This document shows, piece by piece, positions 1-64,000 of a DNA stretch of 64,000 bases. The notes under the pieces were generated by a model, which was not told the DNA's origin, ran no database searches, and saw nothing but the letters and a program-made list of their open reading frames with translations. The DNA comes from Acidimicrobiaceae bacterium (GTDB lineage Bacteria > Actinomycetota > Acidimicrobiia > Acidimicrobiales > RAAP-2), in contig PMOE01000025.1 in the NCBI GenBank assembly GCA_003161575.1, positions 1-64,000 of the forward strand, in the 5' to 3' direction. The stretch's first letter is position 1; each line of letters starts with the position of its first letter. A program made the position numbers and the translations under genes.

Positions 1-122
1 TCCCATGTGACTGGCAAACGACAAGCGGAGCCCGCGCCGTGGCGTTCGGTAGCCCCGCTTCCGCCCGCCGGTCCGCAAAAATTCGTGCTCCGCCGGGGGC
101 GTCGCCTATGGACGCAAGATAG

Positions 123-142
123 CCTTTTGTCCCCACAAAAGG
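123..142. repeat. perfect inverted repeat, part of candidate oriT
   Basis: An 8-bp stem (CCTTTTGT / ACAAAAGG) encloses a CCCC loop. It lies about 160 bp upstream of the MobC-like gene and is the first of three palindromes packed into 80 bp. Such inverted repeats next to a mobilisation gene are typical of transfer origins; that role is inferred, and no nic site is recognised. Confidence 0.5.
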
Positions 143-149
143 TCGGGGA

Positions 150-180
150 CTGATCGGACAACGGTTCATTTTCCGATCAG
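150..180. repeat. inverted repeat, part of candidate oriT
   Basis: Perfect 8-bp arms CTGATCGG (150-157) and CCGATCAG (173-180) are separated by 15 nt containing an AT-rich stretch (TTCATTTT). It directly abuts the next palindrome. An operator for the downstream gene is an alternative to an oriT role. Confidence 0.45.
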
Positions 181-199
181 TGATCCGTACTACGGATCA
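181..199. repeat. near-contiguous palindrome upstream of mobC-like gene
   Basis: TGATCCGTA and TACGGATCA form a 9-bp perfect dyad around a single C. The arm core GATC is shared with the neighbouring repeat. It could bind a dimeric ribbon-helix-helix protein such as the one encoded 100 bp downstream, as an operator or relaxosome site. The stretch 200-300 shows nothing else recognisable. Confidence 0.45.
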
Positions 200-300
200 A
201 ATTTCTCCCGCACAAGGGGCAATTGGGCCGACCGTTTCCTTATGGAGAAGGTTCGCCCAAACCGAGGGTGGGTCGCTTCGCTGAGCCGAAAGGTACCGCG

Positions 301-750
301 ATGGGAACACCGAGCAGCCGTCACAAGATCCCTACCGGGGGCCGAATGCAGTACCTGTTGGGTGGTCGCCACCGGGTCGTCCAGGTCCGGGTCTCAGACG
401 CCGAATTCGAGGCCCTAGAGGCCAAGGCCGTTGCTTCCGGGGTGTCGATGCCGCGCTATGTGATCGGGGCCGTCCTCGACGAGACCTTGACGGTGGCCGA
501 GCGCCGGTACTGGCTGATGGAGATCAATTCCCTCCTGCGTACGCTGGTCGGGGCGAGGAATCGCCTCGATGCGCTGATCGAACTGGGCCGAGCGGCGGGC
601 AGTGTCCCGGCCGAGGTAACAACCGCCGCCAAGGCGCTCACCCGCATGGAGTCCAGGGTCACCGAGGCAGCTGCCAACTTCACCCGTGCCTTCGAGGAGA
701 CCGATCGCTGGGCCCGCCGAGAGGGCCCGGCAGAAGCGGAGTTGATATGA
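301..750 (+). CDS. MobC-like relaxosome accessory protein (ribbon-helix-helix)
   Basis: A 149-residue protein. Residues about 27-62 have the RHH/MobC pattern: a VVQVRVSDAEFEAL strand-helix, then a second helix starting at SMPRYV. The rest is helical and charged. MobC/NikA-type proteins bind oriT and help a relaxase nick it, which fits the three palindromes just upstream. The ATG at 301 is preferred because AAAGG sits 7 nt before it; the frame is open upstream to 223. The stop overlaps the next start (ATGA), so translation is probably coupled. No relaxase gene follows, which is unusual for mobC. An ordinary RHH repressor is the alternative. Confidence 0.6.
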   Translation: MGTPSSRHKIPTGGRMQYLLGGRHRVVQVRVSDAEFEALEAKAVASGVSMPRYVIGAVLDETLTVAERRYWLMEINSLLRTLVGARNRLDALIELGRAAGSVPAEVTTAAKALTRMESRVTEAAANFTRAFEETDRWARREGPAEAELI

Positions 751-839
751 GCGCTGTCCTCTCCAAGGTGACTTGCGATGTCCACCGGACTCACGGGCCC
801 ATGATCTCCGGCGTGCTCGGGTGGGCGGGAAAGCCATGA
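747..839 (+). pseudogene. 30-codon coupled stub, possibly a relaxase N-terminus
   Basis: This small frame starts in an ATGA overlap with the MobC-like gene and ends in an ATGA overlap with the excisionase-like gene, so the three are joined without spacing. The product is 30 residues (MSAVLSKVT... ending GWAGKP). Its place directly after mobC is where a relaxase normally starts, and the MxxxxSKV...GxxGK layout vaguely resembles actinobacterial relaxase N-termini. I infer a remnant left by an internal deletion; a short coupling peptide without function is equally possible. Confidence 0.3.
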
Positions 840-1036
840 CCGTTCTCCCGGCCGACGTGCGTTCTCTCTCTTGGGCGGCTGAGCAGCTCGGGATCGGAGT
901 CTCGACCGCCTATCGCCTGGCCGCTGCCGACCAGCTCCCAGGCGCCTTCAAGGTCGGTGCCCAATGGCGCGTGTCAGTGCCACGGTTCCTCCGTGAGGTC
1001 CACGGCGAGGCCCCGCTGGAACAAGTGAGCTCATGA
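837..1036 (+). CDS. excisionase-family helix-turn-helix protein
   Basis: A 66-residue protein with the excisionase/AlpA (HTH_17) layout: a SWAAEQLGIGVSTAYRLAA helix-turn-helix, then a short wing with GAFKVGAQWRVS and a trailing helix. Such proteins act as recombination directionality factors, bending DNA so that a tyrosine integrase excises the element. It converges on the integrase gene (56 nt between the stops) and overlaps the preceding stub by 4 nt. A transcription regulator is possible, but its position next to an integrase favours Xis. Confidence 0.75.
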
Positions 1037-1092
1037 CTGGGCTGTCAATCGACCGCAACCGCCTTACAGAACCACAGGTTTGGCGTGGTAGA

Positions 1093-2238
1093 TCACGGCA
1101 TGAGCGTCCGGCCGAGGGCCGCTGCCAGCTCCCTATCCCGCTGGACGAGGGCGTGCGAGTACACCCGGAGCGTAATCGAAGGGTCAGCGTGGCCAAGGCG
1201 ACCGCTCACCGTCACCGGGTCGAAGCCGGCCGCGATGGCCTGGGTTGCCGAGAAGTGGCGGAGCGCGTGGAGGTGACTGTCAACCCCGGCCGCCGCCGCT
1301 ACGCGCCTCGTAAACTTGGTCAGCACGTCGGGTCGGATCGGTTCAGCGCCAACTGGGGACCGGCTGAACACAAACCCATCGGGCAGCACCTCGAAACCAA
1401 GGCTGGCGGCCAGACCGTCGATCGTGACCCGGTGGCGACGCAATGCCTCGATCCCGAGAGCGTCGAGTCCGATGGTACGGACCTGGTGAGTCTTCGTGCC
1501 CTTCTCTCCCCAGCCGCCAGCCGGCGTGTCATAAATCGACCGGGCAATGGCCATGGTGCCAAGAGCAAAGTCAATATCGGGCCATTTGAGAGCACACAGT
1601 TCGCCCCGTCTGGCCCCCGTCAGAGCTGCCAGAAGCAGCAGGACCGCGAAAGTCGGCTCGACCTTCTCGGCCTGTGTAAGGATGGCCTGAACCTCAGCTG
1701 GGCTCGGTGCCTCGATCTCGGCTGCCCTCACGGTGGGCGGCTGAGCCCTCCGAGCGACGTTGCGCTCGACGAGGTCGCCATTCTCGGCGTAGTGAAGTGC
1801 AGCGCCGATTAGAGCGTGCACCCGGCGGACGGTCGTGGCCTTGTTACCCTTGGCGGTCAAATTCCCATAGACGCGGTTGAGATCCCGAGCGGTGAGCTTC
1901 GACAGTCTGACCTTTCCCAGTTCGGGCCGGACGATCTTCTCGGCGATCCTGCGGTACTCCCTCATGGTGGTCGGCGAGCGGCCCAAAGAGTCACAGTGGT
2001 CGAGCCATTCGGTTAGGAGATCCCCGACCGTCTCGGTGCCGCTGGCCGTCTTACCCTTCGAAACGTCGGCCACCATCTTGGCGAGTTCGCGATCAGCCAA
2101 CCGCGACCCCGCGCCGGGTTTCGAATCGGCGGCATGGATCGTCTTCGCGATCTGAATCGGCGAACCGTTGGCTCGTCGGCCGGCGTAGACGCGCAAGCGC
2201 CACACGCCGGGACGGATCTCGGTCTTCGTGCCCTTCAC
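1093..2238 (-). CDS. site-specific tyrosine recombinase (phage-type integrase)
   Basis: A 381-residue integrase. It has an N-terminal arm-binding part (1-65), a SAM-like core-binding domain (about 70-165) and a catalytic domain. Catalytic residues are visible: R210 (TGARRGE), K249, H324 and R327 (HALRHF), H350 (GRLGH) and Y360 (RVYSH). It catalyses integration and excision of the element to its left. The start faces the 3' end of a tRNA-Arg only 68 bp away, the classic position of an integrase beside its att site. The interval holds GTAGTC repeated 11 nt apart, which could be an arm site. All catalytic residues are intact, so it is probably active. Confidence 0.95.
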   Translation of the reverse strand: MKGTKTEIRPGVWRLRVYAGRRANGSPIQIAKTIHAADSKPGAGSRLADRELAKMVADVSKGKTASGTETVGDLLTEWLDHCDSLGRSPTTMREYRRIAEKIVRPELGKVRLSKLTARDLNRVYGNLTAKGNKATTVRRVHALIGAALHYAENGDLVERNVARRAQPPTVRAAEIEAPSPAEVQAILTQAEKVEPTFAVLLLLAALTGARRGELCALKWPDIDFALGTMAIARSIYDTPAGGWGEKGTKTHQVRTIGLDALGIEALRRHRVTIDGLAASLGFEVLPDGFVFSRSPVGAEPIRPDVLTKFTRRVAAAAGVDSHLHALRHFSATQAIAAGFDPVTVSGRLGHADPSITLRVYSHALVQRDRELAAALGRTLMP

Positions 2239-2305
2239 GCCGGAGATTGTAGTCTGTAAGTAGTCAGGGCCGGAGGATCAGGCTTCTCATACCCCCTCTG
2301 AACTG

Positions 2306-2378
2306 CGCCCCCGGCAGGATTCGAACCTGCGTAGAACGGATTAGAAGTCCGTTGCCTCATCCTCTCGGCCACGGGGGC
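2306..2378 (-). tRNA. tRNA-Arg(UCU), integration site of the element
   Basis: A full cloverleaf on the minus strand: acceptor GCCCCCG/CGGGGGC, discriminator G, anticodon loop CTTCTAA (anticodon TCT) and T-loop GGTTCGAATCC. CCA is not encoded. The 3' end points at the integrase gene, so the attachment core probably lies in the 3' half of this gene and the element extends left beyond the window. The second att copy is not visible here. Confidence 0.95.
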
Positions 2379-2774
2379 GGGCTTGGTCTTTATTGTCCGC
2401 TGGTCATTGTCCATCCCATGCGGGGCGCTTGCGAATCGGAGGCCGGGGAATGATCCCGTCCACCCCACGCGGATTCTAAAGCACTGGTGCCTTGACGAAC
2501 CGTGAACTGAGCGACCCTCGACGTGCGCTGAGCCGGCCGTCGGCAGGCAGGCAGCCACGGGGTCAATCTGAATCGGCGTACTGGTCGCTGCGGGTATGTC
2601 CCACAATCCCGGCAGGGTGGGGATCTAGGGGCAACAACTCGGCGACCGTGACCAGCATTCTGTGTGTCAGTGCGGCCCACTCGGCGAGGCCAATTGACCT
2701 CCCCGGCGCACCCGGCGCATGTGGGCACGCTCAACTCGGGTAGGGAATAGACACGCTTGGCGGTTCTGCTCGCT
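2379..2774. other. intergenic stretch without a recognisable gene
   Basis: About 400 bp between the tRNA and the hydrolase terminator. Short open frames on both strands lack start signals or family features. The end nearest the tRNA must carry its promoter (an AT-richer patch at about 2385-2410); nothing else is recognised. Confidence 0.5.
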
Positions 2775-2796
2775 ACCGATCCAACGCCCGATCGGT
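2775..2796 (-). terminator. candidate hairpin terminator of the hydrolase gene
   Basis: Perfect 7-bp arms ACCGATC/GATCGGT enclose an 8-nt loop, starting 19 nt past the hydrolase stop codon. There is no U-tract, as is common in GC-rich actinobacteria. Confidence 0.4.
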
Positions 2797-2814
2797 CATC
2801 AGCCCAGCGGGAAC

Positions 2815-4245
2815 CTAACCGTGAGAGCTGATCTTCGCCAGGAACGGCACAAGGTGATCGAAGAAGACGTTGTTTGGATAGGCACCGGCAGGGTCGTTGT
2901 GAGAATAAGTGCTCTGGCGGTTGACCAGCGTCAGGTTGCTCAGAGGTATGTGCGACTGCCCGGCCAGGATGCGCGCATCTTCGAGCACGCCCGCCCCACC
3001 TAACCGCGCCCCGAAGGCATAGATCAGCAGGTTCTTCGGGAGGTCATGACCCATGGTGGCGTCCACATCGAGCACACTCTGCGCCGGATTTGCGTTCCCG
3101 TTGTTCACCGCGCCGGTATCGTCGGTTAGGCGCTGCGGGAAGTACCACTCGGTGCCGTCGACGTTCTTCATCGGGTACCCCGAGAACATCGTCGCGAAGC
3201 GCTTGATCGGGGTGAGAGCGCCTGTGCCGTCCCAACCATGGACCGGACCGGACGCCGTGATGCCAACGCCGAGGTGCGCCTGGGCTGCCAGCAAGCTCGG
3301 CGGCGAGGTCGCCGCGTTGAGCGCGTAACCGTACTGGGCGACGTTGGTGACCCGGAGCGGGGGCACGATGTCAGAGGGGAGAAGCCCCGAAGTCTGACCC
3401 AGCGAAGGATCGTTCGGATAGAGCAGCGCCGCCAGAGATCCTGTGGCGTTGAACAATCCGGCGTAGGGTGCGGAGATCCCGCCGAACGCCAGCCAAGGGG
3501 TGGCAGTCGGAGCGTCGAGCGCCTGCAAATCCTGGGTCGCGGCCTGCGTGCTCTCTGGGCTCGGGGCGCTGCCGCCGTCGATGTAGACCAGTCCGGCCAA
3601 TTCGTCAGCTCCCGCATGGCCCTTGAAGTCCCAGGTGGCGTAGGCAGTGACCACGGATCCGCCGAGGGAGTGGCCACCAAGCACAACCTTGCCGCCTAGC
3701 TTCTTTGCGGCCTGGATCACTCCGTGCAGATCCTGTACTGCGACGTTCATGCCCCATTGCTTCGCGAACTCGACGCTCGAGCTAGAGATGGACTGGAAGT
3801 GACGCGTGATGCTCGGATTCTTGAGGTAACCGAGGTAGTAGTCGAACAGCTGCGTCGCTGAAGCCTTGCCCGCCTTGGCCAGGTTCATTTCAGATTGGTC
3901 CTCGAGCAAGTTCTCGCGGCGCTCGACCGACCAGACCTGCCAGCTACTGGTTTTCGAGACGATCCACTTGGCGAGTGGCACGAAGTAGGCGCTTCCGGCG
4001 GACGTTCCCGGCTCCAACACCAAGACATTCTTCGCGCTACTCGGCCCGATCTTGATCACGCCGACCTTGTTGAACTTGGCTGGGGTGCCCGGAGCGGAGA
4101 AGCCCCGCATCCAGGTGACGCCCAGCGCTCTCGCCGGGGAGCTCGCAGCGGAGCTCGCTGGGGTCCCAAAGCTCGGAGCAAGCGCCGCTGTACACCCAAC
4201 TGCGAGTGCCGCAAGCAGACTTCGCTTCAGCCTGATTCGGGTCAT
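2815..4245 (-). CDS. secreted alpha/beta-hydrolase
   Basis: A 476-residue exported protein. The signal peptide spans residues 1-34 (basic MTRIRLKR, hydrophobic core, small residues before the mature part). The body has the alpha/beta-hydrolase fold, with a nucleophile elbow GGHSLGG (Ser193) after a helix and VVLG strand. An NVLVLEPGTSAGS stretch near residue 73 is the likely oxyanion-hole loop. The catalytic Asp and His are not pinned down; HND and FDHL near the C-terminus are candidates. It probably cleaves an ester or acyl substrate outside the cell. Start at 4245 is chosen for the GGAGGGGAA ribosome site just before it; upstream in-frame codons (to 4488) are not plausible. It stands alone, divergent from the next gene. 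Confidence 0.75.
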   Translation of the reverse strand: MTRIRLKRSLLAALAVGCTAALAPSFGTPASSAASSPARALGVTWMRGFSAPGTPAKFNKVGVIKIGPSSAKNVLVLEPGTSAGSAYFVPLAKWIVSKTSSWQVWSVERRENLLEDQSEMNLAKAGKASATQLFDYYLGYLKNPSITRHFQSISSSSVEFAKQWGMNVAVQDLHGVIQAAKKLGGKVVLGGHSLGGSVVTAYATWDFKGHAGADELAGLVYIDGGSAPSPESTQAATQDLQALDAPTATPWLAFGGISAPYAGLFNATGSLAALLYPNDPSLGQTSGLLPSDIVPPLRVTNVAQYGYALNAATSPPSLLAAQAHLGVGITASGPVHGWDGTGALTPIKRFATMFSGYPMKNVDGTEWYFPQRLTDDTGAVNNGNANPAQSVLDVDATMGHDLPKNLLIYAFGARLGGAGVLEDARILAGQSHIPLSNLTLVNRQSTYSHNDPAGAYPNNVFFDHLVPFLAKISSHG

Positions 4246-4421
4246 ACGCACTTCCCCTCCCACCGTGGACGAACTTGCGTCGCGTGTTCTTCTGGGCCGT
4301 ACCGAGCCCCTGCTCACGAGGCCGGCCGATGCTGAGAGTTTCCTGAGAGGGCGCGCCCTCGTCGAGAACCGACGGAACGATACCGTGCTCCGGTCTGGTC
4401 CGACGATCTCGAGGAGCGCCC

Positions 4422-4928
4422 TTGCCCCCGCGGTTCCCGCCGCCGATAGACCGTGTGTTGCGCATCCTCCGTGTTGACTGGAATCCACCCCGCCGACAGC
4501 CGTCGGTCCTCCAAGTGCTCTTGGCTACCGCGCTGGCGATCGCCGGATCGCTTGCGGTGGACGCCGCGCTGGTGGCGCTGGGCACGCTGGTATTCCCTTC
4601 GACTCGTGGCTACGGACACTTCCGCTTCCCTGACTACGCCAAGTTGACGGTCGTCGGCGTCGTGATCGCCAGTATGGGTTGGCCGATCGTCACCCGAATT
4701 ACATCGACGCCCCGCTGGCTGTTCCTCCGGCTGGCCATCTTGGTGACGGCGGTGCTGTTGGTGCCCGACGTCTGGCTCCTGCTCAAGGGGCAACCAGGAG
4801 AGGCGGTAATCGTGCTCATCTCGATGCACCTGGCCATCGCGCTGGTTACGTACAACGTCCTCGTGCACGTTGCGCCGGCGGCCCGGTCGGAGAAGCAACT
4901 CGTCACGGACGCGCAGCAGCGTGCCTGA
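4422..4928 (+). CDS. four-helix membrane protein (DUF6069-like)
   Basis: A 168-residue integral membrane protein with four predicted helices at about residues 28-52, 70-90, 98-118 and 124-146, and short polar ends. The RVDW start and four-helix spacing recall the uncharacterised DUF6069 family, which I recognise only by overall look. The TTG start at 4422 is preferred because GAGGAG lies 6 nt upstream; the GTG at 4455 is an alternative. Its 5' region is shared with the divergently read hydrolase. No function can be given. Confidence 0.6.
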   Translation: MPPRFPPPIDRVLRILRVDWNPPRRQPSVLQVLLATALAIAGSLAVDAALVALGTLVFPSTRGYGHFRFPDYAKLTVVGVVIASMGWPIVTRITSTPRWLFLRLAILVTAVLLVPDVWLLLKGQPGEAVIVLISMHLAIALVTYNVLVHVAPAARSEKQLVTDAQQRA

Positions 4929-5063
4929 TCATCACCGTGCGTGGCCGGCCCGCAGCGCCCGGTGTCCGGCGCCTCCGGGGGACGACCGCCCTGGCGCTCG
5001 TTCGGCTGCGGTCGGGACGCAATTCGCCGCCACCCGCCCACTGAAGGGAACCCGGCGACGCCG

Positions 5064-6083
5064 GTGACGCCGTCTGGGGTATGCAATCGGGGCCGGACGT
5101 CGGTCGACACCGGCGTTCGATTGTCCGGCCGAAGCACCGGGCCGGTCGGCGTCGTGTTGGTCCTGGCGGCGGCAGTGGCACTTGTGGGTGGGGTGGTGGT
5201 ATTCGGACCGTTGGGAGGGAAGACGGCACGCGCGGCAGCCCGGCGGTCCTCCCCACGGGACCAGTCCGTCGCTTCGGACAGTGCTGGGCGGCCCTTGGAC
5301 CCCGCACTCTTCGCCTCAGGCTCCTGCATGGCGTTCGCCCCGAGCACTGGTGATCGGCACCAGACGGTTTTTATCGATGCCGGCCACGGAGGGATCGACC
5401 CGGGCGCAGTCGGTGTGACCGAATCGGGGCAGACGATTTACGAGGCGGATCAGACGCTCCCAGTCGAGCTGGCCGTCCGGACGCTACTGAGGTCCCAGGG
5501 TTACCGGGTAGTCGTGTCGCGAACTCGTGCCTCCACGGTTCTTCGTCTCGGTCCCGGGGACGTGGCAGGCGGCCTTCTCACGGTGCAAGGGGCGCACGAC
5601 GACGTCGCAGCGAGGGACATCTGCGCCAATCTCGCAAAGGCCAATGTGTTGGTCGGGATCTACTTCGACGCAGGCCCATCGACGATAAACGCCGGGAGCA
5701 TCACGGCATACGACACCGACCGATCCTTCTCGGCCAGTAACTTGAGGCTTGCCACCTTGGTGCAGGGTGACGTCCTCGCCCAACTGGACGCTCATGGGTG
5801 GAACATCCCGAACGACGGGGTCGTGTCCGACATCAGTCTCGGCGGACCACCGCTTTCTAGTGCGGCCAGCGCCTACGGCCATCTCCTGTTGATCGGTCCG
5901 GAAATGCCCGGCTACTTCTCGACACCGAGCGAGATGCCCGGTGCCCTCATCGAGCCGCTGTTCATCACCGATCCGTTCGAAGGGACCATTGCGGCGAGCG
6001 CGGCGGGGCAAGAAGCCATCGCCCAGGGGGTAGCGGATGCCGTTGAACAATACCTCCAGCCTCCAGTCAAAAGCCTGCGGTAA
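5064..6083 (+). CDS. membrane-anchored Amidase_3-like protein with altered zinc site
   Basis: A 339-residue protein with one N-terminal membrane helix (about 27-50), a Ser/Arg-rich linker and an N-acetylmuramoyl-L-alanine amidase fold of the Amidase_3 type. The first zinc ligand is H108 in VFIDAGHGGIDPGA, the second is E127 in IYEADQTL, and the C-terminal LIEPLFI has the usual catalytic-type Glu. Where the family has a SIHA third zinc ligand, this protein reads VGIYFDAG, so His is replaced by Tyr. Family members cut the amide between muramic acid and the stem peptide; with a changed metal site this one may be weak, inactive or different. The GTG at 5064 is preferred (about 26 residues before the helix); the GTG at 4941 is also open. 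Confidence 0.8.
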   Translation: MTPSGVCNRGRTSVDTGVRLSGRSTGPVGVVLVLAAAVALVGGVVVFGPLGGKTARAAARRSSPRDQSVASDSAGRPLDPALFASGSCMAFAPSTGDRHQTVFIDAGHGGIDPGAVGVTESGQTIYEADQTLPVELAVRTLLRSQGYRVVVSRTRASTVLRLGPGDVAGGLLTVQGAHDDVAARDICANLAKANVLVGIYFDAGPSTINAGSITAYDTDRSFSASNLRLATLVQGDVLAQLDAHGWNIPNDGVVSDISLGGPPLSSAASAYGHLLLIGPEMPGYFSTPSEMPGALIEPLFITDPFEGTIAASAAGQEAIAQGVADAVEQYLQPPVKSLR

Positions 6084-6290
6084 CGAGCGGAGCAGCGCTG
6101 TGCGTGGCGTCGCACCCCACGGAGCCCAACCCGACAAAGCGAGGCCCTTGGCACGCGGACTGTCCTCGTGTGCGACGCCGCCCGGTTTCGCGGTGACGTA
6201 CTCAGCATCTGCTCAGCCGTCGTGACAAATGATGAGCGGGTGAGCATCGGACCGGGGAGCAGCCGTCGGGCACCGCCGAGGCCTGGTGAG

Positions 6291-7289
6291 ATGGCCGGGA
6301 AGACCGCCTGTCCCATCGTGACAATGTCAACCCTGGCCACGATCGCGGTGGTGCTGACGGTGGTATTGACGTCGTGCGGATCCTCAGCAGTCACGGGACC
6401 CGGGGGCGCTCTCGGGGGCCCTGCGCGCCACGGCGCTGTCCCGTCGATCAGCACGAAAACGGTGCCGCCCACCACCACATCCACGCTGCCGCCCACCACC
6501 ACCACCACGACGACTGAGCAGCCCGGTTGGACCGTGGTCAGTACGGAGAAGATCGGTGTCGCCATCGACGAGCGCACCGTCACCGAGCCAAACGGGGGAC
6601 TCGTCACGGTGATCCGGTTCCGCTCGGGATTCGTGCGCTTCGGACTTCACGTCGGCAGTCAGGACCCCCCGGTCGGCTCCGCCACGATCCCCTCTGACGG
6701 CAGATCGTCGATCGGACCCGATGAGGCGCCAGTCCTTCTGGCCGCGTTCAACGGCGGCTTCAAGATGGCCTCGGGTGCCGGTGGGTTCGAGCTCGACGGG
6801 CAGATCCTTAGCCCGCTCCTTCCGGGAATGGCCAGCCTGGTCATCGACACCGACGGTTCAGCCCGCATTGGTGTCTGGGGACTGGGTCTGCCCCTTCCCG
6901 GTGAGCAGGTGGCGAGCGTCCGCCAGAATCTGGCGCCGCTGGTCACGGGCGGCGTGACGAGCCCGTCAGTGGGTGACCCCGCGTCTTGGGGGTCCATGTT
7001 GGGCCCAGGCCCGGCGGTTCCGCGCAGTGGGCTGGGCCAAGACACCCAAGGGGACATCCTCTACGCCGCCGGAATGTCGCTCGTCCCGGCCGACCTGGCG
7101 ACGGCGCTGGTCGAGGCCGGTGCCGTCAACGCCATGGAGCTCGACATCAACCCTGAATGGGTGCAGGCGGACGCCGCCCCAACCGCCGGGACCCCACTTT
7201 CGGCGTTGATTCCCGGGCAGAACAGACCGGCCGACCAGTACGAGTTGGGCTGGACCCGAGACTTCATCACCGTGTTGGCCACCCACTGA
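6291..7289 (+). CDS. lipoprotein phosphodiester glycosidase (NAGPA family)
   Basis: A 332-residue protein with an N-terminal lipobox (VVLTSC, Cys29), a Pro/Thr-rich linker and a NAGPA (phosphodiester glycosidase) domain. The domain shows AAFNGGFKMASG, VASVRQNL, GDILYAAG and AVNAMELDINPEW, the family's conserved strands and acidic/Asn cluster. NAGPA enzymes hydrolyse sugar-phosphodiester links; here the substrate is likely an envelope glycan or teichoic-type polymer, by inference. The ATG at 6291 is chosen because GAGG lies 9 nt upstream and Lys4 gives the signal its charge. It converges with the next gene (4 nt between the stops). A clear paralogue lies at 8146-9396. Confidence 0.8.
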   Translation: MAGKTACPIVTMSTLATIAVVLTVVLTSCGSSAVTGPGGALGGPARHGAVPSISTKTVPPTTTSTLPPTTTTTTTEQPGWTVVSTEKIGVAIDERTVTEPNGGLVTVIRFRSGFVRFGLHVGSQDPPVGSATIPSDGRSSIGPDEAPVLLAAFNGGFKMASGAGGFELDGQILSPLLPGMASLVIDTDGSARIGVWGLGLPLPGEQVASVRQNLAPLVTGGVTSPSVGDPASWGSMLGPGPAVPRSGLGQDTQGDILYAAGMSLVPADLATALVEAGAVNAMELDINPEWVQADAAPTAGTPLSALIPGQNRPADQYELGWTRDFITVLATH

Positions 7290-7293
7290 CTTC

Positions 7294-8088
7294 TCAGCAG
7301 GTGGACGACGGGGGGGAGGCACCCGGACCGGCTTCGGGATCGAGGACGATCCCGGCGTCGGAGGAACGAAGGATGGCTCCGAGGTGCACGACGTACCACA
7401 CCCCCCGCCACGAGATCAGCGATGCGATGCCGATGGAGAGGGTCTGCCCCCCTTCTTCATAAACGAGCCGCGAATTGGCCACCTCGAAGTACCCGACGCT
7501 GTTGTCGCAGACCCCCGGTGGCACCCAGTGCGCGAACTGAGACGGGACATCCACACCAACCAGGGTGGCCCCCGACACCCCCGCTCCGAGGAGGGAGTTC
7601 GCCGCATCTACATCCAGTGCGAAGTCGTGTACCAGCCGATTCTGGTAGTCACCCGAGGCATTGGCGATCGTCTTCAACTGGAGATAGGCGCCCTCGGGGA
7701 AATATGAGGGCATGGCGTCGGCGACCGAGTGGTGGGTGATGCCATCCCACAGCGAGGTCATCTCGGACTGGAACTGGGCGGTGTCGCTGGCCGGTAAAGC
7801 CGCGGTCTGGGGCAATGAGCCGGGATCGACCGTGGTCGAGGTGGACGGTGGCGAGGTCGTCGGCGCCGTAGTGGCCGGTGCCGGCGCAGGGGGACGGACG
7901 CCCCGGTAGCTGGTGGACGTGACGGCCAGCTGTCGAGAGGGATTTGGGCGGCGGCTCGGGTGGTGCGCCTGCCACACCACGGCTCCAACCGACAAGCCGG
8001 CCAGCAGCACCGCCACCGTGGTCGCCAGTCGGACGAAGCGCCGGTTCACCCGCCGATACCGCGACCGGGGCTCGGGACACCCGAACAC
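7294..8088 (-). CDS. membrane-anchored protein of unknown function
   Basis: A 264-residue protein. It has a basic N-terminus, one transmembrane helix (about 20-42), a Pro/Thr/Ser-rich linker (50-95), then a folded extracellular domain of about 165 residues with alternating strands and helices, ending in a SSTC tail. No family is recognised. Its tail-anchor-plus-linker design matches the neighbouring wall-associated proteins. It lies downstream of, and 58 nt from, the phosphodiester glycosidase at 8146-9396 and could share its transcript. GTG at 8046 (VNRRFVRLATT) is an alternative start. Confidence 0.6.
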   Translation of the reverse strand: MFGCPEPRSRYRRVNRRFVRLATTVAVLLAGLSVGAVVWQAHHPSRRPNPSRQLAVTSTSYRGVRPPAPAPATTAPTTSPPSTSTTVDPGSLPQTAALPASDTAQFQSEMTSLWDGITHHSVADAMPSYFPEGAYLQLKTIANASGDYQNRLVHDFALDVDAANSLLGAGVSGATLVGVDVPSQFAHWVPPGVCDNSVGYFEVANSRLVYEEGGQTLSIGIASLISWRGVWYVVHLGAILRSSDAGIVLDPEAGPGASPPSSTC

Positions 8089-8145
8089 CTGATGTGCAAG
8101 CGCTTGTTGATTGCCGCAATCACTTCCGGCACTGGCGAAGGAACC

Positions 8146-9396
8146 TCAGCGAGCTGACATGGTGAAGAAGTCTCGGGCCCACCAGCTCTCGAAATAGCGA
8201 TCGGTGCCCCCTGTCATTCCCGAGACCAGCAGGGTGCCGTTGGCTGCAGTCGCCGGGCCACCGGGCGTCGCCGGGGCGTACGTCGCCATGTTTACCCAGT
8301 CGGTGTTGATGTCGAGCTCCATGGCCCGCACGGCTCCCGCATCGACCAGCAGGTTTGCCAGGTCGGTGACGTTGAGGCCGGGGCCACCCACGTAGACCAA
8401 CGCCCCATTGGCGGTGACACCCACCCCTGAGCGCCAGACGTACACGGCGTTGCCGAGCGTGTAACCCCATTTCGTGGTGTCGGTGGCGGTAAGGCCCGCC
8501 GCGGGCTTCCCACCGTCTACCAGCAGATCAAGGTTCTGACGCACCGAGACGACCTGCGAGGTCATAGTCACGTCGCGGCCCCACTCCCCAATTGCAGTGT
8601 CGCCGTTCTTGTAAATGACGAACGACGCCGCGCCGCGAACCAGGGGGACAACGGCGCGCCCGTCGGTGTAGTAACCCCCGTTGCCGTTGGACATAAGGAA
8701 GCCGGCATTGAACGCCGACACCAGTGACGTCGAGGCGGACGGTGAGATGGGTGCCGTGTGGGTGTACGGACCACCGCCGGGAATGATGCTGCCGGAGTAC
8801 AACGTGGCGCGCAATAACTTGGTGTCCATCCAGGCCACCCCGACCACCTCGCTGGTGTGGGTGGCGTCGGGACGCAGATGCGTCACGTACACCGCTGGGA
8901 TCCCCCCGATCAGGCGCCCCGCCGGCGCCCATTGCCCCTCCCCGGGGATCGACGGGCTAGCCACCGGTTGCATGGAGGCCGGAGTTGGGAGATGTGCCGG
9001 AGCCGACACCGCCTCGGTGGTAGGCGTCGTGCGCGGCACCTCTATGGCCCCCTTCGGCGGCGTGCCCCCGACCGGTGGCGCGTGGTGGCTGTACCACTCG
9101 TTCTCGGACCAATTCACAATGGTGGCCGCGCCGTGCCCGCGGGCCCATTCGGCCAGGCGGGCTCCGATCGAACTCCCGTAGCCGGGGTTGGTCAGGGTGG
9201 TGCCGAGCGACACGGCCAGCCACACCAAAAAGACGGTCAGAGCGAGCAGCACCGCGGCCCGGATCCGGCGCCACCGAAGCGTGCGCCGGGCACGCCGACG
9301 GTGTTTGGTCCGTGGCCGGTGTGCTGGTTCCGAACGCGGGCCCACGTCGGGATCGGAGTCCAGATCGGGGAGGGATATGGAGGGTCGGGCGGACAT
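8146..9396 (-). CDS. membrane-anchored phosphodiester glycosidase (NAGPA family)
   Basis: A 416-residue protein: basic cytoplasmic tail, one membrane helix (about 46-68), a linker region and a C-terminal NAGPA domain. Conserved pieces are VSAFNAGFLMSNGNGG, VVSVRQNLDLLVDGG, GALVYVGG and AVRAMELDINTDW, parallel to the lipoprotein at 6291-7289. It probably cleaves a sugar phosphodiester on the outer face of the membrane. It starts 7 nt after the dprE2 stop, so it reads as the fourth gene of the ubiA-dprE1-dprE2 operon, tying it to arabinose-donor or arabinan metabolism. ATG at 9396 is chosen; the frame is open to 9501 but that would overlap dprE2. Confidence 0.8.
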   Translation of the reverse strand: MSARPSISLPDLDSDPDVGPRSEPAHRPRTKHRRRARRTLRWRRIRAAVLLALTVFLVWLAVSLGTTLTNPGYGSSIGARLAEWARGHGAATIVNWSENEWYSHHAPPVGGTPPKGAIEVPRTTPTTEAVSAPAHLPTPASMQPVASPSIPGEGQWAPAGRLIGGIPAVYVTHLRPDATHTSEVVGVAWMDTKLLRATLYSGSIIPGGGPYTHTAPISPSASTSLVSAFNAGFLMSNGNGGYYTDGRAVVPLVRGAASFVIYKNGDTAIGEWGRDVTMTSQVVSVRQNLDLLVDGGKPAAGLTATDTTKWGYTLGNAVYVWRSGVGVTANGALVYVGGPGLNVTDLANLLVDAGAVRAMELDINTDWVNMATYAPATPGGPATAANGTLLVSGMTGGTDRYFESWWARDFFTMSAR

Positions 9397-9403
9397 CAGC
9401 GCA

Positions 9404-10168
9404 TCACCCCGGAACCCTCCGCCACAGCACCCTTGGGAGGTGGACGAGAGCCAAGAACACCCACCGGACGGTCGATGGCACCCAGACCACCAACCGACCA
9501 CCGCCCAACGCGGCGACCACCGCCGAGGCCACGTCGTCGGGTCCGGTCGCGAACGGAGCGGGATCTCGACCCTTGGTCATCTTCGTCGTGACGAACCCGG
9601 GCCGGATCACCTGCACCACCACCCCCGAGTCCCGCAGGGACTCGGCGAGGCCGAGGGCAAAGGCGTCGAGCCCGGCCTTGGCCGATCCATACGTGTAGTT
9701 GGATCGTCGCACCCGCACGCCGGCCACCGACGACAGCACCAACACTCGGCCGTGCCCCTGGCGGCGCAAGCGCGCCGCCGCGGCTGTAAGTGCGGTAGCC
9801 GGCCAGGTGAAATTAACGGTGACCATTTCGGCCGTGCGGTCGGGGTCCCCCTCGTCGGCCATCTGCTCACCGAGTTGCCCCACCGCCATGAGCACCAGGT
9901 CGACGTCTGGGCCCGCGGAAGCGAAGCACTCGTCCACGCACGCCGCGGCACCACCGGCGGCGCGGGCGTCGAATGTCACCGTGGGCGCCAGCGTGGCTCC
10001 AGCCTCGATGGTGGCGGCGGCGGCCGTAGCCAGCGCGATCGCGTCACGCCCGGCCAGCACCACGGTGCGGCAACCTTCTTGGGCCAACCGCCGCACGATG
10101 GTCGACGCGATCTCAGAGGTGCCCCCGAGCACCACCATTGACTGAGGGACCCCGAACGCGTTGTTCAT
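9404..10168 (-). CDS. dprE2: decaprenylphospho-keto-ribose 2'-reductase
   Basis: A 254-residue short-chain dehydrogenase. It has a nucleotide-binding VLGGTSEIAS start (the GGxSEI form typical of DprE2), LSSVAG and a YTYGSAKAG catalytic Tyr/Lys. With DprE1 it epimerises decaprenyl-phospho-ribose to decaprenyl-phospho-arabinose by reducing the 2'-keto intermediate with NAD(P)H. Its ATG overlaps the dprE1 stop by 4 nt (ATGA), and the pairing of the two is diagnostic. The C-terminus has a hydrophobic, Arg-rich stretch that may touch the membrane. Confidence 0.9.
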   Translation of the reverse strand: MNNAFGVPQSMVVLGGTSEIASTIVRRLAQEGCRTVVLAGRDAIALATAAAATIEAGATLAPTVTFDARAAGGAAACVDECFASAGPDVDLVLMAVGQLGEQMADEGDPDRTAEMVTVNFTWPATALTAAAARLRRQGHGRVLVLSSVAGVRVRRSNYTYGSAKAGLDAFALGLAESLRDSGVVVQVIRPGFVTTKMTKGRDPAPFATGPDDVASAVVAALGGGRLVVWVPSTVRWVFLALVHLPRVLWRRVPG

Positions 10169-11652
10169 CTCACTCCCCCGGCAAATTGCAGGCGGCGCGA
10201 TAGGTCAGAACGGAGCACGCCCTCGGGGTCTACTCGGCGCCGGGCGGAGTCCAACTCGTCCAGCCGCGGGTACATCGCGTGCAGGGCGTCGGGCGAAAGG
10301 CGAGAGTCCTTGGCCAGGTACACCCGCCCGCCCGCCTCCATCACGACATCGTCGAGGCGACGGAGCAGACCCGGGAGGCCCGGCGGGCCGATCGGGAAGT
10401 CGAGCGCAAGTGTCCACCCCTCCATGGGGAACGACAGCGGACCGGGATTTCCTGCCCCGAAGCGTTTCAGCACCGCCAGGAATGACGGAACCCCTGACGC
10501 ACCGATCGTATCGACCGTTGCGCGAAGGGCCTCTGCGTCGCCCACGACGAATTGGTACTGCACGAATCCGAGCGGTCCGTACAGCAGATTCCAGTCGGCT
10601 ATGAAGTCGAGCGGGTAGAAATACGACTCGATTGTCGACAACTCACCGGATTGATTGCGCGGCGACCGGCGGAACCACAACTCGTTGAACCATGCGATGG
10701 TGGTGGCGTTCAGCAGCCCTCGGGGAGCCGGCACTGGTACCCGGAGCACCGGGCGTCGGGGGAGCCGGACCGGTTCGGTTCCCCGGGGGAGGGCGGCCCG
10801 CGGCGCGTGGTCGCCCCGCGTCAGTACTGCCCGTCCCCGCCGCGAGGTTCGGGCCGCACAATCCAGCCATGCGACCGAGTAGCGGTAGGACATGTCCGAC
10901 TGATCCATGCGGGCCATGACGCCGTCGAGATCGTCGAACCGTTCGGTGTCGACCACCATCCACGATGTATCGACCGCCAGCAGCTGCACGATCGCCTCGG
11001 TGACGATTCCAGTGAGACCCAAGCCGCCGGCGGTGGCCCAAAACAGTGTCGGGTCGTCGTGGGGCCCGACTAGGTGGACACCGGTCGGTGTCGCCAGGGT
11101 AACCGACGTCACGTGCTGGCAGAAGCTCCCGTCTCGATGGTGGTTCTTCCCGTGCACATCTGCGGCAATCGCCCCGCCGACGGTCACCTGCCGAGTTCCC
11201 GGCGACACCGGGATGAACCAGCCCGACGGCAGCACCTCGCAGATGAGACGGTGGAGGTCGACACCCGCTCCCACAACCACCGACCCACCGGACCCGATGG
11301 CACCGATCCGATCGAGGTGCTCGGTGCTCACCACGGTTCCTCCCGCGCATTGCGCGGCGTCCCCGTAGCTGCGTCCGAGGCCTCGAGGGATCACGCCGCC
11401 CCGGCCGGTGTGACCATCAGGGCCAGCCCCCTGCCCCCGGGCGTCGAACACTCCCAGAAGGGCGGCCACCTCGTCGGGGCCGCGGGGAGCAACCACGTGA
11501 GCCGTGGTCGGCGCCGTCCGTCCCCAACCACGCAGGAGGCGTGCTTCGGCGGGGGTTGGCTCCTCGGAGCGGTGGTTGTTGGTCTCGAGGGCCGGCTCGG
11601 GCCTCAACCCAACGATGTCGCCGCCGGATACCCCAGGAGCTGTGGCCTTCAC
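10165..11652 (-). CDS. dprE1: decaprenylphospho-ribose 2'-oxidase (DprE1)
   Basis: A 495-residue FAD-binding oxidase. The PCMH/VAO-type FAD domain shows PRGLGRSYGDAA (90-100), VHGKNHHRDGSF (166-177, the flavin-contacting His region) and FWATAGGLGLTG (204-215). The C-terminal part has YFYPLDFIADW and YLAKDSR. It oxidises decaprenyl-phospho-ribose to the 2'-keto sugar. At the place of the mycobacterial Cys387 (GWNxCVDFPI) this protein has Ala416 (GWTLALDFPI). GTG at 11652 is chosen because it forms a GTGA overlap with the ubiA stop; an earlier GTG at 11685 is possible. Confidence 0.92.
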   Translation of the reverse strand: MKATAPGVSGGDIVGLRPEPALETNNHRSEEPTPAEARLLRGWGRTAPTTAHVVAPRGPDEVAALLGVFDARGQGAGPDGHTGRGGVIPRGLGRSYGDAAQCAGGTVVSTEHLDRIGAIGSGGSVVVGAGVDLHRLICEVLPSGWFIPVSPGTRQVTVGGAIAADVHGKNHHRDGSFCQHVTSVTLATPTGVHLVGPHDDPTLFWATAGGLGLTGIVTEAIVQLLAVDTSWMVVDTERFDDLDGVMARMDQSDMSYRYSVAWLDCAARTSRRGRAVLTRGDHAPRAALPRGTEPVRLPRRPVLRVPVPAPRGLLNATTIAWFNELWFRRSPRNQSGELSTIESYFYPLDFIADWNLLYGPLGFVQYQFVVGDAEALRATVDTIGASGVPSFLAVLKRFGAGNPGPLSFPMEGWTLALDFPIGPPGLPGLLRRLDDVVMEAGGRVYLAKDSRLSPDALHAMYPRLDELDSARRRVDPEGVLRSDLSRRLQFAGGVR

Positions 11653-12665
11653 CCGTAGAGACCGACCGTGAACAGCACCAGCCACGCTAGGCCGAGCACC
11701 CCCAGAAGCCGGTCGTGGAACACCAATGTCTCGGGAGCTCCTCCCTTGCCTGCGTCGAGAAGTTGGAGGACATAGAGCACTCCGATCACCACCGGTACCA
11801 CGGTGAGGCCGATCAGGGCCGAACGGTGCCCCGAGCGCGATACCAAGCCGGTGCGGTCCAAGGCCCAGAGGCAGTAGGCGGTCACGGTGACGGTGGCCGT
11901 CATGGTTAAGGCGGATCGCAGGAACGTCGTCGTGTATTGACCTAGGGCGTCGCGGTGGTGGACGCGCAGCTCACCCAGATCGTGGTGCTCTGCTGTCCTC
12001 TTGCCGACGGTCATGAACAACGCACCGAAAGACGTCACCACGAGGAACCAGTTCGAGAGGGGCACGTGCGTCGCGACACCCCCTGCGATGGCCCGCAGCA
12101 CGAACCCTGCGGCGACAGCTGCCAGTTCGATCACCGCGATGTGCTTGAGCCACAATGAGTACGAGACGCTGACGGCGACGTAGGCGCCGATCACCAGAGC
12201 CAGCTCCCAGCCCGCATCCAACCACCCTGCCGTCACGGCCAGGGCCATGAGTGTGACTCCGGTGGTCACCGCAATCCGCGGCGAGAGCTTGCCCGACGCC
12301 ACCGGCCGGTTCCGCTTCCGTGGGTGGTTGCGATCGCTTTCCGCGTCGAGGCAATCGTTCACCAGATAGGTTCCCGAGGCAGCGGCGCAGAACGCTGCGA
12401 ACGCCCCCGCTGCGGCCAACACCTTCGAGGGCTCATGGAGGACTCCCGCCGCCGCCGGGGCTACGAAGACCAAGATGTTCTTGATCCACTGGAGCGGACG
12501 AGCGCCGCGCAGCAGGCTCCGGCCGGTCGGCCACCGAGCACCGGAGTTGGAGGGTATGGAGCCGGTCGAGGGGGACTCGTCGCCGAATGCACCCGCGGCA
12601 GACTCAACGGACGGGTGAGCTACCACAGGGCGACGGTAGCAATCCGACCCCCTCGAGCGGGCCAC
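11649..12665 (-). CDS. ubiA: decaprenyl-phosphate phosphoribosyltransferase
   Basis: A 338-residue UbiA-superfamily prenyltransferase with about eight membrane helices. The first Asp-rich motif is NDCLDAESDRNHP (103-115), and a second conserved stretch KRTAEHHDLGE follows the fifth helix. It transfers phosphoribose from PRPP to decaprenyl phosphate, the first committed step to decaprenyl-phospho-arabinose. It heads the operon with dprE1 and dprE2. The GTG start at 12665 gives a 50-residue polar leader; GTG at 12626 would shorten it and is equally plausible. Confidence 0.88.
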   Translation of the reverse strand: MARSRGSDCYRRPVVAHPSVESAAGAFGDESPSTGSIPSNSGARWPTGRSLLRGARPLQWIKNILVFVAPAAAGVLHEPSKVLAAAGAFAAFCAAASGTYLVNDCLDAESDRNHPRKRNRPVASGKLSPRIAVTTGVTLMALAVTAGWLDAGWELALVIGAYVAVSVSYSLWLKHIAVIELAAVAAGFVLRAIAGGVATHVPLSNWFLVVTSFGALFMTVGKRTAEHHDLGELRVHHRDALGQYTTTFLRSALTMTATVTVTAYCLWALDRTGLVSRSGHRSALIGLTVVPVVIGVLYVLQLLDAGKGGAPETLVFHDRLLGVLGLAWLVLFTVGLYG

Positions 12666-13170
12666 CGACGCTCATGGAAATCTCAGACTCCGCGAACCGC
12701 TGCCGGGTGGCTTACTGACATCGGGCTTCCCCCGAGCCCAGCGTGGAGACTCACGACGCAGTCAACACTCGCCCACCGCTCTCTCGGATCAGGATTTCGC
12801 TCCGACCCAGCGTGATCCTCGCCTGCATGGCGTGGCCGGTGCATCACCTTGTCGCCGATTGGACTGTCTTCGGACCCGCCATCGTCGTCGCCGCAGGAGA
12901 TCGCGGTCGTCACCGGCAACGTCGTCGCGCCGGTGACTCGAGCGCAGAAGAGGTCCTTCTCGATGAGCAACTCTGCCCAGCGTTCGCCGAATACCAGTCA
13001 CCCGGGCATCGCCCCGCCCGCCACGATCAGCTCTCAGCGACTCCTCAGGCAAGGGATCACTGCCAAAAGTGCTGGTCACCCGCTCCTTTTTCCCCGAAGT
13101 CGGGACCCACGCGGGACCCGAGCCCCTGCTCTTAGCTCGGTCTTACCGCCGTCCGCGACCATCGAGGGTA
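12666..13170. other. divergent intergenic region
   Basis: About 500 bp between the minus-strand arabinose-donor operon and the plus-strand redox operon. It must carry both promoters. Open frames here lack start signals and family features. No clear -10/-35 pair or repeat is seen. Confidence 0.5.
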
Positions 13171-13533
13171 ATGAGCTTTGTCACTGTGCCTCCCCCTGGT
13201 ACCACCCACCGCCACGACGCTGCTGGCCGCGACCGCGCTGTTCTTGGTGTCCGTCGAGTGAGTGCAATGATGGCTGCCGCTGCTGCTGTCGCCACCGGCG
13301 TCCTCATCGGCGTAGCTGCCCACGACACGCCCGCCCACCACGCGGCTTCCCCCTCGAGTGCCGGGCAGGGCAACGGAGCGTCCGGCGGAGGCGGTCAGTC
13401 CGGCTCCATTTCTTCGAATCCATCGGGGTCGAGCGCTCCCTCGTCTGCGGCCTCGGGCGGAACGTTCTCCCAGGCTCCGTCTACTCCTGTCCCGACCAGT
13501 CAAACCCCGCAGGTCGTTACGGGCCAGACGTGA
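13171..13533 (+). CDS. membrane anchor with Ser/Gly/Pro-rich tail, no catalytic domain
   Basis: A 120-residue protein: polar N-terminus, one membrane helix (about 33-52), then a low-complexity Ser/Gly/Pro/Thr tail to the end. This architecture matches the anchor and linker of actinobacterial FMN-binding-domain proteins that ApbE flavinylates, but the FMN-binding domain and its flavinylation motif (DxxSGAT type) are absent. ATG at 13171 is chosen for GAGGG just upstream. The stop overlaps the ApbE start (GTGA), so the two are coupled. It may be a shortened FMN carrier or a scaffold; its role is unknown. Confidence 0.6.
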   Translation: MSFVTVPPPGTTHRHDAAGRDRAVLGVRRVSAMMAAAAAVATGVLIGVAAHDTPAHHAASPSSAGQGNGASGGGGQSGSISSNPSGSSAPSSAASGGTFSQAPSTPVPTSQTPQVVTGQT

Positions 13534-14486
13534 CCGAGGTCGGGTTCACCACCTGGAACGTCTGGGGAACGACGGTCGCGATCGGCACCGAACCGTCGAG
13601 CGAAGCGCTACCGGCCGAAGCGATCGTCCGGCGGGAGATCGCATCGTTCGACGCGGCATGCAACCGGTTCCGGCCGGACTCAGAGCTGAGCCGCGTCAAC
13701 GGGGCCCGGGGCGAACGGGTCGTCGTGAGCTCGCTCTTTGTCCATGCCTTGCAGGTGGCGCTCGACGCGGCGGAGCGCAGCGGCGGCGCGGTCGACCCCA
13801 CGGTCGGAAACGCTCTCGAGGCGCTCGGCTATGACCGCGACTACGACGTGATCGCCGCCGATGAGCCCTCCACCCCGCTCTCGGGCGCCCCGGCAGCGGT
13901 CGCTGGGTGGCGCAGTGTGACACTCGATCCAGTGGCCCGCACCGTGCAGCTCCCCCCTGGGGTCCACCTCGACCTCGGCGCCACCGCCAAGGCGCTGTGC
14001 GTGGACATGGCGGCGACCGCGGTCAGCCGTCAACTCGGAGTCGGGGTGTTAGTCGACGTCGGCGGCGACCTGGCCATGTCCGGGGCGCCCCCGGCCGACG
14101 GTTGGCGTGTATCGGTGATGGAGAACTCCCGCACGCCAGACCTCTCCGACGACTGCGTCGTCGCTGTCCGTGGGGGCGGCATGGCCAGCTCCGGCACGAG
14201 CGCTCGGATCTGGTCGCGCTCGGGTCGGTCGTTTCACCACATCATCGACCCGCGCACCGGATGGCCCAGCTGGCCGGTGTGGTCACTTGTCACGGTTGCC
14301 GCCGGCTCGTGTGTCGACGCCAACGTTGCCTCGACGGCAGCGGTGGTGTGGGGCGAGGATGGCCCGTTCGAGCTGGCTCAGCTTGGTCTCGCGGGGCGCC
14401 TTGTCCACCGCGACGGCTCGGTCATGACGGTGGGCGGGTGGCCGGACGCCGCGCCGGCCCCCGCTATTGAGAAGCGAGGCGCTTGA
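13530..14486 (+). CDS. apbE: FMN:protein flavinyltransferase (ApbE family)
   Basis: A 318-residue ApbE protein. Typical motifs in order: an FxTxWxVWGTT start, ASFDAACNRFRPDSELSRVN, GAVDPTVGNALEALGYD, LDLGATAKALCVD, VLVDVGGDLAMSG, FHHIIDPRTGWP and ASTAAVVWG. ApbE enzymes attach FMN from FAD to Thr/Ser of partner proteins in a Mg2+-dependent way. No signal peptide is seen, although many homologues are exported. It lies in a five-gene coupled operon with a haem membrane protein, a NuoF-like protein and a ferredoxin, suggesting electron export to a flavinylated acceptor. The acceptor is not obvious in the window. Confidence 0.9.
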   Translation: MTEVGFTTWNVWGTTVAIGTEPSSEALPAEAIVRREIASFDAACNRFRPDSELSRVNGARGERVVVSSLFVHALQVALDAAERSGGAVDPTVGNALEALGYDRDYDVIAADEPSTPLSGAPAAVAGWRSVTLDPVARTVQLPPGVHLDLGATAKALCVDMAATAVSRQLGVGVLVDVGGDLAMSGAPPADGWRVSVMENSRTPDLSDDCVVAVRGGGMASSGTSARIWSRSGRSFHHIIDPRTGWPSWPVWSLVTVAAGSCVDANVASTAAVVWGEDGPFELAQLGLAGRLVHRDGSVMTVGGWPDAAPAPAIEKRGA

Positions 14487-15169
14487 TGCTCGCCTCCACG
14501 TCGCCCGTGTTGTGGTATGCGACCAGGGCGACGGGCACGGTCGCAATGGTGCTGCTCACTGCGACAGTCATCCTCGGGATCTTGACCACCACGCGTGCGG
14601 CGACCTCCGCCGTTCCCCGGTTCGCCATCAGCGATCTTCACCGCCGGATCGCTCTATTGTCCGTTGTCTTCCTCGGCCTGCACATTCTCACCGCGGTCAT
14701 CGATACCTATGTGCCGATTGGCTGGGCGGCCGCTGTCGTACCCTTCACCTCGACCTACCGTCCTTTTTGGATCGGACTCGGCGCAATCGCCTTTGACCTT
14801 TTGCTCGCGGTCATAGCGACGAGCCTGCTGCGCCAGCGGATCAGCGTGCGGGCGTTCCGGGGGGTGCATTGGCTGGTCTATGCCTCGTGGCCGGTGGCCA
14901 TGATCCACGGGATCGGTACCGGCACCGACCTGCGGTTCGGCTGGATGCAGATTCTCGTCGCAGCCTGCATTGTCTCGGTATTGGCGGCTCTGGCTTGGCG
15001 GATCCGAGCCCACCCCTACCCCGGCGGTCACCGCACCGCGGTGCCGCCGTCCGGCGTTCCGGCGACCGGTCACGCCGCGGTCGGGCGGCCGGCTACTGCC
15101 ACATCGGTGGCCGCCCGCCCCGAAGTGCGCCGTGTCAGCCGGGCTGAGCCGAGGGAGACCCGTTCATGA
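14486..15169 (+). CDS. ferric-reductase-like haem membrane protein
   Basis: A 227-residue protein with six membrane helices and a Pro/Ala-rich cytoplasmic tail. Conserved His residues appear in DLHRR, GLHIL, GVHWL and MIHGI, placed two and two on opposite helices as in the ferric reductase-like (YedZ/FRD) fold that binds b-type haem. It likely passes electrons from the NuoF-like protein and ferredoxin encoded downstream across the membrane. ATG at 14486 overlaps the apbE stop by 1 nt (TGATG) with GAGG upstream; the TTG at 14483 is less likely. Confidence 0.8.
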   Translation: MLASTSPVLWYATRATGTVAMVLLTATVILGILTTTRAATSAVPRFAISDLHRRIALLSVVFLGLHILTAVIDTYVPIGWAAAVVPFTSTYRPFWIGLGAIAFDLLLAVIATSLLRQRISVRAFRGVHWLVYASWPVAMIHGIGTGTDLRFGWMQILVAACIVSVLAALAWRIRAHPYPGGHRTAVPPSGVPATGHAAVGRPATATSVAARPEVRRVSRAEPRETRS

Positions 15170-16467
15170 CCACCCTCGAGGCATCGCCCGTGACCATCCG
15201 ACTGCTGAGCGGAATCACCGACCCCGCCGACCGGCTCGACCTCAACGGGCACGAGGCGGTCCACGGCTCGCTCCGGTTGCCGGGGCGCCGGGACGCCGGC
15301 TGGTCGAACCGTTTCATTGCCGCACTCGACGAGTCCGGCCTGACCGGGCGTGGCGGTGCGGGATTCCCGACCGCTCAGAAACTCCAGACCATCCGCGCCC
15401 AGCGCCGCCGGCCGGTGGTCGTGGTGAACGCCATGGAGGGGGAACCGGCCAGCGGCAAGGACCACTTCTTGGCCACCCGGGTCCCCCACCTCGTGCTCGA
15501 TGGCGCGGCGCTGATGGCTCGTTCCCTCGACGCTTCTGCCGTGCAGATCTGCGTGGCGCGAGGATCTCGCGTCGCCGCCCGCTCGTTCGCCGCCGCGGTC
15601 GCCGAACGGGCGCGGGCGGGCATGAGAGAGGCGCCCTTCGAAGTTGTCCAGCCCCCTGCCCGCTACGTCGCCGGCGAGGAGTCGGCCCTCGCCAACTGGC
15701 TTGACGGCGGGGAAAGCCTGCCGCTGTTCCGCCCAGACCGCCCGGCGTTCCCGCGGGTCAGTGGGCGCCCGGCGCTGGTGGACAACGCCGAGACGCTGGC
15801 TCAGGTCGCCCTCATCGCCCGCTACGGCCCCGAGTGGTTTCGGGGAGTGGGCACCCAAGAGGCGCCGGGGACGACGCTGGTCACCGTATCGGGCGCGGTA
15901 CGGGCGCCGGGCATTGTCGAGGTTGCGCTCGGGACTCCGGTCTGGTCGGTGCTGGCCATGGCCGGTGTCGTCGAGCGGCCGGCCGGCGTGCTGCTCGGCG
16001 GCTACGGCGGTACGTGGCTGGCCGGTGCTGATGTGGCCACACCCTATGACCCCGCTTCCCTCGGTGCGGTCGGTTGCACCACCGGCGTCGGTGTCATGGT
16101 GGCCCTCCCGACCGACGGGTGCGGCCTGGCGGAGACGGCGCGCATCGCCCGCTGGATGGCTGGGGAAAGTGCGGGCCAGTGTGGCCCTTGCGTGTTCGGG
16201 CTCCCCACCGTGGCCGACGACCTTTCGCTCCTGGCGTACGGCCGGACCCGCCGTCGTGACATTGACCGGCTCTGGGCACGGCTCGGGACCATTGATGGAC
16301 GAGGCGCATGCCGCCATCCCGACGGCGTCGTACGGTTGGTCAAAAGCGCCATTTCCGCCTTCGCGGCCGACTTGGACCACCACTTGCACCATGGACCCTG
16401 CCGCGGCGCCAACCAGCAAAGTGTCTTGGCCTTCCCACCGGTGGGGGAGGTCGTCGAATGGCGATAG
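15166..16467 (+). CDS. NuoF-like NADH-dependent flavoprotein, altered Fe-S site
   Basis: A 433-residue protein with the complex I 51-kDa (NuoF) layout. It has an RGGAGFPT FMN/NADH loop (about 65-72), an NAMEGEP motif, RYVAGEESAL, an SLBB domain and a C-terminal Fe-S helix bundle. The canonical cluster motif ESCGxCxPC...C is here ESAGQCGPC plus GRGACRHP: the first Cys is Ala336, leaving C339, C342 and C382. The protein probably oxidises NAD(P)H and feeds the adjacent ferredoxin or haem protein; NuoE and NuoG partners are absent. The start overlaps the preceding stop (ATGA). Confidence 0.85.
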   Translation: MTTLEASPVTIRLLSGITDPADRLDLNGHEAVHGSLRLPGRRDAGWSNRFIAALDESGLTGRGGAGFPTAQKLQTIRAQRRRPVVVVNAMEGEPASGKDHFLATRVPHLVLDGAALMARSLDASAVQICVARGSRVAARSFAAAVAERARAGMREAPFEVVQPPARYVAGEESALANWLDGGESLPLFRPDRPAFPRVSGRPALVDNAETLAQVALIARYGPEWFRGVGTQEAPGTTLVTVSGAVRAPGIVEVALGTPVWSVLAMAGVVERPAGVLLGGYGGTWLAGADVATPYDPASLGAVGCTTGVGVMVALPTDGCGLAETARIARWMAGESAGQCGPCVFGLPTVADDLSLLAYGRTRRRDIDRLWARLGTIDGRGACRHPDGVVRLVKSAISAFAADLDHHLHHGPCRGANQQSVLAFPPVGEVVEWR

Positions 16468-16709
16468 CGCGTCGCCTCCGAGTCGACCCCGTCGCATGCG
16501 ACGCGTTTGGGCATTGCGCCGAGCTCCTCCCCGAGCTGATCCGACTCGACGAGTGGGGCTACCCGGTGATTGACGACACTCCCATCCCGCCCCGGTTAGT
16601 CGAGCTCGCCGAAACGGCGGTGCGGGCCTGCCCGCGCAAGGCCCTCTCCCTCCACCGGGTGGGTCAGTCGTCGTCAAGAAACCTGGTCGCACGGGCCACC
16701 GACCGATGA
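16458..16709 (+). CDS. small ferredoxin ([3Fe-4S]/[4Fe-4S] type)
   Basis: An 83-residue ferredoxin of the single-cluster actinobacterial type, with CDAFGHC near residue 14 and a distal ACP. This Cys-x5-Cys...Cys-Pro spacing fits a 3-Cys cluster. GGGGGAGG lies 7 nt upstream of the ATG at 16458, and the start overlaps the NuoF-like gene by 10 nt. It likely carries electrons between the NuoF-like protein and the membrane reductase. The C-terminus is basic and rich in Ser. Confidence 0.85.
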   Translation: MAIARRLRVDPVACDAFGHCAELLPELIRLDEWGYPVIDDTPIPPRLVELAETAVRACPRKALSLHRVGQSSSRNLVARATDR

Positions 16710-16823
16710 GAGGGTCTTCGCGGTGAATGAAGGCCCGCGACTCCATGGTGGTGTCCGAAACGACCCCGACCCCGCGGGTTCGTATTCAGCATTCTCTCAG
16801 AAACCGTGCGGGACACTGCTGGC

Positions 16824-18179
16824 ATGGCTCAGAAAACCCGCGCTGTAGCGGGCCCGAAGGGTGGCAATAGTCCAGCCCGATCGAGTGGAGGGAAGGAAGG
16901 CGGGGCACCGCGACGGGCCCGCCAGTGGCTGTTCTTATCGCCACCGCCCGGAGCGCTCACCATGTCGGGGTGGGCCCTCCTGCCACTGCGCGCCTTTCTC
17001 GGTTTCACGTTCTGCTTCGCCGGCCTGCAGAAGCTGGCCAACCCGAACTTCTTCAATGCCAACAGCCCGGCGGGGATCCAGGCACAGCTGATCGCCGCGA
17101 CACGGCTGAGCCCACTGCACCCGTTGCTCGGGCATCTCCTGCATTTCTCCACGCTCATTGGTGTACTCATCGCCCTCGGCGAGTTGGCCATTGGGCTCGG
17201 CACCCTGCTCGGTCTGTGGGTCCGGATCGCAGCGGTCGCCGGCGCGATCCTCTCGTTCTCGTTGTTCCTCACGGTGAGCTACCACTCGTCGCCGTACTAC
17301 ACCGGGGCCGATATCGTCTTTCTCTTCGCGTGGATCCCCCTCATCCTGGCCGGCTCCGGTGGCGTCCTCTCCTTCGACGCGGTCATCGACTCGTGGACCA
17401 GACGTGAGGCGCGGCTGGGACCACCTGCCGTGGTGCCGGTCAAGTTCGAGCTGATCCAGCAGATCTGCGGCCAGTACGACCGGGGGGCCTGCAAACAGCG
17501 CGCCGGTGCGCTCTGCGACGTCGGCCCGTGCCCGTTTTTGGCCGAACACCACGAGAGCCTGCTGCACCGCAGGCCCGATGACGTCGACCGGCGGGCGCTC
17601 GTGCTCGGCAGTGTGGCCGTCGGTACGGCGGCGGCGGTCGGCCTGTTCGGTGCGGGCGCGGCGGCGTTACTTGGTCGCGCGATTGGGGGTGCCAAGTCAC
17701 CGGGCGGCGGGACAGTGACCCTGGCTCCGAAAAAGCCCGGTGCGGTGACCACCACTGCGCCCTCATCGGCGACGTCGACGACCCAGACCCCCGCCACCAC
17801 CGCGCCGACCGGCGGTGCCCCCACGGCGACCGCGCCCCCCGTGGCAACCACCACAGCGCCCAAGCCGGCGGGGACCGCCATCGGGGCCGCCCGCGATGTG
17901 CCAGTCGGTGGCGCGGCCCAGTTCCAGGACCCGAGCAGCGGGGACCCGGGCGTCGTACTCCAGCCCTCCCGAGGTCAATTCGTGGCTTTCGACGCGATCT
18001 GCCCCCATGCCGGATGCACCGTCGGTTACTCCTCGGCCGCCGACCTGTTGGTGTGCCCCTGCCATGGCTCAGAGTTCAACCCGAGCAACGGTGCGGTCGA
18101 GACGGGACCCGCCCAAAGGGGGCTTTCATCGATCCAGATCGCCCTCGGCTCAGACGGCCAACTCTACGTCGACGGTTGA
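16824..18179 (+). CDS. DoxX-like membrane domain fused to Rieske [2Fe-2S] domain
   Basis: A 451-residue fusion. The N-terminal half is a DoxX/DoxD-like four-helix quinone-linked domain (about 45-200: LRAFLGFTFCFAGLQKL, then GELAIGLGTLLG). A Cys-containing stretch follows (GQYDRGACKQR..CDVGPCPF), then a further membrane helix (about 262-285), a Thr/Pro/Ala linker (300-350) and a Rieske domain. Cluster ligands are C393/H395 and C411/H414, with C398 and C413 as the structural disulfide (CPHAGC...CPCHGS). It probably links a quinol pool to an extracytoplasmic acceptor. ATG at 16824 is used; GTG at 16806 is possible. It follows the ferredoxin by about 110 nt. Confidence 0.85.
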   Translation: MAQKTRAVAGPKGGNSPARSSGGKEGGAPRRARQWLFLSPPPGALTMSGWALLPLRAFLGFTFCFAGLQKLANPNFFNANSPAGIQAQLIAATRLSPLHPLLGHLLHFSTLIGVLIALGELAIGLGTLLGLWVRIAAVAGAILSFSLFLTVSYHSSPYYTGADIVFLFAWIPLILAGSGGVLSFDAVIDSWTRREARLGPPAVVPVKFELIQQICGQYDRGACKQRAGALCDVGPCPFLAEHHESLLHRRPDDVDRRALVLGSVAVGTAAAVGLFGAGAAALLGRAIGGAKSPGGGTVTLAPKKPGAVTTTAPSSATSTTQTPATTAPTGGAPTATAPPVATTTAPKPAGTAIGAARDVPVGGAAQFQDPSSGDPGVVLQPSRGQFVAFDAICPHAGCTVGYSSAADLLVCPCHGSEFNPSNGAVETGPAQRGLSSIQIALGSDGQLYVDG

Positions 18180-18194
18180 CCCGGCAGGGCCGGG
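18180..18194 (+). terminator. weak hairpin between fusion gene and regulator
   Basis: CCCGGC/GCCGGG with an AGG loop begins directly after the stop codon and ends 13 nt before the response-regulator start. It has a short stem and no U-tract, so it may only attenuate. Confidence 0.3.
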
Positions 18195-18207
18195 CTAGAC
18201 CAGTGTT

Positions 18208-18885
18208 ATGCGGATCCTGATCGTCGAGGACGAGGAACACCTCGCCTCGGCTGTCGCCCAGGGCCTGCGGGCCGAAGGCTTCACCGTCGACATCTCGAGC
18301 GACGGCACCGACGGGCTGTGGCGAGCCCGAGAACTCTCCTACGATCTGATCCTCCTCGATCTCCTCTTGCCGGGCAGCAACGGCTTCCAGATCTGCGCCA
18401 CCTTGCGCGCCGAGGAGAACTGGGTCCCCATCCTCATGCTCACGGCCAAAGACGGTGAGTTCGACGAGGCGGAGGCCCTCGACACCGGCGCCGACGACTT
18501 CTTATCGAAGCCGTTCTCCTTCGTCGTGTTGTTGGCCCGGATCCGGGCCCTCCTTCGCCGTGGGCGCCGGGAGCGACCGGCCGTGCTGAGCGCCGGTGAT
18601 CTGACTCTCGACCCCGCAGAGCACCGGTGCCGGCGCGGCGACGTGGCCATCGCACTGACCCCGCGAGAGTTCTCCCTTCTCGAGTGTCTGATGCGCTTCG
18701 CCGGTGAGGCGGTCAGCAAACGGGACCTCTTGATGCACGTCTGGGGGGACGATTTCGAGGGCGATCCCAATATCGTCGAGGTATACGCCGGATATCTCCG
18801 GCGGAAAATCGACCAGGCGTTCGGGCGCGCCGCCCTCGAGACCGTCCGGGGCATCGGCTACCGGATCGACGCCTCCGGGGGCTGA
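18208..18885 (+). CDS. OmpR-family response regulator
   Basis: A 225-residue regulator: receiver domain (1-115) with the acidic pocket E7/D8/E9, phospho-acceptor D51, T79 and K101, then a winged-helix DNA-binding domain (about 130-222: LTPREFSLLECLMRF, VEVYAGYLRRKID, VRGIGYRID). It partners with the histidine kinase that starts 6 nt after its stop. It may control the redox operon upstream or the cytochrome b pair downstream, which is inferred from position only. Confidence 0.93.
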   Translation: MRILIVEDEEHLASAVAQGLRAEGFTVDISSDGTDGLWRARELSYDLILLDLLLPGSNGFQICATLRAEENWVPILMLTAKDGEFDEAEALDTGADDFLSKPFSFVVLLARIRALLRRGRRERPAVLSAGDLTLDPAEHRCRRGDVAIALTPREFSLLECLMRFAGEAVSKRDLLMHVWGDDFEGDPNIVEVYAGYLRRKIDQAFGRAALETVRGIGYRIDASGG

Positions 18886-18891
18886 GGATCG

Positions 18892-20328
18892 ATGGCCCGT
18901 CAGCCACTCGAGCGCCGGTCGATCATCGGATCGGTCCGGGTCCGGATCACGCTGGCCGCACTCGCCGTGGTGGCGGTCACCCTTGCCATCGGCGGTACCG
19001 CGCTCGTCTGGCAACTGCACCACTCGCTCGAGAAGTCGCTGACCTCGACCGCCACCAGCGAGTCGAGCGAGATGGCGGTACTCGTCGCCAACGGATCGAA
19101 CCCCGAGTTCGGCGACGTCCGCCCGGGGCTCGCGGCGCAAGTGGTAAACCCTTCGGGGCGGGTGCTCGCGGCCAGTCCGGATTTGGCTGGCCGGCGAGCG
19201 GTTTCGTCGGTCCGCCCCCCGATTGGATCGCGTACGGTCTCCACCACACCGGGCATCCTGCGCGGCGACGACGACCCCGACCTCCTGGTCGCCACCACCG
19301 TGACATCACCGACGGGGCCGGCAACGATCTACGTGCTGGCCTCGACTGAGCCGGCGGAGGACTCGACGCACGACGTGGCGATCCCGCTGCTCATCGTGTT
19401 GCCGATCCTGGCCATCTTTGCCGGGGTGTTCGCTTGGGTGCTGGCCGGTCGCGCCCTCCAGCCAGTCGAAGCCATCCGGGCCGAAGTGGCCGACATCTCG
19501 GGCGGCGACCTCCACCGACGCGTACCTGAGCCGCCGTTCGATGATGAGGTCAGCCGGCTGGCGCGGACCATGAACGCCATGCTCGCCCGCATTGAGACGA
19601 CGAACGAGGGGCAACGCCAATTCATCTCTGACGCCTCGCACGAGCTGCGCAGTCCCTTGGCCGCGTTGCTCGCCCAGGTGGAGGTCGCCCGCACCCACCC
19701 CGAGAACGCCGACTGGCCGGTGGTCGCCGACCTGGTGATCCAGGACGGCGCCCGCCTGCGGCGTATCGTTGACGACCTGCTCTTGTTGGCCCGGAGCGAC
19801 GAGGGCCACCTCACCGCCGGACACGACCCCGTCGACCTCGACGAGCTGGTTTTAGATGAGGGCGGACGCGCTCGAGCCCGGGGCCGCGTCGCTGTGGATC
19901 TCCGACAGGTTGGTGCCGGGCGGGTCTTGGGTGACCGAGAACAGCTGCGCCGGGTGGTCCGGAACCTGACCGAGAACGCGGAGCGACACGCCACGAGCAC
20001 CGTCCGATTCGGTCTCCGCCGTCAGCGGGAGTGGGTCGAGCTGGTGGTGGCCGACGACGGGCCGGGTATCCCGCCCGACCAGCGGGAGCGGATCTTCGAG
20101 CGGTTCGCCCGCCTCGACGCCTCGCGGGACCGTCCCTCGGGGGGCACCGGGCTGGGTCTGGCCATCGTGGTGGAGGTCGTGGCCGTCCACGGCGGGACGG
20201 TCACCGTGGCCGACAGCGACTCTGGTGCCCGCATTGTCGTTCAGCTGCCGGCCGATGACGGCCGGGTGGGCGGTGATCGGGCCGGCTCTCTCGATCATCG
20301 TGCCAGCGAGAGCGCCGGCGGGATCTAG
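18892..20328 (+). CDS. membrane sensor histidine kinase
   Basis: A 478-residue kinase: helix 1 (about 15-42), a periplasmic sensor of about 115 residues without a recognised fold, helix 2 (163-186), HAMP (187-240), a HisKA domain with phospho-acceptor H250 (ISDASHELRSP) and HATPase_c (NLTENAERHAT, ADDGPGIP, GGTGLGLAIV). It signals to the response regulator just upstream. It converges on the membrane-protein gene at 20415. The external input is unknown; the redox neighbours hint at an electron-transport or envelope signal. Confidence 0.93.
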   Translation: MARQPLERRSIIGSVRVRITLAALAVVAVTLAIGGTALVWQLHHSLEKSLTSTATSESSEMAVLVANGSNPEFGDVRPGLAAQVVNPSGRVLAASPDLAGRRAVSSVRPPIGSRTVSTTPGILRGDDDPDLLVATTVTSPTGPATIYVLASTEPAEDSTHDVAIPLLIVLPILAIFAGVFAWVLAGRALQPVEAIRAEVADISGGDLHRRVPEPPFDDEVSRLARTMNAMLARIETTNEGQRQFISDASHELRSPLAALLAQVEVARTHPENADWPVVADLVIQDGARLRRIVDDLLLLARSDEGHLTAGHDPVDLDELVLDEGGRARARGRVAVDLRQVGAGRVLGDREQLRRVVRNLTENAERHATSTVRFGLRRQREWVELVVADDGPGIPPDQRERIFERFARLDASRDRPSGGTGLGLAIVVEVVAVHGGTVTVADSDSGARIVVQLPADDGRVGGDRAGSLDHRASESAGGI

Positions 20329-20414
20329 CCGATTGCGCGCATGGCTGGATCTGGTCGCTCACAGCCGGAGACGACGGAGTCGGTCATCGTTGCCTGTCCA
20401 GTCGCAGCCAACGC

Positions 20415-21455
20415 TCAGCGATGTCCCGGACCTCCGGGCGGTGCGGCACCAGTCTGGCGATAATGGGACCGCCAGACAAGCCGGTAGACGGGCACCCAGC
20501 GGGGGATGCTGCGCAACCCGGGGATGACCGGGAGCAGCAGCAGCAGCACGGTCAACAACATCATGATGGCCCACACCCACAGGTCGGCACTCGACGACGA
20601 CTTGATCGGCCCCACCTGGTACCAGAGCGTGTAGAGCCACAGCCACGCCTGACCGGGGTAGTTTCCCGTCTCGTTCATCATGCCCCACTGGTCACCGGTC
20701 AGGTGTTGTTGCTCCGCCAGGTTCCCGAGGTACGCGCCGTCAGCGATGAAGAGGAGCGGCTTGGTGTAGTTGGTGTCGTACAGCTGGTTGGACGCCAAGA
20801 GGGCGCCGTCGAGCGCACCGCTGCGCGCCATGGACTCAAGGTCGCTGATGATGACAGCCACCGGTCCGTAGCGACCGGGGGGGAGCCGCAACCGTCCCGC
20901 GGTGAACGTCGCCTTCTGCACTCCGGTCTCATAGGCTGAGGTCCACGCCGCCTGCTGCGACGGTGCTGCCGAGGAGTACCGATTGACGGCGGCCTGGACC
21001 AGCGGCGCGTTCGGGAGGGTCCGCAACGGACCGAGCACAAAGTCCTGGGCCGTGTTGAGCGGAATGTGGACCCCAACCCACTTCTGGGGTGAGAAAAACC
21101 CGATCGACTGTGAACTCCCTTGGGTGTTGTTGTACGGCGGCCCATAGCTGGCCGTGCCGCTCGTGCCATCGAGCTCGGTGATCGCCGTGCCGGCAAAGTC
21201 GACCGGCGCGTGCAGCGACCAGCTCTTGACGGTGACGGGTGCCTCATCGGGGGATGAGAAGATGATGGACAACCCCGTGACCAGGATCACCACGGCGATG
21301 AACGCCACCGTGAACTCCTTGATGAGGTCGTAGGGCTGGTAAGCACCGTGCCATTCGCGCACATCGCGGTCGGGCCGGAACCTGCGCGCCCGGTTGCGCG
21401 AAGGCTGGGGCGGCGTGACAGTGCCCGTGGACTCCGTGCCGGTGGCCATGGTCAC
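20415..21455 (-). CDS. uncharacterised membrane partner of cytochrome b
   Basis: A 346-residue protein: polar N-terminus, one helix (about 51-68), an extracytoplasmic domain of about 200 residues with several YGP/NxT turns, then a C-terminal helix (about 295-315) and a basic tail. No Cys or CxxCH haem site is present, and I recognise no family. The GTG at 21455 overlaps the cytochrome b stop (GTGA), so the two are translated together and likely form one complex. It could replace the C-terminal cytochrome b or subunit IV part. ATG at 21449 is an alternative start. Confidence 0.7.
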   Translation of the reverse strand: MTMATGTESTGTVTPPQPSRNRARRFRPDRDVREWHGAYQPYDLIKEFTVAFIAVVILVTGLSIIFSSPDEAPVTVKSWSLHAPVDFAGTAITELDGTSGTASYGPPYNNTQGSSQSIGFFSPQKWVGVHIPLNTAQDFVLGPLRTLPNAPLVQAAVNRYSSAAPSQQAAWTSAYETGVQKATFTAGRLRLPPGRYGPVAVIISDLESMARSGALDGALLASNQLYDTNYTKPLLFIADGAYLGNLAEQQHLTGDQWGMMNETGNYPGQAWLWLYTLWYQVGPIKSSSSADLWVWAIMMLLTVLLLLLPVIPGLRSIPRWVPVYRLVWRSHYRQTGAAPPGGPGHR

Positions 21456-22414
21456 GACGGTGCTCCCGCTGACTCGACCGATGCGGCGTGAGCAGCGGTA
21501 CTTGCCGGAACGGGCTCGGCCACCGGCTGGCCGGCCGCGGGCCCTGTCTCACCGTCGGTTGCGCCGGCTCCCCCGCCGGGTTCGAGCTCGAACGGTGGGA
21601 CCACGCCCCGGCGCCGGACAAGCAGGAGGTGTAGGACGACGAACGCACCGAGCACCAGGGGCAGGAGCAGGATGTGCCACATGAGCATCTGGCCGAAGTT
21701 CAAGACGTTCCAAAAGGCCCCCCCTCCCGTGGCATTGATGCCGTCCTTGGCCTGCGTGGAAATCCACTCCGAGTCGAAGTTCTGCTGAGAGAGATACCCG
21801 GTGAAGGCCGTGCCCACCGAGATGGCGAATGCCGCCACCCCGGTCATCCAAGTCAGGCGCCGCCGCCCCCGCCAGGCGGCCATGAAGAACTTCCCCCACA
21901 GATGGATGACCATGAAGAACATAAAGGCCTCCACGCTCCACAGGTGGAGCGAGTTGGCGAAGAGGCCGACACTCGACTCGTGCCACCACGACGGGCCGCC
22001 GAGCGCGAGCAGGGCCCCGGACAAGAGCACCACGGCGAGGGCGGCCACGGTAAGAACCCCGAACACGTAGATCCACGAGGCCACGTACGCCGGTTGACGG
22101 TCGGGGAGCAGCCGGTCAGGTGGGAGGGCCTCGACGACCGCGCTCCGCACCTTGGCGCTCCATTGCGCCTCGTCGCCTTCGAGGGTCACCGGTGGTGTGC
22201 CGCGGGCTGGACCGGGACCGGGAGTCGTGCGGGCCGGGCCGCGGTGGATCCGGAACGGGATCAAAAGGGCGGCGACGAACACGACCAGCATCAGGATGAT
22301 CACGATCAGGTTGGCGACCGTGATCTGGATGAAGCCCCAGCTGACGACGTGACTGTTCCCGTTCAGGTTCACGATCGACGCGGTGACGCCCTGATTCCAG
22401 GGTTCGAGTGACAT
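21452..22414 (-). CDS. b6-type cytochrome b (N-terminal domain)
   Basis: A 320-residue protein with an extra N-terminal helix (about 27-54), a polar linker and the four-helix cytochrome b core. Haem ligands are H157/H171 (13 residues between) and H247/H262 (14 between). The 13/14 spacing is that of cytochrome b6 rather than mitochondrial cytochrome b. The C-terminal subunit-IV-like half is missing, as in split b6/IV systems, but the next gene is not an obvious subunit IV. It probably oxidises menaquinol with a Rieske partner; the DoxX-Rieske fusion 3 kb away is the only candidate here. AAGGAGGT (22423-22430 on the complement) fixes the ATG. Confidence 0.85.
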   Translation of the reverse strand: MSLEPWNQGVTASIVNLNGNSHVVSWGFIQITVANLIVIILMLVVFVAALLIPFRIHRGPARTTPGPGPARGTPPVTLEGDEAQWSAKVRSAVVEALPPDRLLPDRQPAYVASWIYVFGVLTVAALAVVLLSGALLALGGPSWWHESSVGLFANSLHLWSVEAFMFFMVIHLWGKFFMAAWRGRRRLTWMTGVAAFAISVGTAFTGYLSQQNFDSEWISTQAKDGINATGGGAFWNVLNFGQMLMWHILLLPLVLGAFVVLHLLLVRRRGVVPPFELEPGGGAGATDGETGPAAGQPVAEPVPASTAAHAASVESAGAPS

Positions 22415-22430
22415 GGGTTCGCACCTCCTT

Positions 22431-23166
22431 TTGCGAGCCTACGAAATCCCGTCGAAGTTCCCCAGGGCCGAAGGTCCCACCTTAATCGCCCAGCTCGGAG
22501 CCGCTTTGTCCGATCTACGCAGCGGGGATAGGTCCCGGGTTCACTCCCCCCCGCTGAGCGTCTGTAGTGACCCCGAGTGAGCTGGATTGACCCAGAGGGC
22601 CCCTCAGCTGCTCCAAAACGCCTCCGCGAACCGCCGGGGATTGCGCGCTACTACAGGTCACAGGGAGGGTCCGGGTAGGCGGACAGGTCATTTCGGGATC
22701 AGAAGTGGGTCACTCCATCCGCTCGGCCATCGGGCTGTGCCCGACCTCCTAGCCGAAGGCCCGACGGGAGTCGAACGGTGGCTGTACCGTTTGCGCGACC
22801 TGCACCGCTTCAGCCACCGGACTGTTCAGGTCCCCACATAATCCGAGGACTGCCCGATTTGTGGCCGACATTTATTGGCGCGGCAACGCGGACTGCGGCG
22901 ACCGAGCCGGACAATGCTCCCAAGTTAGCGGAATTAATCGACGCTCGATATGGTCGGTGCATGCAGGAATTCGGCGAGCAGCGCCCCTTCGGCCACTCGA
23001 TCGTATTGGACAACGTCGGCCGGGCCGGTACGCTTGGCCCGACGTGGCGCCCGGAATATCTCGCGGCGACGGATGGGACGCCGTGTGCATTCCCGCACCA
23101 CCTGCACCACGACGCTGCGACTTGGTCGTTTAATCGCTCCCCAGTTACCGCAGCACCCGATCGCCC
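22431..23166. other. intergenic region with inverted repeats and tRNA-like fragments
   Basis: No gene is supported here. Two dyads stand out: CAGCGGGG/CCCCGCTG (22520-22556), about 100 bp upstream of the cytochrome b start, and CGGTGGCTG/CAGCCACCG (22776-22819). The minus strand of 22695-22731 and 22764-22784 contains tRNA-like D-arm/anticodon and T-arm strings (see findings). The promoter for the cytochrome b pair must be at the left end, and that for the polysaccharide operon at the right. Confidence 0.4.
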
Positions 23167-24198
23167 ATGCACCTGCTAATTGGCATCGTCGCCGGCGTCG
23201 TCTCGGCCATGGCAGCTACCGCGCTCGCCATCCGGGTGCTGCGCCGCCGGGCTGTCCTCGACGTACCGAACCAACGGTCATCCCACGCCGGGCCGACGGT
23301 CCGAGGCGGCGGGATCGGGCTGGCCGCCGGGACTCTGGTAGCTATGGCGATTGCGCACACCGACCCGGTTGGGTCCGGGATTGCCGTGGTCGTCGCAGGC
23401 CTTGGCTTCGGCGCGATCGGCTTCGCCGACGATCTGTCCGGTGCGTTGGCAATCTCGGTGCGCTTGGCACTGCAGTTGTTCGCCGCTGTCGTCGTGGTCG
23501 CCGTTCTCTGGCAGCACACGTCGCACAGCGTGCTCCCGGCAGTCCTCGTCGGCGCCGCGGCGACCCTTTGGGTCGTCTCGTTCGTCAACGCGTTCAACTT
23601 CATGGACGGCATCAACGGGATTTCCTGCGCGGAGACCATCGTGGCCGGGGTGGCGTTCGGGTTGATCGCCCGACATGAACACCAGCTCGAGCTCCAAGCG
23701 GCTGCGCTCGCCCTGGTGGCCGGCTCGATCGGCTTCGCTCCGTTCAATTTCCCCAAGGCGCGGGTGTTCCTCGGTGACGTGGGCAGCTATTTCGCCGGTG
23801 CGTGGCTGGCTGTGCTGGTCCTCATCGGTCTCCGAGGATCAATCCCACCAGAGGCGATGATGGCACCGGTTGCCCTCTACTTGGCGGACACCGGGGTGAC
23901 CCTGGCGAGGCGGGTGTACCGGCACGAGAGGTGGCTCCATTCGCATCGCCAACACACCTACCAGCGCCTGGTGGACCTCGGGTGGAGCCACACGAAAACC
24001 ACCGTCCTCGTGTTCACGCTTGTAACGTTGTGCTCGGTGCTCGGATCGGTGAGCCTCCTCGGGTCGATCGCCGGACGCGTCGCTGCGGACTGCGGGATCG
24101 GCGCCCTGATCGCCGGATACCTGATGTTGCCGCGCCTGATCAAACACCGCCGCGAGATGTTGCCACTCGGCCGCCGAGCCTCCCCGGCTGATCGATGA
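23167..24198 (+). CDS. polyprenyl-phosphate sugar-1-phosphate transferase (WecA/MraY family)
   Basis: A 343-residue protein with about ten membrane helices. Family motifs: DVPNQRSSHAGPTVRGGGI near the N-terminus, FADDLSG (catalytic Asp pair), NAFNFMDGINGI and FLGDVGSYFAG, and a cytoplasmic HSHRQHTYQRLV loop. It loads the first sugar-1-phosphate onto a polyprenyl phosphate to start a polysaccharide repeat unit. The HSHRQH loop is of the WecA/WbpL/TagO branch rather than MraY. It is first in an operon; the next gene overlaps by 4 nt. Confidence 0.9.
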   Translation: MHLLIGIVAGVVSAMAATALAIRVLRRRAVLDVPNQRSSHAGPTVRGGGIGLAAGTLVAMAIAHTDPVGSGIAVVVAGLGFGAIGFADDLSGALAISVRLALQLFAAVVVVAVLWQHTSHSVLPAVLVGAAATLWVVSFVNAFNFMDGINGISCAETIVAGVAFGLIARHEHQLELQAAALALVAGSIGFAPFNFPKARVFLGDVGSYFAGAWLAVLVLIGLRGSIPPEAMMAPVALYLADTGVTLARRVYRHERWLHSHRQHTYQRLVDLGWSHTKTTVLVFTLVTLCSVLGSVSLLGSIAGRVAADCGIGALIAGYLMLPRLIKHRREMLPLGRRASPADR

Positions 24199-25301
24199 TC
24201 GATGCCATCTGCGTGGCCGGAGCGCGGCCAAACCTGATCAAGATCAAGCCCGTCATTGACCAGCTTGAAGCCCTGGGGGCCAAGACGACGTTCGTCCATG
24301 CCGGCCAGCACTACGACGACTCCTTGTCCGGTGTGATCCTCGACGATCTCGGACTCCGCCAACCGGATCTGTCGCTGAGGGTGGGATCGGGGACGCATGC
24401 GGAACAAACAGCTCGGGTCATGGTCGCCTTCGAACCGATCGTGTCCGAATTGCGGCCCGACGTGGTGGTGGTGGTGGGCGACGTGAACTCGACCGTCGGC
24501 TGCGCGCTGGTGGCGGCCAAATCAGGGGCGTTTGTAGCGCACGTCGAGGCCGGCCTGCGCAGCGGCGATTGGGCCATGCCCGAGGAAGTCAACCGCGTGG
24601 TCACCGACCGGGTCAGCGACGACCTGTTCGCCCCTTCGGCGGATGCGGTCGCCAACCTGCAAGCCGAGGGGTGCCGTACCGATCAGATCCACCTGGTGGG
24701 CAACGTCATGGTGGACTCGCTGCTGGCCAACCTCGACCGAGCGATCGGACGCGACACATTGGCCCGTCTGGGTCTGCGGGCCGGGCACTATGCGCTCGTC
24801 ACCCTGCATCGTCCTGCCAACGTCGACGACGTCGGGGTGCTCGCCCGACTGATCGAGGTCCTTGGCTCCCTGGCCGAAGATATCCGCGTGGTGTTCCCCC
24901 TGCACCCGCGCACCCGTACCAAGCTGGAAGGCCTGGCCGTGCCAGCCGCGGTGATGCTGATCGAGCCATGCGGCTATCTCGATTTTGTGGCCCTCGAGCA
25001 CGGCGCGGCGCTGGTCCTCACCGACTCGGGGGGCGTTCAAGAGGAAACCACGGTGCTCGGCGTGCCGTGTCTCACATTGAGAGACAACACCGAGCGTCCG
25101 ATTACGGTCACCGAGGGAACCAACCAGGTGGTCGGCCGGTCACCGGAGCGGATACTGCTGGCCGCTCGCGACGTGCTGGCAAACGGGTGGCCGAAACGGT
25201 CACCGGCGCTGTGGGACGGCAAGGCCAGCGTACGCATCGCCGACATTCTGGTCGGCGTCCCCGAGGGCCGGCTGCGGCCCTCGGACCACCGAGCCCGGTG
25301 A
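24195..25301 (+). CDS. wecB: UDP-N-acetylglucosamine 2-epimerase (non-hydrolysing)
   Basis: A 368-residue epimerase with the GT-B-like fold. Features are GARPNLIKIKP at the start, THAEQTARVM, HVEAGLRSGD, EEVNRVVTD, TLHRPANVD and the C-terminal TDSGGVQEET and RDNTERPITVTEGTN loops. It interconverts UDP-GlcNAc and UDP-ManNAc, supplying an N-acetylhexosamine for the repeat unit. The ATG overlaps the previous stop (ATGA). Length and motifs are complete. Confidence 0.93.
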   Translation: MIDAICVAGARPNLIKIKPVIDQLEALGAKTTFVHAGQHYDDSLSGVILDDLGLRQPDLSLRVGSGTHAEQTARVMVAFEPIVSELRPDVVVVVGDVNSTVGCALVAAKSGAFVAHVEAGLRSGDWAMPEEVNRVVTDRVSDDLFAPSADAVANLQAEGCRTDQIHLVGNVMVDSLLANLDRAIGRDTLARLGLRAGHYALVTLHRPANVDDVGVLARLIEVLGSLAEDIRVVFPLHPRTRTKLEGLAVPAAVMLIEPCGYLDFVALEHGAALVLTDSGGVQEETTVLGVPCLTLRDNTERPITVTEGTNQVVGRSPERILLAARDVLANGWPKRSPALWDGKASVRIADILVGVPEGRLRPSDHRAR

Positions 25302-26542
25302 TGCGCATCCTCCTCGTCACCCACTATTTCCCCCCAGAGATCGGGGCCCCACAGGCCCGCCTCAGCGAACTGGCACGCGCCTGGGCCGATGCCGGCGATG
25401 AGGTGACGGTGGTCACCGGCATGCCGAACCACCCGACAGGGGTGATTCCCCCTGCGTATCGCCGCCGGGTGCGGATGGTTCAGCAGATCGACGGTTACCG
25501 GGTCGTGCGGTCCTGGCTGTATGCAACGCCGAACGAAGGATTCATCAAGAAGACGATCGGCCATCTCAGCTTCATGGTCTCAAGCGTGCTGCTCGGCACT
25601 CGGGGGACAGGGACGGCGGACGTCGTGGCCGTCTCCTCCCCGACCTTCTTCTCGATCTTCGGAGCCTGGGCTATCGCCAAACTTAAGCGCGCCCCGTTGG
25701 TCATCGACGTGCGCGATCTGTGGCCGGCCATCTTCGTGGAACTCGGTGTGCTCACCAACCGCCAGGTCATCTGGCTTCTGGAACGGTTGGAGCTGTGGGC
25801 CTACGGGCAGGCGGCCGAAGTGGTGGTGGTCAGCGAAGGCTTCCGCCAAGACCTGATTCGCCGAGGCGTCCCCGCTGAGAAGATCACGACCATCCCCAAC
25901 GGTGCAGACGTGGACCGCTTCATCCCCGGCGGGGACCCGGGCCCGGGCCGCCGTCGGCTCGGGGTAGCCGACGGAGAAGTTCTTGCTCTGTACCTTGGCG
26001 CCCACGGCCTGTCCCACGGTCTCGACACGGTCGTGGAAGCGGCTCCGTCGGTGGCGGATGCCCGAGGGGTGCCCGTTCGGATCGCCCTCGTCGGCGAAGG
26101 GGCCAAACGGCCCTCGCTGGCAGCCCAGATCGACCGGTTGGGGGTGACGAACGTCAGCATGCATCCCGGCGTGCCCAGGGACGAAGTGCCGGAGCTGCTC
26201 GCAGCGGCTGATATCTGCCTGGTACCGCTGCGCGACGTGCCGCTGTTCTCGACGTTCATTCCGTCGAAGATCTTCGAGTACTTCGCAGCCGGCAAGGCGG
26301 TGATCGGCGGACTGCGAGGCGAGGCAGCCGCAATCCTCCGAGACGGCGGGGCGCTCGTCGTCGAGCCCGGTGACCCGACGGCACTGGCCGATGCCATCGC
26401 CGAACTGGCCGGCGATGCGGACCGGCGCGCAGTCATGGGAGCCGAAGCCCGCCAGTACGTGACCACCTACTTCGACCGGCGACAATTGGCCGCCCAGTAC
26501 CGTGCCACCCTGGCCCGGTGCGCGAGATCTCGGCAATTCTGA
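25301..26542 (+). CDS. GT4-family glycosyltransferase
   Basis: A 413-residue GT-B glycosyltransferase. The start HYFPPEIGAPQARL with NHPTGVIPP is typical of the WbuB/WcaI-like GT4 group. The C-terminal donor domain has LYLGAHGLSHGLD and a SKIFEYFAAGKAVIGG motif, with a nearby Glu of the EX7E type. It probably adds a deoxy- or N-acetyl-hexosamine to the lipid-linked repeat. The start codon overlaps the wecB stop by 1 nt (TGATG). Confidence 0.9.
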   Translation: MRILLVTHYFPPEIGAPQARLSELARAWADAGDEVTVVTGMPNHPTGVIPPAYRRRVRMVQQIDGYRVVRSWLYATPNEGFIKKTIGHLSFMVSSVLLGTRGTGTADVVAVSSPTFFSIFGAWAIAKLKRAPLVIDVRDLWPAIFVELGVLTNRQVIWLLERLELWAYGQAAEVVVVSEGFRQDLIRRGVPAEKITTIPNGADVDRFIPGGDPGPGRRRLGVADGEVLALYLGAHGLSHGLDTVVEAAPSVADARGVPVRIALVGEGAKRPSLAAQIDRLGVTNVSMHPGVPRDEVPELLAAADICLVPLRDVPLFSTFIPSKIFEYFAAGKAVIGGLRGEAAAILRDGGALVVEPGDPTALADAIAELAGDADRRAVMGAEARQYVTTYFDRRQLAAQYRATLARCARSRQF

Positions 26543-26554
26543 GAGGTTGACCCG

Positions 26555-28678
26555 ATGAAACAGCTGGTGCAGTCGGTCCGCAGTGGGGATCTCCGACTCG
26601 TCGAGGTGCCCGCCCCGCAGATCGGCCCAACCGAGGTTCTCGTCGCCACCGGGTGTTCGCTGGTCTCGGCCGGAACCGAACGGGCGGTGCGCAGGCTCGC
26701 CTCGGCCAACCTGATCGAAAAGGCCCGGGCCCGGCCCGATCTGGTGCGCCAGGTGCTGCGCCGGGCCCGCACCGACGGTGTGCTGCCCACCGTCCGGGTG
26801 GTTCGCACCCGCCTCGACGACGAGATGCCCCTTGGCTACTCCGCGGCCGGAACCGTGCTCGAGGTGGGCGAAGCCGTAGCTGGAGTCCGCCCGGGGGACC
26901 GAGTGGCGACGGGAGGTGCCGGCCACGCCACGGTCCAGGCCGTTGCCGGGTTGTTGGCGACTCGCCTCCCCGAGAGCGTGAACGACGCCGATGCTGCGTT
27001 CGCCACCGTCGGGGCGATCGCGCTGCACGGTCTGCGCCTGGCCGACGTCGGACCCGGGTCCCGGATCGCCGTCATCGGCCTAGGGCTGGTCGGCCAGCTG
27101 ACCGGCCGGCTGGCCCGAGCGACCGGGTGCGAGGTCGTCGGGATCGACGTGAACCCCTGGGCGGTGGAACGGGCCGACGGCTCGAGCGTGGACCTGGCTC
27201 TGGTCGAGGCGGGTGTTGACACGACGGCCGCGGTGGCTGCGTGGACCCGCGGGGTCGGGGTGGATGCGGTACTGGTGACCGCGGCCACCCGCTCATCTGA
27301 CCCGATACGCCGGGCCCCCGACCTGGCTCGGGACCGGGCCACGCTGGTCCTCGTCGGCGATGTCGGCCTGGAGCTCGATCGTCGCCCTCTCTACGAAAAG
27401 GAGCTGTCGCTCCGCGTGGCCCGATCGTATGGGCCGGGCCGCTACGAACGCTCCTACGAAGAGTGGGGCATCGACTACCCGCCCGGCCACGTCCGGTGGA
27501 CCGAGGGGCGCAACCAAGAGGCGTTCATCGGGTTGGTGGCCCGGGGCCGAGTCGCCGTCGCCGATCTGGTCACCCACCGGTTTCCCTTCGACGATGCGCT
27601 GGCCGCCTACGAACTCCTCGAGAGCGACACGCCTTCGCTCGGGATCGAGCTCGTCTACCCGTCGACGGTCCCGGACCGGACCACCCGGATCCGGCTGGCT
27701 CCCGCGGTCAGCGGCAGCAACGGCGTGGGCCTGATCGGCGCCGGCGCGTTCGCCCGGGGGGTGTTGGTGCCGGCACTGCAATCAGCCGGGTTCGGACACT
27801 TGGTGTCGGTGGCCTCGGCGTCGGGATTGAGCGCGGTTCGCCTGGCCGAACGGGTCGGGTTCGAGCAGGTCGCCCCGTCGGCCCAGGCCGTCATCGACGA
27901 CCCGGACGTCTCCGTCGTGGTCATCGCCACCCCGCACGACTCGCATGCCGCCCTGGCGGCAGCGGCACTCCGGGCCGGTAAACACGTCCTGACTGAGAAG
28001 CCCCTCGCTCTCACCGTCACCGAGCTTGACGACGTCGAGGAGGCCTGGCGGTCGAGCGGGTGCCAACTCTGGGTGGATTTCAACCGGCGCTTTTCGCCGG
28101 CGGTGGGCGAAGCCCGGCGGCACCTGGCCAGCATCGGCGGCCCGGTCGTCATCGCCTACCGGGTGAACGCCGGCCCCATTGCTCCTACCCATTGGTACGC
28201 CGATCGGCGCCAAGGAGGACGCCTGATCGGCGAGGTGTGTCACTTCGTCGACACCTGTGCCGCATTGGCCGGCGCCTCACCGGCCGAGGTCGTGGCCGTG
28301 GCCGGGCCGGCCGGCGAGGCCCAGGGCGGGAGCGACCTGGCTGTGGCCCTTCGCTGTGATGAGGGATCGCTGGCCACCATCACCTACGCCAGCGGGGGCC
28401 ACGGATCGACGGCCAAGGAGCGCATCGAGGTCCTCGGTGGCGGCCACACCCTGGTGATCGATGACTTCCGCTCGTTGACCGTCGACGGTGCCGGCGTGTG
28501 GTCCGGCTCCCAGGACAAGGGGCACGCGGCGCTGGTCGCCGGCTTTGCGCGCGCCCTCGATCTGGGCGGCGCTGGCACCATTACCGAAGAGAGCCTGGCC
28601 AGCTCCCGGGCCACGCTCGCCGCGCTCGCGTCGGTACTAAACGGCCGGGCAGCCGCGGTTGAGCAAGGCCCGCGATGA
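26555..28678 (+). CDS. two-domain oxidoreductase (MDR + Gfo/Idh/MocA)
   Basis: A 707-residue fusion. Residues 1-370 are a medium-chain dehydrogenase-like domain with PLGYSAAGTVLEVGE and a Rossmann GLGLVGQLTG. Residues 385-700 are a Gfo/Idh/MocA oxidoreductase with GLIGAGAFARGVL, a TEKPLALT motif (catalytic Lys) and GEVCHFVDTC. This fusion is a recurrent companion of heparinase-like genes in polysaccharide loci, where it is thought to modify a nucleotide or lipid-linked sugar. The structural-zinc Cys set of MDR enzymes is absent. The next gene overlaps by 4 nt. Confidence 0.88.
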   Translation: MKQLVQSVRSGDLRLVEVPAPQIGPTEVLVATGCSLVSAGTERAVRRLASANLIEKARARPDLVRQVLRRARTDGVLPTVRVVRTRLDDEMPLGYSAAGTVLEVGEAVAGVRPGDRVATGGAGHATVQAVAGLLATRLPESVNDADAAFATVGAIALHGLRLADVGPGSRIAVIGLGLVGQLTGRLARATGCEVVGIDVNPWAVERADGSSVDLALVEAGVDTTAAVAAWTRGVGVDAVLVTAATRSSDPIRRAPDLARDRATLVLVGDVGLELDRRPLYEKELSLRVARSYGPGRYERSYEEWGIDYPPGHVRWTEGRNQEAFIGLVARGRVAVADLVTHRFPFDDALAAYELLESDTPSLGIELVYPSTVPDRTTRIRLAPAVSGSNGVGLIGAGAFARGVLVPALQSAGFGHLVSVASASGLSAVRLAERVGFEQVAPSAQAVIDDPDVSVVVIATPHDSHAALAAAALRAGKHVLTEKPLALTVTELDDVEEAWRSSGCQLWVDFNRRFSPAVGEARRHLASIGGPVVIAYRVNAGPIAPTHWYADRRQGGRLIGEVCHFVDTCAALAGASPAEVVAVAGPAGEAQGGSDLAVALRCDEGSLATITYASGGHGSTAKERIEVLGGGHTLVIDDFRSLTVDGAGVWSGSQDKGHAALVAGFARALDLGGAGTITEESLASSRATLAALASVLNGRAAAVEQGPR

Positions 28679-29541
28679 GGATCCTGGTCACGGGAGCCAG
28701 CGGATTCCTCGGGAGCTCGGTGGTGCCGGACCTCGTCGGGCGGGGCCATGAGGTAGTGGCCCTGGCTCGCAGCGCTACTGCGGCCAGCGCCGTGACCGCG
28801 CTCGGGGCCGAGGTGCAACGGGCTGACCTCGATGACCCCGCCGCCCTCGACGCGGCATTCTCCGAGTCGAAAGCGGATGCCCTGGTCAACCTGGCCTCGC
28901 TCGGGTTCGGGCACGCGACGACCATCGTCGCCGCCGCCGAGGAAGCCGGCATCGAACGGGCTGTCCTCATCTCGACCACCGCTATCTTCACTTCCTTGCC
29001 GGCCGCTTCGCGAACTGTCCGGATCGCCGCCGAGGACGCAATCCGGGCCAGCGGGCTCCGCTGGACGATCGTGCGGCCGACCATGATCTATGGCCGACCG
29101 GGTGACCGAAACGTGGCCAGGCTGCTGACCTTTGTGCGCCGGAGCCCGGTAGTCCCCCTGCCCGGAGGTGGACATCGGCTCATCCAACCGGTGCACGTCG
29201 ACGACCTCGCCTGGTTCATCGCAACGGCGATCGAAGCGGACGCCGCCGTCGGTCGTTCCTACGACGTGGCCGGGCCGGAGCCGCTCACCCTGCGCCAGAT
29301 CGTCGAAGCTGCCGGTCGAGTGGTGGGCCGACGGCCCCGGCTGGTGTCGCTCCCGCTCGGTCCGACCATCGCCGCGGTGCGGGCATACGAACGGCTAGCA
29401 ACGAAGCCGAGGCTCAAAGTTGAGCAGGTACTGCGGCTGAACGAGGACAAGACGTTCGACATCGGTGCAGCGATGTCGCTCGGCTACGCGCCCCGGTCCT
29501 TCGACGAGGGCGTCGAGAGAGAGGCGGCGTTGCTCCGGTGA
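28675..29541 (+). CDS. atypical NAD(P)-dependent sugar epimerase/dehydratase-like protein
   Basis: A 288-residue Rossmann protein with TGASGFLGSSVV at the N-terminus and IVRPTMIYG in the middle. The usual YxxxK catalytic pair is replaced by a Ser/Thr-rich ISTTAIF followed by RTVRIAAEDAIRASGL, as in the atypical extended SDR (NmrA-like) group. It may alter a sugar in the repeat unit or act as a redox sensor. It lies between the two-domain oxidoreductase and the heparinase-like gene, each coupled by 4-nt overlaps. Confidence 0.82.
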   Translation: MRILVTGASGFLGSSVVPDLVGRGHEVVALARSATAASAVTALGAEVQRADLDDPAALDAAFSESKADALVNLASLGFGHATTIVAAAEEAGIERAVLISTTAIFTSLPAASRTVRIAAEDAIRASGLRWTIVRPTMIYGRPGDRNVARLLTFVRRSPVVPLPGGGHRLIQPVHVDDLAWFIATAIEADAAVGRSYDVAGPEPLTLRQIVEAAGRVVGRRPRLVSLPLGPTIAAVRAYERLATKPRLKVEQVLRLNEDKTFDIGAAMSLGYAPRSFDEGVEREAALLR

Positions 29542-31235
29542 CGCCGCCAGGCGTCTCGAACGACGACCCGGGGGACGGAGGCCGACCACACCCGAACCGC
29601 CGGTTGCACGACGCCGCGCGGTTGGCTCGCACCGCGGTGCGGCTCCGCCCCGCCCAAGTCGCCCACCGGATCCGGCTACGCACGCTTCGCGTTGCCGAGC
29701 AACGCTGGCCCGGTCTCGCCACGCGACCCGTCAATCCGCCGACGGGCGTCACCCCCGGATGGCCCGCGGCCTTCGGCCCGCTGGATGCCCCACTCGACTA
29801 CGGAGACGCGGCCAAGATCGGCGCGGGGAAGTTCACGTTCCTCAGCGAGGAGCGTTCTCTCGGAAAACCTGCCGATTGGCACCAGCCAGGGGCGTCACAG
29901 CTGTGGCGGTTCCACCTCCACTACTTCGAGTGGGCCTGGGCGCTCGCACAGGCACCAGACCGTGCGTGGGCCCGGGCGTCGTTTGCCCGGCTTTGGCGGT
30001 CGTGGCGCGCTTCGGTCGCGCCAGCCTTCGGTGACGCCTGGTCCCCATACGTGGTCTCCCTCCGGGCCTGGGTGCTGTGCGGCGTATTCGACCCGCTGGT
30101 GCGGGATAGCGACATCGAGCGTGACTTCCTTGAACAGATCGCCTGGCACGCCGGCTTTGTGCAGTCCCATCTTGAACTCGATGTGGGCGGCAACCACCTG
30201 GTCAAAAACCTGAAGGCCCTGATCGGCGCCGGGGATTTCCTCGGCCGACCCGACCTCGTTTCGACCGGACGGCGACTTCTCCAGACCCAACTACCCGTTC
30301 AGGTGTTGGCGGACGGCGGCCACTTCGAGCGATCACCTTCCTACCACTGCCAGGTTCTCGGGGACCTCATCGACATCCTCGGCCTTCTATCCGCCGCCAG
30401 CGCCCCGCCGGTCGCCGGCCTCGGCGGCGCCATCGAGGGGATGCGCCAGTGGTTGGGGACCATGGTGGGAGGCGATGGCGAGGTGGCGCTGTGCAACGAC
30501 GCCATACCCGTAGGCACGCGCAGGCTCGCGGCGCTCGCACCCGCTCCCCCGACCCAAGGGGCGGTAACCGAGTTGGCCGCGTCGGGTTACGTGGTGGTCC
30601 GACCCGACGCCCACACCCAGCTCATCGTGGACGTCGGCGATCCCTGTCCTGACGATCTACCGGCCCACGCCCACGCAGACTGCCTGTCCTTCGAATTGTG
30701 GGTCGGCCACGAACGGTGGGTAGTTGACACCGGTACGTCGACCTACGAGGCCGGCCCGCGACGAATGTACGAGCGGTCCACCGCGGCGCATAACACTGTC
30801 GAAATCGACGGGCAGGATCAGACCGAGGTGTGGGGAATCTTCCGGGCGGGGCGGCGGGCACGAGGGACCCTCGAACTCGTCACGGTCGACGGTGGCGCTG
30901 TCGAGCTCGTGGCGTCCCACGACGGCTATCGCCACCTGCCCGGATCCCCATTGCACCGGCGACGCTGGCGCATCGCTCCCGGGCGGGTGGAAATCATTGA
31001 CACCGTCACTGGCTCGGGCAGCCATCGAGTGATAAGCCGTCTGCACGTGACCCCGGTTGCGGTTTCGGGCTCGATCGCCGGGCGAGGTGGTCACGCAACT
31101 TCCGAGCCATCCACCACTGCGTGGGGCTTCGGCCACCTCCGCCCGTCGACGGTACACCGGGTGGAAATCCAATCCACCGATCTGCCGGTGACGTTGGGGT
31201 GGGTCCTCGAGTGGCCGTCGGATCCGTGTGCTTAG
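29538..31235 (+). CDS. heparinase II/III-like protein
   Basis: A 565-residue protein with an (alpha/alpha) toroid N-terminal half (GGNHLVKNLKAL, ERSPSYHCQ) and a C-terminal beta-sandwich beginning near PAHAHADCLSFEL. The Asn-His pair, Tyr and His correspond to the catalytic residues of heparinase II/III and alginate-lyase families. No signal peptide is present, so it may act on lipid-linked intermediates inside the cell or be exported otherwise. GTG start in a GTGA overlap with the previous gene; last of the 23.2-31.2 kb operon. Confidence 0.85.
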   Translation: MTPPGVSNDDPGDGGRPHPNRRLHDAARLARTAVRLRPAQVAHRIRLRTLRVAEQRWPGLATRPVNPPTGVTPGWPAAFGPLDAPLDYGDAAKIGAGKFTFLSEERSLGKPADWHQPGASQLWRFHLHYFEWAWALAQAPDRAWARASFARLWRSWRASVAPAFGDAWSPYVVSLRAWVLCGVFDPLVRDSDIERDFLEQIAWHAGFVQSHLELDVGGNHLVKNLKALIGAGDFLGRPDLVSTGRRLLQTQLPVQVLADGGHFERSPSYHCQVLGDLIDILGLLSAASAPPVAGLGGAIEGMRQWLGTMVGGDGEVALCNDAIPVGTRRLAALAPAPPTQGAVTELAASGYVVVRPDAHTQLIVDVGDPCPDDLPAHAHADCLSFELWVGHERWVVDTGTSTYEAGPRRMYERSTAAHNTVEIDGQDQTEVWGIFRAGRRARGTLELVTVDGGAVELVASHDGYRHLPGSPLHRRRWRIAPGRVEIIDTVTGSGSHRVISRLHVTPVAVSGSIAGRGGHATSEPSTTAWGFGHLRPSTVHRVEIQSTDLPVTLGWVLEWPSDPCA

Positions 31236-31260
31236 TTGCCTCGTGAACGTGCACGCCCAC

Positions 31261-32361
31261 TTATGAGGTCTTCGCGACAGCCTCAATTATCTGAGCGACA
31301 CGTTGCGCATTCGCCTCCCAGGTGTATCGGCCGGCCACCTCTCTGGCTGATGCCAACCGGTGACGGATCTCCGAGGGATGGGCTTCGAGCACCGAGACGA
31401 CCCCGTCGGCTGCGGTAACGGCATCTCCGATCGGAAAGTACGAACCCAGATCACCCAACAGCTCCTTCGTCGACGGGATGGATGAAGCAACGACCGGAAC
31501 CCCGCTCGCCATCGCTTCGAGGATCGGAAACCCGAACGATTCGGTCACCGATGGCATCACCATCACATCGGCACCAGAGAGGAACGACGGTGCATCCACT
31601 TTCCCGACTAGTCGGATTCTCTCCTCAAGTCCGACCGCCCGAATGCGCTCTCGCAACACCGCAACATGGCGAAGGGAGTCGTCGTCACGTGTGGTCAGTT
31701 CGAGCGTTGCATCGACGTCACGACGCCGCAACTCCTCCATCATCTCTACGAGCACGCCGTGGTCTTTGTGAGGATACGAGTCTCCGAGGGCGACAATGCG
31801 GGCCTGACCCGACCTCGGTGTCGGGACAAACTCGAATCGGTTGAAATCGATCCCGTGAGGAACAGCCTCGATCAAGACTTCACGCGGGCACAGTGGCCAG
31901 CTTCGAAGGTAGCCCATCATCGCCTCACTCGGCACTACCACCGCTGCGGAGTGCCGCATCATCATGAATGCAAGATCCCTGCGCAAGATCGCGGTGGCTT
32001 GTTGCGTACGACTCATCCGTCGGACCCACGTTCGATCGAAATATTTCGGATTCGCCTGATAAAGCACCGATGGAAGAGGCGCTCGCACGGGCCCATAATT
32101 GGCCATATTCAACAAGGCGTCGGCACCCTCGTCTTTGGATCGACGACCGACAGTGATCGCGTCCCAGTCGATTCGTCTCCACGAACTCCGGTTCACCGAC
32201 TCGATTCGCACACCGGGCACCGATGACATCTGCGACCTTCTGGAGACGTATACGAGGACATCCCAGTCAGGCCGGACTGCCGTGAGGGCGGGCACGAACT
32301 CCTCGAGATGCGTCGCGCCGCCACCCGTGACCATTCCGACACCGTTAATGTGCAATCGCAC
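31261..32361 (-). CDS. GT4-family glycosyltransferase
   Basis: A 366-residue GT-B enzyme: a GVGMVTGGGATHLEEF acceptor-side loop at the start and a C-terminal donor site with IVALGDSYPHKDHG, MPSVTESFGFPILEAMASGVPVV (EX7E-type pair) and a final helix. It transfers a nucleotide-activated sugar to a lipid-linked chain. GTG at 32361 is preferred because GGAAGGA lies 6 nt upstream; the frame is open to 32478 without conserved sequence. It converges on the heparinase-like gene. Base composition is lower in GC than its left neighbours. Confidence 0.88.
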   Translation of the reverse strand: MRLHINGVGMVTGGGATHLEEFVPALTAVRPDWDVLVYVSRRSQMSSVPGVRIESVNRSSWRRIDWDAITVGRRSKDEGADALLNMANYGPVRAPLPSVLYQANPKYFDRTWVRRMSRTQQATAILRRDLAFMMMRHSAAVVVPSEAMMGYLRSWPLCPREVLIEAVPHGIDFNRFEFVPTPRSGQARIVALGDSYPHKDHGVLVEMMEELRRRDVDATLELTTRDDDSLRHVAVLRERIRAVGLEERIRLVGKVDAPSFLSGADVMVMPSVTESFGFPILEAMASGVPVVASSIPSTKELLGDLGSYFPIGDAVTAADGVVSVLEAHPSEIRHRLASAREVAGRYTWEANAQRVAQIIEAVAKTS

Positions 32362-32494
32362 GATTAGTCCTTCCCGCGTGTACCACGCGCCACCGCGACC
32401 TTTATTCCCTGGTGCTCGGACACAAAGCCAGTCCGGGCGACGGGAATCCGAGATTTCTCTCCGAATCGGTCCATTCACACATACCGTCCAATAG

Positions 32495-33580
32495 TCAGTC
32501 CGTCAGTGTGAAAAGCGACCGGTCGGCCAGAAAGTCGCGGGACGAAAACTGCTCGACTGCGTAACGGCGACCAACAGCTCCCATCTCGTCCCGGGTAGAT
32601 TCGTCCGCCAACAGTCCTTCGACGGCCGACCGGAATGCGGAGTCGTCATCGACGAGGATCGCCCCATTTGATTCCGCGAGCAATCGGTCGGGCCCACCAC
32701 ACCGGTACGCCACCACAGGGGTGCCACAAGCCAAAGCCTCGAACGCGACAATTCCGAGTCCCTCCTGCATCGACGGCAGTATCAGAAGCACTGCCTTCCC
32801 GTACATGTGGGGAAGATCTTCTACATTGCCCCGCCACCGGATGCCGTCAGCTTCGCCCGGGCAGCCTGGTGAGACGACGTCGACCCCAGCGGCTCGCGCC
32901 CTCGGCGATGCCTCTAGCAGCGCTAGAATTCGGTGAAACCCCTTGCGCGGATCGTGAGCGCGTCCAACGTAGAGGATGCCGGATCGTTCGGCGTCGTGCT
33001 CCGGTGGAGCGAATATGTCTGTATCAATGGGTACGGTCCGGACTTCTACCCGGTCTGCAGACGCGAGACCTTGTCGAATGATGAGATCGGCAGTATGCGG
33101 GCTCATCGCCAGGACTCTCGAAGCCCGACCAAGCACCGTCGCCTCGATCCGAGACAACGGAGCGAGCGTGGTCCGGTAGAGAAGCTGGCGCGACCAGGTT
33201 TGCAAGCTCAAACTCGAAGATCGCTCGTCGGAGACCAGAGCGGCCAGCCACACCAAGGACGGTACCGTCGCAGGAGCCAACGAGCCGTGCATGGACAATG
33301 CACCGATCACGTGGGTCTCGTCGACGTCGTTCCAGACACCCCGCATTCGAACCTTGGCTGTTGCGTACATGGGGAGGTGGGCTCGAGGGAGCACTCTCGG
33401 AACAGCCGGTTTCGACGAGTCCCAACGCGCTAGGCGCAACACTCCACCTGGTCCTCGATCATCCAGGTAGAAAGTGCGGTGTGCGCGGCTGTGCACCGTC
33501 ATCCACTCTTCGTACGACCTGGCGACCGTCGCAGTCCCGCCTTCGTTCGCCGGGTCCTGGAGCAACGAGATGGTGGTCAT
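32495..33580 (-). CDS. GT4-family glycosyltransferase
   Basis: A 361-residue GT-B enzyme. The N-terminus has an NEGGTATVARSYEEW donor-type loop. The C-terminal half has GILYVGRAHDPRKGF and LPSMQEGLGIVAFEALACGTPVVAY (EX7E). It likely adds one sugar to the repeat unit. The start lies directly after the stop of the short frame at 33581-33910, with no gap. It is 133 nt upstream of the other minus-strand GT4. Confidence 0.88.
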   Translation of the reverse strand: MTTISLLQDPANEGGTATVARSYEEWMTVHSRAHRTFYLDDRGPGGVLRLARWDSSKPAVPRVLPRAHLPMYATAKVRMRGVWNDVDETHVIGALSMHGSLAPATVPSLVWLAALVSDERSSSLSLQTWSRQLLYRTTLAPLSRIEATVLGRASRVLAMSPHTADLIIRQGLASADRVEVRTVPIDTDIFAPPEHDAERSGILYVGRAHDPRKGFHRILALLEASPRARAAGVDVVSPGCPGEADGIRWRGNVEDLPHMYGKAVLLILPSMQEGLGIVAFEALACGTPVVAYRCGGPDRLLAESNGAILVDDDSAFRSAVEGLLADESTRDEMGAVGRRYAVEQFSSRDFLADRSLFTLTD

Positions 33581-33910
33581 CTACGGTGTGGAACGACCGC
33601 GCGGCGACCGGCGCCCGCCACGTGCGACAATCCGGAATAGGCCCGGCGGAAGCGCTGTTCTATCACTTTCGGGCTGGTTCGTAATTGTGAGTAACGAAAC
33701 AAACAGAGGCATTCGGTGGTGGTCCTTACTCAGATCGACAGTCACGGCGATTGTGCAGACGAGGAGGATGAGGAGCAATGTCCCCTCGCCCAATGGCACG
33801 CCCGGAGACATGGCGGAGCTGGTCATCCGGTACGGGAAGTGGTCACGAGGCTCGACGACGCCAGTGAATTCCTCATTGAAGGCCTGACCGATCGAGGGAT
33901 CGGTTTGCAT
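33581..33910 (-). CDS. small one-helix protein or gene remnant
   Basis: A 109-residue frame with one convincing membrane helix (about 48-64, TLLLILLVCTIAVTV), a polar N-terminus and a Pro/Arg-rich C-terminus. It stops immediately before the ATG of the downstream GT4, which favours real translation, but there is no good ribosome site and no family match. It may be the decayed end of a larger membrane protein lost when the cassette was rearranged. Confidence 0.35.
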   Translation of the reverse strand: MQTDPSIGQAFNEEFTGVVEPRDHFPYRMTSSAMSPGVPLGEGTLLLILLVCTIAVTVDLSKDHHRMPLFVSLLTITNQPESDRTALPPGLFRIVARGGRRSPRGRSTP

Positions 33911-34048
33911 GGCCAGACCAACCGGGAATCCGCACGAATACCAGGGCAATGACGTTCGTCGTCGGCTTAAAGCGCATCGCGGTTGGTGACTTCTGACCAA
34001 TGAGGCGCTGGCTACCTTGCAGATCTGACGCAGTTTCCGCTGAGGAGT

Positions 34049-34678
34049 TCACCAAGCCTCGATGAACAGGCTGTCTCGTCGGTGCTCGACGCTACTGATG
34101 TCGGGGAGGTTCCCAGTTAGGAATTCTCGTCGCTCCACGTCCACGAAACCGGCGTCCTTGAACATCTTGGCCACAAGCGAGTAGGTCGGCTGCCATCGGT
34201 GAGGGGAGGCACCGAAAACGCCCACCACGCGGCTTTGGAGGGACGGTCGAGCGAATGGCTGGGCCTTCAAGTGCTTGTTGAACTCCAGCCCGGGTTCGCC
34301 GGTCTCGCGGTCATCTCCGGCGAGGAGGCCCGCCGCCCATTGTTCTCCATCCGGCAACGCAACCCTCATGACGCCACCGACACATATGACGCGCCGACAT
34401 TCTTTGAGGATAGGCGTCACCTCGTCGAGGTAGATGTGTTCGAGCATGTGGGAGGAGTAGATGGCCTCGATGCTGCCTGATTCATAGGCCAGTCCTTTGC
34501 GAACGTTGACCCGAAAGACGTTCCGCGGCCACGATGTCATGTGGGCCTCGGAAAGCAGACCGAGGCGCCCCAAAGCTCTCTTTACCGGACGAACCTGGTC
34601 AAGCAGGAGGTTGGGGGAGCGATCGATGTTGATCCAGCCAATCGGCGCCGTGAGTCCACATCCAAGATTTAGCTTCAC
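34049..34678 (-). CDS. SAM-dependent methyltransferase (class I)
   Basis: A 209-residue methyltransferase that opens with MKLNLGCGLTAPIGWINID, the SAM-binding glycine loop with an acidic residue after the second strand. SIEAIYSSHMLEHIYLDEV and RRVICVGGVMRVALPD follow, a layout common among polysaccharide-locus methyltransferases. It probably O-methylates a sugar or a chain end. The protein is complete. It is separated from the next minus-strand gene by about 140 nt without a gene. Confidence 0.85.
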   Translation of the reverse strand: MKLNLGCGLTAPIGWINIDRSPNLLLDQVRPVKRALGRLGLLSEAHMTSWPRNVFRVNVRKGLAYESGSIEAIYSSHMLEHIYLDEVTPILKECRRVICVGGVMRVALPDGEQWAAGLLAGDDRETGEPGLEFNKHLKAQPFARPSLQSRVVGVFGASPHRWQPTYSLVAKMFKDAGFVDVERREFLTGNLPDISSVEHRRDSLFIEAW

Positions 34679-35130
34679 GGGCCAACCCTAGAAGTGCGAG
34701 TCAGAACCCGCCAGTGACCGTCGAGGGCTGAGCTCGGCGCATCGACCTGAAGGTGGGACCTCAATTTGGCGATTCCCGGCTTTCGTTGGGTGAGAATTTC
34801 TCCGTGACAAGCGAGCCCGACAACGACTGGCTCTTTGAAGCGGACGAACCGCAGTCGCCCCCAGCCAAGGCATCAGTGGAGTGGCGAAGCCGTTCCGTCA
34901 CTTCGATCCCGCTTGCCCTTCCTTGCTCCTCGCTCGTTCGATTGGCGGCCGGTGGACCACGAGGCCCGGTTCATCGCCGAATGGTGACCCGCTCGACTTG
35001 TAAGGTACCTCCGCTCTGGTGCCTCCCATGCAACCGAAGATGATGCTCAAGCTATTCCTCCATGGCTGCCTCACCGCAGTGGACGCTAGACTTTTGGGAC
35101 CAACACTGATTGCGATGGGACTGACCTGCG
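34679..35130. other. intergenic stretch in the exchange zone
   Basis: About 450 bp between divergent genes. Short frames exist but none has a start signal or a recognisable family. Promoters for both directions should lie here; no clear elements are seen. Confidence 0.4.
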
Positions 35131-36390
35131 ATGGCCCGGTCGCAGTGCGATGACGAGGATACGGTCTATCAAATAATGAGTACGACGCAGTATGTGGTGA
35201 CTCCAAGTAAGTCCGGCAGTGGGACTCAAGACATGAAGCCATTGCGCGTTCTTATCATCAGCCAGGCACCCAGCCAGTGGCAGAGCCCACTCTTTCGTTT
35301 CCTCGCTCGCGAGGAGGGCCTTGAACTTGAAGTGGCGTTCGCCGCACCGACAACGCCGCTAGACCCCGAAATCGGGCGTGTCCCGGCTTGGGGCGAGTAC
35401 GGATTGCGCGACGGATTCAACTACACCGATCTACGCGGGCGTCGGTCCTCCTTGATCGGGTGGGCTATGGCGACTGCAAGGCGACGGGACCTCGATGTCG
35501 TGGTTCTCCCTGGATGGGGTTTTGCGCTGGCTCGCACAGTACTTCTTGCCACCATCACATCAGGCAAGGCTCGCAGACGAACCGTGATCTTTACAGATGC
35601 GACTGACTTCACAGAACGTGACACCTCTCGTTCGCATGCGCGAGGCGTTGTCCTGCGGAGCCTGGGGCGAGCAGGGCTGCACTTCGGCGCTACGGGGAAT
35701 GCGGCACGCACGCATTTGGTCGGAAACGGCGTCAGCGAGCAGAGCATCGCCGTGCTGCCCTATGCGGTCGATAATGACCGTATAGCTGCCGATACCGCAG
35801 CGTGGCGCCTCCAACGCGATGCGTTGCGAACCAATATTGCCGGGGTGGACAGTCCGGACTCTCCCATTTTCCTGGCGGTGGTCAAGCTAATCCAACGGGA
35901 AGGACCGGAGCGCGTTGTACGGTCCTTCCTATCGGCGGCCTCCGAATACCCTTCGGCACGTCTTGTCCTCGTGGGCGATGGTCCCGACCGCTCGGGAATT
36001 GAGCAACTCTGTCGTGAACTTGGCGGTGGCCGCGTGATATTGGCTGGCTATCAACCATACGCAGAACTTCCCCGTTTCTACGCCGCAACTGACTGGTTCG
36101 TCCATCTTCCCGAGCTCGAACCGTGGGGTCTTTCCGTCAACGAGGCCGTTGCGAGTGCGCTACCGCTCCTTTGCTCTACGCGGGTCGGTGCGACCCAGGA
36201 TCTCCTCGAAGACGGCGTCAATGGCATTCTTGTGGGCGATGGGGATCTCGCGGCGCGGGCCGGATTCCACCGCGCCCTGGCCATGCCTCGGACCGCAGTA
36301 GGCAGAATGGGTGCTGCTTCTGTTGAAATAAGCAATCGGGTTCATTTCCGCCGGTGGGCCGAAGCACTTCGAACGCTAGCTAATCACTAG
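35131..36390 (+). CDS. GT4-family glycosyltransferase
   Basis: A GT-B glycosyltransferase of up to 419 residues. The conserved Rossmann strand begins at residue 35 (MKPLRVLIISQAPSQWQ), so ATG at 35176 or 35233 may be the real start; none has a strong ribosome site. The donor domain shows LAVVKLIQREGPERVV, LVGDGPDRSGIE and LPELEPWGLSVNEAVASALPLL (EX7E). It contributes a sugar to the exopolysaccharide. Confidence 0.82.
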   Translation: MARSQCDDEDTVYQIMSTTQYVVTPSKSGSGTQDMKPLRVLIISQAPSQWQSPLFRFLAREEGLELEVAFAAPTTPLDPEIGRVPAWGEYGLRDGFNYTDLRGRRSSLIGWAMATARRRDLDVVVLPGWGFALARTVLLATITSGKARRRTVIFTDATDFTERDTSRSHARGVVLRSLGRAGLHFGATGNAARTHLVGNGVSEQSIAVLPYAVDNDRIAADTAAWRLQRDALRTNIAGVDSPDSPIFLAVVKLIQREGPERVVRSFLSAASEYPSARLVLVGDGPDRSGIEQLCRELGGGRVILAGYQPYAELPRFYAATDWFVHLPELEPWGLSVNEAVASALPLLCSTRVGATQDLLEDGVNGILVGDGDLAARAGFHRALAMPRTAVGRMGAASVEISNRVHFRRWAEALRTLANH

Positions 36391-36454
36391 CCCCACGGAT
36401 CTCGCCCGTGAGCGCTGTCGCACGCCACAACACACCGAGTAGTGGAGTTCGGAA

Positions 36455-37936
36455 TTGACCAGACCGCGGTCTCACAAGCCATTCTCCAGAACACCGCCTC
36501 CCGCTCCTCTGGGGAAAATTGAGAACCTTCACATCGGATCGGGGTCAACCTTTGCATCCACAACAGCGACAAATATCGCCATCGGCCTAACGGGCGCCGC
36601 TGCCGCTGCATTGGCGGCACGAGTACTCGGCCCTGTTGGCCGGGGTCAGCTCGCCGCTATCCAGATCTGGCCCGGATTCCTCATCGTTCTCTCCATGGCT
36701 GGGATGCCCGAAGCACTCTCGTTCTTCGTTGCCCGCAATCCGGAGCGGGGCCGGCAGAACGTGAGTACCGGAATACTTATTGCACTGTCTGCCTCGGTAC
36801 TCTTTATCGTTTTCGGGGTCTTCGTTCTCCCCTTTGCGCTGAAATCACAAGGACACGTCATCGTCACTGATGCGCAGTACGCGCTCCTCTTGCTACCTCC
36901 CTACCTTCTTGCAACCCTGCCTGCCCAGGCGCTGAGAGGGGCAAACGACTACCTGAGGTGGAACATATCCCGGTTTTCGTTGACCGGTGGGTGGTTACTT
37001 GTACTTGTCGGCGCCGCCGTTTTCTCCATCACCGGCACGTTCCACGTGACACCAGGCCAGTTAGCAGGTGCATTCGTGGTCGAGGTGGCCCTGATGGCCG
37101 CACCAATAGTCTTAGTCTCCTACCGTCGGCTCAAAGGACCACTCGGTCCGGCTGCGGACCTCGTTCGACCGCTCACCCGTTTCGGTGTGCCGGCCATGTT
37201 CGCGACATTTCCACAGTGGCTGAATCTACGAGTGGACCAACTCGTGATCGCTGGATTCTTGCCCGCTCGCCAACTTGGCCTGTACGCGGTGGCAGTCGCT
37301 TGGGCACAGGTGGTCAGTCCCGTTCTTAACGCGCTTGGTTCGATGGTTCTACCACGCTTGGCACGGGAACGAGACCCGAAACACCGAGGTGCGATGTTCG
37401 CGCATGCGAGCCGACTCGGCATTCTGTTGGCGGTAATCGTTGTCGTACCGACGCTCGCTGTGACACCGTTCGCCATCCAACTGGTTTTTGGTCATGCCTT
37501 CGTGGGTTCGATTCCCTCAGCGCTTCTCCTCGTTATCGGTGGCGGCCTACTCGGGCTCAACTACATATTGAGCGAAGCACTCCTAGGGTCCGGCTGGACA
37601 GGCGGACCGGTACGTGCTCAGTTCATCGGGCTGATCGTTACCGGAGTAACTCTCGCGGCATTACTCGGGTCCTATGGCATTCTTGGTGCTGCCATCTCAT
37701 CAGTAGCGGGTTATGGGACAACAACGCTCTGGTTGCTTTTTGAGGGGAAAAAGCTGAACCAGATTCATCTCCGATCTCTCATAATCCCTGGAGGCCACGA
37801 GTTCGCGTTGTTGCGGCCGCGGCGGCGATCAGCAAATCGCGAGAAAATGTTGGTCGAACAGTCGATCATCTCCGAGCAGGGAATCGGCGAGTGGGGAGAT
37901 GGTTCGGGGACAGATCCCCCTGCCACCGCCGATTGA
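36455..37936 (+). CDS. polysaccharide flippase (Wzx-like, MOP superfamily)
   Basis: A 493-residue membrane protein with 12-14 helices. The start STFASTTATNIAIGLTGA, followed by AARVLGPVGRGQLAA, is typical of Wzx/MATE-type polysaccharide flippases. LRVDQLVIAGFLPARQLGLYAVA marks the second half. It moves the lipid-linked repeat unit across the membrane. The C-terminal 50 residues are polar. TTG at 36455 is supported by GGAG 7 nt upstream. Confidence 0.88.
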   Translation: MTRPRSHKPFSRTPPPAPLGKIENLHIGSGSTFASTTATNIAIGLTGAAAAALAARVLGPVGRGQLAAIQIWPGFLIVLSMAGMPEALSFFVARNPERGRQNVSTGILIALSASVLFIVFGVFVLPFALKSQGHVIVTDAQYALLLLPPYLLATLPAQALRGANDYLRWNISRFSLTGGWLLVLVGAAVFSITGTFHVTPGQLAGAFVVEVALMAAPIVLVSYRRLKGPLGPAADLVRPLTRFGVPAMFATFPQWLNLRVDQLVIAGFLPARQLGLYAVAVAWAQVVSPVLNALGSMVLPRLARERDPKHRGAMFAHASRLGILLAVIVVVPTLAVTPFAIQLVFGHAFVGSIPSALLLVIGGGLLGLNYILSEALLGSGWTGGPVRAQFIGLIVTGVTLAALLGSYGILGAAISSVAGYGTTTLWLLFEGKKLNQIHLRSLIIPGGHEFALLRPRRRSANREKMLVEQSIISEQGIGEWGDGSGTDPPATAD

Positions 37937-37978
37937 TTCTGGAGAAGCTGGGAAGAACGGGTTAGGTAGGATCTCGGA

Positions 37979-38164
37979 GTGTGGTGGGACCCCTGGAACA
38001 AGCCGCGGGTGCGGTATGAGATCGCTGAGACCAGACGTGAGGTTACCGACCAGTCCGACGTCTGGTGGGGAAGCATCGACCGCATTCCGGGTGGAAGGGT
38101 GTTGTTGTTCTTGGCCGGCGCGGGGGCCATCGGCCTCCTCATCTCTACCGTCGTTGTGAGCTGA
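37979..38164 (+). CDS. 61-residue Trp-rich membrane protein between wzx- and wzy-like genes
   Basis: A tiny protein: a polar, Trp-rich N-terminus (MWWDPW..., a second WW near residue 30) and one C-terminal helix (about 41-60). GTG start; its TGA overlaps the polymerase ATG by 1 nt, so the two are coupled. No family is recognised. It may assist the flippase or polymerase or serve as a translational leader. Confidence 0.6.
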   Translation: MWWDPWNKPRVRYEIAETRREVTDQSDVWWGSIDRIPGGRVLLFLAGAGAIGLLISTVVVS

Positions 38165-39621
38165 TGACCGTCGACACCATGTTGGGCCTACTGCTCCAGC
38201 TGCTCGCTTTGCTTCTATTGTTCGCAAAGCTCGGGCGCAGTTGGTATCGCCACCTCGGTGGCATCTTCATTGTGATGGCTGTCCTATACCACGGGGTCGG
38301 AGAGATCTTTGTGTCTCTGTTCCCTGGTTATAACCCCTATCGGCCGCTGTTCGACACCAGCTACGTGGGGCCTTTCGTCTTGCTGATCAGTACGGCCATC
38401 TTGCTCTTTACCGTCGCTTACGTGTCAGCAGTGGGGCGACGAACCAGGGCGCCGATACCTTCGGACACCCCCGAAGCGGCAATCACCAAGCGTGTCTTCA
38501 ACTACAAGTTGATGGCTCTCATCACGCTCCCGCTGTTGCTCCTCACCCTGAGTGGTCAAGGATACGGATCAAATGGCGGCGTACAAGGGGGCGTCGGCGC
38601 GACCCTGGGGCTCTCGGAACAGTTTTTCATCCTCGGCGCAGTGCTCTCGGGCTTCGGGTTCGTGATGCGATTCGGGAGCCGGTGGATTGTCCCAGTCCTG
38701 ATTGTCCAATCAGTCCTGCTAGCACTCGTCGGGGAACGGCTGGCCATCGTCATCGGCGCCGTGATGTTGATCTACGTGCTGTCGCAGTTCGGAATGAAGC
38801 CGAAGCGCAGGGGTGCGGTGATCGGGTTGGTGGTGCTCGTGCTTTTCGCTTGGGCGATCACCGCTGCCCGGGGCATTGAAGGGAGGTTCAATACAACCTC
38901 TGGATCGAGTGTTCGGCTGACGTTCTTGACGACCGGCTCAGAGAATCTATTCTCCCCCACGACCTGGCATCAATTCGCCGTTACAGCCGGATACCGCCTC
39001 GACGGGAACAGCTACGGGGCAATGGAACTAGAGGCCCTTCGCTCGGGGGCACATCCAGTGGGACTAACGCCGTTGAAGAACGATGTCTTGTTGGCCGTAC
39101 CCAGCTTCCTTAATCCCAACAAGGACTCCGGGGATCCCGGAAACCGAGTGGAGAAGACCTATGTCGAAGAGCACCTCCCCATCCCTGAACTTTTGATTGG
39201 CGATACGGGAACCTATCTCGACATCTTGCCGACCCAGCTCGGAACCTTGCTTGGAATCTTGGGGGAATCGGGGATGCTCGTGGCGGCGTTCTTCTTGGGA
39301 TTGGCGTTCGCCGCATTGGATCGATGGGTTCGCCGCGACCTCGGACCAGTTCGGATGCTCGTATCCCTCGGGGTGCTCTATTGCGTCCTCAACTACGAAG
39401 CATCATGGGATACCTGGACCACGACCCTGCGGGGGATTGTGGTCCTCGTGGTCTTGATTGGTGGTCTCTTGGGGATTCGTCGATTGGCTCTGAGCGCAAA
39501 TCGACAGGTGGTTGCCTCGGGTCGGTTACCAGTTGACCGTAACCTCGCAGATGCGGGTCGTTCTCGCGGCCGGCGTCCGAGGCGCGACGAGGATGATGTA
39601 GTCGCAAGCGACCGCGCCTAA
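38164..39621 (+). CDS. O-antigen-type polysaccharide polymerase (Wzy-like)
   Basis: A 485-residue protein with 10-12 membrane helices. A large hydrophilic loop of about 110 residues (about 250-360: TTSGSSVRLTFLTTG... GDTGTYLDILPTQLG) precedes the last helices, the layout of Wzy polymerases. Sequence motifs in this family are weak, so the call rests on topology and its place after the flippase. It would join repeat units outside the membrane. ATG at 38164 overlaps the small membrane protein; the frame is open upstream to 38065. Confidence 0.75.
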   Translation: MTVDTMLGLLLQLLALLLLFAKLGRSWYRHLGGIFIVMAVLYHGVGEIFVSLFPGYNPYRPLFDTSYVGPFVLLISTAILLFTVAYVSAVGRRTRAPIPSDTPEAAITKRVFNYKLMALITLPLLLLTLSGQGYGSNGGVQGGVGATLGLSEQFFILGAVLSGFGFVMRFGSRWIVPVLIVQSVLLALVGERLAIVIGAVMLIYVLSQFGMKPKRRGAVIGLVVLVLFAWAITAARGIEGRFNTTSGSSVRLTFLTTGSENLFSPTTWHQFAVTAGYRLDGNSYGAMELEALRSGAHPVGLTPLKNDVLLAVPSFLNPNKDSGDPGNRVEKTYVEEHLPIPELLIGDTGTYLDILPTQLGTLLGILGESGMLVAAFFLGLAFAALDRWVRRDLGPVRMLVSLGVLYCVLNYEASWDTWTTTLRGIVVLVVLIGGLLGIRRLALSANRQVVASGRLPVDRNLADAGRSRGRRPRRDEDDVVASDRA

Positions 39622-40109
39622 AAAGTAGAAGGACGCGCCGAAAATGGCGGCGTTGTTGCCGGCGTGACAACGATGGACTTTGGACATTGTCTGTAGTTGG
39701 TCGAGAGGTCCACCCGAATCGCGGATGGCGGATTGCCCCAATTCGGTTGAGGCCTCGGTGATGCTGTACTTAAATTCCAGTCCCTCGGGGTCGGTCTGGC
39801 TATCGGCGCCCTCCAACGTCGAGTCGACACCTCGGGTGGGACCCTGCCACGTTCATCTTCCGATACCTCAGAATGTGGGTAGCCTTCTCGACCATCGGTT
39901 CCATTCAAGTGGTGGCCCAGATTTTCGCGTACGTCACCCTGCCATCACGGCCCCGGCGCTGGCCCATCGTCCGGCACTGGCCAACGTTCGACGCAGCGCC
40001 CATAGCGTTCGAGATCGAGAGGAGCCGCACGTAGGCGACTGATTACCTGCTCGGCCAGCTTGTCAGGGCTAGTCGATTACCCCGCCCGGGGTGGGAGTAC
40101 ATTGGACGG
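39622..40109. other. intergenic stretch at the right edge of the cassette
   Basis: About 490 bp with no supported gene. Frames here lack starts and family features. Base composition changes from the AT-richer cassette to GC-rich flank near its right end. It should hold the promoter of the tyrosine-kinase gene. Confidence 0.4.
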
Positions 40110-41834
40110 GTGGTCCAACAGGAATCGACCGGTGAACCCGGTCTGCTCGACTACGTCCGAGTCCTGTGGCGGCGGCGCCTCATCGTCATCCTGGCGGTCA
40201 TCGTCGCCGTCGGGGCCACTATCGGGATCGACGCCGTCCGGACCAGGGTGTATCGAGCCACCTCCAACATCCTGTTCGTCTCGCAGAACTACTCGAGCGG
40301 CGGAACGATCGTCCCCCTCAGCCCCACTGACATCGCCACAGACATCGAGTTGGTCCAAGGGGCCGCGATCAAGGCCACGGTGGCCAAGAATCTGGGCGCT
40401 GTCCCCCCGCCGGTGACCGTGAACCAAGTCGGCACCACCGAAGTGGCCCAGATCTCGGTCTCCTCACCCGACAAGATACTCGCCACCAAAGCGGCGAACG
40501 CGTACGTCCGCGCCTACATCGCTAATAGTCAGAGCCGGTATCTGGCGAACCAACAAAGCGCCGAGTCTCAGATCCAGCAGCAGATCAATGGGCTCCAGAC
40601 CCAGATCCAGTCGGTCCAGACCCAGATCAACCTGTCGGGAACGAACCAGACCCAAATCGCCAACCTCGATGCGCAACTCGGGACGCTTGAATCCCAGCAG
40701 CAAACCCTCCACACTCAACTGAGCCAATTCACGGTGGAGGCCGCACAGACACCCAGCGGCGGTCAACTGGTGGCCCCCGCCACGGTCCCGACCAGCCCGG
40801 TGTCGCCCAAGCCGGTCGCCGACGCAGTGATCGGCGGTGTCATTGGCCTGATCATCGGTATCGCCTTGGCCATGCTTCGCGAATACCTCGACGACAGAAT
40901 CCACAACAAGGCCGAGCTTGAACAGGTGGCCACAGGCCTCCCGGTGCTCGGCATCATCCCTCGGATCGATGACTGGCGTGACAGCGAAGTCCCGTTCCTG
41001 GCTTTCGCCCACCGTCCCAAATCGCCTGCGGCGGAGGCCTACCGTGGCCTGCGCACCTCGATCCAGTTTGCGCGTCTGGACCACCCCATCCGCATCCTCC
41101 ACGTGACGAGCCCGGCCGCGGCCGACGGCAAGACGACGACTTCGGCCAACCTTGCAGTAGCCATGGCGGAGGCCGGCCAGAACGTGGTCTTGATCTGCTG
41201 CGACCTTCGCCGGCCGCGGGTCCACGAGTTCTTCTCCTTGCCCAATACAGTGGGGCTTACTTCGGTCCTGGCCGGTCAAGTTGATCTGCCCCATGCCTTG
41301 GTGCACGTACCGGGGATCCCCCGCCTCACGCTCCTACCCTCAGGGCCCCTGCCAGCCAATCCCTCTGAGATCCTCGGGAGCCCTCAAACCCGCGAATTGT
41401 TCACCACGCTGTCCCAGGCCGTCGACCTGGTGATATTGGACAGTCCACCGCTGCTTCCCGTGACCGATGCTTCGATCCTGGCCACAGTGGCCGATGGGTC
41501 GATCGTGGTCACCGCCGCCGGCGAGACCACCCGCCGAGACCTGTCGCGGGCCATCGAACTCCTCCATAGTGTGGACGCCTCGGTCACCGGGGTGGTGCTC
41601 AACAACGCTTCAGAGAGCGATTCCTACGTCTATTACGGCTACAGCGGGCAGTACGGCTACGGGGGGCGGTCCGGCCGCGAAAACGGCAACGGCGACGGAA
41701 GCGACCCTGGGACGGACAACGGCAGCGGCAGCGGCAAGAGCAACGGAAAGAGCAAGAGCACGCGCTCTCGGAACAAGGCGTCGAATGGGGTGGTCCTCTT
41801 GCCCGGCGCCGCGACCTTGCCACCCAAGACGTGA
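40110..41834 (+). CDS. Wzz-type chain-length regulator fused to BY-kinase (Wzc-like)
   Basis: A 574-residue protein: helix 1 (about 22-41), an extracytoplasmic Wzz domain with a Gln-rich coiled coil (145-205), a Pro-rich segment and helix 2 (238-256), then a cytoplasmic BY-kinase. ATP-site motifs: Walker A AAADGKTTT (K341), Walker A' VVLICCDLRRP (359-369) and Walker B VILDSPPLLP (441-450). The C-terminal Tyr cluster (Y506, Y508, Y509, Y511, Y515, Y517) is the likely autophosphorylation site. It controls polymer length and export together with the phosphatase at 44507. GTG start. Confidence 0.92.
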   Translation: MVQQESTGEPGLLDYVRVLWRRRLIVILAVIVAVGATIGIDAVRTRVYRATSNILFVSQNYSSGGTIVPLSPTDIATDIELVQGAAIKATVAKNLGAVPPPVTVNQVGTTEVAQISVSSPDKILATKAANAYVRAYIANSQSRYLANQQSAESQIQQQINGLQTQIQSVQTQINLSGTNQTQIANLDAQLGTLESQQQTLHTQLSQFTVEAAQTPSGGQLVAPATVPTSPVSPKPVADAVIGGVIGLIIGIALAMLREYLDDRIHNKAELEQVATGLPVLGIIPRIDDWRDSEVPFLAFAHRPKSPAAEAYRGLRTSIQFARLDHPIRILHVTSPAAADGKTTTSANLAVAMAEAGQNVVLICCDLRRPRVHEFFSLPNTVGLTSVLAGQVDLPHALVHVPGIPRLTLLPSGPLPANPSEILGSPQTRELFTTLSQAVDLVILDSPPLLPVTDASILATVADGSIVVTAAGETTRRDLSRAIELLHSVDASVTGVVLNNASESDSYVYYGYSGQYGYGGRSGRENGNGDGSDPGTDNGSGSGKSNGKSKSTRSRNKASNGVVLLPGAATLPPKT

Positions 41835-41884
41835 GCGCCCGATACGTGGACGCCCGCGTGACTGGTCCCGTCGATCGCTAAGCG

Positions 41885-43759
41885 TTGGCGACGCATCAGC
41901 ACCAGAATCTTCGGCGGCGGGGCCACGGCCGCCGCCGGATCCGGACACCGTCGCGACGTCGGCGTGTGGTCTTGGTCGTCTGCGTTGTCGCCGTGGTCGG
42001 TGTGCTGGGGCTCGGTGCGCTTGTGGCGTGGAGTTCTTGGAAGTCGTTGAATCGGGCCCGCACCCCACTCGAACAGGCTCGCCAGCTGGTCGATCAGCTC
42101 GAGCAGGACCCCAATCAGTTACTCAGCGCCCAAGGCCGGGCCGCGGCGGGCCGCAATATTGAGACCATCGAACGTGACGCCGCTTCGGCCCGCGCCATTG
42201 TCGAGTCGTCGGACGCCCTCGACGCAGTGGGCTACGTGCCCTTGCTCAGTACGCAACGCCAAGGCGTGCTGGACTTGGCGAGTGACGCCGAGAGCGCCGC
42301 TCAGATCAGCAGCTCCCTGCTCGACCAGGTGGACGCCGTTACCGCCACAAGCCATGGCACCACCATCGATCTGACGCGTCTTTCGGCGCTGGTGCAGGCC
42401 GTCCACCTCGCCCACGCGCAGTTGGTGCACCTGCGACGGCCGACCGGCGATCTGTGGGGTCCGATCGCCCAAGCCCGTGCGTCCTTCAATCGCCAAGACG
42501 TCCGCCTCACCACCCAACTCGCAAGAGGCCAACAGATCCTCGGGTACGCGTCGGACTTCTTGGGGGCGAAAGGGCCCCGGACCTACTTGCTGGCCACGGA
42601 GAACAACGCCGAGATGCGCGACCAGGGTGCCGTGCTCTCGGTGGACTTTCTCCACGCCAGCGGGGGAACCCTCCACACGGACCATCCCCAGAGCGTCGGC
42701 CAGTACCCGCTGTCGCAGCCCGTCGCCGTTCCCGTCCCGGCTGGGCTCCAAACCGTGTTCGGCGCCTTCCAGCCGACCCTTCTTTGGCAATCGGCCAACA
42801 CCACCGCCGATTTCCCGTGGAGCGGGACGGACCTCGCCGCGATGTCCGCGGCGGGCGCCAGCCAGCCGGTGGACGGGGTGGTGGCCCTCGACGTGCCGAC
42901 ACTGGCCAGTCTGCTGGCCCTGACCGGACCCGTCACGGTGGCCGGCATCCCCCGGCCGGTCACGGCGGGGAATGTGGCCCCGCTCTTGCTGCACGACCTC
43001 TACGCCGGCGCACCGGCGGGCAACCAGGCCGCGCGCCATGACGAAAACGCCGATGTCGCCAGCGCCGTGTTCAACGCCCTGTCCTCCCGCCCGGTCGACG
43101 TAGCCGCCTTGGCCCATTCGCTGGCCAAGGACGTCGCCGGGCGGCACCTGATCGTCTGGGACGCCCAGCCGACCAACGAGGCGATCTTGGTCCGCTATGG
43201 CGCCTCTGGTGCCATCGACACCGAGAACCCCACCCGGGCGTTCCACGTGGCGGTCGAGAACGCCGGTGCGACCAAGCTCGACTACTACGTGCAGGTCAGC
43301 GTGCACCAAGACATCGAGGTGGACGGCGGGGGCTCAGCCACCATCGACACCGCGGTGACCGTGACCAATCGGGCTCCAGCCGGACAGCCCCCCTCCTATC
43401 AGCTCGGGCCAGATGACAAGACCTCGATCATCCCGGGTCAGTACGTGGCCAACGTGTACCTCTGGGGGCCCCGGGGTTCAACGCAGGTCGGCAGCGTGGC
43501 CGAGTCAGGACTTCGGGTCAGCGAGACTTCGATCTCGGTGCTGGCCCAGCACCAGACCACCGTCCATTTCACCACCACCATCGCCGGGGCCGTGACGTCG
43601 GGACTCCTGGCGTTGACCTACGTCCCTCAACCCCGACTGGCCCCGATCACCTTCACGGCCAACCTGTCGGCGCCCGCTTGGACGGTGGAGAGCGCCCACG
43701 TGCCGGGTGGGAGCCTCACCAGGACGACCGTGGTAACGTGGCAGCTCAGTCACCATTAG
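41885..43759 (+). CDS. DUF4012-domain membrane-anchored protein
   Basis: A 624-residue protein: basic N-terminus (RRRGHGRRRIR), one membrane helix (about 27-50), a helical region and the DUF4012 domain, with RTYLLATENNAEMRDQGAVLS near residue 232 as its signature. A C-terminal beta-rich part follows. The family has no known reaction and is frequent in actinobacterial polysaccharide loci, consistent with a role in polymer attachment or assembly at the cell surface. TTG start 50 nt after the kinase stop. Confidence 0.85.
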   Translation: MATHQHQNLRRRGHGRRRIRTPSRRRRVVLVVCVVAVVGVLGLGALVAWSSWKSLNRARTPLEQARQLVDQLEQDPNQLLSAQGRAAAGRNIETIERDAASARAIVESSDALDAVGYVPLLSTQRQGVLDLASDAESAAQISSSLLDQVDAVTATSHGTTIDLTRLSALVQAVHLAHAQLVHLRRPTGDLWGPIAQARASFNRQDVRLTTQLARGQQILGYASDFLGAKGPRTYLLATENNAEMRDQGAVLSVDFLHASGGTLHTDHPQSVGQYPLSQPVAVPVPAGLQTVFGAFQPTLLWQSANTTADFPWSGTDLAAMSAAGASQPVDGVVALDVPTLASLLALTGPVTVAGIPRPVTAGNVAPLLLHDLYAGAPAGNQAARHDENADVASAVFNALSSRPVDVAALAHSLAKDVAGRHLIVWDAQPTNEAILVRYGASGAIDTENPTRAFHVAVENAGATKLDYYVQVSVHQDIEVDGGGSATIDTAVTVTNRAPAGQPPSYQLGPDDKTSIIPGQYVANVYLWGPRGSTQVGSVAESGLRVSETSISVLAQHQTTVHFTTTIAGAVTSGLLALTYVPQPRLAPITFTANLSAPAWTVESAHVPGGSLTRTTVVTWQLSHH

Positions 43760-43858
43760 TTGGCCCGATTAGCGGATCGGTGGTGGCTACTGGCAAGCGG
43801 ACATGGGGCCCGGGTCTGGCCTTGTGCGAGCAAGGGCGAACCGGGTATCGGGGGATTG

Positions 43859-44473
43859 ATGCACCGCAAACCTCGTGATGACATGAGAAGGATCCTGCTC
43901 GCCGGAGCACTCTCCGGGGCGGCTCTCGTGATCTCGGCGGTACCCGCAGAGGCCGCCTACCCCCCGGGCACGTCCACCTTCATCGGCACCTTCGTCCCCG
44001 GACAGAGCGCCAGCACCACCTTCACCGGCTACATGGCCGGTTCTAACGTCAATTACACGGTCAACGGCACCCCGGACGGCAGCGGCCCCGCCGGACCCGA
44101 CGGTTCGGTCCCGATCGCGATCAGCATTACCGACCCCCACGTCGCGGTGAACGGCAACACCCCGATAGCCGTTAACTTTGGCACGACCACGGTCACAGGG
44201 AGCGGCGTCAGCCAAGCGGGAACACCCATCGCCAACTCGGTCACGCTCAATATCGTCCAGGCTTCGAGCTCAACCCCGACCACGACCCCAGCCAGCGGCA
44301 ACTCGGGCAGCGGCAACTCGGGCAGCACCAGCTCGGGCAGCAGCACCACCCTGGCCTTCACCGGTGCCGACATCGCCGCCACCGTCGCGGGTGGATTGGC
44401 GCTGCTCGCCGTGGGCTCGGTGCTGGTGATCGCCACCCGGCGGCGGTCACACCGCGGCCGCAAGGCGGCCTGA
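43859..44473 (+). CDS. LAFTG sortase-anchored surface protein
   Basis: A 204-residue exported protein: signal peptide (about 1-33, ending SAVPAEAA), a beta-rich domain of about 110 residues, a Ser/Gly/Asn/Thr linker and a C-terminal wall-sorting signal: LAFTG, a hydrophobic helix and a basic RRRSHRGRK tail. LAxTG is the motif of class E sortases, so it is probably linked to the wall near the exopolysaccharide machinery. No sortase gene is in the window. ATG at 43859 or 43883 could be the start. Function unknown. Confidence 0.8.
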   Translation: MHRKPRDDMRRILLAGALSGAALVISAVPAEAAYPPGTSTFIGTFVPGQSASTTFTGYMAGSNVNYTVNGTPDGSGPAGPDGSVPIAISITDPHVAVNGNTPIAVNFGTTTVTGSGVSQAGTPIANSVTLNIVQASSSTPTTTPASGNSGSGNSGSTSSGSSTTLAFTGADIAATVAGGLALLAVGSVLVIATRRRSHRGRKAA

Positions 44474-44509
44474 GCCGCGCGGCGTTCCGAGGCCGTCCCG
44501 CACGGCTCA
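44471..44509. terminator. possible bidirectional hairpin
   Basis: TGAGCCG/CGGCTCA arms flank a 25-nt GC-rich spacer between two convergent genes, and the arms include both stop regions. The stem is short, so the role is tentative. Confidence 0.28.
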
Positions 44510-45073
44510 CCCGGACGCCGCGTCACCCCAGATCAGCAGTTGAAGTTCCCCAGTGAGCGCGTGCACCTGGCGGGCCATGGCTCGGTAACCCTCGTAGGGA
44601 CCCCCGATGGGGTCGTCGATGTCGTCATCGGGGTATTCCTCGTGCAGGTCCGTAGCCCGGCGGCCGGCATGCAATCCGGCCAGCCACTCCATCAAGGGCT
44701 CCCGCGGTCCCCGGCGCCCCACCAACCGACCCCGCCGCACCAATTCTCGCAGCGTGAAGGTCACCGGCCACCGAGAGGGCTCAAGGACCGCCATCTCGCG
44801 AACATGGAGCCGGGCCATGCCGATGACGAGGTCAGCCCGGGCCACATCGGGCGCCGTAATCTGGTGGCTCCGATGTGCCGCAAGATCCAGCCCGTATTCG
44901 GCGGCCGCCCGGGCCACCTCGACGGGCACCGCCCGCCCACTCTCGAGGAGCCCCCCGGAGTGAACCGCCACCGAACCAAGATCAGCCGAGGACGACGCCA
45001 GGAAGCCGGCGGCCATCGGCGAACGGCACAAATTGGCGGTGCAAACCACCAGGACCTGGACCTCTGGCCCCAC
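44507..45073 (-). CDS. low-molecular-weight protein-tyrosine phosphatase
   Basis: A 188-residue phosphatase with the P-loop CTANLCRS (C11, R17) at the N-terminus and the DDIDDPIGG acid loop near the C-terminus. It dephosphorylates the Tyr cluster of the Wzc-like kinase, cycling polymerisation as Wzb does; this is inferred from family and proximity. GTG at 45073 places the P-loop at the usual position; ATG at 45124 would add 17 unconserved residues. An extra segment (LVRRGRLVGRRGPREP) lengthens the middle compared with compact family members. Confidence 0.88.
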   Translation of the reverse strand: MGPEVQVLVVCTANLCRSPMAAGFLASSSADLGSVAVHSGGLLESGRAVPVEVARAAAEYGLDLAAHRSHQITAPDVARADLVIGMARLHVREMAVLEPSRWPVTFTLRELVRRGRLVGRRGPREPLMEWLAGLHAGRRATDLHEEYPDDDIDDPIGGPYEGYRAMARQVHALTGELQLLIWGDAASG

Positions 45074-45358
45074 TGACCGTTCGTGAGCACCTCGCCGGCC
45101 AGAGCCGCGCTGATCAGCGTGCATACGCGAATCGGCTCTTTCTCAGGAGAAATTGGATTCGCCGAACACCCGTGACCCCCGACACGACAATCATGCCCAA
45201 GACCAACTGTAACCGAGCCAAGCCCGGCGCACGCTCCGGACTACCGGGACCAGCCGCGGCCAAGATACCGTCGACGCGAATGGGTTTGAATGTGTCAGCG
45301 GAACGGGATTCGACGAGGAGCATGACCAGGGCCGCCCGGCAGTGCTCAAGGAGGCGAC

Positions 45359-45679
45359 ATGACTGGCCCGGACACAACGACACCACAGACCACCATGCCG
45401 GCCAGCTCCCCGACCCTCGCTCCGGCCCGGCCTGACCCGGCACTCGACGACGGCGACCACGACCGGATGGCCCATATCGTGCTCGAGGGTTACACACCCA
45501 AAGACGGCGAGTTCGTCTCAGCCGGCCCCGGAGTGGTCGAAGGGATGGTCAACAGCACGCCGGTGCGAGCTCTGTGCGGCAAGGTCTGGGTCCCCGGTCG
45601 TGACCCCAAGCGCTACGCGCTTTGCCCGACCTGCAAGGAGATCGCCGAAGGGATGGGATGGAAGGTCCCGGCTCGCTGA
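45359..45679 (+). CDS. DUF3039-family protein
   Basis: A 106-residue protein: disordered Thr/Pro-rich start, then HIVLEGYTPKDGEF, VRALCGKVWVP and a CPTCKEIAEGMGW tail. The conserved Cys residues could bind a metal. This small actinobacterial family has no assigned function. AAGGAGG sits 4 nt before the ATG. A strong hairpin follows the stop, so it is probably a single-gene unit. Confidence 0.88.
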   Translation: MTGPDTTTPQTTMPASSPTLAPARPDPALDDGDHDRMAHIVLEGYTPKDGEFVSAGPGVVEGMVNSTPVRALCGKVWVPGRDPKRYALCPTCKEIAEGMGWKVPAR

Positions 45680-45692
45680 CTACTGCGGCGCC

Positions 45693-45711
45693 GACCGCCG
45701 GTTCGGCGGTC
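45693..45711 (+). terminator. hairpin terminator after DUF3039 gene
   Basis: Perfect 8-bp stem GACCGCCG/CGGCGGTC with a GTT loop, 14 nt past the stop codon and 60 nt before tRNA-His. No U-tract follows. Confidence 0.55.
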
Positions 45712-45770
45712 CCAAGAGTCCGGTCGGGGCGACGGAGGTGGGGCAGGGGTGTGCCACACTGGGCACCTCG

Positions 45771-45844
45771 GTGGGCGTAGCTCAGGTGGTTAGAGCGCCA
45801 GGTTGTGGTCCTGGAGGCCGGGGGTTCGAGTCCCCTCGCTCACC
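45771..45844 (+). tRNA. tRNA-His(GUG)
   Basis: Cloverleaf with acceptor GTGGGCG/CGCTCAC, anticodon loop TTGTGGT (GTG) and T-loop GTTCGAGTC. A G at 45770 opposite discriminator C gives the His-specific G-1:C73 pair. CCA is not encoded. Confidence 0.95.
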
Positions 45845-45903
45845 CCGAAGGCACCGAGGCCCGGCGCGACCGGGCTGGTGCAGCCAACGAAAACGGGGGC
45901 CAG

Positions 45904-46767
45904 ATGACCTCGGGTGAGCCCATGACGACACCTGGTGGACGGGTGGCCCTCGTGACCGGTGCCTCCTCGGGCATCGGCGCGGCGACAGCGCGGCTGTTGG
46001 CCGAACAGGGCACGACCGTCGCACTGGTGGCCCGGCGCGGCGCCCGGCTCGACGAGGTGCTCGGGGACTGCGTGGCGAGCGCCCCGGACTCGAGGCGCTG
46101 GGTCGCCGACCTCTCGGATCCCGAAGGCGCAGCACACCTGGCGCTCAACGTCTGGGACGCCTTCGGCCAGATCGACGTAGTGGTGAACAACGCCGGCATC
46201 CCCATGCGCAAGCCGGTGAGTCGTCTCACCATGCAAGAGGTGGAGCGGGTAATGACCGTCAACTACCTTTCCCCGGTCGCCATCACCCTGGCCGTCCTTC
46301 CCCGCATGCTCGAGCGCAGCTCAGGCACCATCGTGAACGTCTCGAGCCTTGGTGGGCGTCTCGGCATCGCTACCGAAGCCGCGTACTCGGCTTCGAAGTT
46401 CGCCCTCGCTGGTTGGAGTGAGGCGATTGCCGCCGACCTCGTCGGGACCGGCGTGGCGGTCAAGTTGGTCCTGCCCGGGGCCATTGACACCGAGATCTGG
46501 GAGCAACCGGGAAACGACCAACCGATCTACACCGGGCCGCTCGTTCCGGCCGCCGAGGTCGCCGCGGGAATCGTCGCCTGCATCGACAGCGACCGGTTCG
46601 AGCACTACCTGCCGGACATGAAAGCAGTAGTGGAGATGAAGACCGCCGACATCGACGGATTCTTCGACGGCATGCAGGCCATGGTGAACAACGAGCTCGA
46701 CGCGGACACGGTCGCCGAGGCAACGAGTGGCGGCCTCGGCCATGGACCGAGCGACGACGGTCGGTGA
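45904..46767 (+). CDS. short-chain dehydrogenase/reductase
   Basis: A 287-residue classical SDR: TGASSGIGAATARLL cofactor loop (about 18-32), VVNNAGIPM, SSLGG and catalytic YSASK. LPGAIDTEIWEQPG follows, the usual PG motif. The C-terminus is extended by about 50 residues. The substrate is not evident. ATG at 45904 is chosen; ATG at 45922 is possible. It follows the tRNA by 60 nt and may be co-transcribed with the methyltransferase 50 nt downstream. Confidence 0.88.
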   Translation: MTSGEPMTTPGGRVALVTGASSGIGAATARLLAEQGTTVALVARRGARLDEVLGDCVASAPDSRRWVADLSDPEGAAHLALNVWDAFGQIDVVVNNAGIPMRKPVSRLTMQEVERVMTVNYLSPVAITLAVLPRMLERSSGTIVNVSSLGGRLGIATEAAYSASKFALAGWSEAIAADLVGTGVAVKLVLPGAIDTEIWEQPGNDQPIYTGPLVPAAEVAAGIVACIDSDRFEHYLPDMKAVVEMKTADIDGFFDGMQAMVNNELDADTVAEATSGGLGHGPSDDGR

Positions 46768-46817
46768 CGTCCGTGCAGGGGTGAGCGGAGGGTGACCCCA
46801 TCCGGTCCGGGCCGGGT

Positions 46818-47582
46818 GTGACCGATCGCATCGGGGCAGCCGAGCCGGTCTACGACCGCATCGGGCGCCAATATTCGGCGGGGCGTCGGACCGACCCGCG
46901 CTGGGCGGCGGCGATCCTCGAGCAGTTGGGTCCGGCCCGCACCGTCGTGAACGTGGGCGCCGGAGCCGGCTCCTACGAACCCGCGGACCGCCGGGTAATC
47001 GCCGTCGAACCCTCTAGTGTCATGCTCGGCCAACGGCCGGCATCGGCGGCCCCTGCGGTACAGGCCCGGGCGGAACAGCTCCCCCTCGGCGATGACACGG
47101 CCGACGCCGCTCTCGCCGTACTCACCGTGCACCACTGGACCGACTGGCGGGCGGGGATCGCCGAGATGCGGCGGGTCGCCCGCCGCCGGGTGGTGCTCAC
47201 CTACGACCCCGAGCTCCACGCCGGATTCTGGCTGGTGCGCGATTACATGCCGTCCGTGCTCGATTTCGAGCGGCGACGGATGCCCGGCGTCGACGACGTG
47301 GCCACCGAACTCGGGGCCAGCCGGGTCGTCGCGCTCACGGTCCCCCGGGACATGCAAGACGGCGTGCTGCCCGCCTTTTGGTGCCGGCCTGAGGCCTACC
47401 TCGATCCGGTGGTGCGGGCCAACAACTCGGCGCTCGCCCAGGGCGATCACCAGGCCATCGACGAGGGGATCCGCAGGCTGGCGGCCGACCTCGAGTCGGG
47501 GGCCTGGGCCGCCCGACACGCCGAGCTCGACCTGCTCGACGAGATCGACGCCGGTTTCGTCCTGGTGGTTGCCGGCGCCTGA
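46818..47582 (+). CDS. SAM-dependent methyltransferase
   Basis: A 254-residue class I methyltransferase: VVNVGAGAGSYEP binding loop (about 43-55), VIAVEPSSVML acidic strand end and AVLTVHHWTDW motif IV, with RRVVLTYDP after it. The start YDRIGRQYSAGRRTDPR is common in small-molecule methyltransferases. GTG start. The acceptor is unknown. The product would act in the cytosol. Confidence 0.85.
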   Translation: MTDRIGAAEPVYDRIGRQYSAGRRTDPRWAAAILEQLGPARTVVNVGAGAGSYEPADRRVIAVEPSSVMLGQRPASAAPAVQARAEQLPLGDDTADAALAVLTVHHWTDWRAGIAEMRRVARRRVVLTYDPELHAGFWLVRDYMPSVLDFERRRMPGVDDVATELGASRVVALTVPRDMQDGVLPAFWCRPEAYLDPVVRANNSALAQGDHQAIDEGIRRLAADLESGAWAARHAELDLLDEIDAGFVLVVAGA

Positions 47583-47592
47583 ACGAACGGCG

Positions 47593-47607
47593 CAGCCCCT
47601 CGGGCTG
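47593..47607 (+). terminator. small hairpin after methyltransferase
   Basis: CAGCCC/GGGCTG with a CTC loop begins 10 nt past the stop, in the gap between convergent genes. Confidence 0.4.
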
Positions 47608-47736
47608 GTCTCACTCGTTGGTCTTCTCCAAGACTCAGGCCCGAGACGTCGGCTCGGCTGATCAGCACAGCCAGTCGGCCGGACCGAGAACGCGAGGCGT
47701 CGATCGGAGGGCGCCGGCGCCCCTCGTCGGCCGGAC

Positions 47737-49119
47737 TCAGCTCCCGGGCCCGAGATCGGCGAAGCGGCGATAGCGCGCCGAGGCCGCACGGGCCCAGACC
47801 GGGTCGGGCTCGATCCGTCGACCGGTGCTGGCCCACCGCTGCGAGGCCTCGAGTGAGGACTCCAGGCCGGCGCCCAGCCGGGCGAAGAAGGCGGCGCCGT
47901 AGGCGGCACCTTCGGCGACTCCTACTGTGTGGACCGGTAGTCCAGTCGCGTCGGCCACCCCGGCCATCCACGGCCCGACCCGGGTACCCCCGCCGCTGGC
48001 CACCACCCGGCGGCCCTCGATGCCCGATCGCTCGAGCATGCGACGGATGACAAAACCGCTGGCTTCGTACGCCCCCCGCTCGATGGCTCCGGGGCCCTGG
48101 GTGATGTCGAGGCCGTGCACGCTGGCCCGGAGCATCGGGTTGTTAAAAGGCGTGCGCTCCCCTCGCAGATACGGGAGCCAGACGGGAACCCGCTCAGGGT
48201 CGCCGCTGCGGTCCTCGGTGGCCGGTGCCCCCGGACCCGGACGTGGAACGCCGCGCAAGAGTCGCCGGGCCCAGTCGACGAAGAGGGCGCCGGCGTTGCT
48301 CGGACCCCCGACCAAGAAGCGACCGGGCACGGTGTGGGGGATGCTGATGAAGTCGGGGACGGTGACCAAGGTGTCGGTCACCACCCAGATGACCAGGGTC
48401 GCCCCGAAGATGGCCAGCACGTCCCCCGGCTCGGTTGCCCCAGCCACGATCTGATCGCACAGGGCGTCGATGGTGCCCCCGGTAAATATGGTGTCGGCAC
48501 CAGGCAGGGTGCCCCCGGCCTCGCACATGGGGACAACGACGGGGAGCTGGGCTTCGCTCACCCCGATCTGCTCAAGCAGCGCCGTGTTCCACGAGCCCCA
48601 GGCGTGCAGGGCCCCGAGGGAGGAGACCATGGCCGAGTCCACGGCGGGGACCCCGCAGAGGGCATGGGTGGCCACGCCCTGGCAGGGCCAGTATCCGGCG
48701 GCCTCGGGGGCCAGCTCTTTGGCCCAACGGAGAAATCCCTCGGCGTCGGGCATCGACCCGGGGAAGTCGAACCCCTCGGACATGCTCCGGCCATCCGTGG
48801 GCCGGCCGCGGACATCGCCATAGAGGAGTCCGGGGACAAGGGGAATCCCGCGCCGGTTCACCGCGGTGAGCGAGGGCACCATGGAGGCAACCGTCACCCC
48901 GGCGATCGGTGCGCCGACACTGGCGGTCACCGCGGCATAGGCCCGTCGGGGTCCCTGACGCCAGGCCCGGCGGGCATCGTGTTCGAGCATGTCGGCGGCG
49001 GGGGTGAGCACCTGGTGGGGCACCCGGACCGTGGCCACGACCTGACCGTTGCCGTCGACGGCCAGGGCCTTCACCGACGTCGTCCCGATGTCGACCCCGA
49101 CGGTGATCGCCGCGGACAT
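47737..49119 (-). CDS. FGGY-family carbohydrate kinase
   Basis: A 460-residue kinase: N-terminal ATP-site loop VGVDIGTTSVKALAVD, a middle part with GLLYGDVRGRPTD, and C-terminal LVGGPSNAGALFVDW, LPYLRGERTPFNN and ASGGGTRVGPWM, all FGGY signatures. It phosphorylates a pentulose, pentitol or similar sugar; the substrate cannot be read off. It is slightly shorter than typical xylulokinases (about 500). It is divergent from the 2-hydroxyacid dehydrogenase, with only about 35 nt between the starts. Confidence 0.9.
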   Translation of the reverse strand: MSAAITVGVDIGTTSVKALAVDGNGQVVATVRVPHQVLTPAADMLEHDARRAWRQGPRRAYAAVTASVGAPIAGVTVASMVPSLTAVNRRGIPLVPGLLYGDVRGRPTDGRSMSEGFDFPGSMPDAEGFLRWAKELAPEAAGYWPCQGVATHALCGVPAVDSAMVSSLGALHAWGSWNTALLEQIGVSEAQLPVVVPMCEAGGTLPGADTIFTGGTIDALCDQIVAGATEPGDVLAIFGATLVIWVVTDTLVTVPDFISIPHTVPGRFLVGGPSNAGALFVDWARRLLRGVPRPGPGAPATEDRSGDPERVPVWLPYLRGERTPFNNPMLRASVHGLDITQGPGAIERGAYEASGFVIRRMLERSGIEGRRVVASGGGTRVGPWMAGVADATGLPVHTVGVAEGAAYGAAFFARLGAGLESSLEASQRWASTGRRIEPDPVWARAASARYRRFADLGPGS

Positions 49120-49155
49120 CTATGAACCTGACACGTGCGTCATAACCGGGCCATT

Positions 49156-50157
49156 ATGGAGCACATGCCCACCTCGCGCCCGAAAGCGCTCGTCACTGCC
49201 GCGCTCAGCGGCCCCGGCCTGGTCCTGCTCGGTGAGCTGGCCGACCTGGTCATCGATTCCTGGCTCGACCAGCCCACACTGCGCATCTACAACGCCGAGC
49301 AGCTCGCCGAACGCGTGGCAGCCGAGGGCGCGAACATCGTGATCGTCGAGAGCGACCAGTGCGGTGGGGCGCTCTTCGAGCGCGATGAGCCTCTGATCGC
49401 CGTGTGCAGCTGCCGGGGCGACCCGAACAATGTGGACGTTGCTGCGGCCACCGCGGCCGGGGTCCCGGTTCTGCGGGCCCCCGGGCGAAACGCCGACGCG
49501 GTGGCCGAGCTGGCCATCGCCCTGCTGTTCGCGGCCAACCGCCGGGTGATCGCCGCGGACAAAGACGTTCGGGCCGGAGAGATCTACAAGGACGGCACCA
49601 TTCCGTATCAGCGCTTCCGGGCCTGGGAGTTGGCGGGCAAGACGGCCGGGCTGGTCGGCTTGGGCGCGGTCGGGCGGGCCCTGCGCTGGAGACTCCAAGG
49701 CCTGGGCATCGAGGTCCTCGCCTACGACCCCTACGCGCCCGACGCGACGTCGAGCTTCGAGGAGCTCCTGGCCAAGTCCGACATCATTTCAATCCACACT
49801 CCGGTCACCGAGGAGACCAGCGGGATGATCGGGGCCGACGCCTTCGCCAAGATGCGTGACGGGGTCATCTTCATCAACACCGCCCGGGCCAAGGTCCACG
49901 ACCCCGATGCGTTGGTTGCGGCTCTCACCTCGGGCAAGGTCTCCGCCGCCGGACTCGACCACTTCGAGGGCGAGTTCCTCGATCCCGCACACCCCCTCAC
50001 CACGTTCGACTCGGTGGTGCTCACCCCCCACATCGGCGGCGCCACCTACGACACCGAGTCGAACCACACCAAGACAATCGCCGACGACCTCTGCCGGATC
50101 CTGGCCGGGGCCCGGCCGGTCAACATCGTGAACCCCGAGGTGCTCGACTCCCGCTGA
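49156..50157 (+). CDS. D-isomer-specific 2-hydroxyacid dehydrogenase
   Basis: A 333-residue NAD-dependent dehydrogenase. The substrate domain is followed by a Rossmann GLVGLGAVGRALRWRL loop (about 165-180). Catalytic residues include Arg in INTARAKVHD, an acidic residue in LDHFEGE and His in TPHIGGAT. It resembles the phosphoglycerate/erythronate-4-P dehydrogenase group. Pairing with the sugar kinase suggests catabolism of a sugar acid or polyol. ATG at 49156 is preferred; 49135 is open in frame. Confidence 0.87.
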   Translation: MEHMPTSRPKALVTAALSGPGLVLLGELADLVIDSWLDQPTLRIYNAEQLAERVAAEGANIVIVESDQCGGALFERDEPLIAVCSCRGDPNNVDVAAATAAGVPVLRAPGRNADAVAELAIALLFAANRRVIAADKDVRAGEIYKDGTIPYQRFRAWELAGKTAGLVGLGAVGRALRWRLQGLGIEVLAYDPYAPDATSSFEELLAKSDIISIHTPVTEETSGMIGADAFAKMRDGVIFINTARAKVHDPDALVAALTSGKVSAAGLDHFEGEFLDPAHPLTTFDSVVLTPHIGGATYDTESNHTKTIADDLCRILAGARPVNIVNPEVLDSR

Positions 50158-50272
50158 ACGCTCGCACGCTTCCCGGCGTCGGCCCACCTCCTGGTACCAC
50201 GAAGCGTGCGTCCCGAGCTGGGCCGATCCGGGGATGTGCGGTGTCGGGCACCGCGCCCACCAGAATAGGGAG

Positions 50273-50959
50273 GTGCCCGAGGTCCACACGTCACAGACAC
50301 TCCCCCTGCGCTGGCCCGGCCAGCCGAGCGTCGATGCGGCCCCGGCCGCGGCGCAACGAACCGAGCGCGAGGAGGTGGGCCCGACCACCGGACCGACGCT
50401 CAGCACACCGGACGTCACGTCGAGCGGGATCGGGGCGCCAACTCCTGATCGGCCCGACGTCGAGGTGCGCACCAGCACCCGACGGCGCAAGACGGCGACG
50501 GCCTTTTGGGAGGGCGGGCGCATCGTGGTGGTCATGCCTTCCCACGTCCGTCGGGCCGACCGTGCCGAGCTGGTCGACTGGCTCGTGGCCCGGGTGCTGG
50601 CCAAGCGACCACGTGCGGGCGCGTCGGACGAGGCTCTCGGCGTCCGGGCCGCCGCCCTGGCCGACCGCTTCGTGGACGGGGTGCGCCCGAGCGCGATCCG
50701 CTGGGTCACCAACCAAGAGAAGCGCTGGGGATCGTGCTCGGCCGAGAACGGAGAGATCCGGCTCTCCCATCGCCTGCAGGGGGCGCCCGAATGGGTGGTG
50801 GACGCCACCATCGTGCACGAGCTGGCCCATCTCGTGCATCCGAACCACTCGACCGGCTTCCATTCGCTCGCCAACCGCCACCCGCGTCAGCACGACGCCA
50901 CGCTCTTCTTGGAGGGTTACTCCCTCGGGATCGATTGGGTGCAGAACGAGTCGACCTGA
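50273..50959 (+). CDS. YgjP-like zinc metalloprotease (DUF45)
   Basis: A 228-residue protein: disordered N-terminal third, then the YgjP/DUF45 domain. RWVTNQEKRWGSCS precedes a zinc site HELAHLVHPNHSTGFH (HExxH plus a downstream His). The reaction is unproven in most family members. GTG at 50273 is used; the N-terminus is uncertain because the first 70 residues are unconserved. Confidence 0.83.
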   Translation: MPEVHTSQTLPLRWPGQPSVDAAPAAAQRTEREEVGPTTGPTLSTPDVTSSGIGAPTPDRPDVEVRTSTRRRKTATAFWEGGRIVVVMPSHVRRADRAELVDWLVARVLAKRPRAGASDEALGVRAAALADRFVDGVRPSAIRWVTNQEKRWGSCSAENGEIRLSHRLQGAPEWVVDATIVHELAHLVHPNHSTGFHSLANRHPRQHDATLFLEGYSLGIDWVQNEST

Positions 50960-51047
50960 GCAACCCCGGCTCTTGGCGTGTGCACGGCGCAGCCGACACG
51001 TCGTTTTGACCGAGCGGAGGGGGCGCAGCCCCGTGAGATCATGGGGA

Positions 51048-51197
51048 ATGGCGAACAATGACCCCGGCACGTGTGGGTTCTGCGGTCACCCCGGCACCCA
51101 CGCCGTTGCCCGTGGATCGGACAGACCATTTTGTGAGGACTGCGACCGCTGTTGGGTCGAGCGCCAGAACAGTGACCGGCCGCCGAGCCACGGGTAG
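51048..51197 (+). CDS. 49-residue zinc-ribbon protein
   Basis: A tiny protein with two CxxC knuckles (CGFCG and CEDCD), a layout that binds one zinc. GGGGA directly precedes the ATG. It is too short for family recognition but the four spaced Cys support real coding. A regulatory or RNA-binding role is possible; nothing more can be said. The next 230 nt up to 51425 hold nothing recognised. Confidence 0.5.
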   Translation: MANNDPGTCGFCGHPGTHAVARGSDRPFCEDCDRCWVERQNSDRPPSHG

Positions 51198-51425
51198 GGC
51201 CGCGGCGAGATCCCGCGTCAGAGGATGCTCCGGCGATTCTGTGGACGGTCGGGGCTCTCGAGTGCCCCGTGGTCGTCGAGCGGCGCCCGCCGTCATCGTG
51301 TGGCAGCTGCAATCTCGCGACCCTCGGCACCCTAAGACCTGCATGGCCGGCCCGGACAGAGCGAGCCCGTCGGCCGGCTCCCGGCGATCTGGCATGACCG
51401 TCGCACGGTCAGCCAGACTACGAAA

Positions 51426-52880
51426 ATGAGAGCTGCGGGCACGGAGGACTCCATCGACCCGTGCGCTGGCAGCGACATCGCCTCGTTCGACGTCGAGTGC
51501 GATGTCATTGTCGTCGGCTTCGGTGCAGCAGGCTCGACGGCGGCCCACGCCGCCGCCGAAGCGGGGGCCGACGTCACCGTGATTGAGCGCACCGGTGGCC
51601 CTGGCGGCGCCGCGGCGTTGGCCGAAGGCATCATCTATCTCGGCGGTGGGACCCCCATCCAAGTGGCGTGCGGCTTCGAAGACTCGACCGAAGAGATGTT
51701 CAAGTTCATGATGGCGGCGTGCGGGCCCGAGCCCGACGAGTCGAAGATCTCCACGTATTGTGACAACAGTCTCGAGCACTTCGACTGGCTCGTGGCTCGC
51801 GGTGTGCCGTTCGATCCGACCTTCTGCGCCGACACCTCCATGGCGCCGACCGGAGTGGAGGGCCTCGTGTACTCCGGCGGCGAGGACGCCTACCCCTTCG
51901 ATCAGATCGCCCGCCCCGCCCCTCGGGGACACCTGGCCAAGACCAAACGGGCCACCGGATGGCTTCTCATGGAACACCTGGCCGGTGCGGTGCGCGATAC
52001 CTCCGCCACCGTCTCGCTCGACACCCACGCCGAGCGGCTGGTCGTCACCGACGGCCGGGTGGTCGGAGTGATGGCTCGGAGCTTCGGCAGGACCGTGAGC
52101 CTTCGGGCTCGGCGCGGCGTCGTGCTCACTGCCGGCGGCTTTGTCTTCAACGACGACATGCTCGCCCAATATGCGCCGCCCTTGGTTCGGGGCAACTACA
52201 AGGTCGGCACCGAAGGAGACGATGGTCGGGGCATCCAGATGGCCCAACGAGTCGGCGCGGCCGTCCGCAACATGTACGCGGGGGAGGTCTCATTGCCGAT
52301 CACCCCGCCCCGGAACCTCATCCACGGAATTCTGGTCAACCGGCACGGCCAGCGATTCATCAATGAGGACACCTACATGGGTCGGGTGGGCCAAGCGGCG
52401 CTGTATACCCAGGATGCAGAGATTTACCTGGTGGTTGACGAGGAGTCCTACGAGCCGAATTGGATGGGGTTGGCTGCGACCTGGGTCTGTGGGAGCGCCG
52501 GCGAGCTCGAAGGGGAAATGGCCTTGCCCCCCGGGTCGTTGGAGTCGACGGTGGCCCTGTACAACCGTCACGCCGAGGACCACGAGGATCCGGTCTTCCA
52601 CAAACACCCCCGCTGGGTACGACCCCTTCGACCCCCACTCGGCGCAATCGATCTACGGCTGAGCGCCGCGCCCTACGCGCCGTTCACGTTGGGTGGGCTC
52701 GAGACAACAGTGCGCGGTGAGGTTCTCGATCTGGGCGGTGACCCCATTCCGGGGCTCTTCGCGGCCGGGCGGACAACCGCAGGGGTGTGCGCCCAGGGCT
52801 ACGCCAGTGGGCTCTCCATCGGCGACAGCACCATGTTCGGGCGATTTGCCGGTGCGACGGCAGCCGGATCGTCCGAGTAG
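51426..52880 (+). CDS. FAD-dependent oxidoreductase (fumarate reductase/KstD-like)
   Basis: A 484-residue flavoprotein: FAD-binding DVIVVGFGAAGSTAAHAAAEAG (about 26-47) with ERTGGPGGAAALAEG after it, a capping domain, and C-terminal GGLETTVRGEVLD and AAGRTTAGVCAQGYASG. This is the fumarate reductase/3-ketosteroid-1-dehydrogenase superfamily. The neighbours (amidohydrolases, DUF35/Ltp2-like pair) suggest ring or side-chain dehydrogenation in steroid- or cyclic-compound breakdown, but the substrate is not shown by the sequence. Confidence 0.85.
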   Translation: MRAAGTEDSIDPCAGSDIASFDVECDVIVVGFGAAGSTAAHAAAEAGADVTVIERTGGPGGAAALAEGIIYLGGGTPIQVACGFEDSTEEMFKFMMAACGPEPDESKISTYCDNSLEHFDWLVARGVPFDPTFCADTSMAPTGVEGLVYSGGEDAYPFDQIARPAPRGHLAKTKRATGWLLMEHLAGAVRDTSATVSLDTHAERLVVTDGRVVGVMARSFGRTVSLRARRGVVLTAGGFVFNDDMLAQYAPPLVRGNYKVGTEGDDGRGIQMAQRVGAAVRNMYAGEVSLPITPPRNLIHGILVNRHGQRFINEDTYMGRVGQAALYTQDAEIYLVVDEESYEPNWMGLAATWVCGSAGELEGEMALPPGSLESTVALYNRHAEDHEDPVFHKHPRWVRPLRPPLGAIDLRLSAAPYAPFTLGGLETTVRGEVLDLGGDPIPGLFAAGRTTAGVCAQGYASGLSIGDSTMFGRFAGATAAGSSE

Positions 52881-53053
52881 GCCACCTCCGACGAGCAGGT
52901 CACGGGCCGGGACCGAGACGCTGATCGCATCTGACGCGCAGTTGTCCGCTCCGTGGGCGACGGATCGGTGCCAACGAGGAGCCCGGACGGGCACGTCGAT
53001 ATGATCTGGACGCGGCTGGGGACCACTGCGCCTCGGGGCCGTGAGGAGCCGAC

Positions 53054-53641
53054 ATGGTGAGTCGCCCGGCAGGTGCGGTCAACAGATTGCCCGACTACGT
53101 CGAACTGCGGCGTCGGGTTGTGGAGTTTCTGCACCGACAGGGGGCCGACGCGGTCCCCCACCTCCGCGGGACTCTCACAGAGCACCTGGAGGGGACCGAA
53201 GGACTGCTGCGAGCCTGGGGATCATCAGATGCCCTCGCGCTGGCCGGCCTGTGTCACGCCACCTACGGGACCGACGGTTTTGCCCCTTCCCTCCTCTCAC
53301 TCGGAAAGCGAGCCGTGCTGCGCGACCTAGTCCCCGCCGAGGTCGAAGACATCGTCTACTTCTACGCATCGTGTGACCGCAAGGCCGTCTACCCGCAGCT
53401 TGGCAACTCCAATCCCGTCGCCTTCAGGGATCGGTTCACTGATCGGGTCTTCGAACCCACCGCAGCGCAGCTCGGGCAGTTCGTGGACCTCACGTTGGCC
53501 AACGAGATCGAGATCACGTTGATTGACTCCGCCATCGCCGGGCCGCCTCGTTGGCTCACGAGCCTGTTCGCCCAGATGCAGGACCTGGCGAGTCCCTCGG
53601 TGCAGCGGTGCGTACGCCAACACCTCGGTGATGAGGACTAA
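53054..53641 (+). CDS. DUF6817-like protein
   Basis: A 195-residue helical protein with HLRGTLTEHLEGTEGLLRAWG and LAGLCHATYGTDGF, a His/Asp-rich pattern resembling an HD-type metal pocket (His in EHLEG and LCHAT). I recognise it as DUF6817-like by these motifs. Function unknown. Its stop overlaps the stop of the convergent nitronate monooxygenase-like gene by 4 nt. The start is ATG 53054. Confidence 0.75.
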   Translation: MVSRPAGAVNRLPDYVELRRRVVEFLHRQGADAVPHLRGTLTEHLEGTEGLLRAWGSSDALALAGLCHATYGTDGFAPSLLSLGKRAVLRDLVPAEVEDIVYFYASCDRKAVYPQLGNSNPVAFRDRFTDRVFEPTAAQLGQFVDLTLANEIEITLIDSAIAGPPRWLTSLFAQMQDLASPSVQRCVRQHLGDED

Positions 53642-54696
53642 CCCGAAGTCCAGACGGTCGGCCCGAGAATATCGGCGCAGTCAGCCATGAGGGTTCGCAC
53701 GACGTCGGCCGCCCGACGCTGCGTGCCCAGGGCGAAGTTCTGACCGGCAAACAAACTGGTCGCGTGATAGTCACCGCGTGCCGCAGCGGCGCGCCGTAGC
53801 GACTTGGTGGCGTTGTTGATCTGGGGGTACCCCGACGGGGCCGATCTGTGTGTGGTCATGAAGCGATTCACGACACCACGGGCGGTCCTCCCGCTGAAGG
53901 CCCTCGTGAGGGCCGTGCGGTCAAGATCGGGGGCCTCGAGCGCTGCTCTGTGGGCGGCATTTGTCCCGCTCTCGGGGCAGCGGAGGAAGGCGGTGCCGAG
54001 TTGGGCCGCGTCGGCTCCTGCCACGAGCACCGCGGCGACATCACGACCCTCCATCAGACCGCCAGCAGCGACGAGCGGTACGTCGACTCGGCCACGCACC
54101 GCAGCGAGAAGGGCGAGTATGCCGAATCCCCGCACGTCCTCTTCGGAGTCGCCGAACACACTCTGATGGCCGCCGGCGTCAATGCCTTGCAGACAGATGG
54201 CGTCGGCGCCTGATCGGGCACTCGTGGCCGCATCCTCGGGATTGGTCGCCGTCACGATCACCTTCGAGCCGGCCCCTTGGAGTGCAACGATCATCTCGTT
54301 GGGTGGGCAACCGAAGGTGAAGCTCGTCACCGCCACGGGGTCAGCGACGAGCGCTTCGATCTTCGCCGACCAGTCGTCGTCATCCCATGTGGCATCGCCG
54401 ATGGAGACGCCCAACTCTTCGGCTTGCGGGCGGAGTCCGACGAGATAGGCGTCGATGTCATCGGCATCGGCGTGGTCGGGATGAGGGACGAACACATTGA
54501 CCGCGAAGGGCTTGGTGGTCAGGGCCCTGACCTCGGCGATCTCCGCGGTCATCTCGGTGCAGCTCTTGTAGCCCGCGGCAAGCGATCCAAGTCCACCGGC
54601 CTCGCTGACCGCCGCGGCAAGAGGGGCGCCACTTGGTCCGCCGGCCATCGGGGCTTGGAAGATGGGGACCGCGACGATGTCGCGCAGTCTGTTCAT
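53638..54696 (-). CDS. nitronate monooxygenase-like flavoprotein
   Basis: A 352-residue TIM-barrel FMN enzyme: PIFQAPMAGGPSGAPLAAAVSEAG at the start, SFTFGCPPNEM, CLQGIDAGGHQ, VPLVAAGGLMEG and VLVAGADAAQLGTAFL. This is the nitronate monooxygenase/2-nitropropane dioxygenase family, which oxidises alkyl nitronates; some members work on other substrates. The GIDAGGH His is the catalytic-base position. It lies in the minus-strand catabolic group. Confidence 0.88.
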   Translation of the reverse strand: MNRLRDIVAVPIFQAPMAGGPSGAPLAAAVSEAGGLGSLAAGYKSCTEMTAEIAEVRALTTKPFAVNVFVPHPDHADADDIDAYLVGLRPQAEELGVSIGDATWDDDDWSAKIEALVADPVAVTSFTFGCPPNEMIVALQGAGSKVIVTATNPEDAATSARSGADAICLQGIDAGGHQSVFGDSEEDVRGFGILALLAAVRGRVDVPLVAAGGLMEGRDVAAVLVAGADAAQLGTAFLRCPESGTNAAHRAALEAPDLDRTALTRAFSGRTARGVVNRFMTTHRSAPSGYPQINNATKSLRRAAAARGDYHATSLFAGQNFALGTQRRAADVVRTLMADCADILGPTVWTSG

Positions 54697-54835
54697 GGCT
54701 CATTGACTCCTGACCTCGCCGGGCCCACCTTGTGACTCGGGATTGTTTCTCACGACCGGTGCCGGGTCGCCGACATCGACCGGAGCGATGGTCCGCGGAC
54801 CGGCAGCCCCTCGAAGAATGTCTCGTAGACCCGGC

Positions 54836-55945
54836 CTAGTGGCCACCGAAGACGATGAGGCTGCGCACCACCTCCCCGGCCTCCATGGCAACGAAGGCTT
54901 CGTTGACGTCATCGAGTCCGATCCGGCGGGTCACGAGGGATGACGCGTCCAGGTCACCTCGTGCAACCAGGTCGACGAGCATCGGGAAATCACGGTCAGG
55001 GTCGGTCGACCCGTACACACAGCCGAATAGGGCCTTGGCGTCGGCGAAGAGCTCCATCGCGTTGAACGGAACCACGTCTGCGTCCGAACCCGCACCCACC
55101 ACCACGGTCGTGCCCCCACGCCGGGCCGCTGAATAAGCGAGGCGGATGGTCTCGGGGCGCCCGACGACCTCGAAGCTGAAGTCCGCCCCCCGCCCCTCGG
55201 TCAGCGCACGCACCTGATCCAACGCATCGCCCGCGGACGAGTCCACCGATGCGGTCGCCCCCATCGATTCGGCCAGGGCGAGCTTTGCGGCCACGCGATC
55301 GACGGCGATCACCTGCGACGCCCCGGCCAGCCGGGCTCCTTGGACCACACAGAGCCCGACCCCACCGCAGCCGACCACGACGACGGACGAACCGAGGGTG
55401 ACCCGGGCGATGTTGGCCACCGCACCGACCCCGGTAGCCAGGGCACAGCCGACGAGTGCGACCTGCTCGAGCGGCACTTTCGGGTCGACCGGCACCGCAC
55501 TGCCTTCGGGGACGAGCGTCGCCTCTGCGAACGCCCCCACCCCGAGACCCCGGATGAGGGGTACGCCGGCGGCTGTGCCGTAGGGGCTCCCGAGCGCCTC
55601 GGCCAGGCCGATGTCGCAGAGCATGGGCTGACCCGCGAGGCAATAGAAACACCTCCGGCACGGCGGATTCCATCCGAGGACAACGTGGTCCCCGGGGCTG
55701 ACTCGGGTCACCGCGCTGCCAACCTCTTCGACGACGCCGGCCCCTTCGTGTCCGAGGACGGTCGGGAACATGAACGGCAGTCGGCCCTGTTGGACCGAGA
55801 GGTCGCTGTGGCAGACACCGCTGGCCGCCAGTCGCACCCGCACTTGGTGCGGACCGGTCTCGGCCAGTTCAATCTCTTCGACGCCCAGAGGCTCACCAAC
55901 GCCATGGAGCACCGCGGCGCGCACCCGGCGCTGCGTTGCACTCAC
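54836..55945 (-). CDS. zinc-dependent alcohol dehydrogenase (MDR family)
   Basis: A 369-residue medium-chain dehydrogenase: catalytic zinc ligand Cys in SGVCHSD, GHEGAGVVEEVG, structural zinc Cys set (CRRCFYC..C), VVVGCGGVGLCVVQGA Rossmann loop and a C-terminal DDVNEAF motif. It belongs with actinobacterial class III-like Zn-dependent dehydrogenases and probably oxidises an alcohol to an aldehyde for the aldehyde dehydrogenase nearby. The GTG start overlaps the preceding amidohydrolase stop (GTGA). Confidence 0.9.
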   Translation of the reverse strand: MSATQRRVRAAVLHGVGEPLGVEEIELAETGPHQVRVRLAASGVCHSDLSVQQGRLPFMFPTVLGHEGAGVVEEVGSAVTRVSPGDHVVLGWNPPCRRCFYCLAGQPMLCDIGLAEALGSPYGTAAGVPLIRGLGVGAFAEATLVPEGSAVPVDPKVPLEQVALVGCALATGVGAVANIARVTLGSSVVVVGCGGVGLCVVQGARLAGASQVIAVDRVAAKLALAESMGATASVDSSAGDALDQVRALTEGRGADFSFEVVGRPETIRLAYSAARRGGTTVVVGAGSDADVVPFNAMELFADAKALFGCVYGSTDPDRDFPMLVDLVARGDLDASSLVTRRIGLDDVNEAFVAMEAGEVVRSLIVFGGH

Positions 55946-57756
55946 GGTGGCGGGGCATCCGCTGGAGCCTGCGGACCGGGCAGATTCGGGTCCGGTCCCA
56001 CCCAGTCTGAGCCGGCGTTGACCGTATCGCTGTCGAGTCCGGAACGAAGCACCCGGCCCGGGAGCTCGCCGGTAAACGCACCGTGGCGGACCACTTCGGT
56101 GCCGTTGACCAGCACGTGCCCGATCCCGGTCGCTTCGGCATAGAGGCGGCTCGCCCCCCCGGGAAGATCGTCGACCGTTCGCTCGGGGAGGTGGCCGACC
56201 TCTTCGGGGTCGAAGACCACGATGTCGGCCCACCAGCCTTCGGCCAGTCGGCCCCGGTGGCGCAGCCCGTAGAAGCGGGCCGGGACGTCGGTCAGCTGAT
56301 GGACCGCCTCTTCCCAGCTGAGCAAGCCACGTTGGCGCACCCCGTCGCCCAGCAACGAGGTCGAGTAGATCGCTCCGCACATGGTGTCGAGATGGGCGCC
56401 CGCATCCGAGCCGCCGATGATCGCCCGAGGATCGCGCCATACCGCGGCCCGCGCCTGCCAATCGGCGTCGGACTCGGGAATCGGCAGGCGCAGCCCGGTG
56501 CGCAATTCGTCAGCCACCACCACATCGAGCAACGCGTCGAATGGTCCCTGACCACGCTCGGCCGCCACATCGCCCACGCTGCGACCCTCGTAGGCCGCGT
56601 TCGTAGCGGAGAAGGTCTCTTCGAACACGAGCCGCTCCCACACCGCCAAGTGACGCAGGATGCCCGCCTCGTCGGACTGGGCACTGCGATCCATGCGTCG
56701 TCGCACCTCCGGATCGGAAAACGCGGCAAGACGCTCTGGCTTTGCAAGCGAGAGGATCTCGCGCCACCCGGGCAGTCCGTCGAGGATGGCCCCGTGGTCG
56801 AAGGACAATCGCAACCGCATGGTGTGCGGCAGCGTCAACGCCACCACGGTCGCCCCCCGCTCGGCCGCAGCACTCGAGGCGGCCAGCTGGTGCTCGGTGC
56901 CGGCGGGATCCATGGCCGAGACCCCGAGCACGTTCCAGTTGACCGGGCGGTCGGCCAGCAAGGAGACCGTCGTCATCAAGTCGATCTCCTCGTCGCTGAA
57001 GCCATTCAGACACCCCGGGACGATCAGCTCGACGGTCGTGCCCGGGTGGTCGGCGACCGCCCGGGCCAGAGCCTCGATCTCGCCTCGCTCGGCGGCCCGG
57101 GAGGGCACCGGCCGGCCGTCCCCATCGTGATGGGTGTGGACCTTGGAGGTGGAAAAACCCATGGCGCCGTCGGTCAGCGCCTGGTGAAGTCCCTCGACCA
57201 TGGCCGCCACCTGGTCGGGCGAGGCGACCTCACCCACCGCGTGGTCGCCCATGGCGGCCCGCCGAAGGGCGGAGTGGCCGACCAAGAAACCGGCGTTGAC
57301 ACCGATGCGACCGTCGAGACGGGCGAGCCATTCCCCGAACGACGTCCAGCTCCAGTCGAGACCCTCTTGGAGGGCGCGCAGCGGCATCCCCTCCACCCTG
57401 GCCATCATCTGTGAGAGGTACGCGGTGTTCTTCGGACCGCATGGTGCGAGGGAGAACCCGCAATTGCCCCCGAGCACCGTGGTCACCCCGTGGAGCGGTG
57501 ACGGGCTGGCCGTCGGGTCCCAGAAGAGCTGGGCGTCGTAGTGGGTGTGCAGGTCGATGAAACCGGGAGCGACGATCATCCCGGCCGCGTCGATGACCGC
57601 AGCGCCAGCATCCTCGATCCCCCCAATGGCAACCACCCGCCCGTCGGACACCCCCACGTCGGCGAGGCGTCCTGGGGCGCCGGTGCCGTCCACCACCGTG
57701 CCACCGCGGATCACAAGATCGAGCACCGCGCCTGCGGACCGTTCGCGCTCGGGCAC
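55942..57756 (-). CDS. N-acyl-D-amino-acid deacylase-like amidohydrolase
   Basis: A 604-residue metal-dependent amidohydrolase. HxH metal site in PGFIDLHTHYDAQLFWDP, GNCGFSLAPCGP (usual Cys ligand region), ALTDGAMGFST and GGSDAGAHLDTM (metal/base Asp). It belongs to the D-aminoacylase branch of amidohydrolase family 3, which in actinobacteria also includes enzymes for other amides; the substrate is unknown. It forms a minus-strand group with the Zn-dehydrogenase (4-nt overlap) and the aldehyde dehydrogenase 13 nt upstream. Confidence 0.88.
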   Translation of the reverse strand: MPERERSAGAVLDLVIRGGTVVDGTGAPGRLADVGVSDGRVVAIGGIEDAGAAVIDAAGMIVAPGFIDLHTHYDAQLFWDPTASPSPLHGVTTVLGGNCGFSLAPCGPKNTAYLSQMMARVEGMPLRALQEGLDWSWTSFGEWLARLDGRIGVNAGFLVGHSALRRAAMGDHAVGEVASPDQVAAMVEGLHQALTDGAMGFSTSKVHTHHDGDGRPVPSRAAERGEIEALARAVADHPGTTVELIVPGCLNGFSDEEIDLMTTVSLLADRPVNWNVLGVSAMDPAGTEHQLAASSAAAERGATVVALTLPHTMRLRLSFDHGAILDGLPGWREILSLAKPERLAAFSDPEVRRRMDRSAQSDEAGILRHLAVWERLVFEETFSATNAAYEGRSVGDVAAERGQGPFDALLDVVVADELRTGLRLPIPESDADWQARAAVWRDPRAIIGGSDAGAHLDTMCGAIYSTSLLGDGVRQRGLLSWEEAVHQLTDVPARFYGLRHRGRLAEGWWADIVVFDPEEVGHLPERTVDDLPGGASRLYAEATGIGHVLVNGTEVVRHGAFTGELPGRVLRSGLDSDTVNAGSDWVGPDPNLPGPQAPADAPPP

Positions 57757-57769
57757 CCGGGCGCCTCTC

Positions 57770-59239
57770 CTACCCGGCCCGGGCCGGTCCGGGGTGGGTC
57801 AGCACGGTGCGCGCCCGGGTGAATGCCCGCATCCCCTCGGGACCGAGTTCGACCCCGAAGCCGGATTGTTTCCAGCCGCCCATGGGCGCCCGGAAGTCCA
57901 TGGCCGACATGCCGTGGGTGTTGACGAAGATCGTCCCTGCTTCGAGGCGGTGGGAGATCGACGCCGCCAGGGCCTCGTCGTTACTCCAGATCGACGCGCA
58001 CAGACCGAAGTCGGTGTCGTTCGCCGCGCTCAGTGCCTCTTCGAGATCGCGGTAGCCGAGCACCGGGAGCGCCGGGGCGAATTGTTCTTCACGCACGATG
58101 AGCGCGTCGGGCGGGGGCGCCTCGACAATGGCCGGAGAGACCACGTACCCACCGGCCTCGGAGTCCTCGTCGCGCAGCTGGGCGGGCCGGTGGACCCGGG
58201 CCCCCAAAGAGGCCGCCTCGGCGATAAAGGATTCGACGCGGTCCCGGGCTTGTGGTCGGTGGACCGGGCCCATGGTCACTCCGTCGACCAGCCCGTCGCC
58301 GACGACCTCGGTTGACAGCCGGGCCACCAGCGCCTCGATGAGGGCGGGCATCGAGTCTTCGTGCACGTAGAGCCGCTTGATGGCCATGCAGACCTGGCCG
58401 CTCGTCACGAAGGCGGCCTCGACGAGCCGGCCGGCCAATGCGTCGTCGATCTCGACATCGGGGGCGAGGATGGCCGGGTCATTGCCGCCGAGCTCGAGGA
58501 CGAGCGGCTTGGTGGCCGCGGCGGCCGAGGCCATCACGGCACGCCCCGTCGGCACACCCCCGGTGAACGACACCATGTCGACATCTCGGTGGGTGACGAG
58601 CGCCTCACCGAGCGCCGCGTCGGGGCCGTTGACGATATTGAGCACGCCGGGCGGGAGCGCGGCCGCCAGGGCGGCCACCGTTGCCAGCACGGCTCCCGGA
58701 CAGGTGGGCGGAGCCTTGGCCACCACGGTGTTCCCGGTCAGCAACGCCGGCAACACCTTGTTGCCCATGACCGACACCGGCCAGTTGAACGGCAGCAAGG
58801 CGGCGACCACGCCGTGAGGCACGTGCTCGATCTCGGTACGCCGGGCCCCCGAGCCGATGTGGCGCGGGGCCAGCGATTCGGCGGCGAAGGGGGCGAAGCC
58901 CGCCGCCATGGCACCGATCGTGCCGGCGTCGAAGATTGCCTCGAAGAGGACCTTGCCGTGCTCCCGGGTGAGCAGGCGGGCGAGGTCACCGCGGTCGACC
59001 GCGGCCGCCGCCTGCCGGGCGGCGGCCACCACCGCCGCGGACCGGTCCTCGGTGCTGGTGGCGGCCCACCCCGGGAAGGCCCGCCGGGCCGCGGCTACCG
59101 CCTCATCGAGCTGGGCCAGTGATGCGGTGGGCGCGGTGAGGACCACCTCGGCCGGCCGCACCGGATTGGTCACCGCGTACGAGCCACCCGCCCCCGCCAC
59201 GACCTGACCATCGATCACCAGTCCGAATTGTTCGTCCAC
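57770..59239 (-). CDS. aldehyde dehydrogenase
   Basis: A 489-residue ALDH: NWPVSVMGNKVLPALLTGNTV cofactor region, VSFTGGVPTG, the LELGGNDPAI Glu, catalytic Cys in SGQVCMAIKRL and EEQFAPALPVLGY. It oxidises an aldehyde to the acid with NAD(P)+, probably the product of the alcohol dehydrogenase in the same group. GTG at 59239 is chosen, with GGGGG 5 nt upstream. The frame extends to 59455 without conserved sequence. Confidence 0.9.
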   Translation of the reverse strand: MDEQFGLVIDGQVVAGAGGSYAVTNPVRPAEVVLTAPTASLAQLDEAVAAARRAFPGWAATSTEDRSAAVVAAARQAAAAVDRGDLARLLTREHGKVLFEAIFDAGTIGAMAAGFAPFAAESLAPRHIGSGARRTEIEHVPHGVVAALLPFNWPVSVMGNKVLPALLTGNTVVAKAPPTCPGAVLATVAALAAALPPGVLNIVNGPDAALGEALVTHRDVDMVSFTGGVPTGRAVMASAAAATKPLVLELGGNDPAILAPDVEIDDALAGRLVEAAFVTSGQVCMAIKRLYVHEDSMPALIEALVARLSTEVVGDGLVDGVTMGPVHRPQARDRVESFIAEAASLGARVHRPAQLRDEDSEAGGYVVSPAIVEAPPPDALIVREEQFAPALPVLGYRDLEEALSAANDTDFGLCASIWSNDEALAASISHRLEAGTIFVNTHGMSAMDFRAPMGGWKQSGFGVELGPEGMRAFTRARTVLTHPGPARAG

Positions 59240-59378
59240 GTCGCCCCCACTTCGGTCTGCGGCGAGCGAGGTCTCGCTCGACCGGGTGCTCCGCCCCGGT
59301 CCGTGCGGACCGAGGACTATCTCGTCTCTGACGATAGTGTCACCTTTCGGTGCGCGACACGGCTCTCGGGAGCAGGCG

Positions 59379-60596
59379 ATGACGGCGACCGGCAGACCGG
59401 GCCGGGGCTCACTCCTGCCCGATCCCGAGGCCCGGGCCATCGTGGTCCCGATCATCTCGGTCGACGACCACCTGATCGAGCCGCCCGACCTTTTCGAGGG
59501 CCGGATGCCCGCCGAGCTGGCGGCCGAGGCCCCCCGGGTGACCGAACTCGAATCGGGCCGGGAGGCCTGGGCCTTTGAGGGGAACCTTTACCCGAATGTG
59601 GGCCTGAACGCGGTAGTGGGACGCCCGAAAGAGGACTGGAGCATGGACCCGGCCCGCTTCGAGGAGATGCGGCCGGGCTGTTTCGATATCGACGCCCGGG
59701 TCGGCGATATGGACGCGGCGGGAATCTGGGCTTCGCTCTGCTTCCCTTCCCTGGTGGCTGGATTTTGCGGCTCGGTGTTCAGCCGTGCGGCAGACCCCGA
59801 GCTGGGCCTCGCCTGCGTCCGGGCCTGGAACGACTGGCATCTCGACGTCTGGGCCGGCACCCACCCGGGCCGGATCATCCCGCTGCAGCTGACCTGGCTC
59901 TCCGATGTGACGGTGGCCGCCGCCGAGGTTCGCCACAACGCCGAGCGCGGCTTTCGGGCGGTGAGCTTTCCCGAGTTCCCCGCCCAGTTGGGACTGCCCT
60001 CAATCTTCTCGGGGCGCTGGGACCCGTTCTTCGCCGCGTGCGAGGAGACCGAGACCGTCGTGTGCCTGCACACCGGGGCGTCGTCGTGGGCACCCCTCCC
60101 CTCCCCCGACCCGCCCTTCGAGCTCCTCCCCACCTTGTTCCCGGTGAACGCGTTGGTCGCCGCGGCGGAGTGGCTCTGGTCCGGTGTTCCCCTGCGCTTC
60201 CCCGGCCTCGCCGTCGCCCTCTCCGAGGGGGGCATGGGCTGGGTACCCATGCTGATGGACCGCGTCGACTACGTCGTGGCCCACTCGGCGTCGGGCACCG
60301 AGTCAGGGGCCTGGCCTTCGGCCCTGCGGCCGAGCGAGGTCCTCAGGCGCAACTTCTGGTTTTGCAGCATCGACGATCCGTCGGTGATCCCCCTTCGCCA
60401 CGTGATCGGGGTCGATCACATCATGGTGGAGAGCGACTATCCCCATGCCGACTCGAGCTGGCCCGACACCCAGGCGGTGCTGGCCGCCACCATGGGCCAC
60501 ATCCCCGAGGCCGAGCTGCGAGCCATCGCCGGCGGCAACGCCGCCCGCCTCTTCCGCTGGGCCCTCCCCGAGCACGACGATTGGCGGGTACCATGA
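59379..60596 (+). CDS. ACMSD-like amidohydrolase
   Basis: A 405-residue TIM-barrel amidohydrolase of the type seen in actinobacterial steroid and aromatic gene sets. VDDHLIEPPDL at the N-terminus replaces the usual HxH with DxH. CLHTGAS supplies the central His, and VESDYPHADSSWP the Asp. It hydrolyses or decarboxylates a ring-cleavage-type intermediate, by analogy with ACMSD; the true substrate is unknown. GGGAG lies just upstream of the ATG. The next gene overlaps by 4 nt. Confidence 0.85.
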   Translation: MTATGRPGRGSLLPDPEARAIVVPIISVDDHLIEPPDLFEGRMPAELAAEAPRVTELESGREAWAFEGNLYPNVGLNAVVGRPKEDWSMDPARFEEMRPGCFDIDARVGDMDAAGIWASLCFPSLVAGFCGSVFSRAADPELGLACVRAWNDWHLDVWAGTHPGRIIPLQLTWLSDVTVAAAEVRHNAERGFRAVSFPEFPAQLGLPSIFSGRWDPFFAACEETETVVCLHTGASSWAPLPSPDPPFELLPTLFPVNALVAAAEWLWSGVPLRFPGLAVALSEGGMGWVPMLMDRVDYVVAHSASGTESGAWPSALRPSEVLRRNFWFCSIDDPSVIPLRHVIGVDHIMVESDYPHADSSWPDTQAVLAATMGHIPEAELRAIAGGNAARLFRWALPEHDDWRVP

Positions 60597-62092
60597 CCGG
60601 CCCGCGTCCCGAGCCGCGCACCCCGCCCAAGGCCCTGGTGACCACGGTGGTGGTCGATGCCGACGGCCACGTGGTGGAACCCCCCGAGGCCTGGAGCGAT
60701 GTCCCCGAGGAGGCCCGGCCTCGCATTGTGGCCGACTCGGTCGGGATTGAACACGTCATCGTGGGCGACACCGAGATCCTGGCGGTCCCCCTCGGAACGC
60801 TCGCCACCCCTGGATCGAGTTTCGCCGACTTCGCCTCGTATGCGCCGCTGTCCGAAGCCCACCAGGGCGGATCGGATCCACACCTGCGCCTCATCGACAT
60901 GGACGCAGAAGGCATCGACCAGGCCGTGCTCTTCCCCTCGATCGGGCTCTACTTCTCCGCTGTCGCGGACCCCGACAGCGCGGTGCACCTGGCCCGGGCC
61001 TACAACGACTGGCTGGCCTCATACTGCGCAGCCGACCGGTTGCGTTTGTTCGGGGCGGCCATGCTTCCCCTCCAAGACCCGGTGGCCGCGGCGGCCGAGC
61101 TGCGCCGGGCCGCCAACGAGTTGCATTTTCCCGCGGCCTTCGTCCGTCCCAATCCCTGCGGTGGCCGATCCCTGTCCGACCCGGCCTATGAGGTCGTCTG
61201 GTCGGCCGCCGAAGAGGTGGGCGTTCCCGTCTGCGTCCATGAGGGCAGCTCGGTCATCGTCCCGACCCTTGGCTCCGATCGTCCCTTCAACCCGCTCATC
61301 CTCCACGCCGTATCCCACTCCTTCGAACAGATGCTGGCCTGTGCCCAACTCATCGCCTTCGGGGTCCTCGAACGCCACCGGGACCTGCAGGTGGTCTTCT
61401 TGGAATCGAGCGGCGGCTGGGTGCCCTTTTGGCTCGAACGCCTCGACGAGCAGGCCGAGACGTTCGGGGGGTTCTGCCCGGACATGGTGGAGCGGCCGAG
61501 CGACTACTTCGCCCGGCAGTGCTTCATCAGCTACGAGATTGACGAGGCGACATTGCCCGCCCTTCTTCCGTTCATCGGCGAGGACCGCGTGGTGTGGGGC
61601 TCGGACTACCCCCACCACGACGCCACGTTCCCCGGCGCCGTTGACGCGCTCCGCTCGACGTTGGCACCACTGCTCCCACGTGCCCAAGCCAAGGTCCTCG
61701 GCCTCAACGCCCGAGGTCTCTACGGGCTCCCGTCGCGCCACTCGGGCCCGGCCGCCGTGGTCCACGCCTACTTCACCGCCGTGACCACCCGGGACCCAGA
61801 CGCCCTGCGCCGGCTGTTCACACCCGATGCCCGGCTGGTGACCGGCGGCATCACGTTGGTCGGCGCCGCCGACATCGTCTCTTTCTATGCGACCGGGGCC
61901 TTCATTTTCGACGACCTCCTGCCGCGGCCCGGGGCGCTCGACATCGACGGGGCCCGGGTCGAGGTGACCATCGAACTGCACGTCGGCGGGACGGACAGCT
62001 CCATCGTCGATCAGTTCACCGTGGCCGGGAACCAGATCAGCCGACTCGAAATCTCGGCCCTGCCGTCGGTCCTGCAGTTCGACAGGCCCTAA
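60593..62092 (+). CDS. ACMSD-like amidohydrolase fused to NTF2-like domain
   Basis: A 499-residue fusion. Residues 1-375 are an amidohydrolase like the previous gene product (VDADGHVVEPP, CVHEGSS, WGSDYPHHDATFPG). Residues 380-495 are an NTF2/SnoaL-like domain (VVHAYFTAVTTRDPDALRRLFTPDARLV). The extra domain may bind the same hydrophobic substrate. The start is in a 4-nt overlap with the upstream paralogue. The two probably form one complex or act on successive steps. Confidence 0.85.
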   Translation: MTGPRPEPRTPPKALVTTVVVDADGHVVEPPEAWSDVPEEARPRIVADSVGIEHVIVGDTEILAVPLGTLATPGSSFADFASYAPLSEAHQGGSDPHLRLIDMDAEGIDQAVLFPSIGLYFSAVADPDSAVHLARAYNDWLASYCAADRLRLFGAAMLPLQDPVAAAAELRRAANELHFPAAFVRPNPCGGRSLSDPAYEVVWSAAEEVGVPVCVHEGSSVIVPTLGSDRPFNPLILHAVSHSFEQMLACAQLIAFGVLERHRDLQVVFLESSGGWVPFWLERLDEQAETFGGFCPDMVERPSDYFARQCFISYEIDEATLPALLPFIGEDRVVWGSDYPHHDATFPGAVDALRSTLAPLLPRAQAKVLGLNARGLYGLPSRHSGPAAVVHAYFTAVTTRDPDALRRLFTPDARLVTGGITLVGAADIVSFYATGAFIFDDLLPRPGALDIDGARVEVTIELHVGGTDSSIVDQFTVAGNQISRLEISALPSVLQFDRP

Positions 62093-62101
62093 TATCCCGC
62101 C

Positions 62102-62524
62102 ATGCTCGCTCACGGCCCCCCGTTCCGGCTGCTGCCCCGGATCGACTCGGACAACCACTTTTTTTGGACAAGTGGGGCAGACGGTCGGCTCCGCTTCTTG
62201 CGCTGCCGGTCCTGCGAGTCCTTCGTCCACCCCCCCGCACCGCGTTGTCCCCAGTGTCTGGCCGAGTACCTGACCCCCGAGCCGGTCAGCGGACGCGCCG
62301 TCCTCGAGAGCTTCACCGTCAATCATCAACAGTGGGTCCCGGGCGCCGAGCCCTACATGGTGGCCTGGGTGTCCATCGTCGAGCAGTCCGACGTGCGGCT
62401 CACCACCAACCTAATCGACGTTGCCCTCGAGGACGTGCACATCGGCATGCCCGTCGAGGTCATCTTCGAACACAACGACGACGTGTACCTGCCCTTGTTC
62501 CGTCGGGTCGGAGGGGAGAAGTGA
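62102..62524 (+). CDS. DUF35 OB-fold, zinc-ribbon protein
   Basis: A 140-residue protein: rubredoxin-like zinc ribbon (CRSCESF...CPQCLAE), then an OB-fold (SGRAVLESFTVNH, VAWVSIVEQSDV). DUF35 proteins partner with thiolase-like enzymes in steroid side-chain and polyketide pathways, guiding acyl-CoA. It overlaps the thiolase-like gene (GTGA) and follows the amidohydrolases by 9 nt. Confidence 0.9.
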   Translation: MLAHGPPFRLLPRIDSDNHFFWTSGADGRLRFLRCRSCESFVHPPAPRCPQCLAEYLTPEPVSGRAVLESFTVNHQQWVPGAEPYMVAWVSIVEQSDVRLTTNLIDVALEDVHIGMPVEVIFEHNDDVYLPLFRRVGGEK

Positions 62525-63738
62525 GCGGTCCGGCATCCGAGCCCCTCGAGCGACGGTCCATCATCTCGGGCATCGGCCAGTCCGACGTCGGGCGGCGTCT
62601 TGGTCGTAGCGAACTCGACCTCTCCGTCCAGGCCAGCCTGGCCGCCATCGAGGACGCCGGGCTCACCCGCGACGACATCGACGGGCTCTCGACCTACCCG
62701 GGCATGGGAGCGGGGACGGCCGGCTTCGCCGGGCCCACCACCCCCGAGGTCCAAGACGCCCTGCGCCTGCGCCTCAACTGGCACGACGGCGGCGGCGAGG
62801 GGCCGGCCCAGATCCGTGCGGTGATGGCGGCGTGCCTGGCCATCGGGGCCGGTCTCGCCCGCCACGTGCTCGTCTATCGTACGGTCACCGAGTCGACGGC
62901 CCAGGGCATGGGCGGTCGTTCGGGGATCGGCGGTACCGGTGGCGGCGGACACGGCGCGCCCCGTTTCGGGAGCTTCTTGCAGTGGTACCTCCCGTTCGGG
63001 GCGGTTTCTGCGGCCAACTGGATCGCCTTGGTCGGACAACGCCGGATCCACGAGTTCGGGCTCACCCGGGAGCAGCTGGCCCAGATCGCCCTCAACGCCC
63101 GACGCAACGCCGCGTTGAACCCCAACGCCGTCTACCGCGACCCGATGTCGATGGCGGACTACCTGGCGGCCCGCATGATCTCGACGCCACTGTGTCTGTT
63201 TGACTGCGACGCACCGTGCGACGGTTCGACGGCGGTGGTGGTCTCGCACGTCGACTACGCGCCCGATACACCGCACCCGGCCTGTCATGTGAACGCCCTC
63301 GGCACCGCCATGCGAGGCAGGCCGAGCTGGGATCAGTTCGACGACATGACGACGATGGCCGCCCGCGACGCCGGGGCGTCGATGTGGGAGCGCACCGAGC
63401 TCCGTCCCGCCGACGTCGACGTGGCCCAGCTCTACGACGGCTTCTCCATGCTGACCATGGTCTGGCTCGAGGCGTTGGGGTTCTGCGCCCGGGGCGAGAG
63501 CGGCCCCTTCGTCGAAGGCGGAGAGAGGATCGCCCGCGACGGCTCTCTCCCGCTCAACACGGCGGGTGGTCAGCTCTCCGGGGGTCGGTTACACGGGTTC
63601 GGTCTGCTCCACGAGGCTTGCGTCCAGCTCCGTGGCGAAGGTGGCGAACGCCAGGTGCCCGGCCGCCACGAGGTCGCGGCGGTGGCCAACGGGGGCGGCC
63701 CCATCGCCGGCTGCATGCTGCTCACCCGGGGCAGGTAG
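62521..63738 (+). CDS. thiolase-fold protein, Ltp2-like retro-aldolase
   Basis: A 405-residue thiolase-superfamily protein: SIISGIGQSDVGRRLGRSELDLSVQA at the start, helices with ACLAIGAGLARHVLV, DCDAPCDGSTAVVV and a C-terminal NTAGGQLSGGRLHGFG..HEA. The nucleophilic Cys region of true thiolases (near residue 90) reads GGGEGPAQIRAV and lacks Cys, as in the Ltp2 family that cleaves C-C bonds of steroid side-chain acyl-CoAs by retro-aldol reaction. The upstream DUF35 partner fits that role. GTG start. An alternative is a non-catalytic lipid-transfer protein. Confidence 0.88.
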   Translation: MSGPASEPLERRSIISGIGQSDVGRRLGRSELDLSVQASLAAIEDAGLTRDDIDGLSTYPGMGAGTAGFAGPTTPEVQDALRLRLNWHDGGGEGPAQIRAVMAACLAIGAGLARHVLVYRTVTESTAQGMGGRSGIGGTGGGGHGAPRFGSFLQWYLPFGAVSAANWIALVGQRRIHEFGLTREQLAQIALNARRNAALNPNAVYRDPMSMADYLAARMISTPLCLFDCDAPCDGSTAVVVSHVDYAPDTPHPACHVNALGTAMRGRPSWDQFDDMTTMAARDAGASMWERTELRPADVDVAQLYDGFSMLTMVWLEALGFCARGESGPFVEGGERIARDGSLPLNTAGGQLSGGRLHGFGLLHEACVQLRGEGGERQVPGRHEVAAVANGGGPIAGCMLLTRGR

Positions 63739-63767
63739 CTCCCGCGCCAAGCGCACCGGCGACCGCC

Positions 63768-63787
63768 GGGCCGGACAACTCCGGCCC
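63768..63787 (+). terminator. hairpin terminator of the catabolic operon
   Basis: Perfect 8-bp stem GGGCCGGA/TCCGGCCC with a CAAC loop, 29 nt after the thiolase-like stop. No U-tract. The rest to 64000 holds no recognised gene. Confidence 0.55.
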
Positions 63788-64000
63788 TTCGGTCGACGAG
63801 GGCGCGAGAAGTGGCCCCGATGGCCCCTGCCCGGCGGTGTTGCGGCCCTCCACCGCTCCGGAGGCGGTGTCGCTCCCCGAGTGTTCCCCGGCGCCACCCA
63901 GCCTGGCGGGCGACTATGACGACGCCGTCAGCAAAAGGACCGCCGGGCCGACTAGCTTGACCTGGACGCAGCCCGGGGGGCCGCGTGCGGGGAGTCGCCG

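Follow-up and report, generated by a model that had tools for sequence, protein, structure and literature searches.

In the 64,000-nt stretch of DNA analyzed here (the window), ubiA, dprE1 and dprE2 are predicted to form an operon for synthesis of decaprenyl-phosphoryl-arabinose (DPA) in an acidimicrobial, non-mycolate host, and we consider it probable (about 0.62) that this donor is exported to a non-canonical envelope glycan and that a NAGPA-fold protein encoded by the next gene acts on a sugar-1-phosphodiester. DprE1 ranks among the leading drug targets in tuberculosis, and textbooks usually present its product as a hallmark of the mycolate envelope. Here, a full donor operon occurs in soil and water actinobacteria of a class with little-studied envelopes, without the main known arabinogalactan enzymes, and its conserved NAGPA-fold partner is a concrete starting point for learning how Acidimicrobiia use or recycle lipid-linked arabinose. 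DprE-type pathways outside mycolate bacteria have already been published (PMC11127046) and relatives searches find DprE1 to be common across actinobacteria, and therefore the premise is less novel than the original prediction from this DNA had held. The features of the window considered here are:

11649–12665, minus strand: ubiA, polyprenyl-phosphate phosphoribosyltransferase (DPPR synthase, Rv3806c-like), leading the operon (NF008978, Pfam UbiA)
10165–11652, minus strand: dprE1, decaprenylphosphoryl-ribose 2'-oxidase, GTG start (NF053785, PDB 4aut)
9404–10168, minus strand: dprE2, decaprenylphosphoryl-2-keto-ribose reductase, ATG start (NF053786, ATGA junction)
8146–9396, minus strand: membrane-anchored NAGPA-fold (phosphodiester glycosidase) protein, starting 7 nt past the dprE2 stop (PF09992, fold, neighbourhood)
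7294–8088, minus strand: secreted or single-TM protein, function unassigned, about 57 nt past the NAGPA-fold gene (hydrophobic N-terminus)
6168–7289, plus strand: diverged paralogue of the NAGPA-fold protein, bearing a lipoprotein-like signal (LTSCG), its gene convergent to the operon
23167–43759, strand (.): Wzx/Wzy-type polysaccharide cluster, about 10 kb from the operon (Pfam hits)

The first three products all exceed the curated cut-offs of NCBIfam equivalog families: UbiA scores 327 bits against 207 (NF008978, DPPR synthase), DprE1 534 against 500 (NF053785) and DprE2 268.5 against 250 (NF053786), matches that are far above chance level. Against solved structures of this enzyme (PDB 4aut), DprE1 also aligns over 450 residues (E = 3e-112), and alignment with M. 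smegmatis DprE1 finds the equivalents of His132 and Lys418 conserved and that of Cys387 to be Ala. Both junctions can be read directly in the sequence as 4-nt overlaps, GTGA (11652–11649) between ubiA and dprE1 and ATGA (10168–10165) between dprE1 and dprE2, so that the coupling by overlaps claimed in the original prediction holds. The mycobacterial DPA pathway (Rv3806c, Rv3807c, DprE1 Rv3790, DprE2 Rv3791) shares all three enzymes with this operon at equivalog level, as well as the catalytic positions of DprE1. Unlike in that pathway, the genes here make up a single overlapping three-gene operon followed by the NAGPA-fold gene, the genome has no embC, aftA or glfT2 domain, and Ala replaces the benzothiazinone-reactive Cys. 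As Cys387 is the residue attacked by benzothiazinones, this replacement suggests that covalent inhibitors of this class would not act on the present DprE1. The operon itself, including the NAGPA-fold gene, contains neither a phosphatase nor a flippase gene. The ORF at 7294–8088 is possibly a fifth gene of the operon; it has no Pfam family and no counterpart in related loci.

The genome is a MAG of 3.5 Mb from a soil-type actinobacterium, and since it is only 91% complete, any absence noted below may be a gap. The closest relatives of its DprE1 come from Acidimicrobiaceae/Acidimicrobiales MAGs (Acidimicrobiia), not from Mycobacteriales, and the window clusters with these MAGs in a tree with a support of 0.997. 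The suspicion that the operon lies outside the mycolate-bearing actinobacteria is thus supported, and the taxonomic placement proposed along with it leads to Acidimicrobiia, unrelated to the tuberculosis bacteria.

The fourth gene (9396–8146) falls within the interval of the original prediction (8146–12665), the text of which left it out. The corresponding ORF (8146–9501) matches PF09992 with 32.9 bits (gathering threshold 25, E = 9e-8), the only match to this family in a Pfam search of the genome. Its AF2 model (pLDDT 82.7) retrieves 3ohg in Foldseek (E = 3e-11), and VIA-align gives Z scores of 20.1 to 3ohg and 14.5–15.6 to vertebrate NAGPA. The model would place the domain outside the cytoplasm, with one TM helix as an anchor. 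Asn, Arg and Asp positions aligning with those of NAGPA are invariant across the subfamily, and the motif past the Asp deviates. Hydrolase activity may have been lost, because the Pfam match covers the 169-position profile only up to position 137 and LDIN stands at the C-terminal motif in place of the LDGGGS of canonical NAGPA. The fold is common to the NAGPA/DUF2233 phosphodiester glycosidases (the vertebrate uncovering enzyme; BACOVA_00430, 3ohg), unlike which the present protein has a single TM anchor with a conserved membrane-proximal helical segment and conserved RQNL and LDIN-W motifs, identity being only 16–19%. From its fold, topology and genetic linkage, cleavage of a sugar-1-phosphodiester would be its most likely function. 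A literature search found no paper tying NAGPA-type proteins to DprE genes.

At least four placements of the subfamily beside the DPA operon occur: its gene can precede ubiA, directly precede dprE1, or lie downstream in either convergent or codirectional orientation. Such loci include those of Terrabacter and unclassified actinobacteria. DprE1 is present in about 40% of the sampled Acidimicrobiia, and in 35 of the 36 sampled genomes of this class having the NAGPA-fold protein (35/30/1/82, p = 7e-15; with the window's own family removed, p = 2e-10; shared ancestry is not fully corrected in either value). Within that family, the gene lies 2–4.4 kb from dprE1 in 12/12 sampled genomes. The neighbour might still be functionally unrelated to DPA and kept close merely by inherited gene order, a reading to which we give about one chance in five: many of the linked loci belong to related Acidimicrobiia sharing one conserved housekeeping context, and the neighbour is missing at most DprE1 loci of Streptosporangiales and Nocardiopsis. 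However, the four placements, Terrabacter and unclassified actinobacteria included, argue against simple inheritance of gene order, as does the co-occurrence of the two proteins in 23 of 24 cases outside the window's own family, even where their genes are not adjacent. The other conserved neighbours in acidimicrobial loci are all housekeeping genes (UvrD helicase, sucCD, purH, guaA, IMPDH, folD), therefore uninformative on the glycan, and were dropped as clues to it. An apparent fusion of the NAGPA-fold domain in one locus (L044, a 949-aa ORF) was also rejected: its additional N-terminal stretch matches neither a Pfam family nor UbiA and resembles a frame that is simply open upstream of the gene.

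What, then, receives the arabinose? The genome was searched one family at a time, with Corynebacterium glutamicum as a positive control for the EmbC, AftA and GlfT2 domains. The EmbC C-domain (PF14896), AftA_N (PF12250; the priming arabinosyltransferase AftA) and GlfT2_N (PF17994; the galactan polymerase GlfT2) were not found in the genome, all three controls being positive, and therefore a canonical arabinogalactan set is absent. On these grounds and on those of the DprE1 relatives, we rejected the reading of an ordinary Mycobacteriales genome that has the full set. No mycolate-type Pfam hit was obtained among the scanned ORFs of the window. An AftD-like arabinofuranosyltransferase was found on a contig other than that of the operon (PF11847, 289.7 bits, G000:C52:18877-20880), in an ORF of 1958 aa that carries F5/8C domains, and the genome also has three GtrA-type flippase candidates and two PMT-like GT-C genes. 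In the class, AftD co-occurs with DprE1 (50/15/8/75, p = 1e-17, shared ancestry not being fully corrected), and 7 of the 12 genomes sampled from the window's own family lack it. The original prediction had proposed a search for EmbC and AftA and had supposed that the donor may feed a different polymer; with neither enzyme found, nor GlfT2, the supposition is a reasonable one, qualified by the presence of an AftD-like enzyme in the genome and of the Wzx/Wzy-type cluster in the window. A genuine arabinogalactan-like wall polymer, made by diverged enzymes that escape domain searches, is rather unlikely. The AftD-like enzyme and the incompleteness of the genome speak for it, and the Pseudonocardiaceae have arabinose and galactose wall polymers without mycolates; against it stand the three missing domains with their positive controls.

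An outline of the preferred reading, in which DPA serves a non-canonical glycan, is as follows. UbiA, judged by orthology, would transfer ribose-5-phosphate from PRPP to polyprenyl phosphate, a phosphatase encoded elsewhere would take off the 5'-phosphate, and DprE1 and DprE2, again by orthology, would invert C2 to give polyprenyl-phospho-arabinofuranose. This donor would be flipped outward, a step for which the three GtrA-type proteins are candidates, and would then serve GT-C enzymes, of which the AftD-like protein is the best candidate, for use on an envelope glycan that is presumably other than canonical arabinogalactan. The NAGPA-fold protein may then cleave DPA, recycling the carrier and limiting the donor, or it may cleave a sugar-1-phosphate anchor that ties the arabinosylated polymer to the wall. 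In several bacteria, GT-C enzymes acting outside the cytoplasm use polyprenyl-phospho-pentofuranoses (PMC11127046). As a counterpoint, one Acidimicrobiia isolate, which may or may not carry dprE1, is reported to contain rhamnose, ribose, mannose and galactose as whole-cell sugars, arabinose not being among them (PMC12263773).

Direct use of polyprenyl-phospho-arabinose by the NAGPA-fold protein outside the cytoplasm, be it a transferase or a phosphodiesterase dedicated to DPA, is a tentative idea, at odds of some four to one against; it would mean that non-mycolate actinobacteria have a way to handle lipid-linked sugars that does not involve the GT-C family. That the protein is itself an arabinosyltransferase, moving arabinofuranose from this donor to an outside acceptor in place of a GT-C enzyme, is doubtful, at perhaps one chance in ten. 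The fold works on sugar-1-phosphodiesters, the bond class of DPA, the modelled topology would be extracytoplasmic, and ten sampled genomes with both DprE1 and the NAGPA-fold protein have no AftD-like match. However, such genomes may possess further GT-C enzymes, the present genome has two PMT-like GT-C genes in addition to AftD, and we know of no NAGPA-fold transferase.

Pentofuranose donors of this kind are made in other bacteria as well. The Gram-negative three-component systems (Citrobacter O1/O2, GT136) likewise combine a UbiA-type phosphoribosyltransferase, on-carrier epimerization and an extracytoplasmic GT-C enzyme (PMC11127046); unlike these, the present host is actinobacterial, and a Pfam scan of the operon and its immediate neighbours found no MATE flippase, HAD phosphatase domain or GT136-type gene. 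Type IV pilin arabinosylation in Pseudomonas also depends on a DprE-type D-arabinofuranose donor outside mycolate bacteria (PMC11127046), but no pilin gene is seen beside the present operon. Elsewhere among bacteria, pathways to ribose, xylose and arabinose draw on UbiA products (PMC11127046), but it is very improbable that the donor here stays as or becomes polyprenyl-phospho-ribose or another pentose, as DprE1 and DprE2 both exceed their equivalog cut-offs and their genes overlap.

The polysaccharide cluster at 23167–43759 encodes a PNPT initiating transferase, a UDP-GlcNAc 2-epimerase, a heparinase II/III-like protein, three GT4 enzymes, Wzx, Wzz/BY-kinase and DUF4012, and a multi-TM ORF at 38065–39621 is Wzy-like by hydrophobicity and context only. 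Its product is a possible acceptor glycan, linked to arabinose by proximity only. On the other side of the operon, the paralogue at 6168–7289 matches the NAGPA-fold family profile with 166.6 bits (E = 8e-49) and has the RQNL, RSGLG and MELDIN motifs in common with that family.

The three genes for synthesis of decaprenyl-phosphoryl-arabinose (DPA), a lipid-linked arabinose donor, are accompanied by a fourth gene, encoding a protein of the sugar-1-phosphodiester glycosidase (NAGPA) fold, within the span 8146-12665 of the original prediction:

12665-11649 (-): ubiA, passes the NCBIfam equivalog cut-off
11652-10165 (-): dprE1, passes the NCBIfam equivalog cut-off
10168-9404 (-): dprE2, passes the NCBIfam equivalog cut-off
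9396-8146 (-): NAGPA-fold gene, starting 7 nt past the dprE2 stop
6168-7289 (+), beyond that span: diverged lipoprotein-like paralogue of the NAGPA-fold protein

The junctions read in the sequence are GTGA (ubiA/dprE1) and ATGA (dprE1/dprE2), and thus the 4-nt overlaps are exact, provided that dprE1 starts with the GTG at 11652. Solved DprE1 structures align with the window DprE1 over 450 residues (E = 3e-112). Together with the equivalog scores, these results confirm the predicted coupled operon. When the window DprE1 is aligned with 80 relatives and the M. smegmatis enzyme, the equivalents of His132 and Lys418 are invariant, and that of Cys387 is Ala in the window protein and in 69 of the 82 rows overall.

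The operon had been suggested to lie outside the mycolate-bearing actinobacteria, which is supported by its relatives. The host genome (3.53 Mb, 98 contigs, 91% complete) is assigned to Acidimicrobiaceae, Acidimicrobiia, Actinomycetota, and most of the best DprE1 relatives (51-61% identity) come from MAGs labelled as Acidimicrobiaceae, Acidimicrobiales or unspecified actinomycetes. In a DprE1 tree, 15 of these loci form a group with the window (support 0.997), M. smegmatis DprE1 being distant; by this sequence evidence the host would not be a mycolate bacterium. For one described isolate of Acidimicrobiia, rhamnose, ribose, mannose and galactose are listed and arabinose is not (PMC12263773). 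The EmbC/AftA-type arabinosyltransferases to which the original prediction had pointed were not found: the EmbC C-terminal domain, AftA_N and also GlfT2_N gave no match in the host genome, the C. glutamicum control being positive for each. Any single absence might be a gap because the genome is a draft; with three separate absences and positive controls, a complete arabinogalactan set is unlikely. A typical Mycobacteriales genome with such a set is rejected on these absences and the acidimicrobial DprE1 kinship. No mycolate or arabinogalactan families occur among the other window ORFs scanned, which bears out a further part of the prediction.

The host genome encodes one AftD-like protein (PF11847, 289.7 bits), in a 1958-aa ORF that also has carbohydrate-binding domains of the F5/8C type. 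It further encodes three GtrA-type proteins as candidate flippases, and two GT-C proteins that are PMT-like. Across the class sample, AftD and DprE1 occur together in 50 genomes, DprE1 only in 15, AftD only in 8 and neither in 75 (Fisher p = 1e-17). AftD is missing from 7 of the 12 sampled genomes of the window's family. Four actinobacterial loci have a gene for an AftD-like arabinofuranosyltransferase less than 10 kb from dprE1 (L029, confirmed by Pfam as PF11847; L031, L045 and L070, assigned through sequence clustering with L029).

DprE1 is not rare. It exceeds the curated cut-off in 61 of 148 class-sample genomes, with matches above about 120 bits in 65 (one fragmented), and in 41 of 296 genomes of a phylum sample weighted towards relatives of the window. 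A collection scan added relatives in Streptosporangiaceae, Nocardiopsis, Propionibacteriaceae, cyanobacteria, planctomycetes and proteobacteria. DprE-type arabinofuranose donors have been described for Gram-negative glycans and pilin glycosylation (PMC11127046), so that this route to the donor is already known from bacteria without mycolates. Four cyanobacterial and proteobacterial loci (L049, L078, L080, L082) share a recurrent neighbour, cluster 24; its member at L049, an HAD phosphatase fused to a lysyl-PG-synthase-type membrane domain, is by sequence a candidate both for the phosphoribose phosphatase that is missing and for a membrane step.

A DPA operon outside mycolate bacteria is thus, alone, a further case of something known. 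Two features in combination make this operon a variant that warrants a bench test: the conserved partner of the NAGPA fold, and the canonical arabinogalactan enzymes that are missing. Comparison of dprE1 loci revealed the NAGPA-fold gene beside the DPA operon in several arrangements:

Convergent, downstream: many Acidimicrobiia and L032, L040, L071
Upstream of ubiA, same strand: L005, L022, L042 (Terrabacter aerolatus), L062, L066
Directly upstream of dprE1, no ubiA match nearby: L044, L057
Codirectional, downstream: the window

By profile A1 the subfamily is present in 36 of 148 class genomes, and DprE1 accompanies it in 35 of these; Fisher p is 7e-15, becoming 2e-10 once the window's family is left out and 2e-7 on further dropping about 35 (estimated) small genomes of one family, values whose significance is overstated as genomes are counted as independent. 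In the window's family the gene lies 2.0-4.4 kb from dprE1 in 12 of 12 sampled genomes, one being only fragmentary there. Outside it, within the class sample, the two genes are mostly apart or on separate contigs, so that the signal there is co-occurrence, not adjacency.

The fourth ORF is the sole Pfam-level PF09992 match in the host genome, the match ending at profile position 137 of 169. Its AlphaFold2 model (mean pLDDT 82.7) shows a single long helix at the N-terminus, taken to be a membrane anchor, followed by a helical segment and the NAGPA-fold domain, which matches 3ohg (DUF2233) with Z 20.1 and vertebrate NAGPA with Z 14.5-15.6. Strongly conserved family motifs include N-A/G-GF, GGY, RQNL, RS-x-x-G, LDIN-W and RDF; what follows the conserved Asp is not the canonical NAGPA motif. 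An N-acetylmuramoyl-L-alanine amidase gene (Amidase_3; 4941-6083, +), another envelope gene near the operon, adjoins the paralogue.

In DPA the sugar is held as an arabinose-1-phosphodiester, and mycobacteria anchor their wall polymer through a GlcNAc-1-phosphodiester. Enzymes of the NAGPA fold free sugars from phosphodiester linkage (PMC12419801). An extracytoplasmic NAGPA-fold protein that is tied to DPA synthesis could therefore act on DPA or on a polymer anchor. It might hydrolyse DPA so that the carrier is recycled, cut at the anchor of an arabinosylated polymer to trim or release it, or be an arabinose transferase; a hydrolytic role is favoured, with caution in view of the incomplete Pfam match and the divergent motif.

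By its proximity, the glycan of a Wzx/Wzy-type polysaccharide cluster is a possible acceptor of the arabinose:

23167-43759: Wzx/Wzy-type polysaccharide cluster, from Pfam matches

It encodes a PNPT transferase, UDP-GlcNAc 2-epimerase, a heparinase II/III-like protein, GT4 enzymes, Wzx, Wzz/BY-kinase and DUF4012, as well as a multi-TM ORF that is Wzy-like by hydrophobicity and context. A fused zinc-dehydrogenase/MocA oxidoreductase is also present, and GC falls to about 0.60 at 32-40 kb. Elsewhere in the window, a phage-type tyrosine integrase (1093-2238, -) lies close to the left end. Three closely packed genes (12849-16467, +), with 4-nt overlaps at 14483-14486 and 15166-15169, encode ApbE flavin transferase, a ferric-reductase-like membrane protein and a NuoF-like SLBB protein; the set has the look of an electron-transfer module that depends on flavin. 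At 16806-18179 (+) a DoxX/DoxD membrane domain is fused to a Rieske [2Fe-2S] domain.
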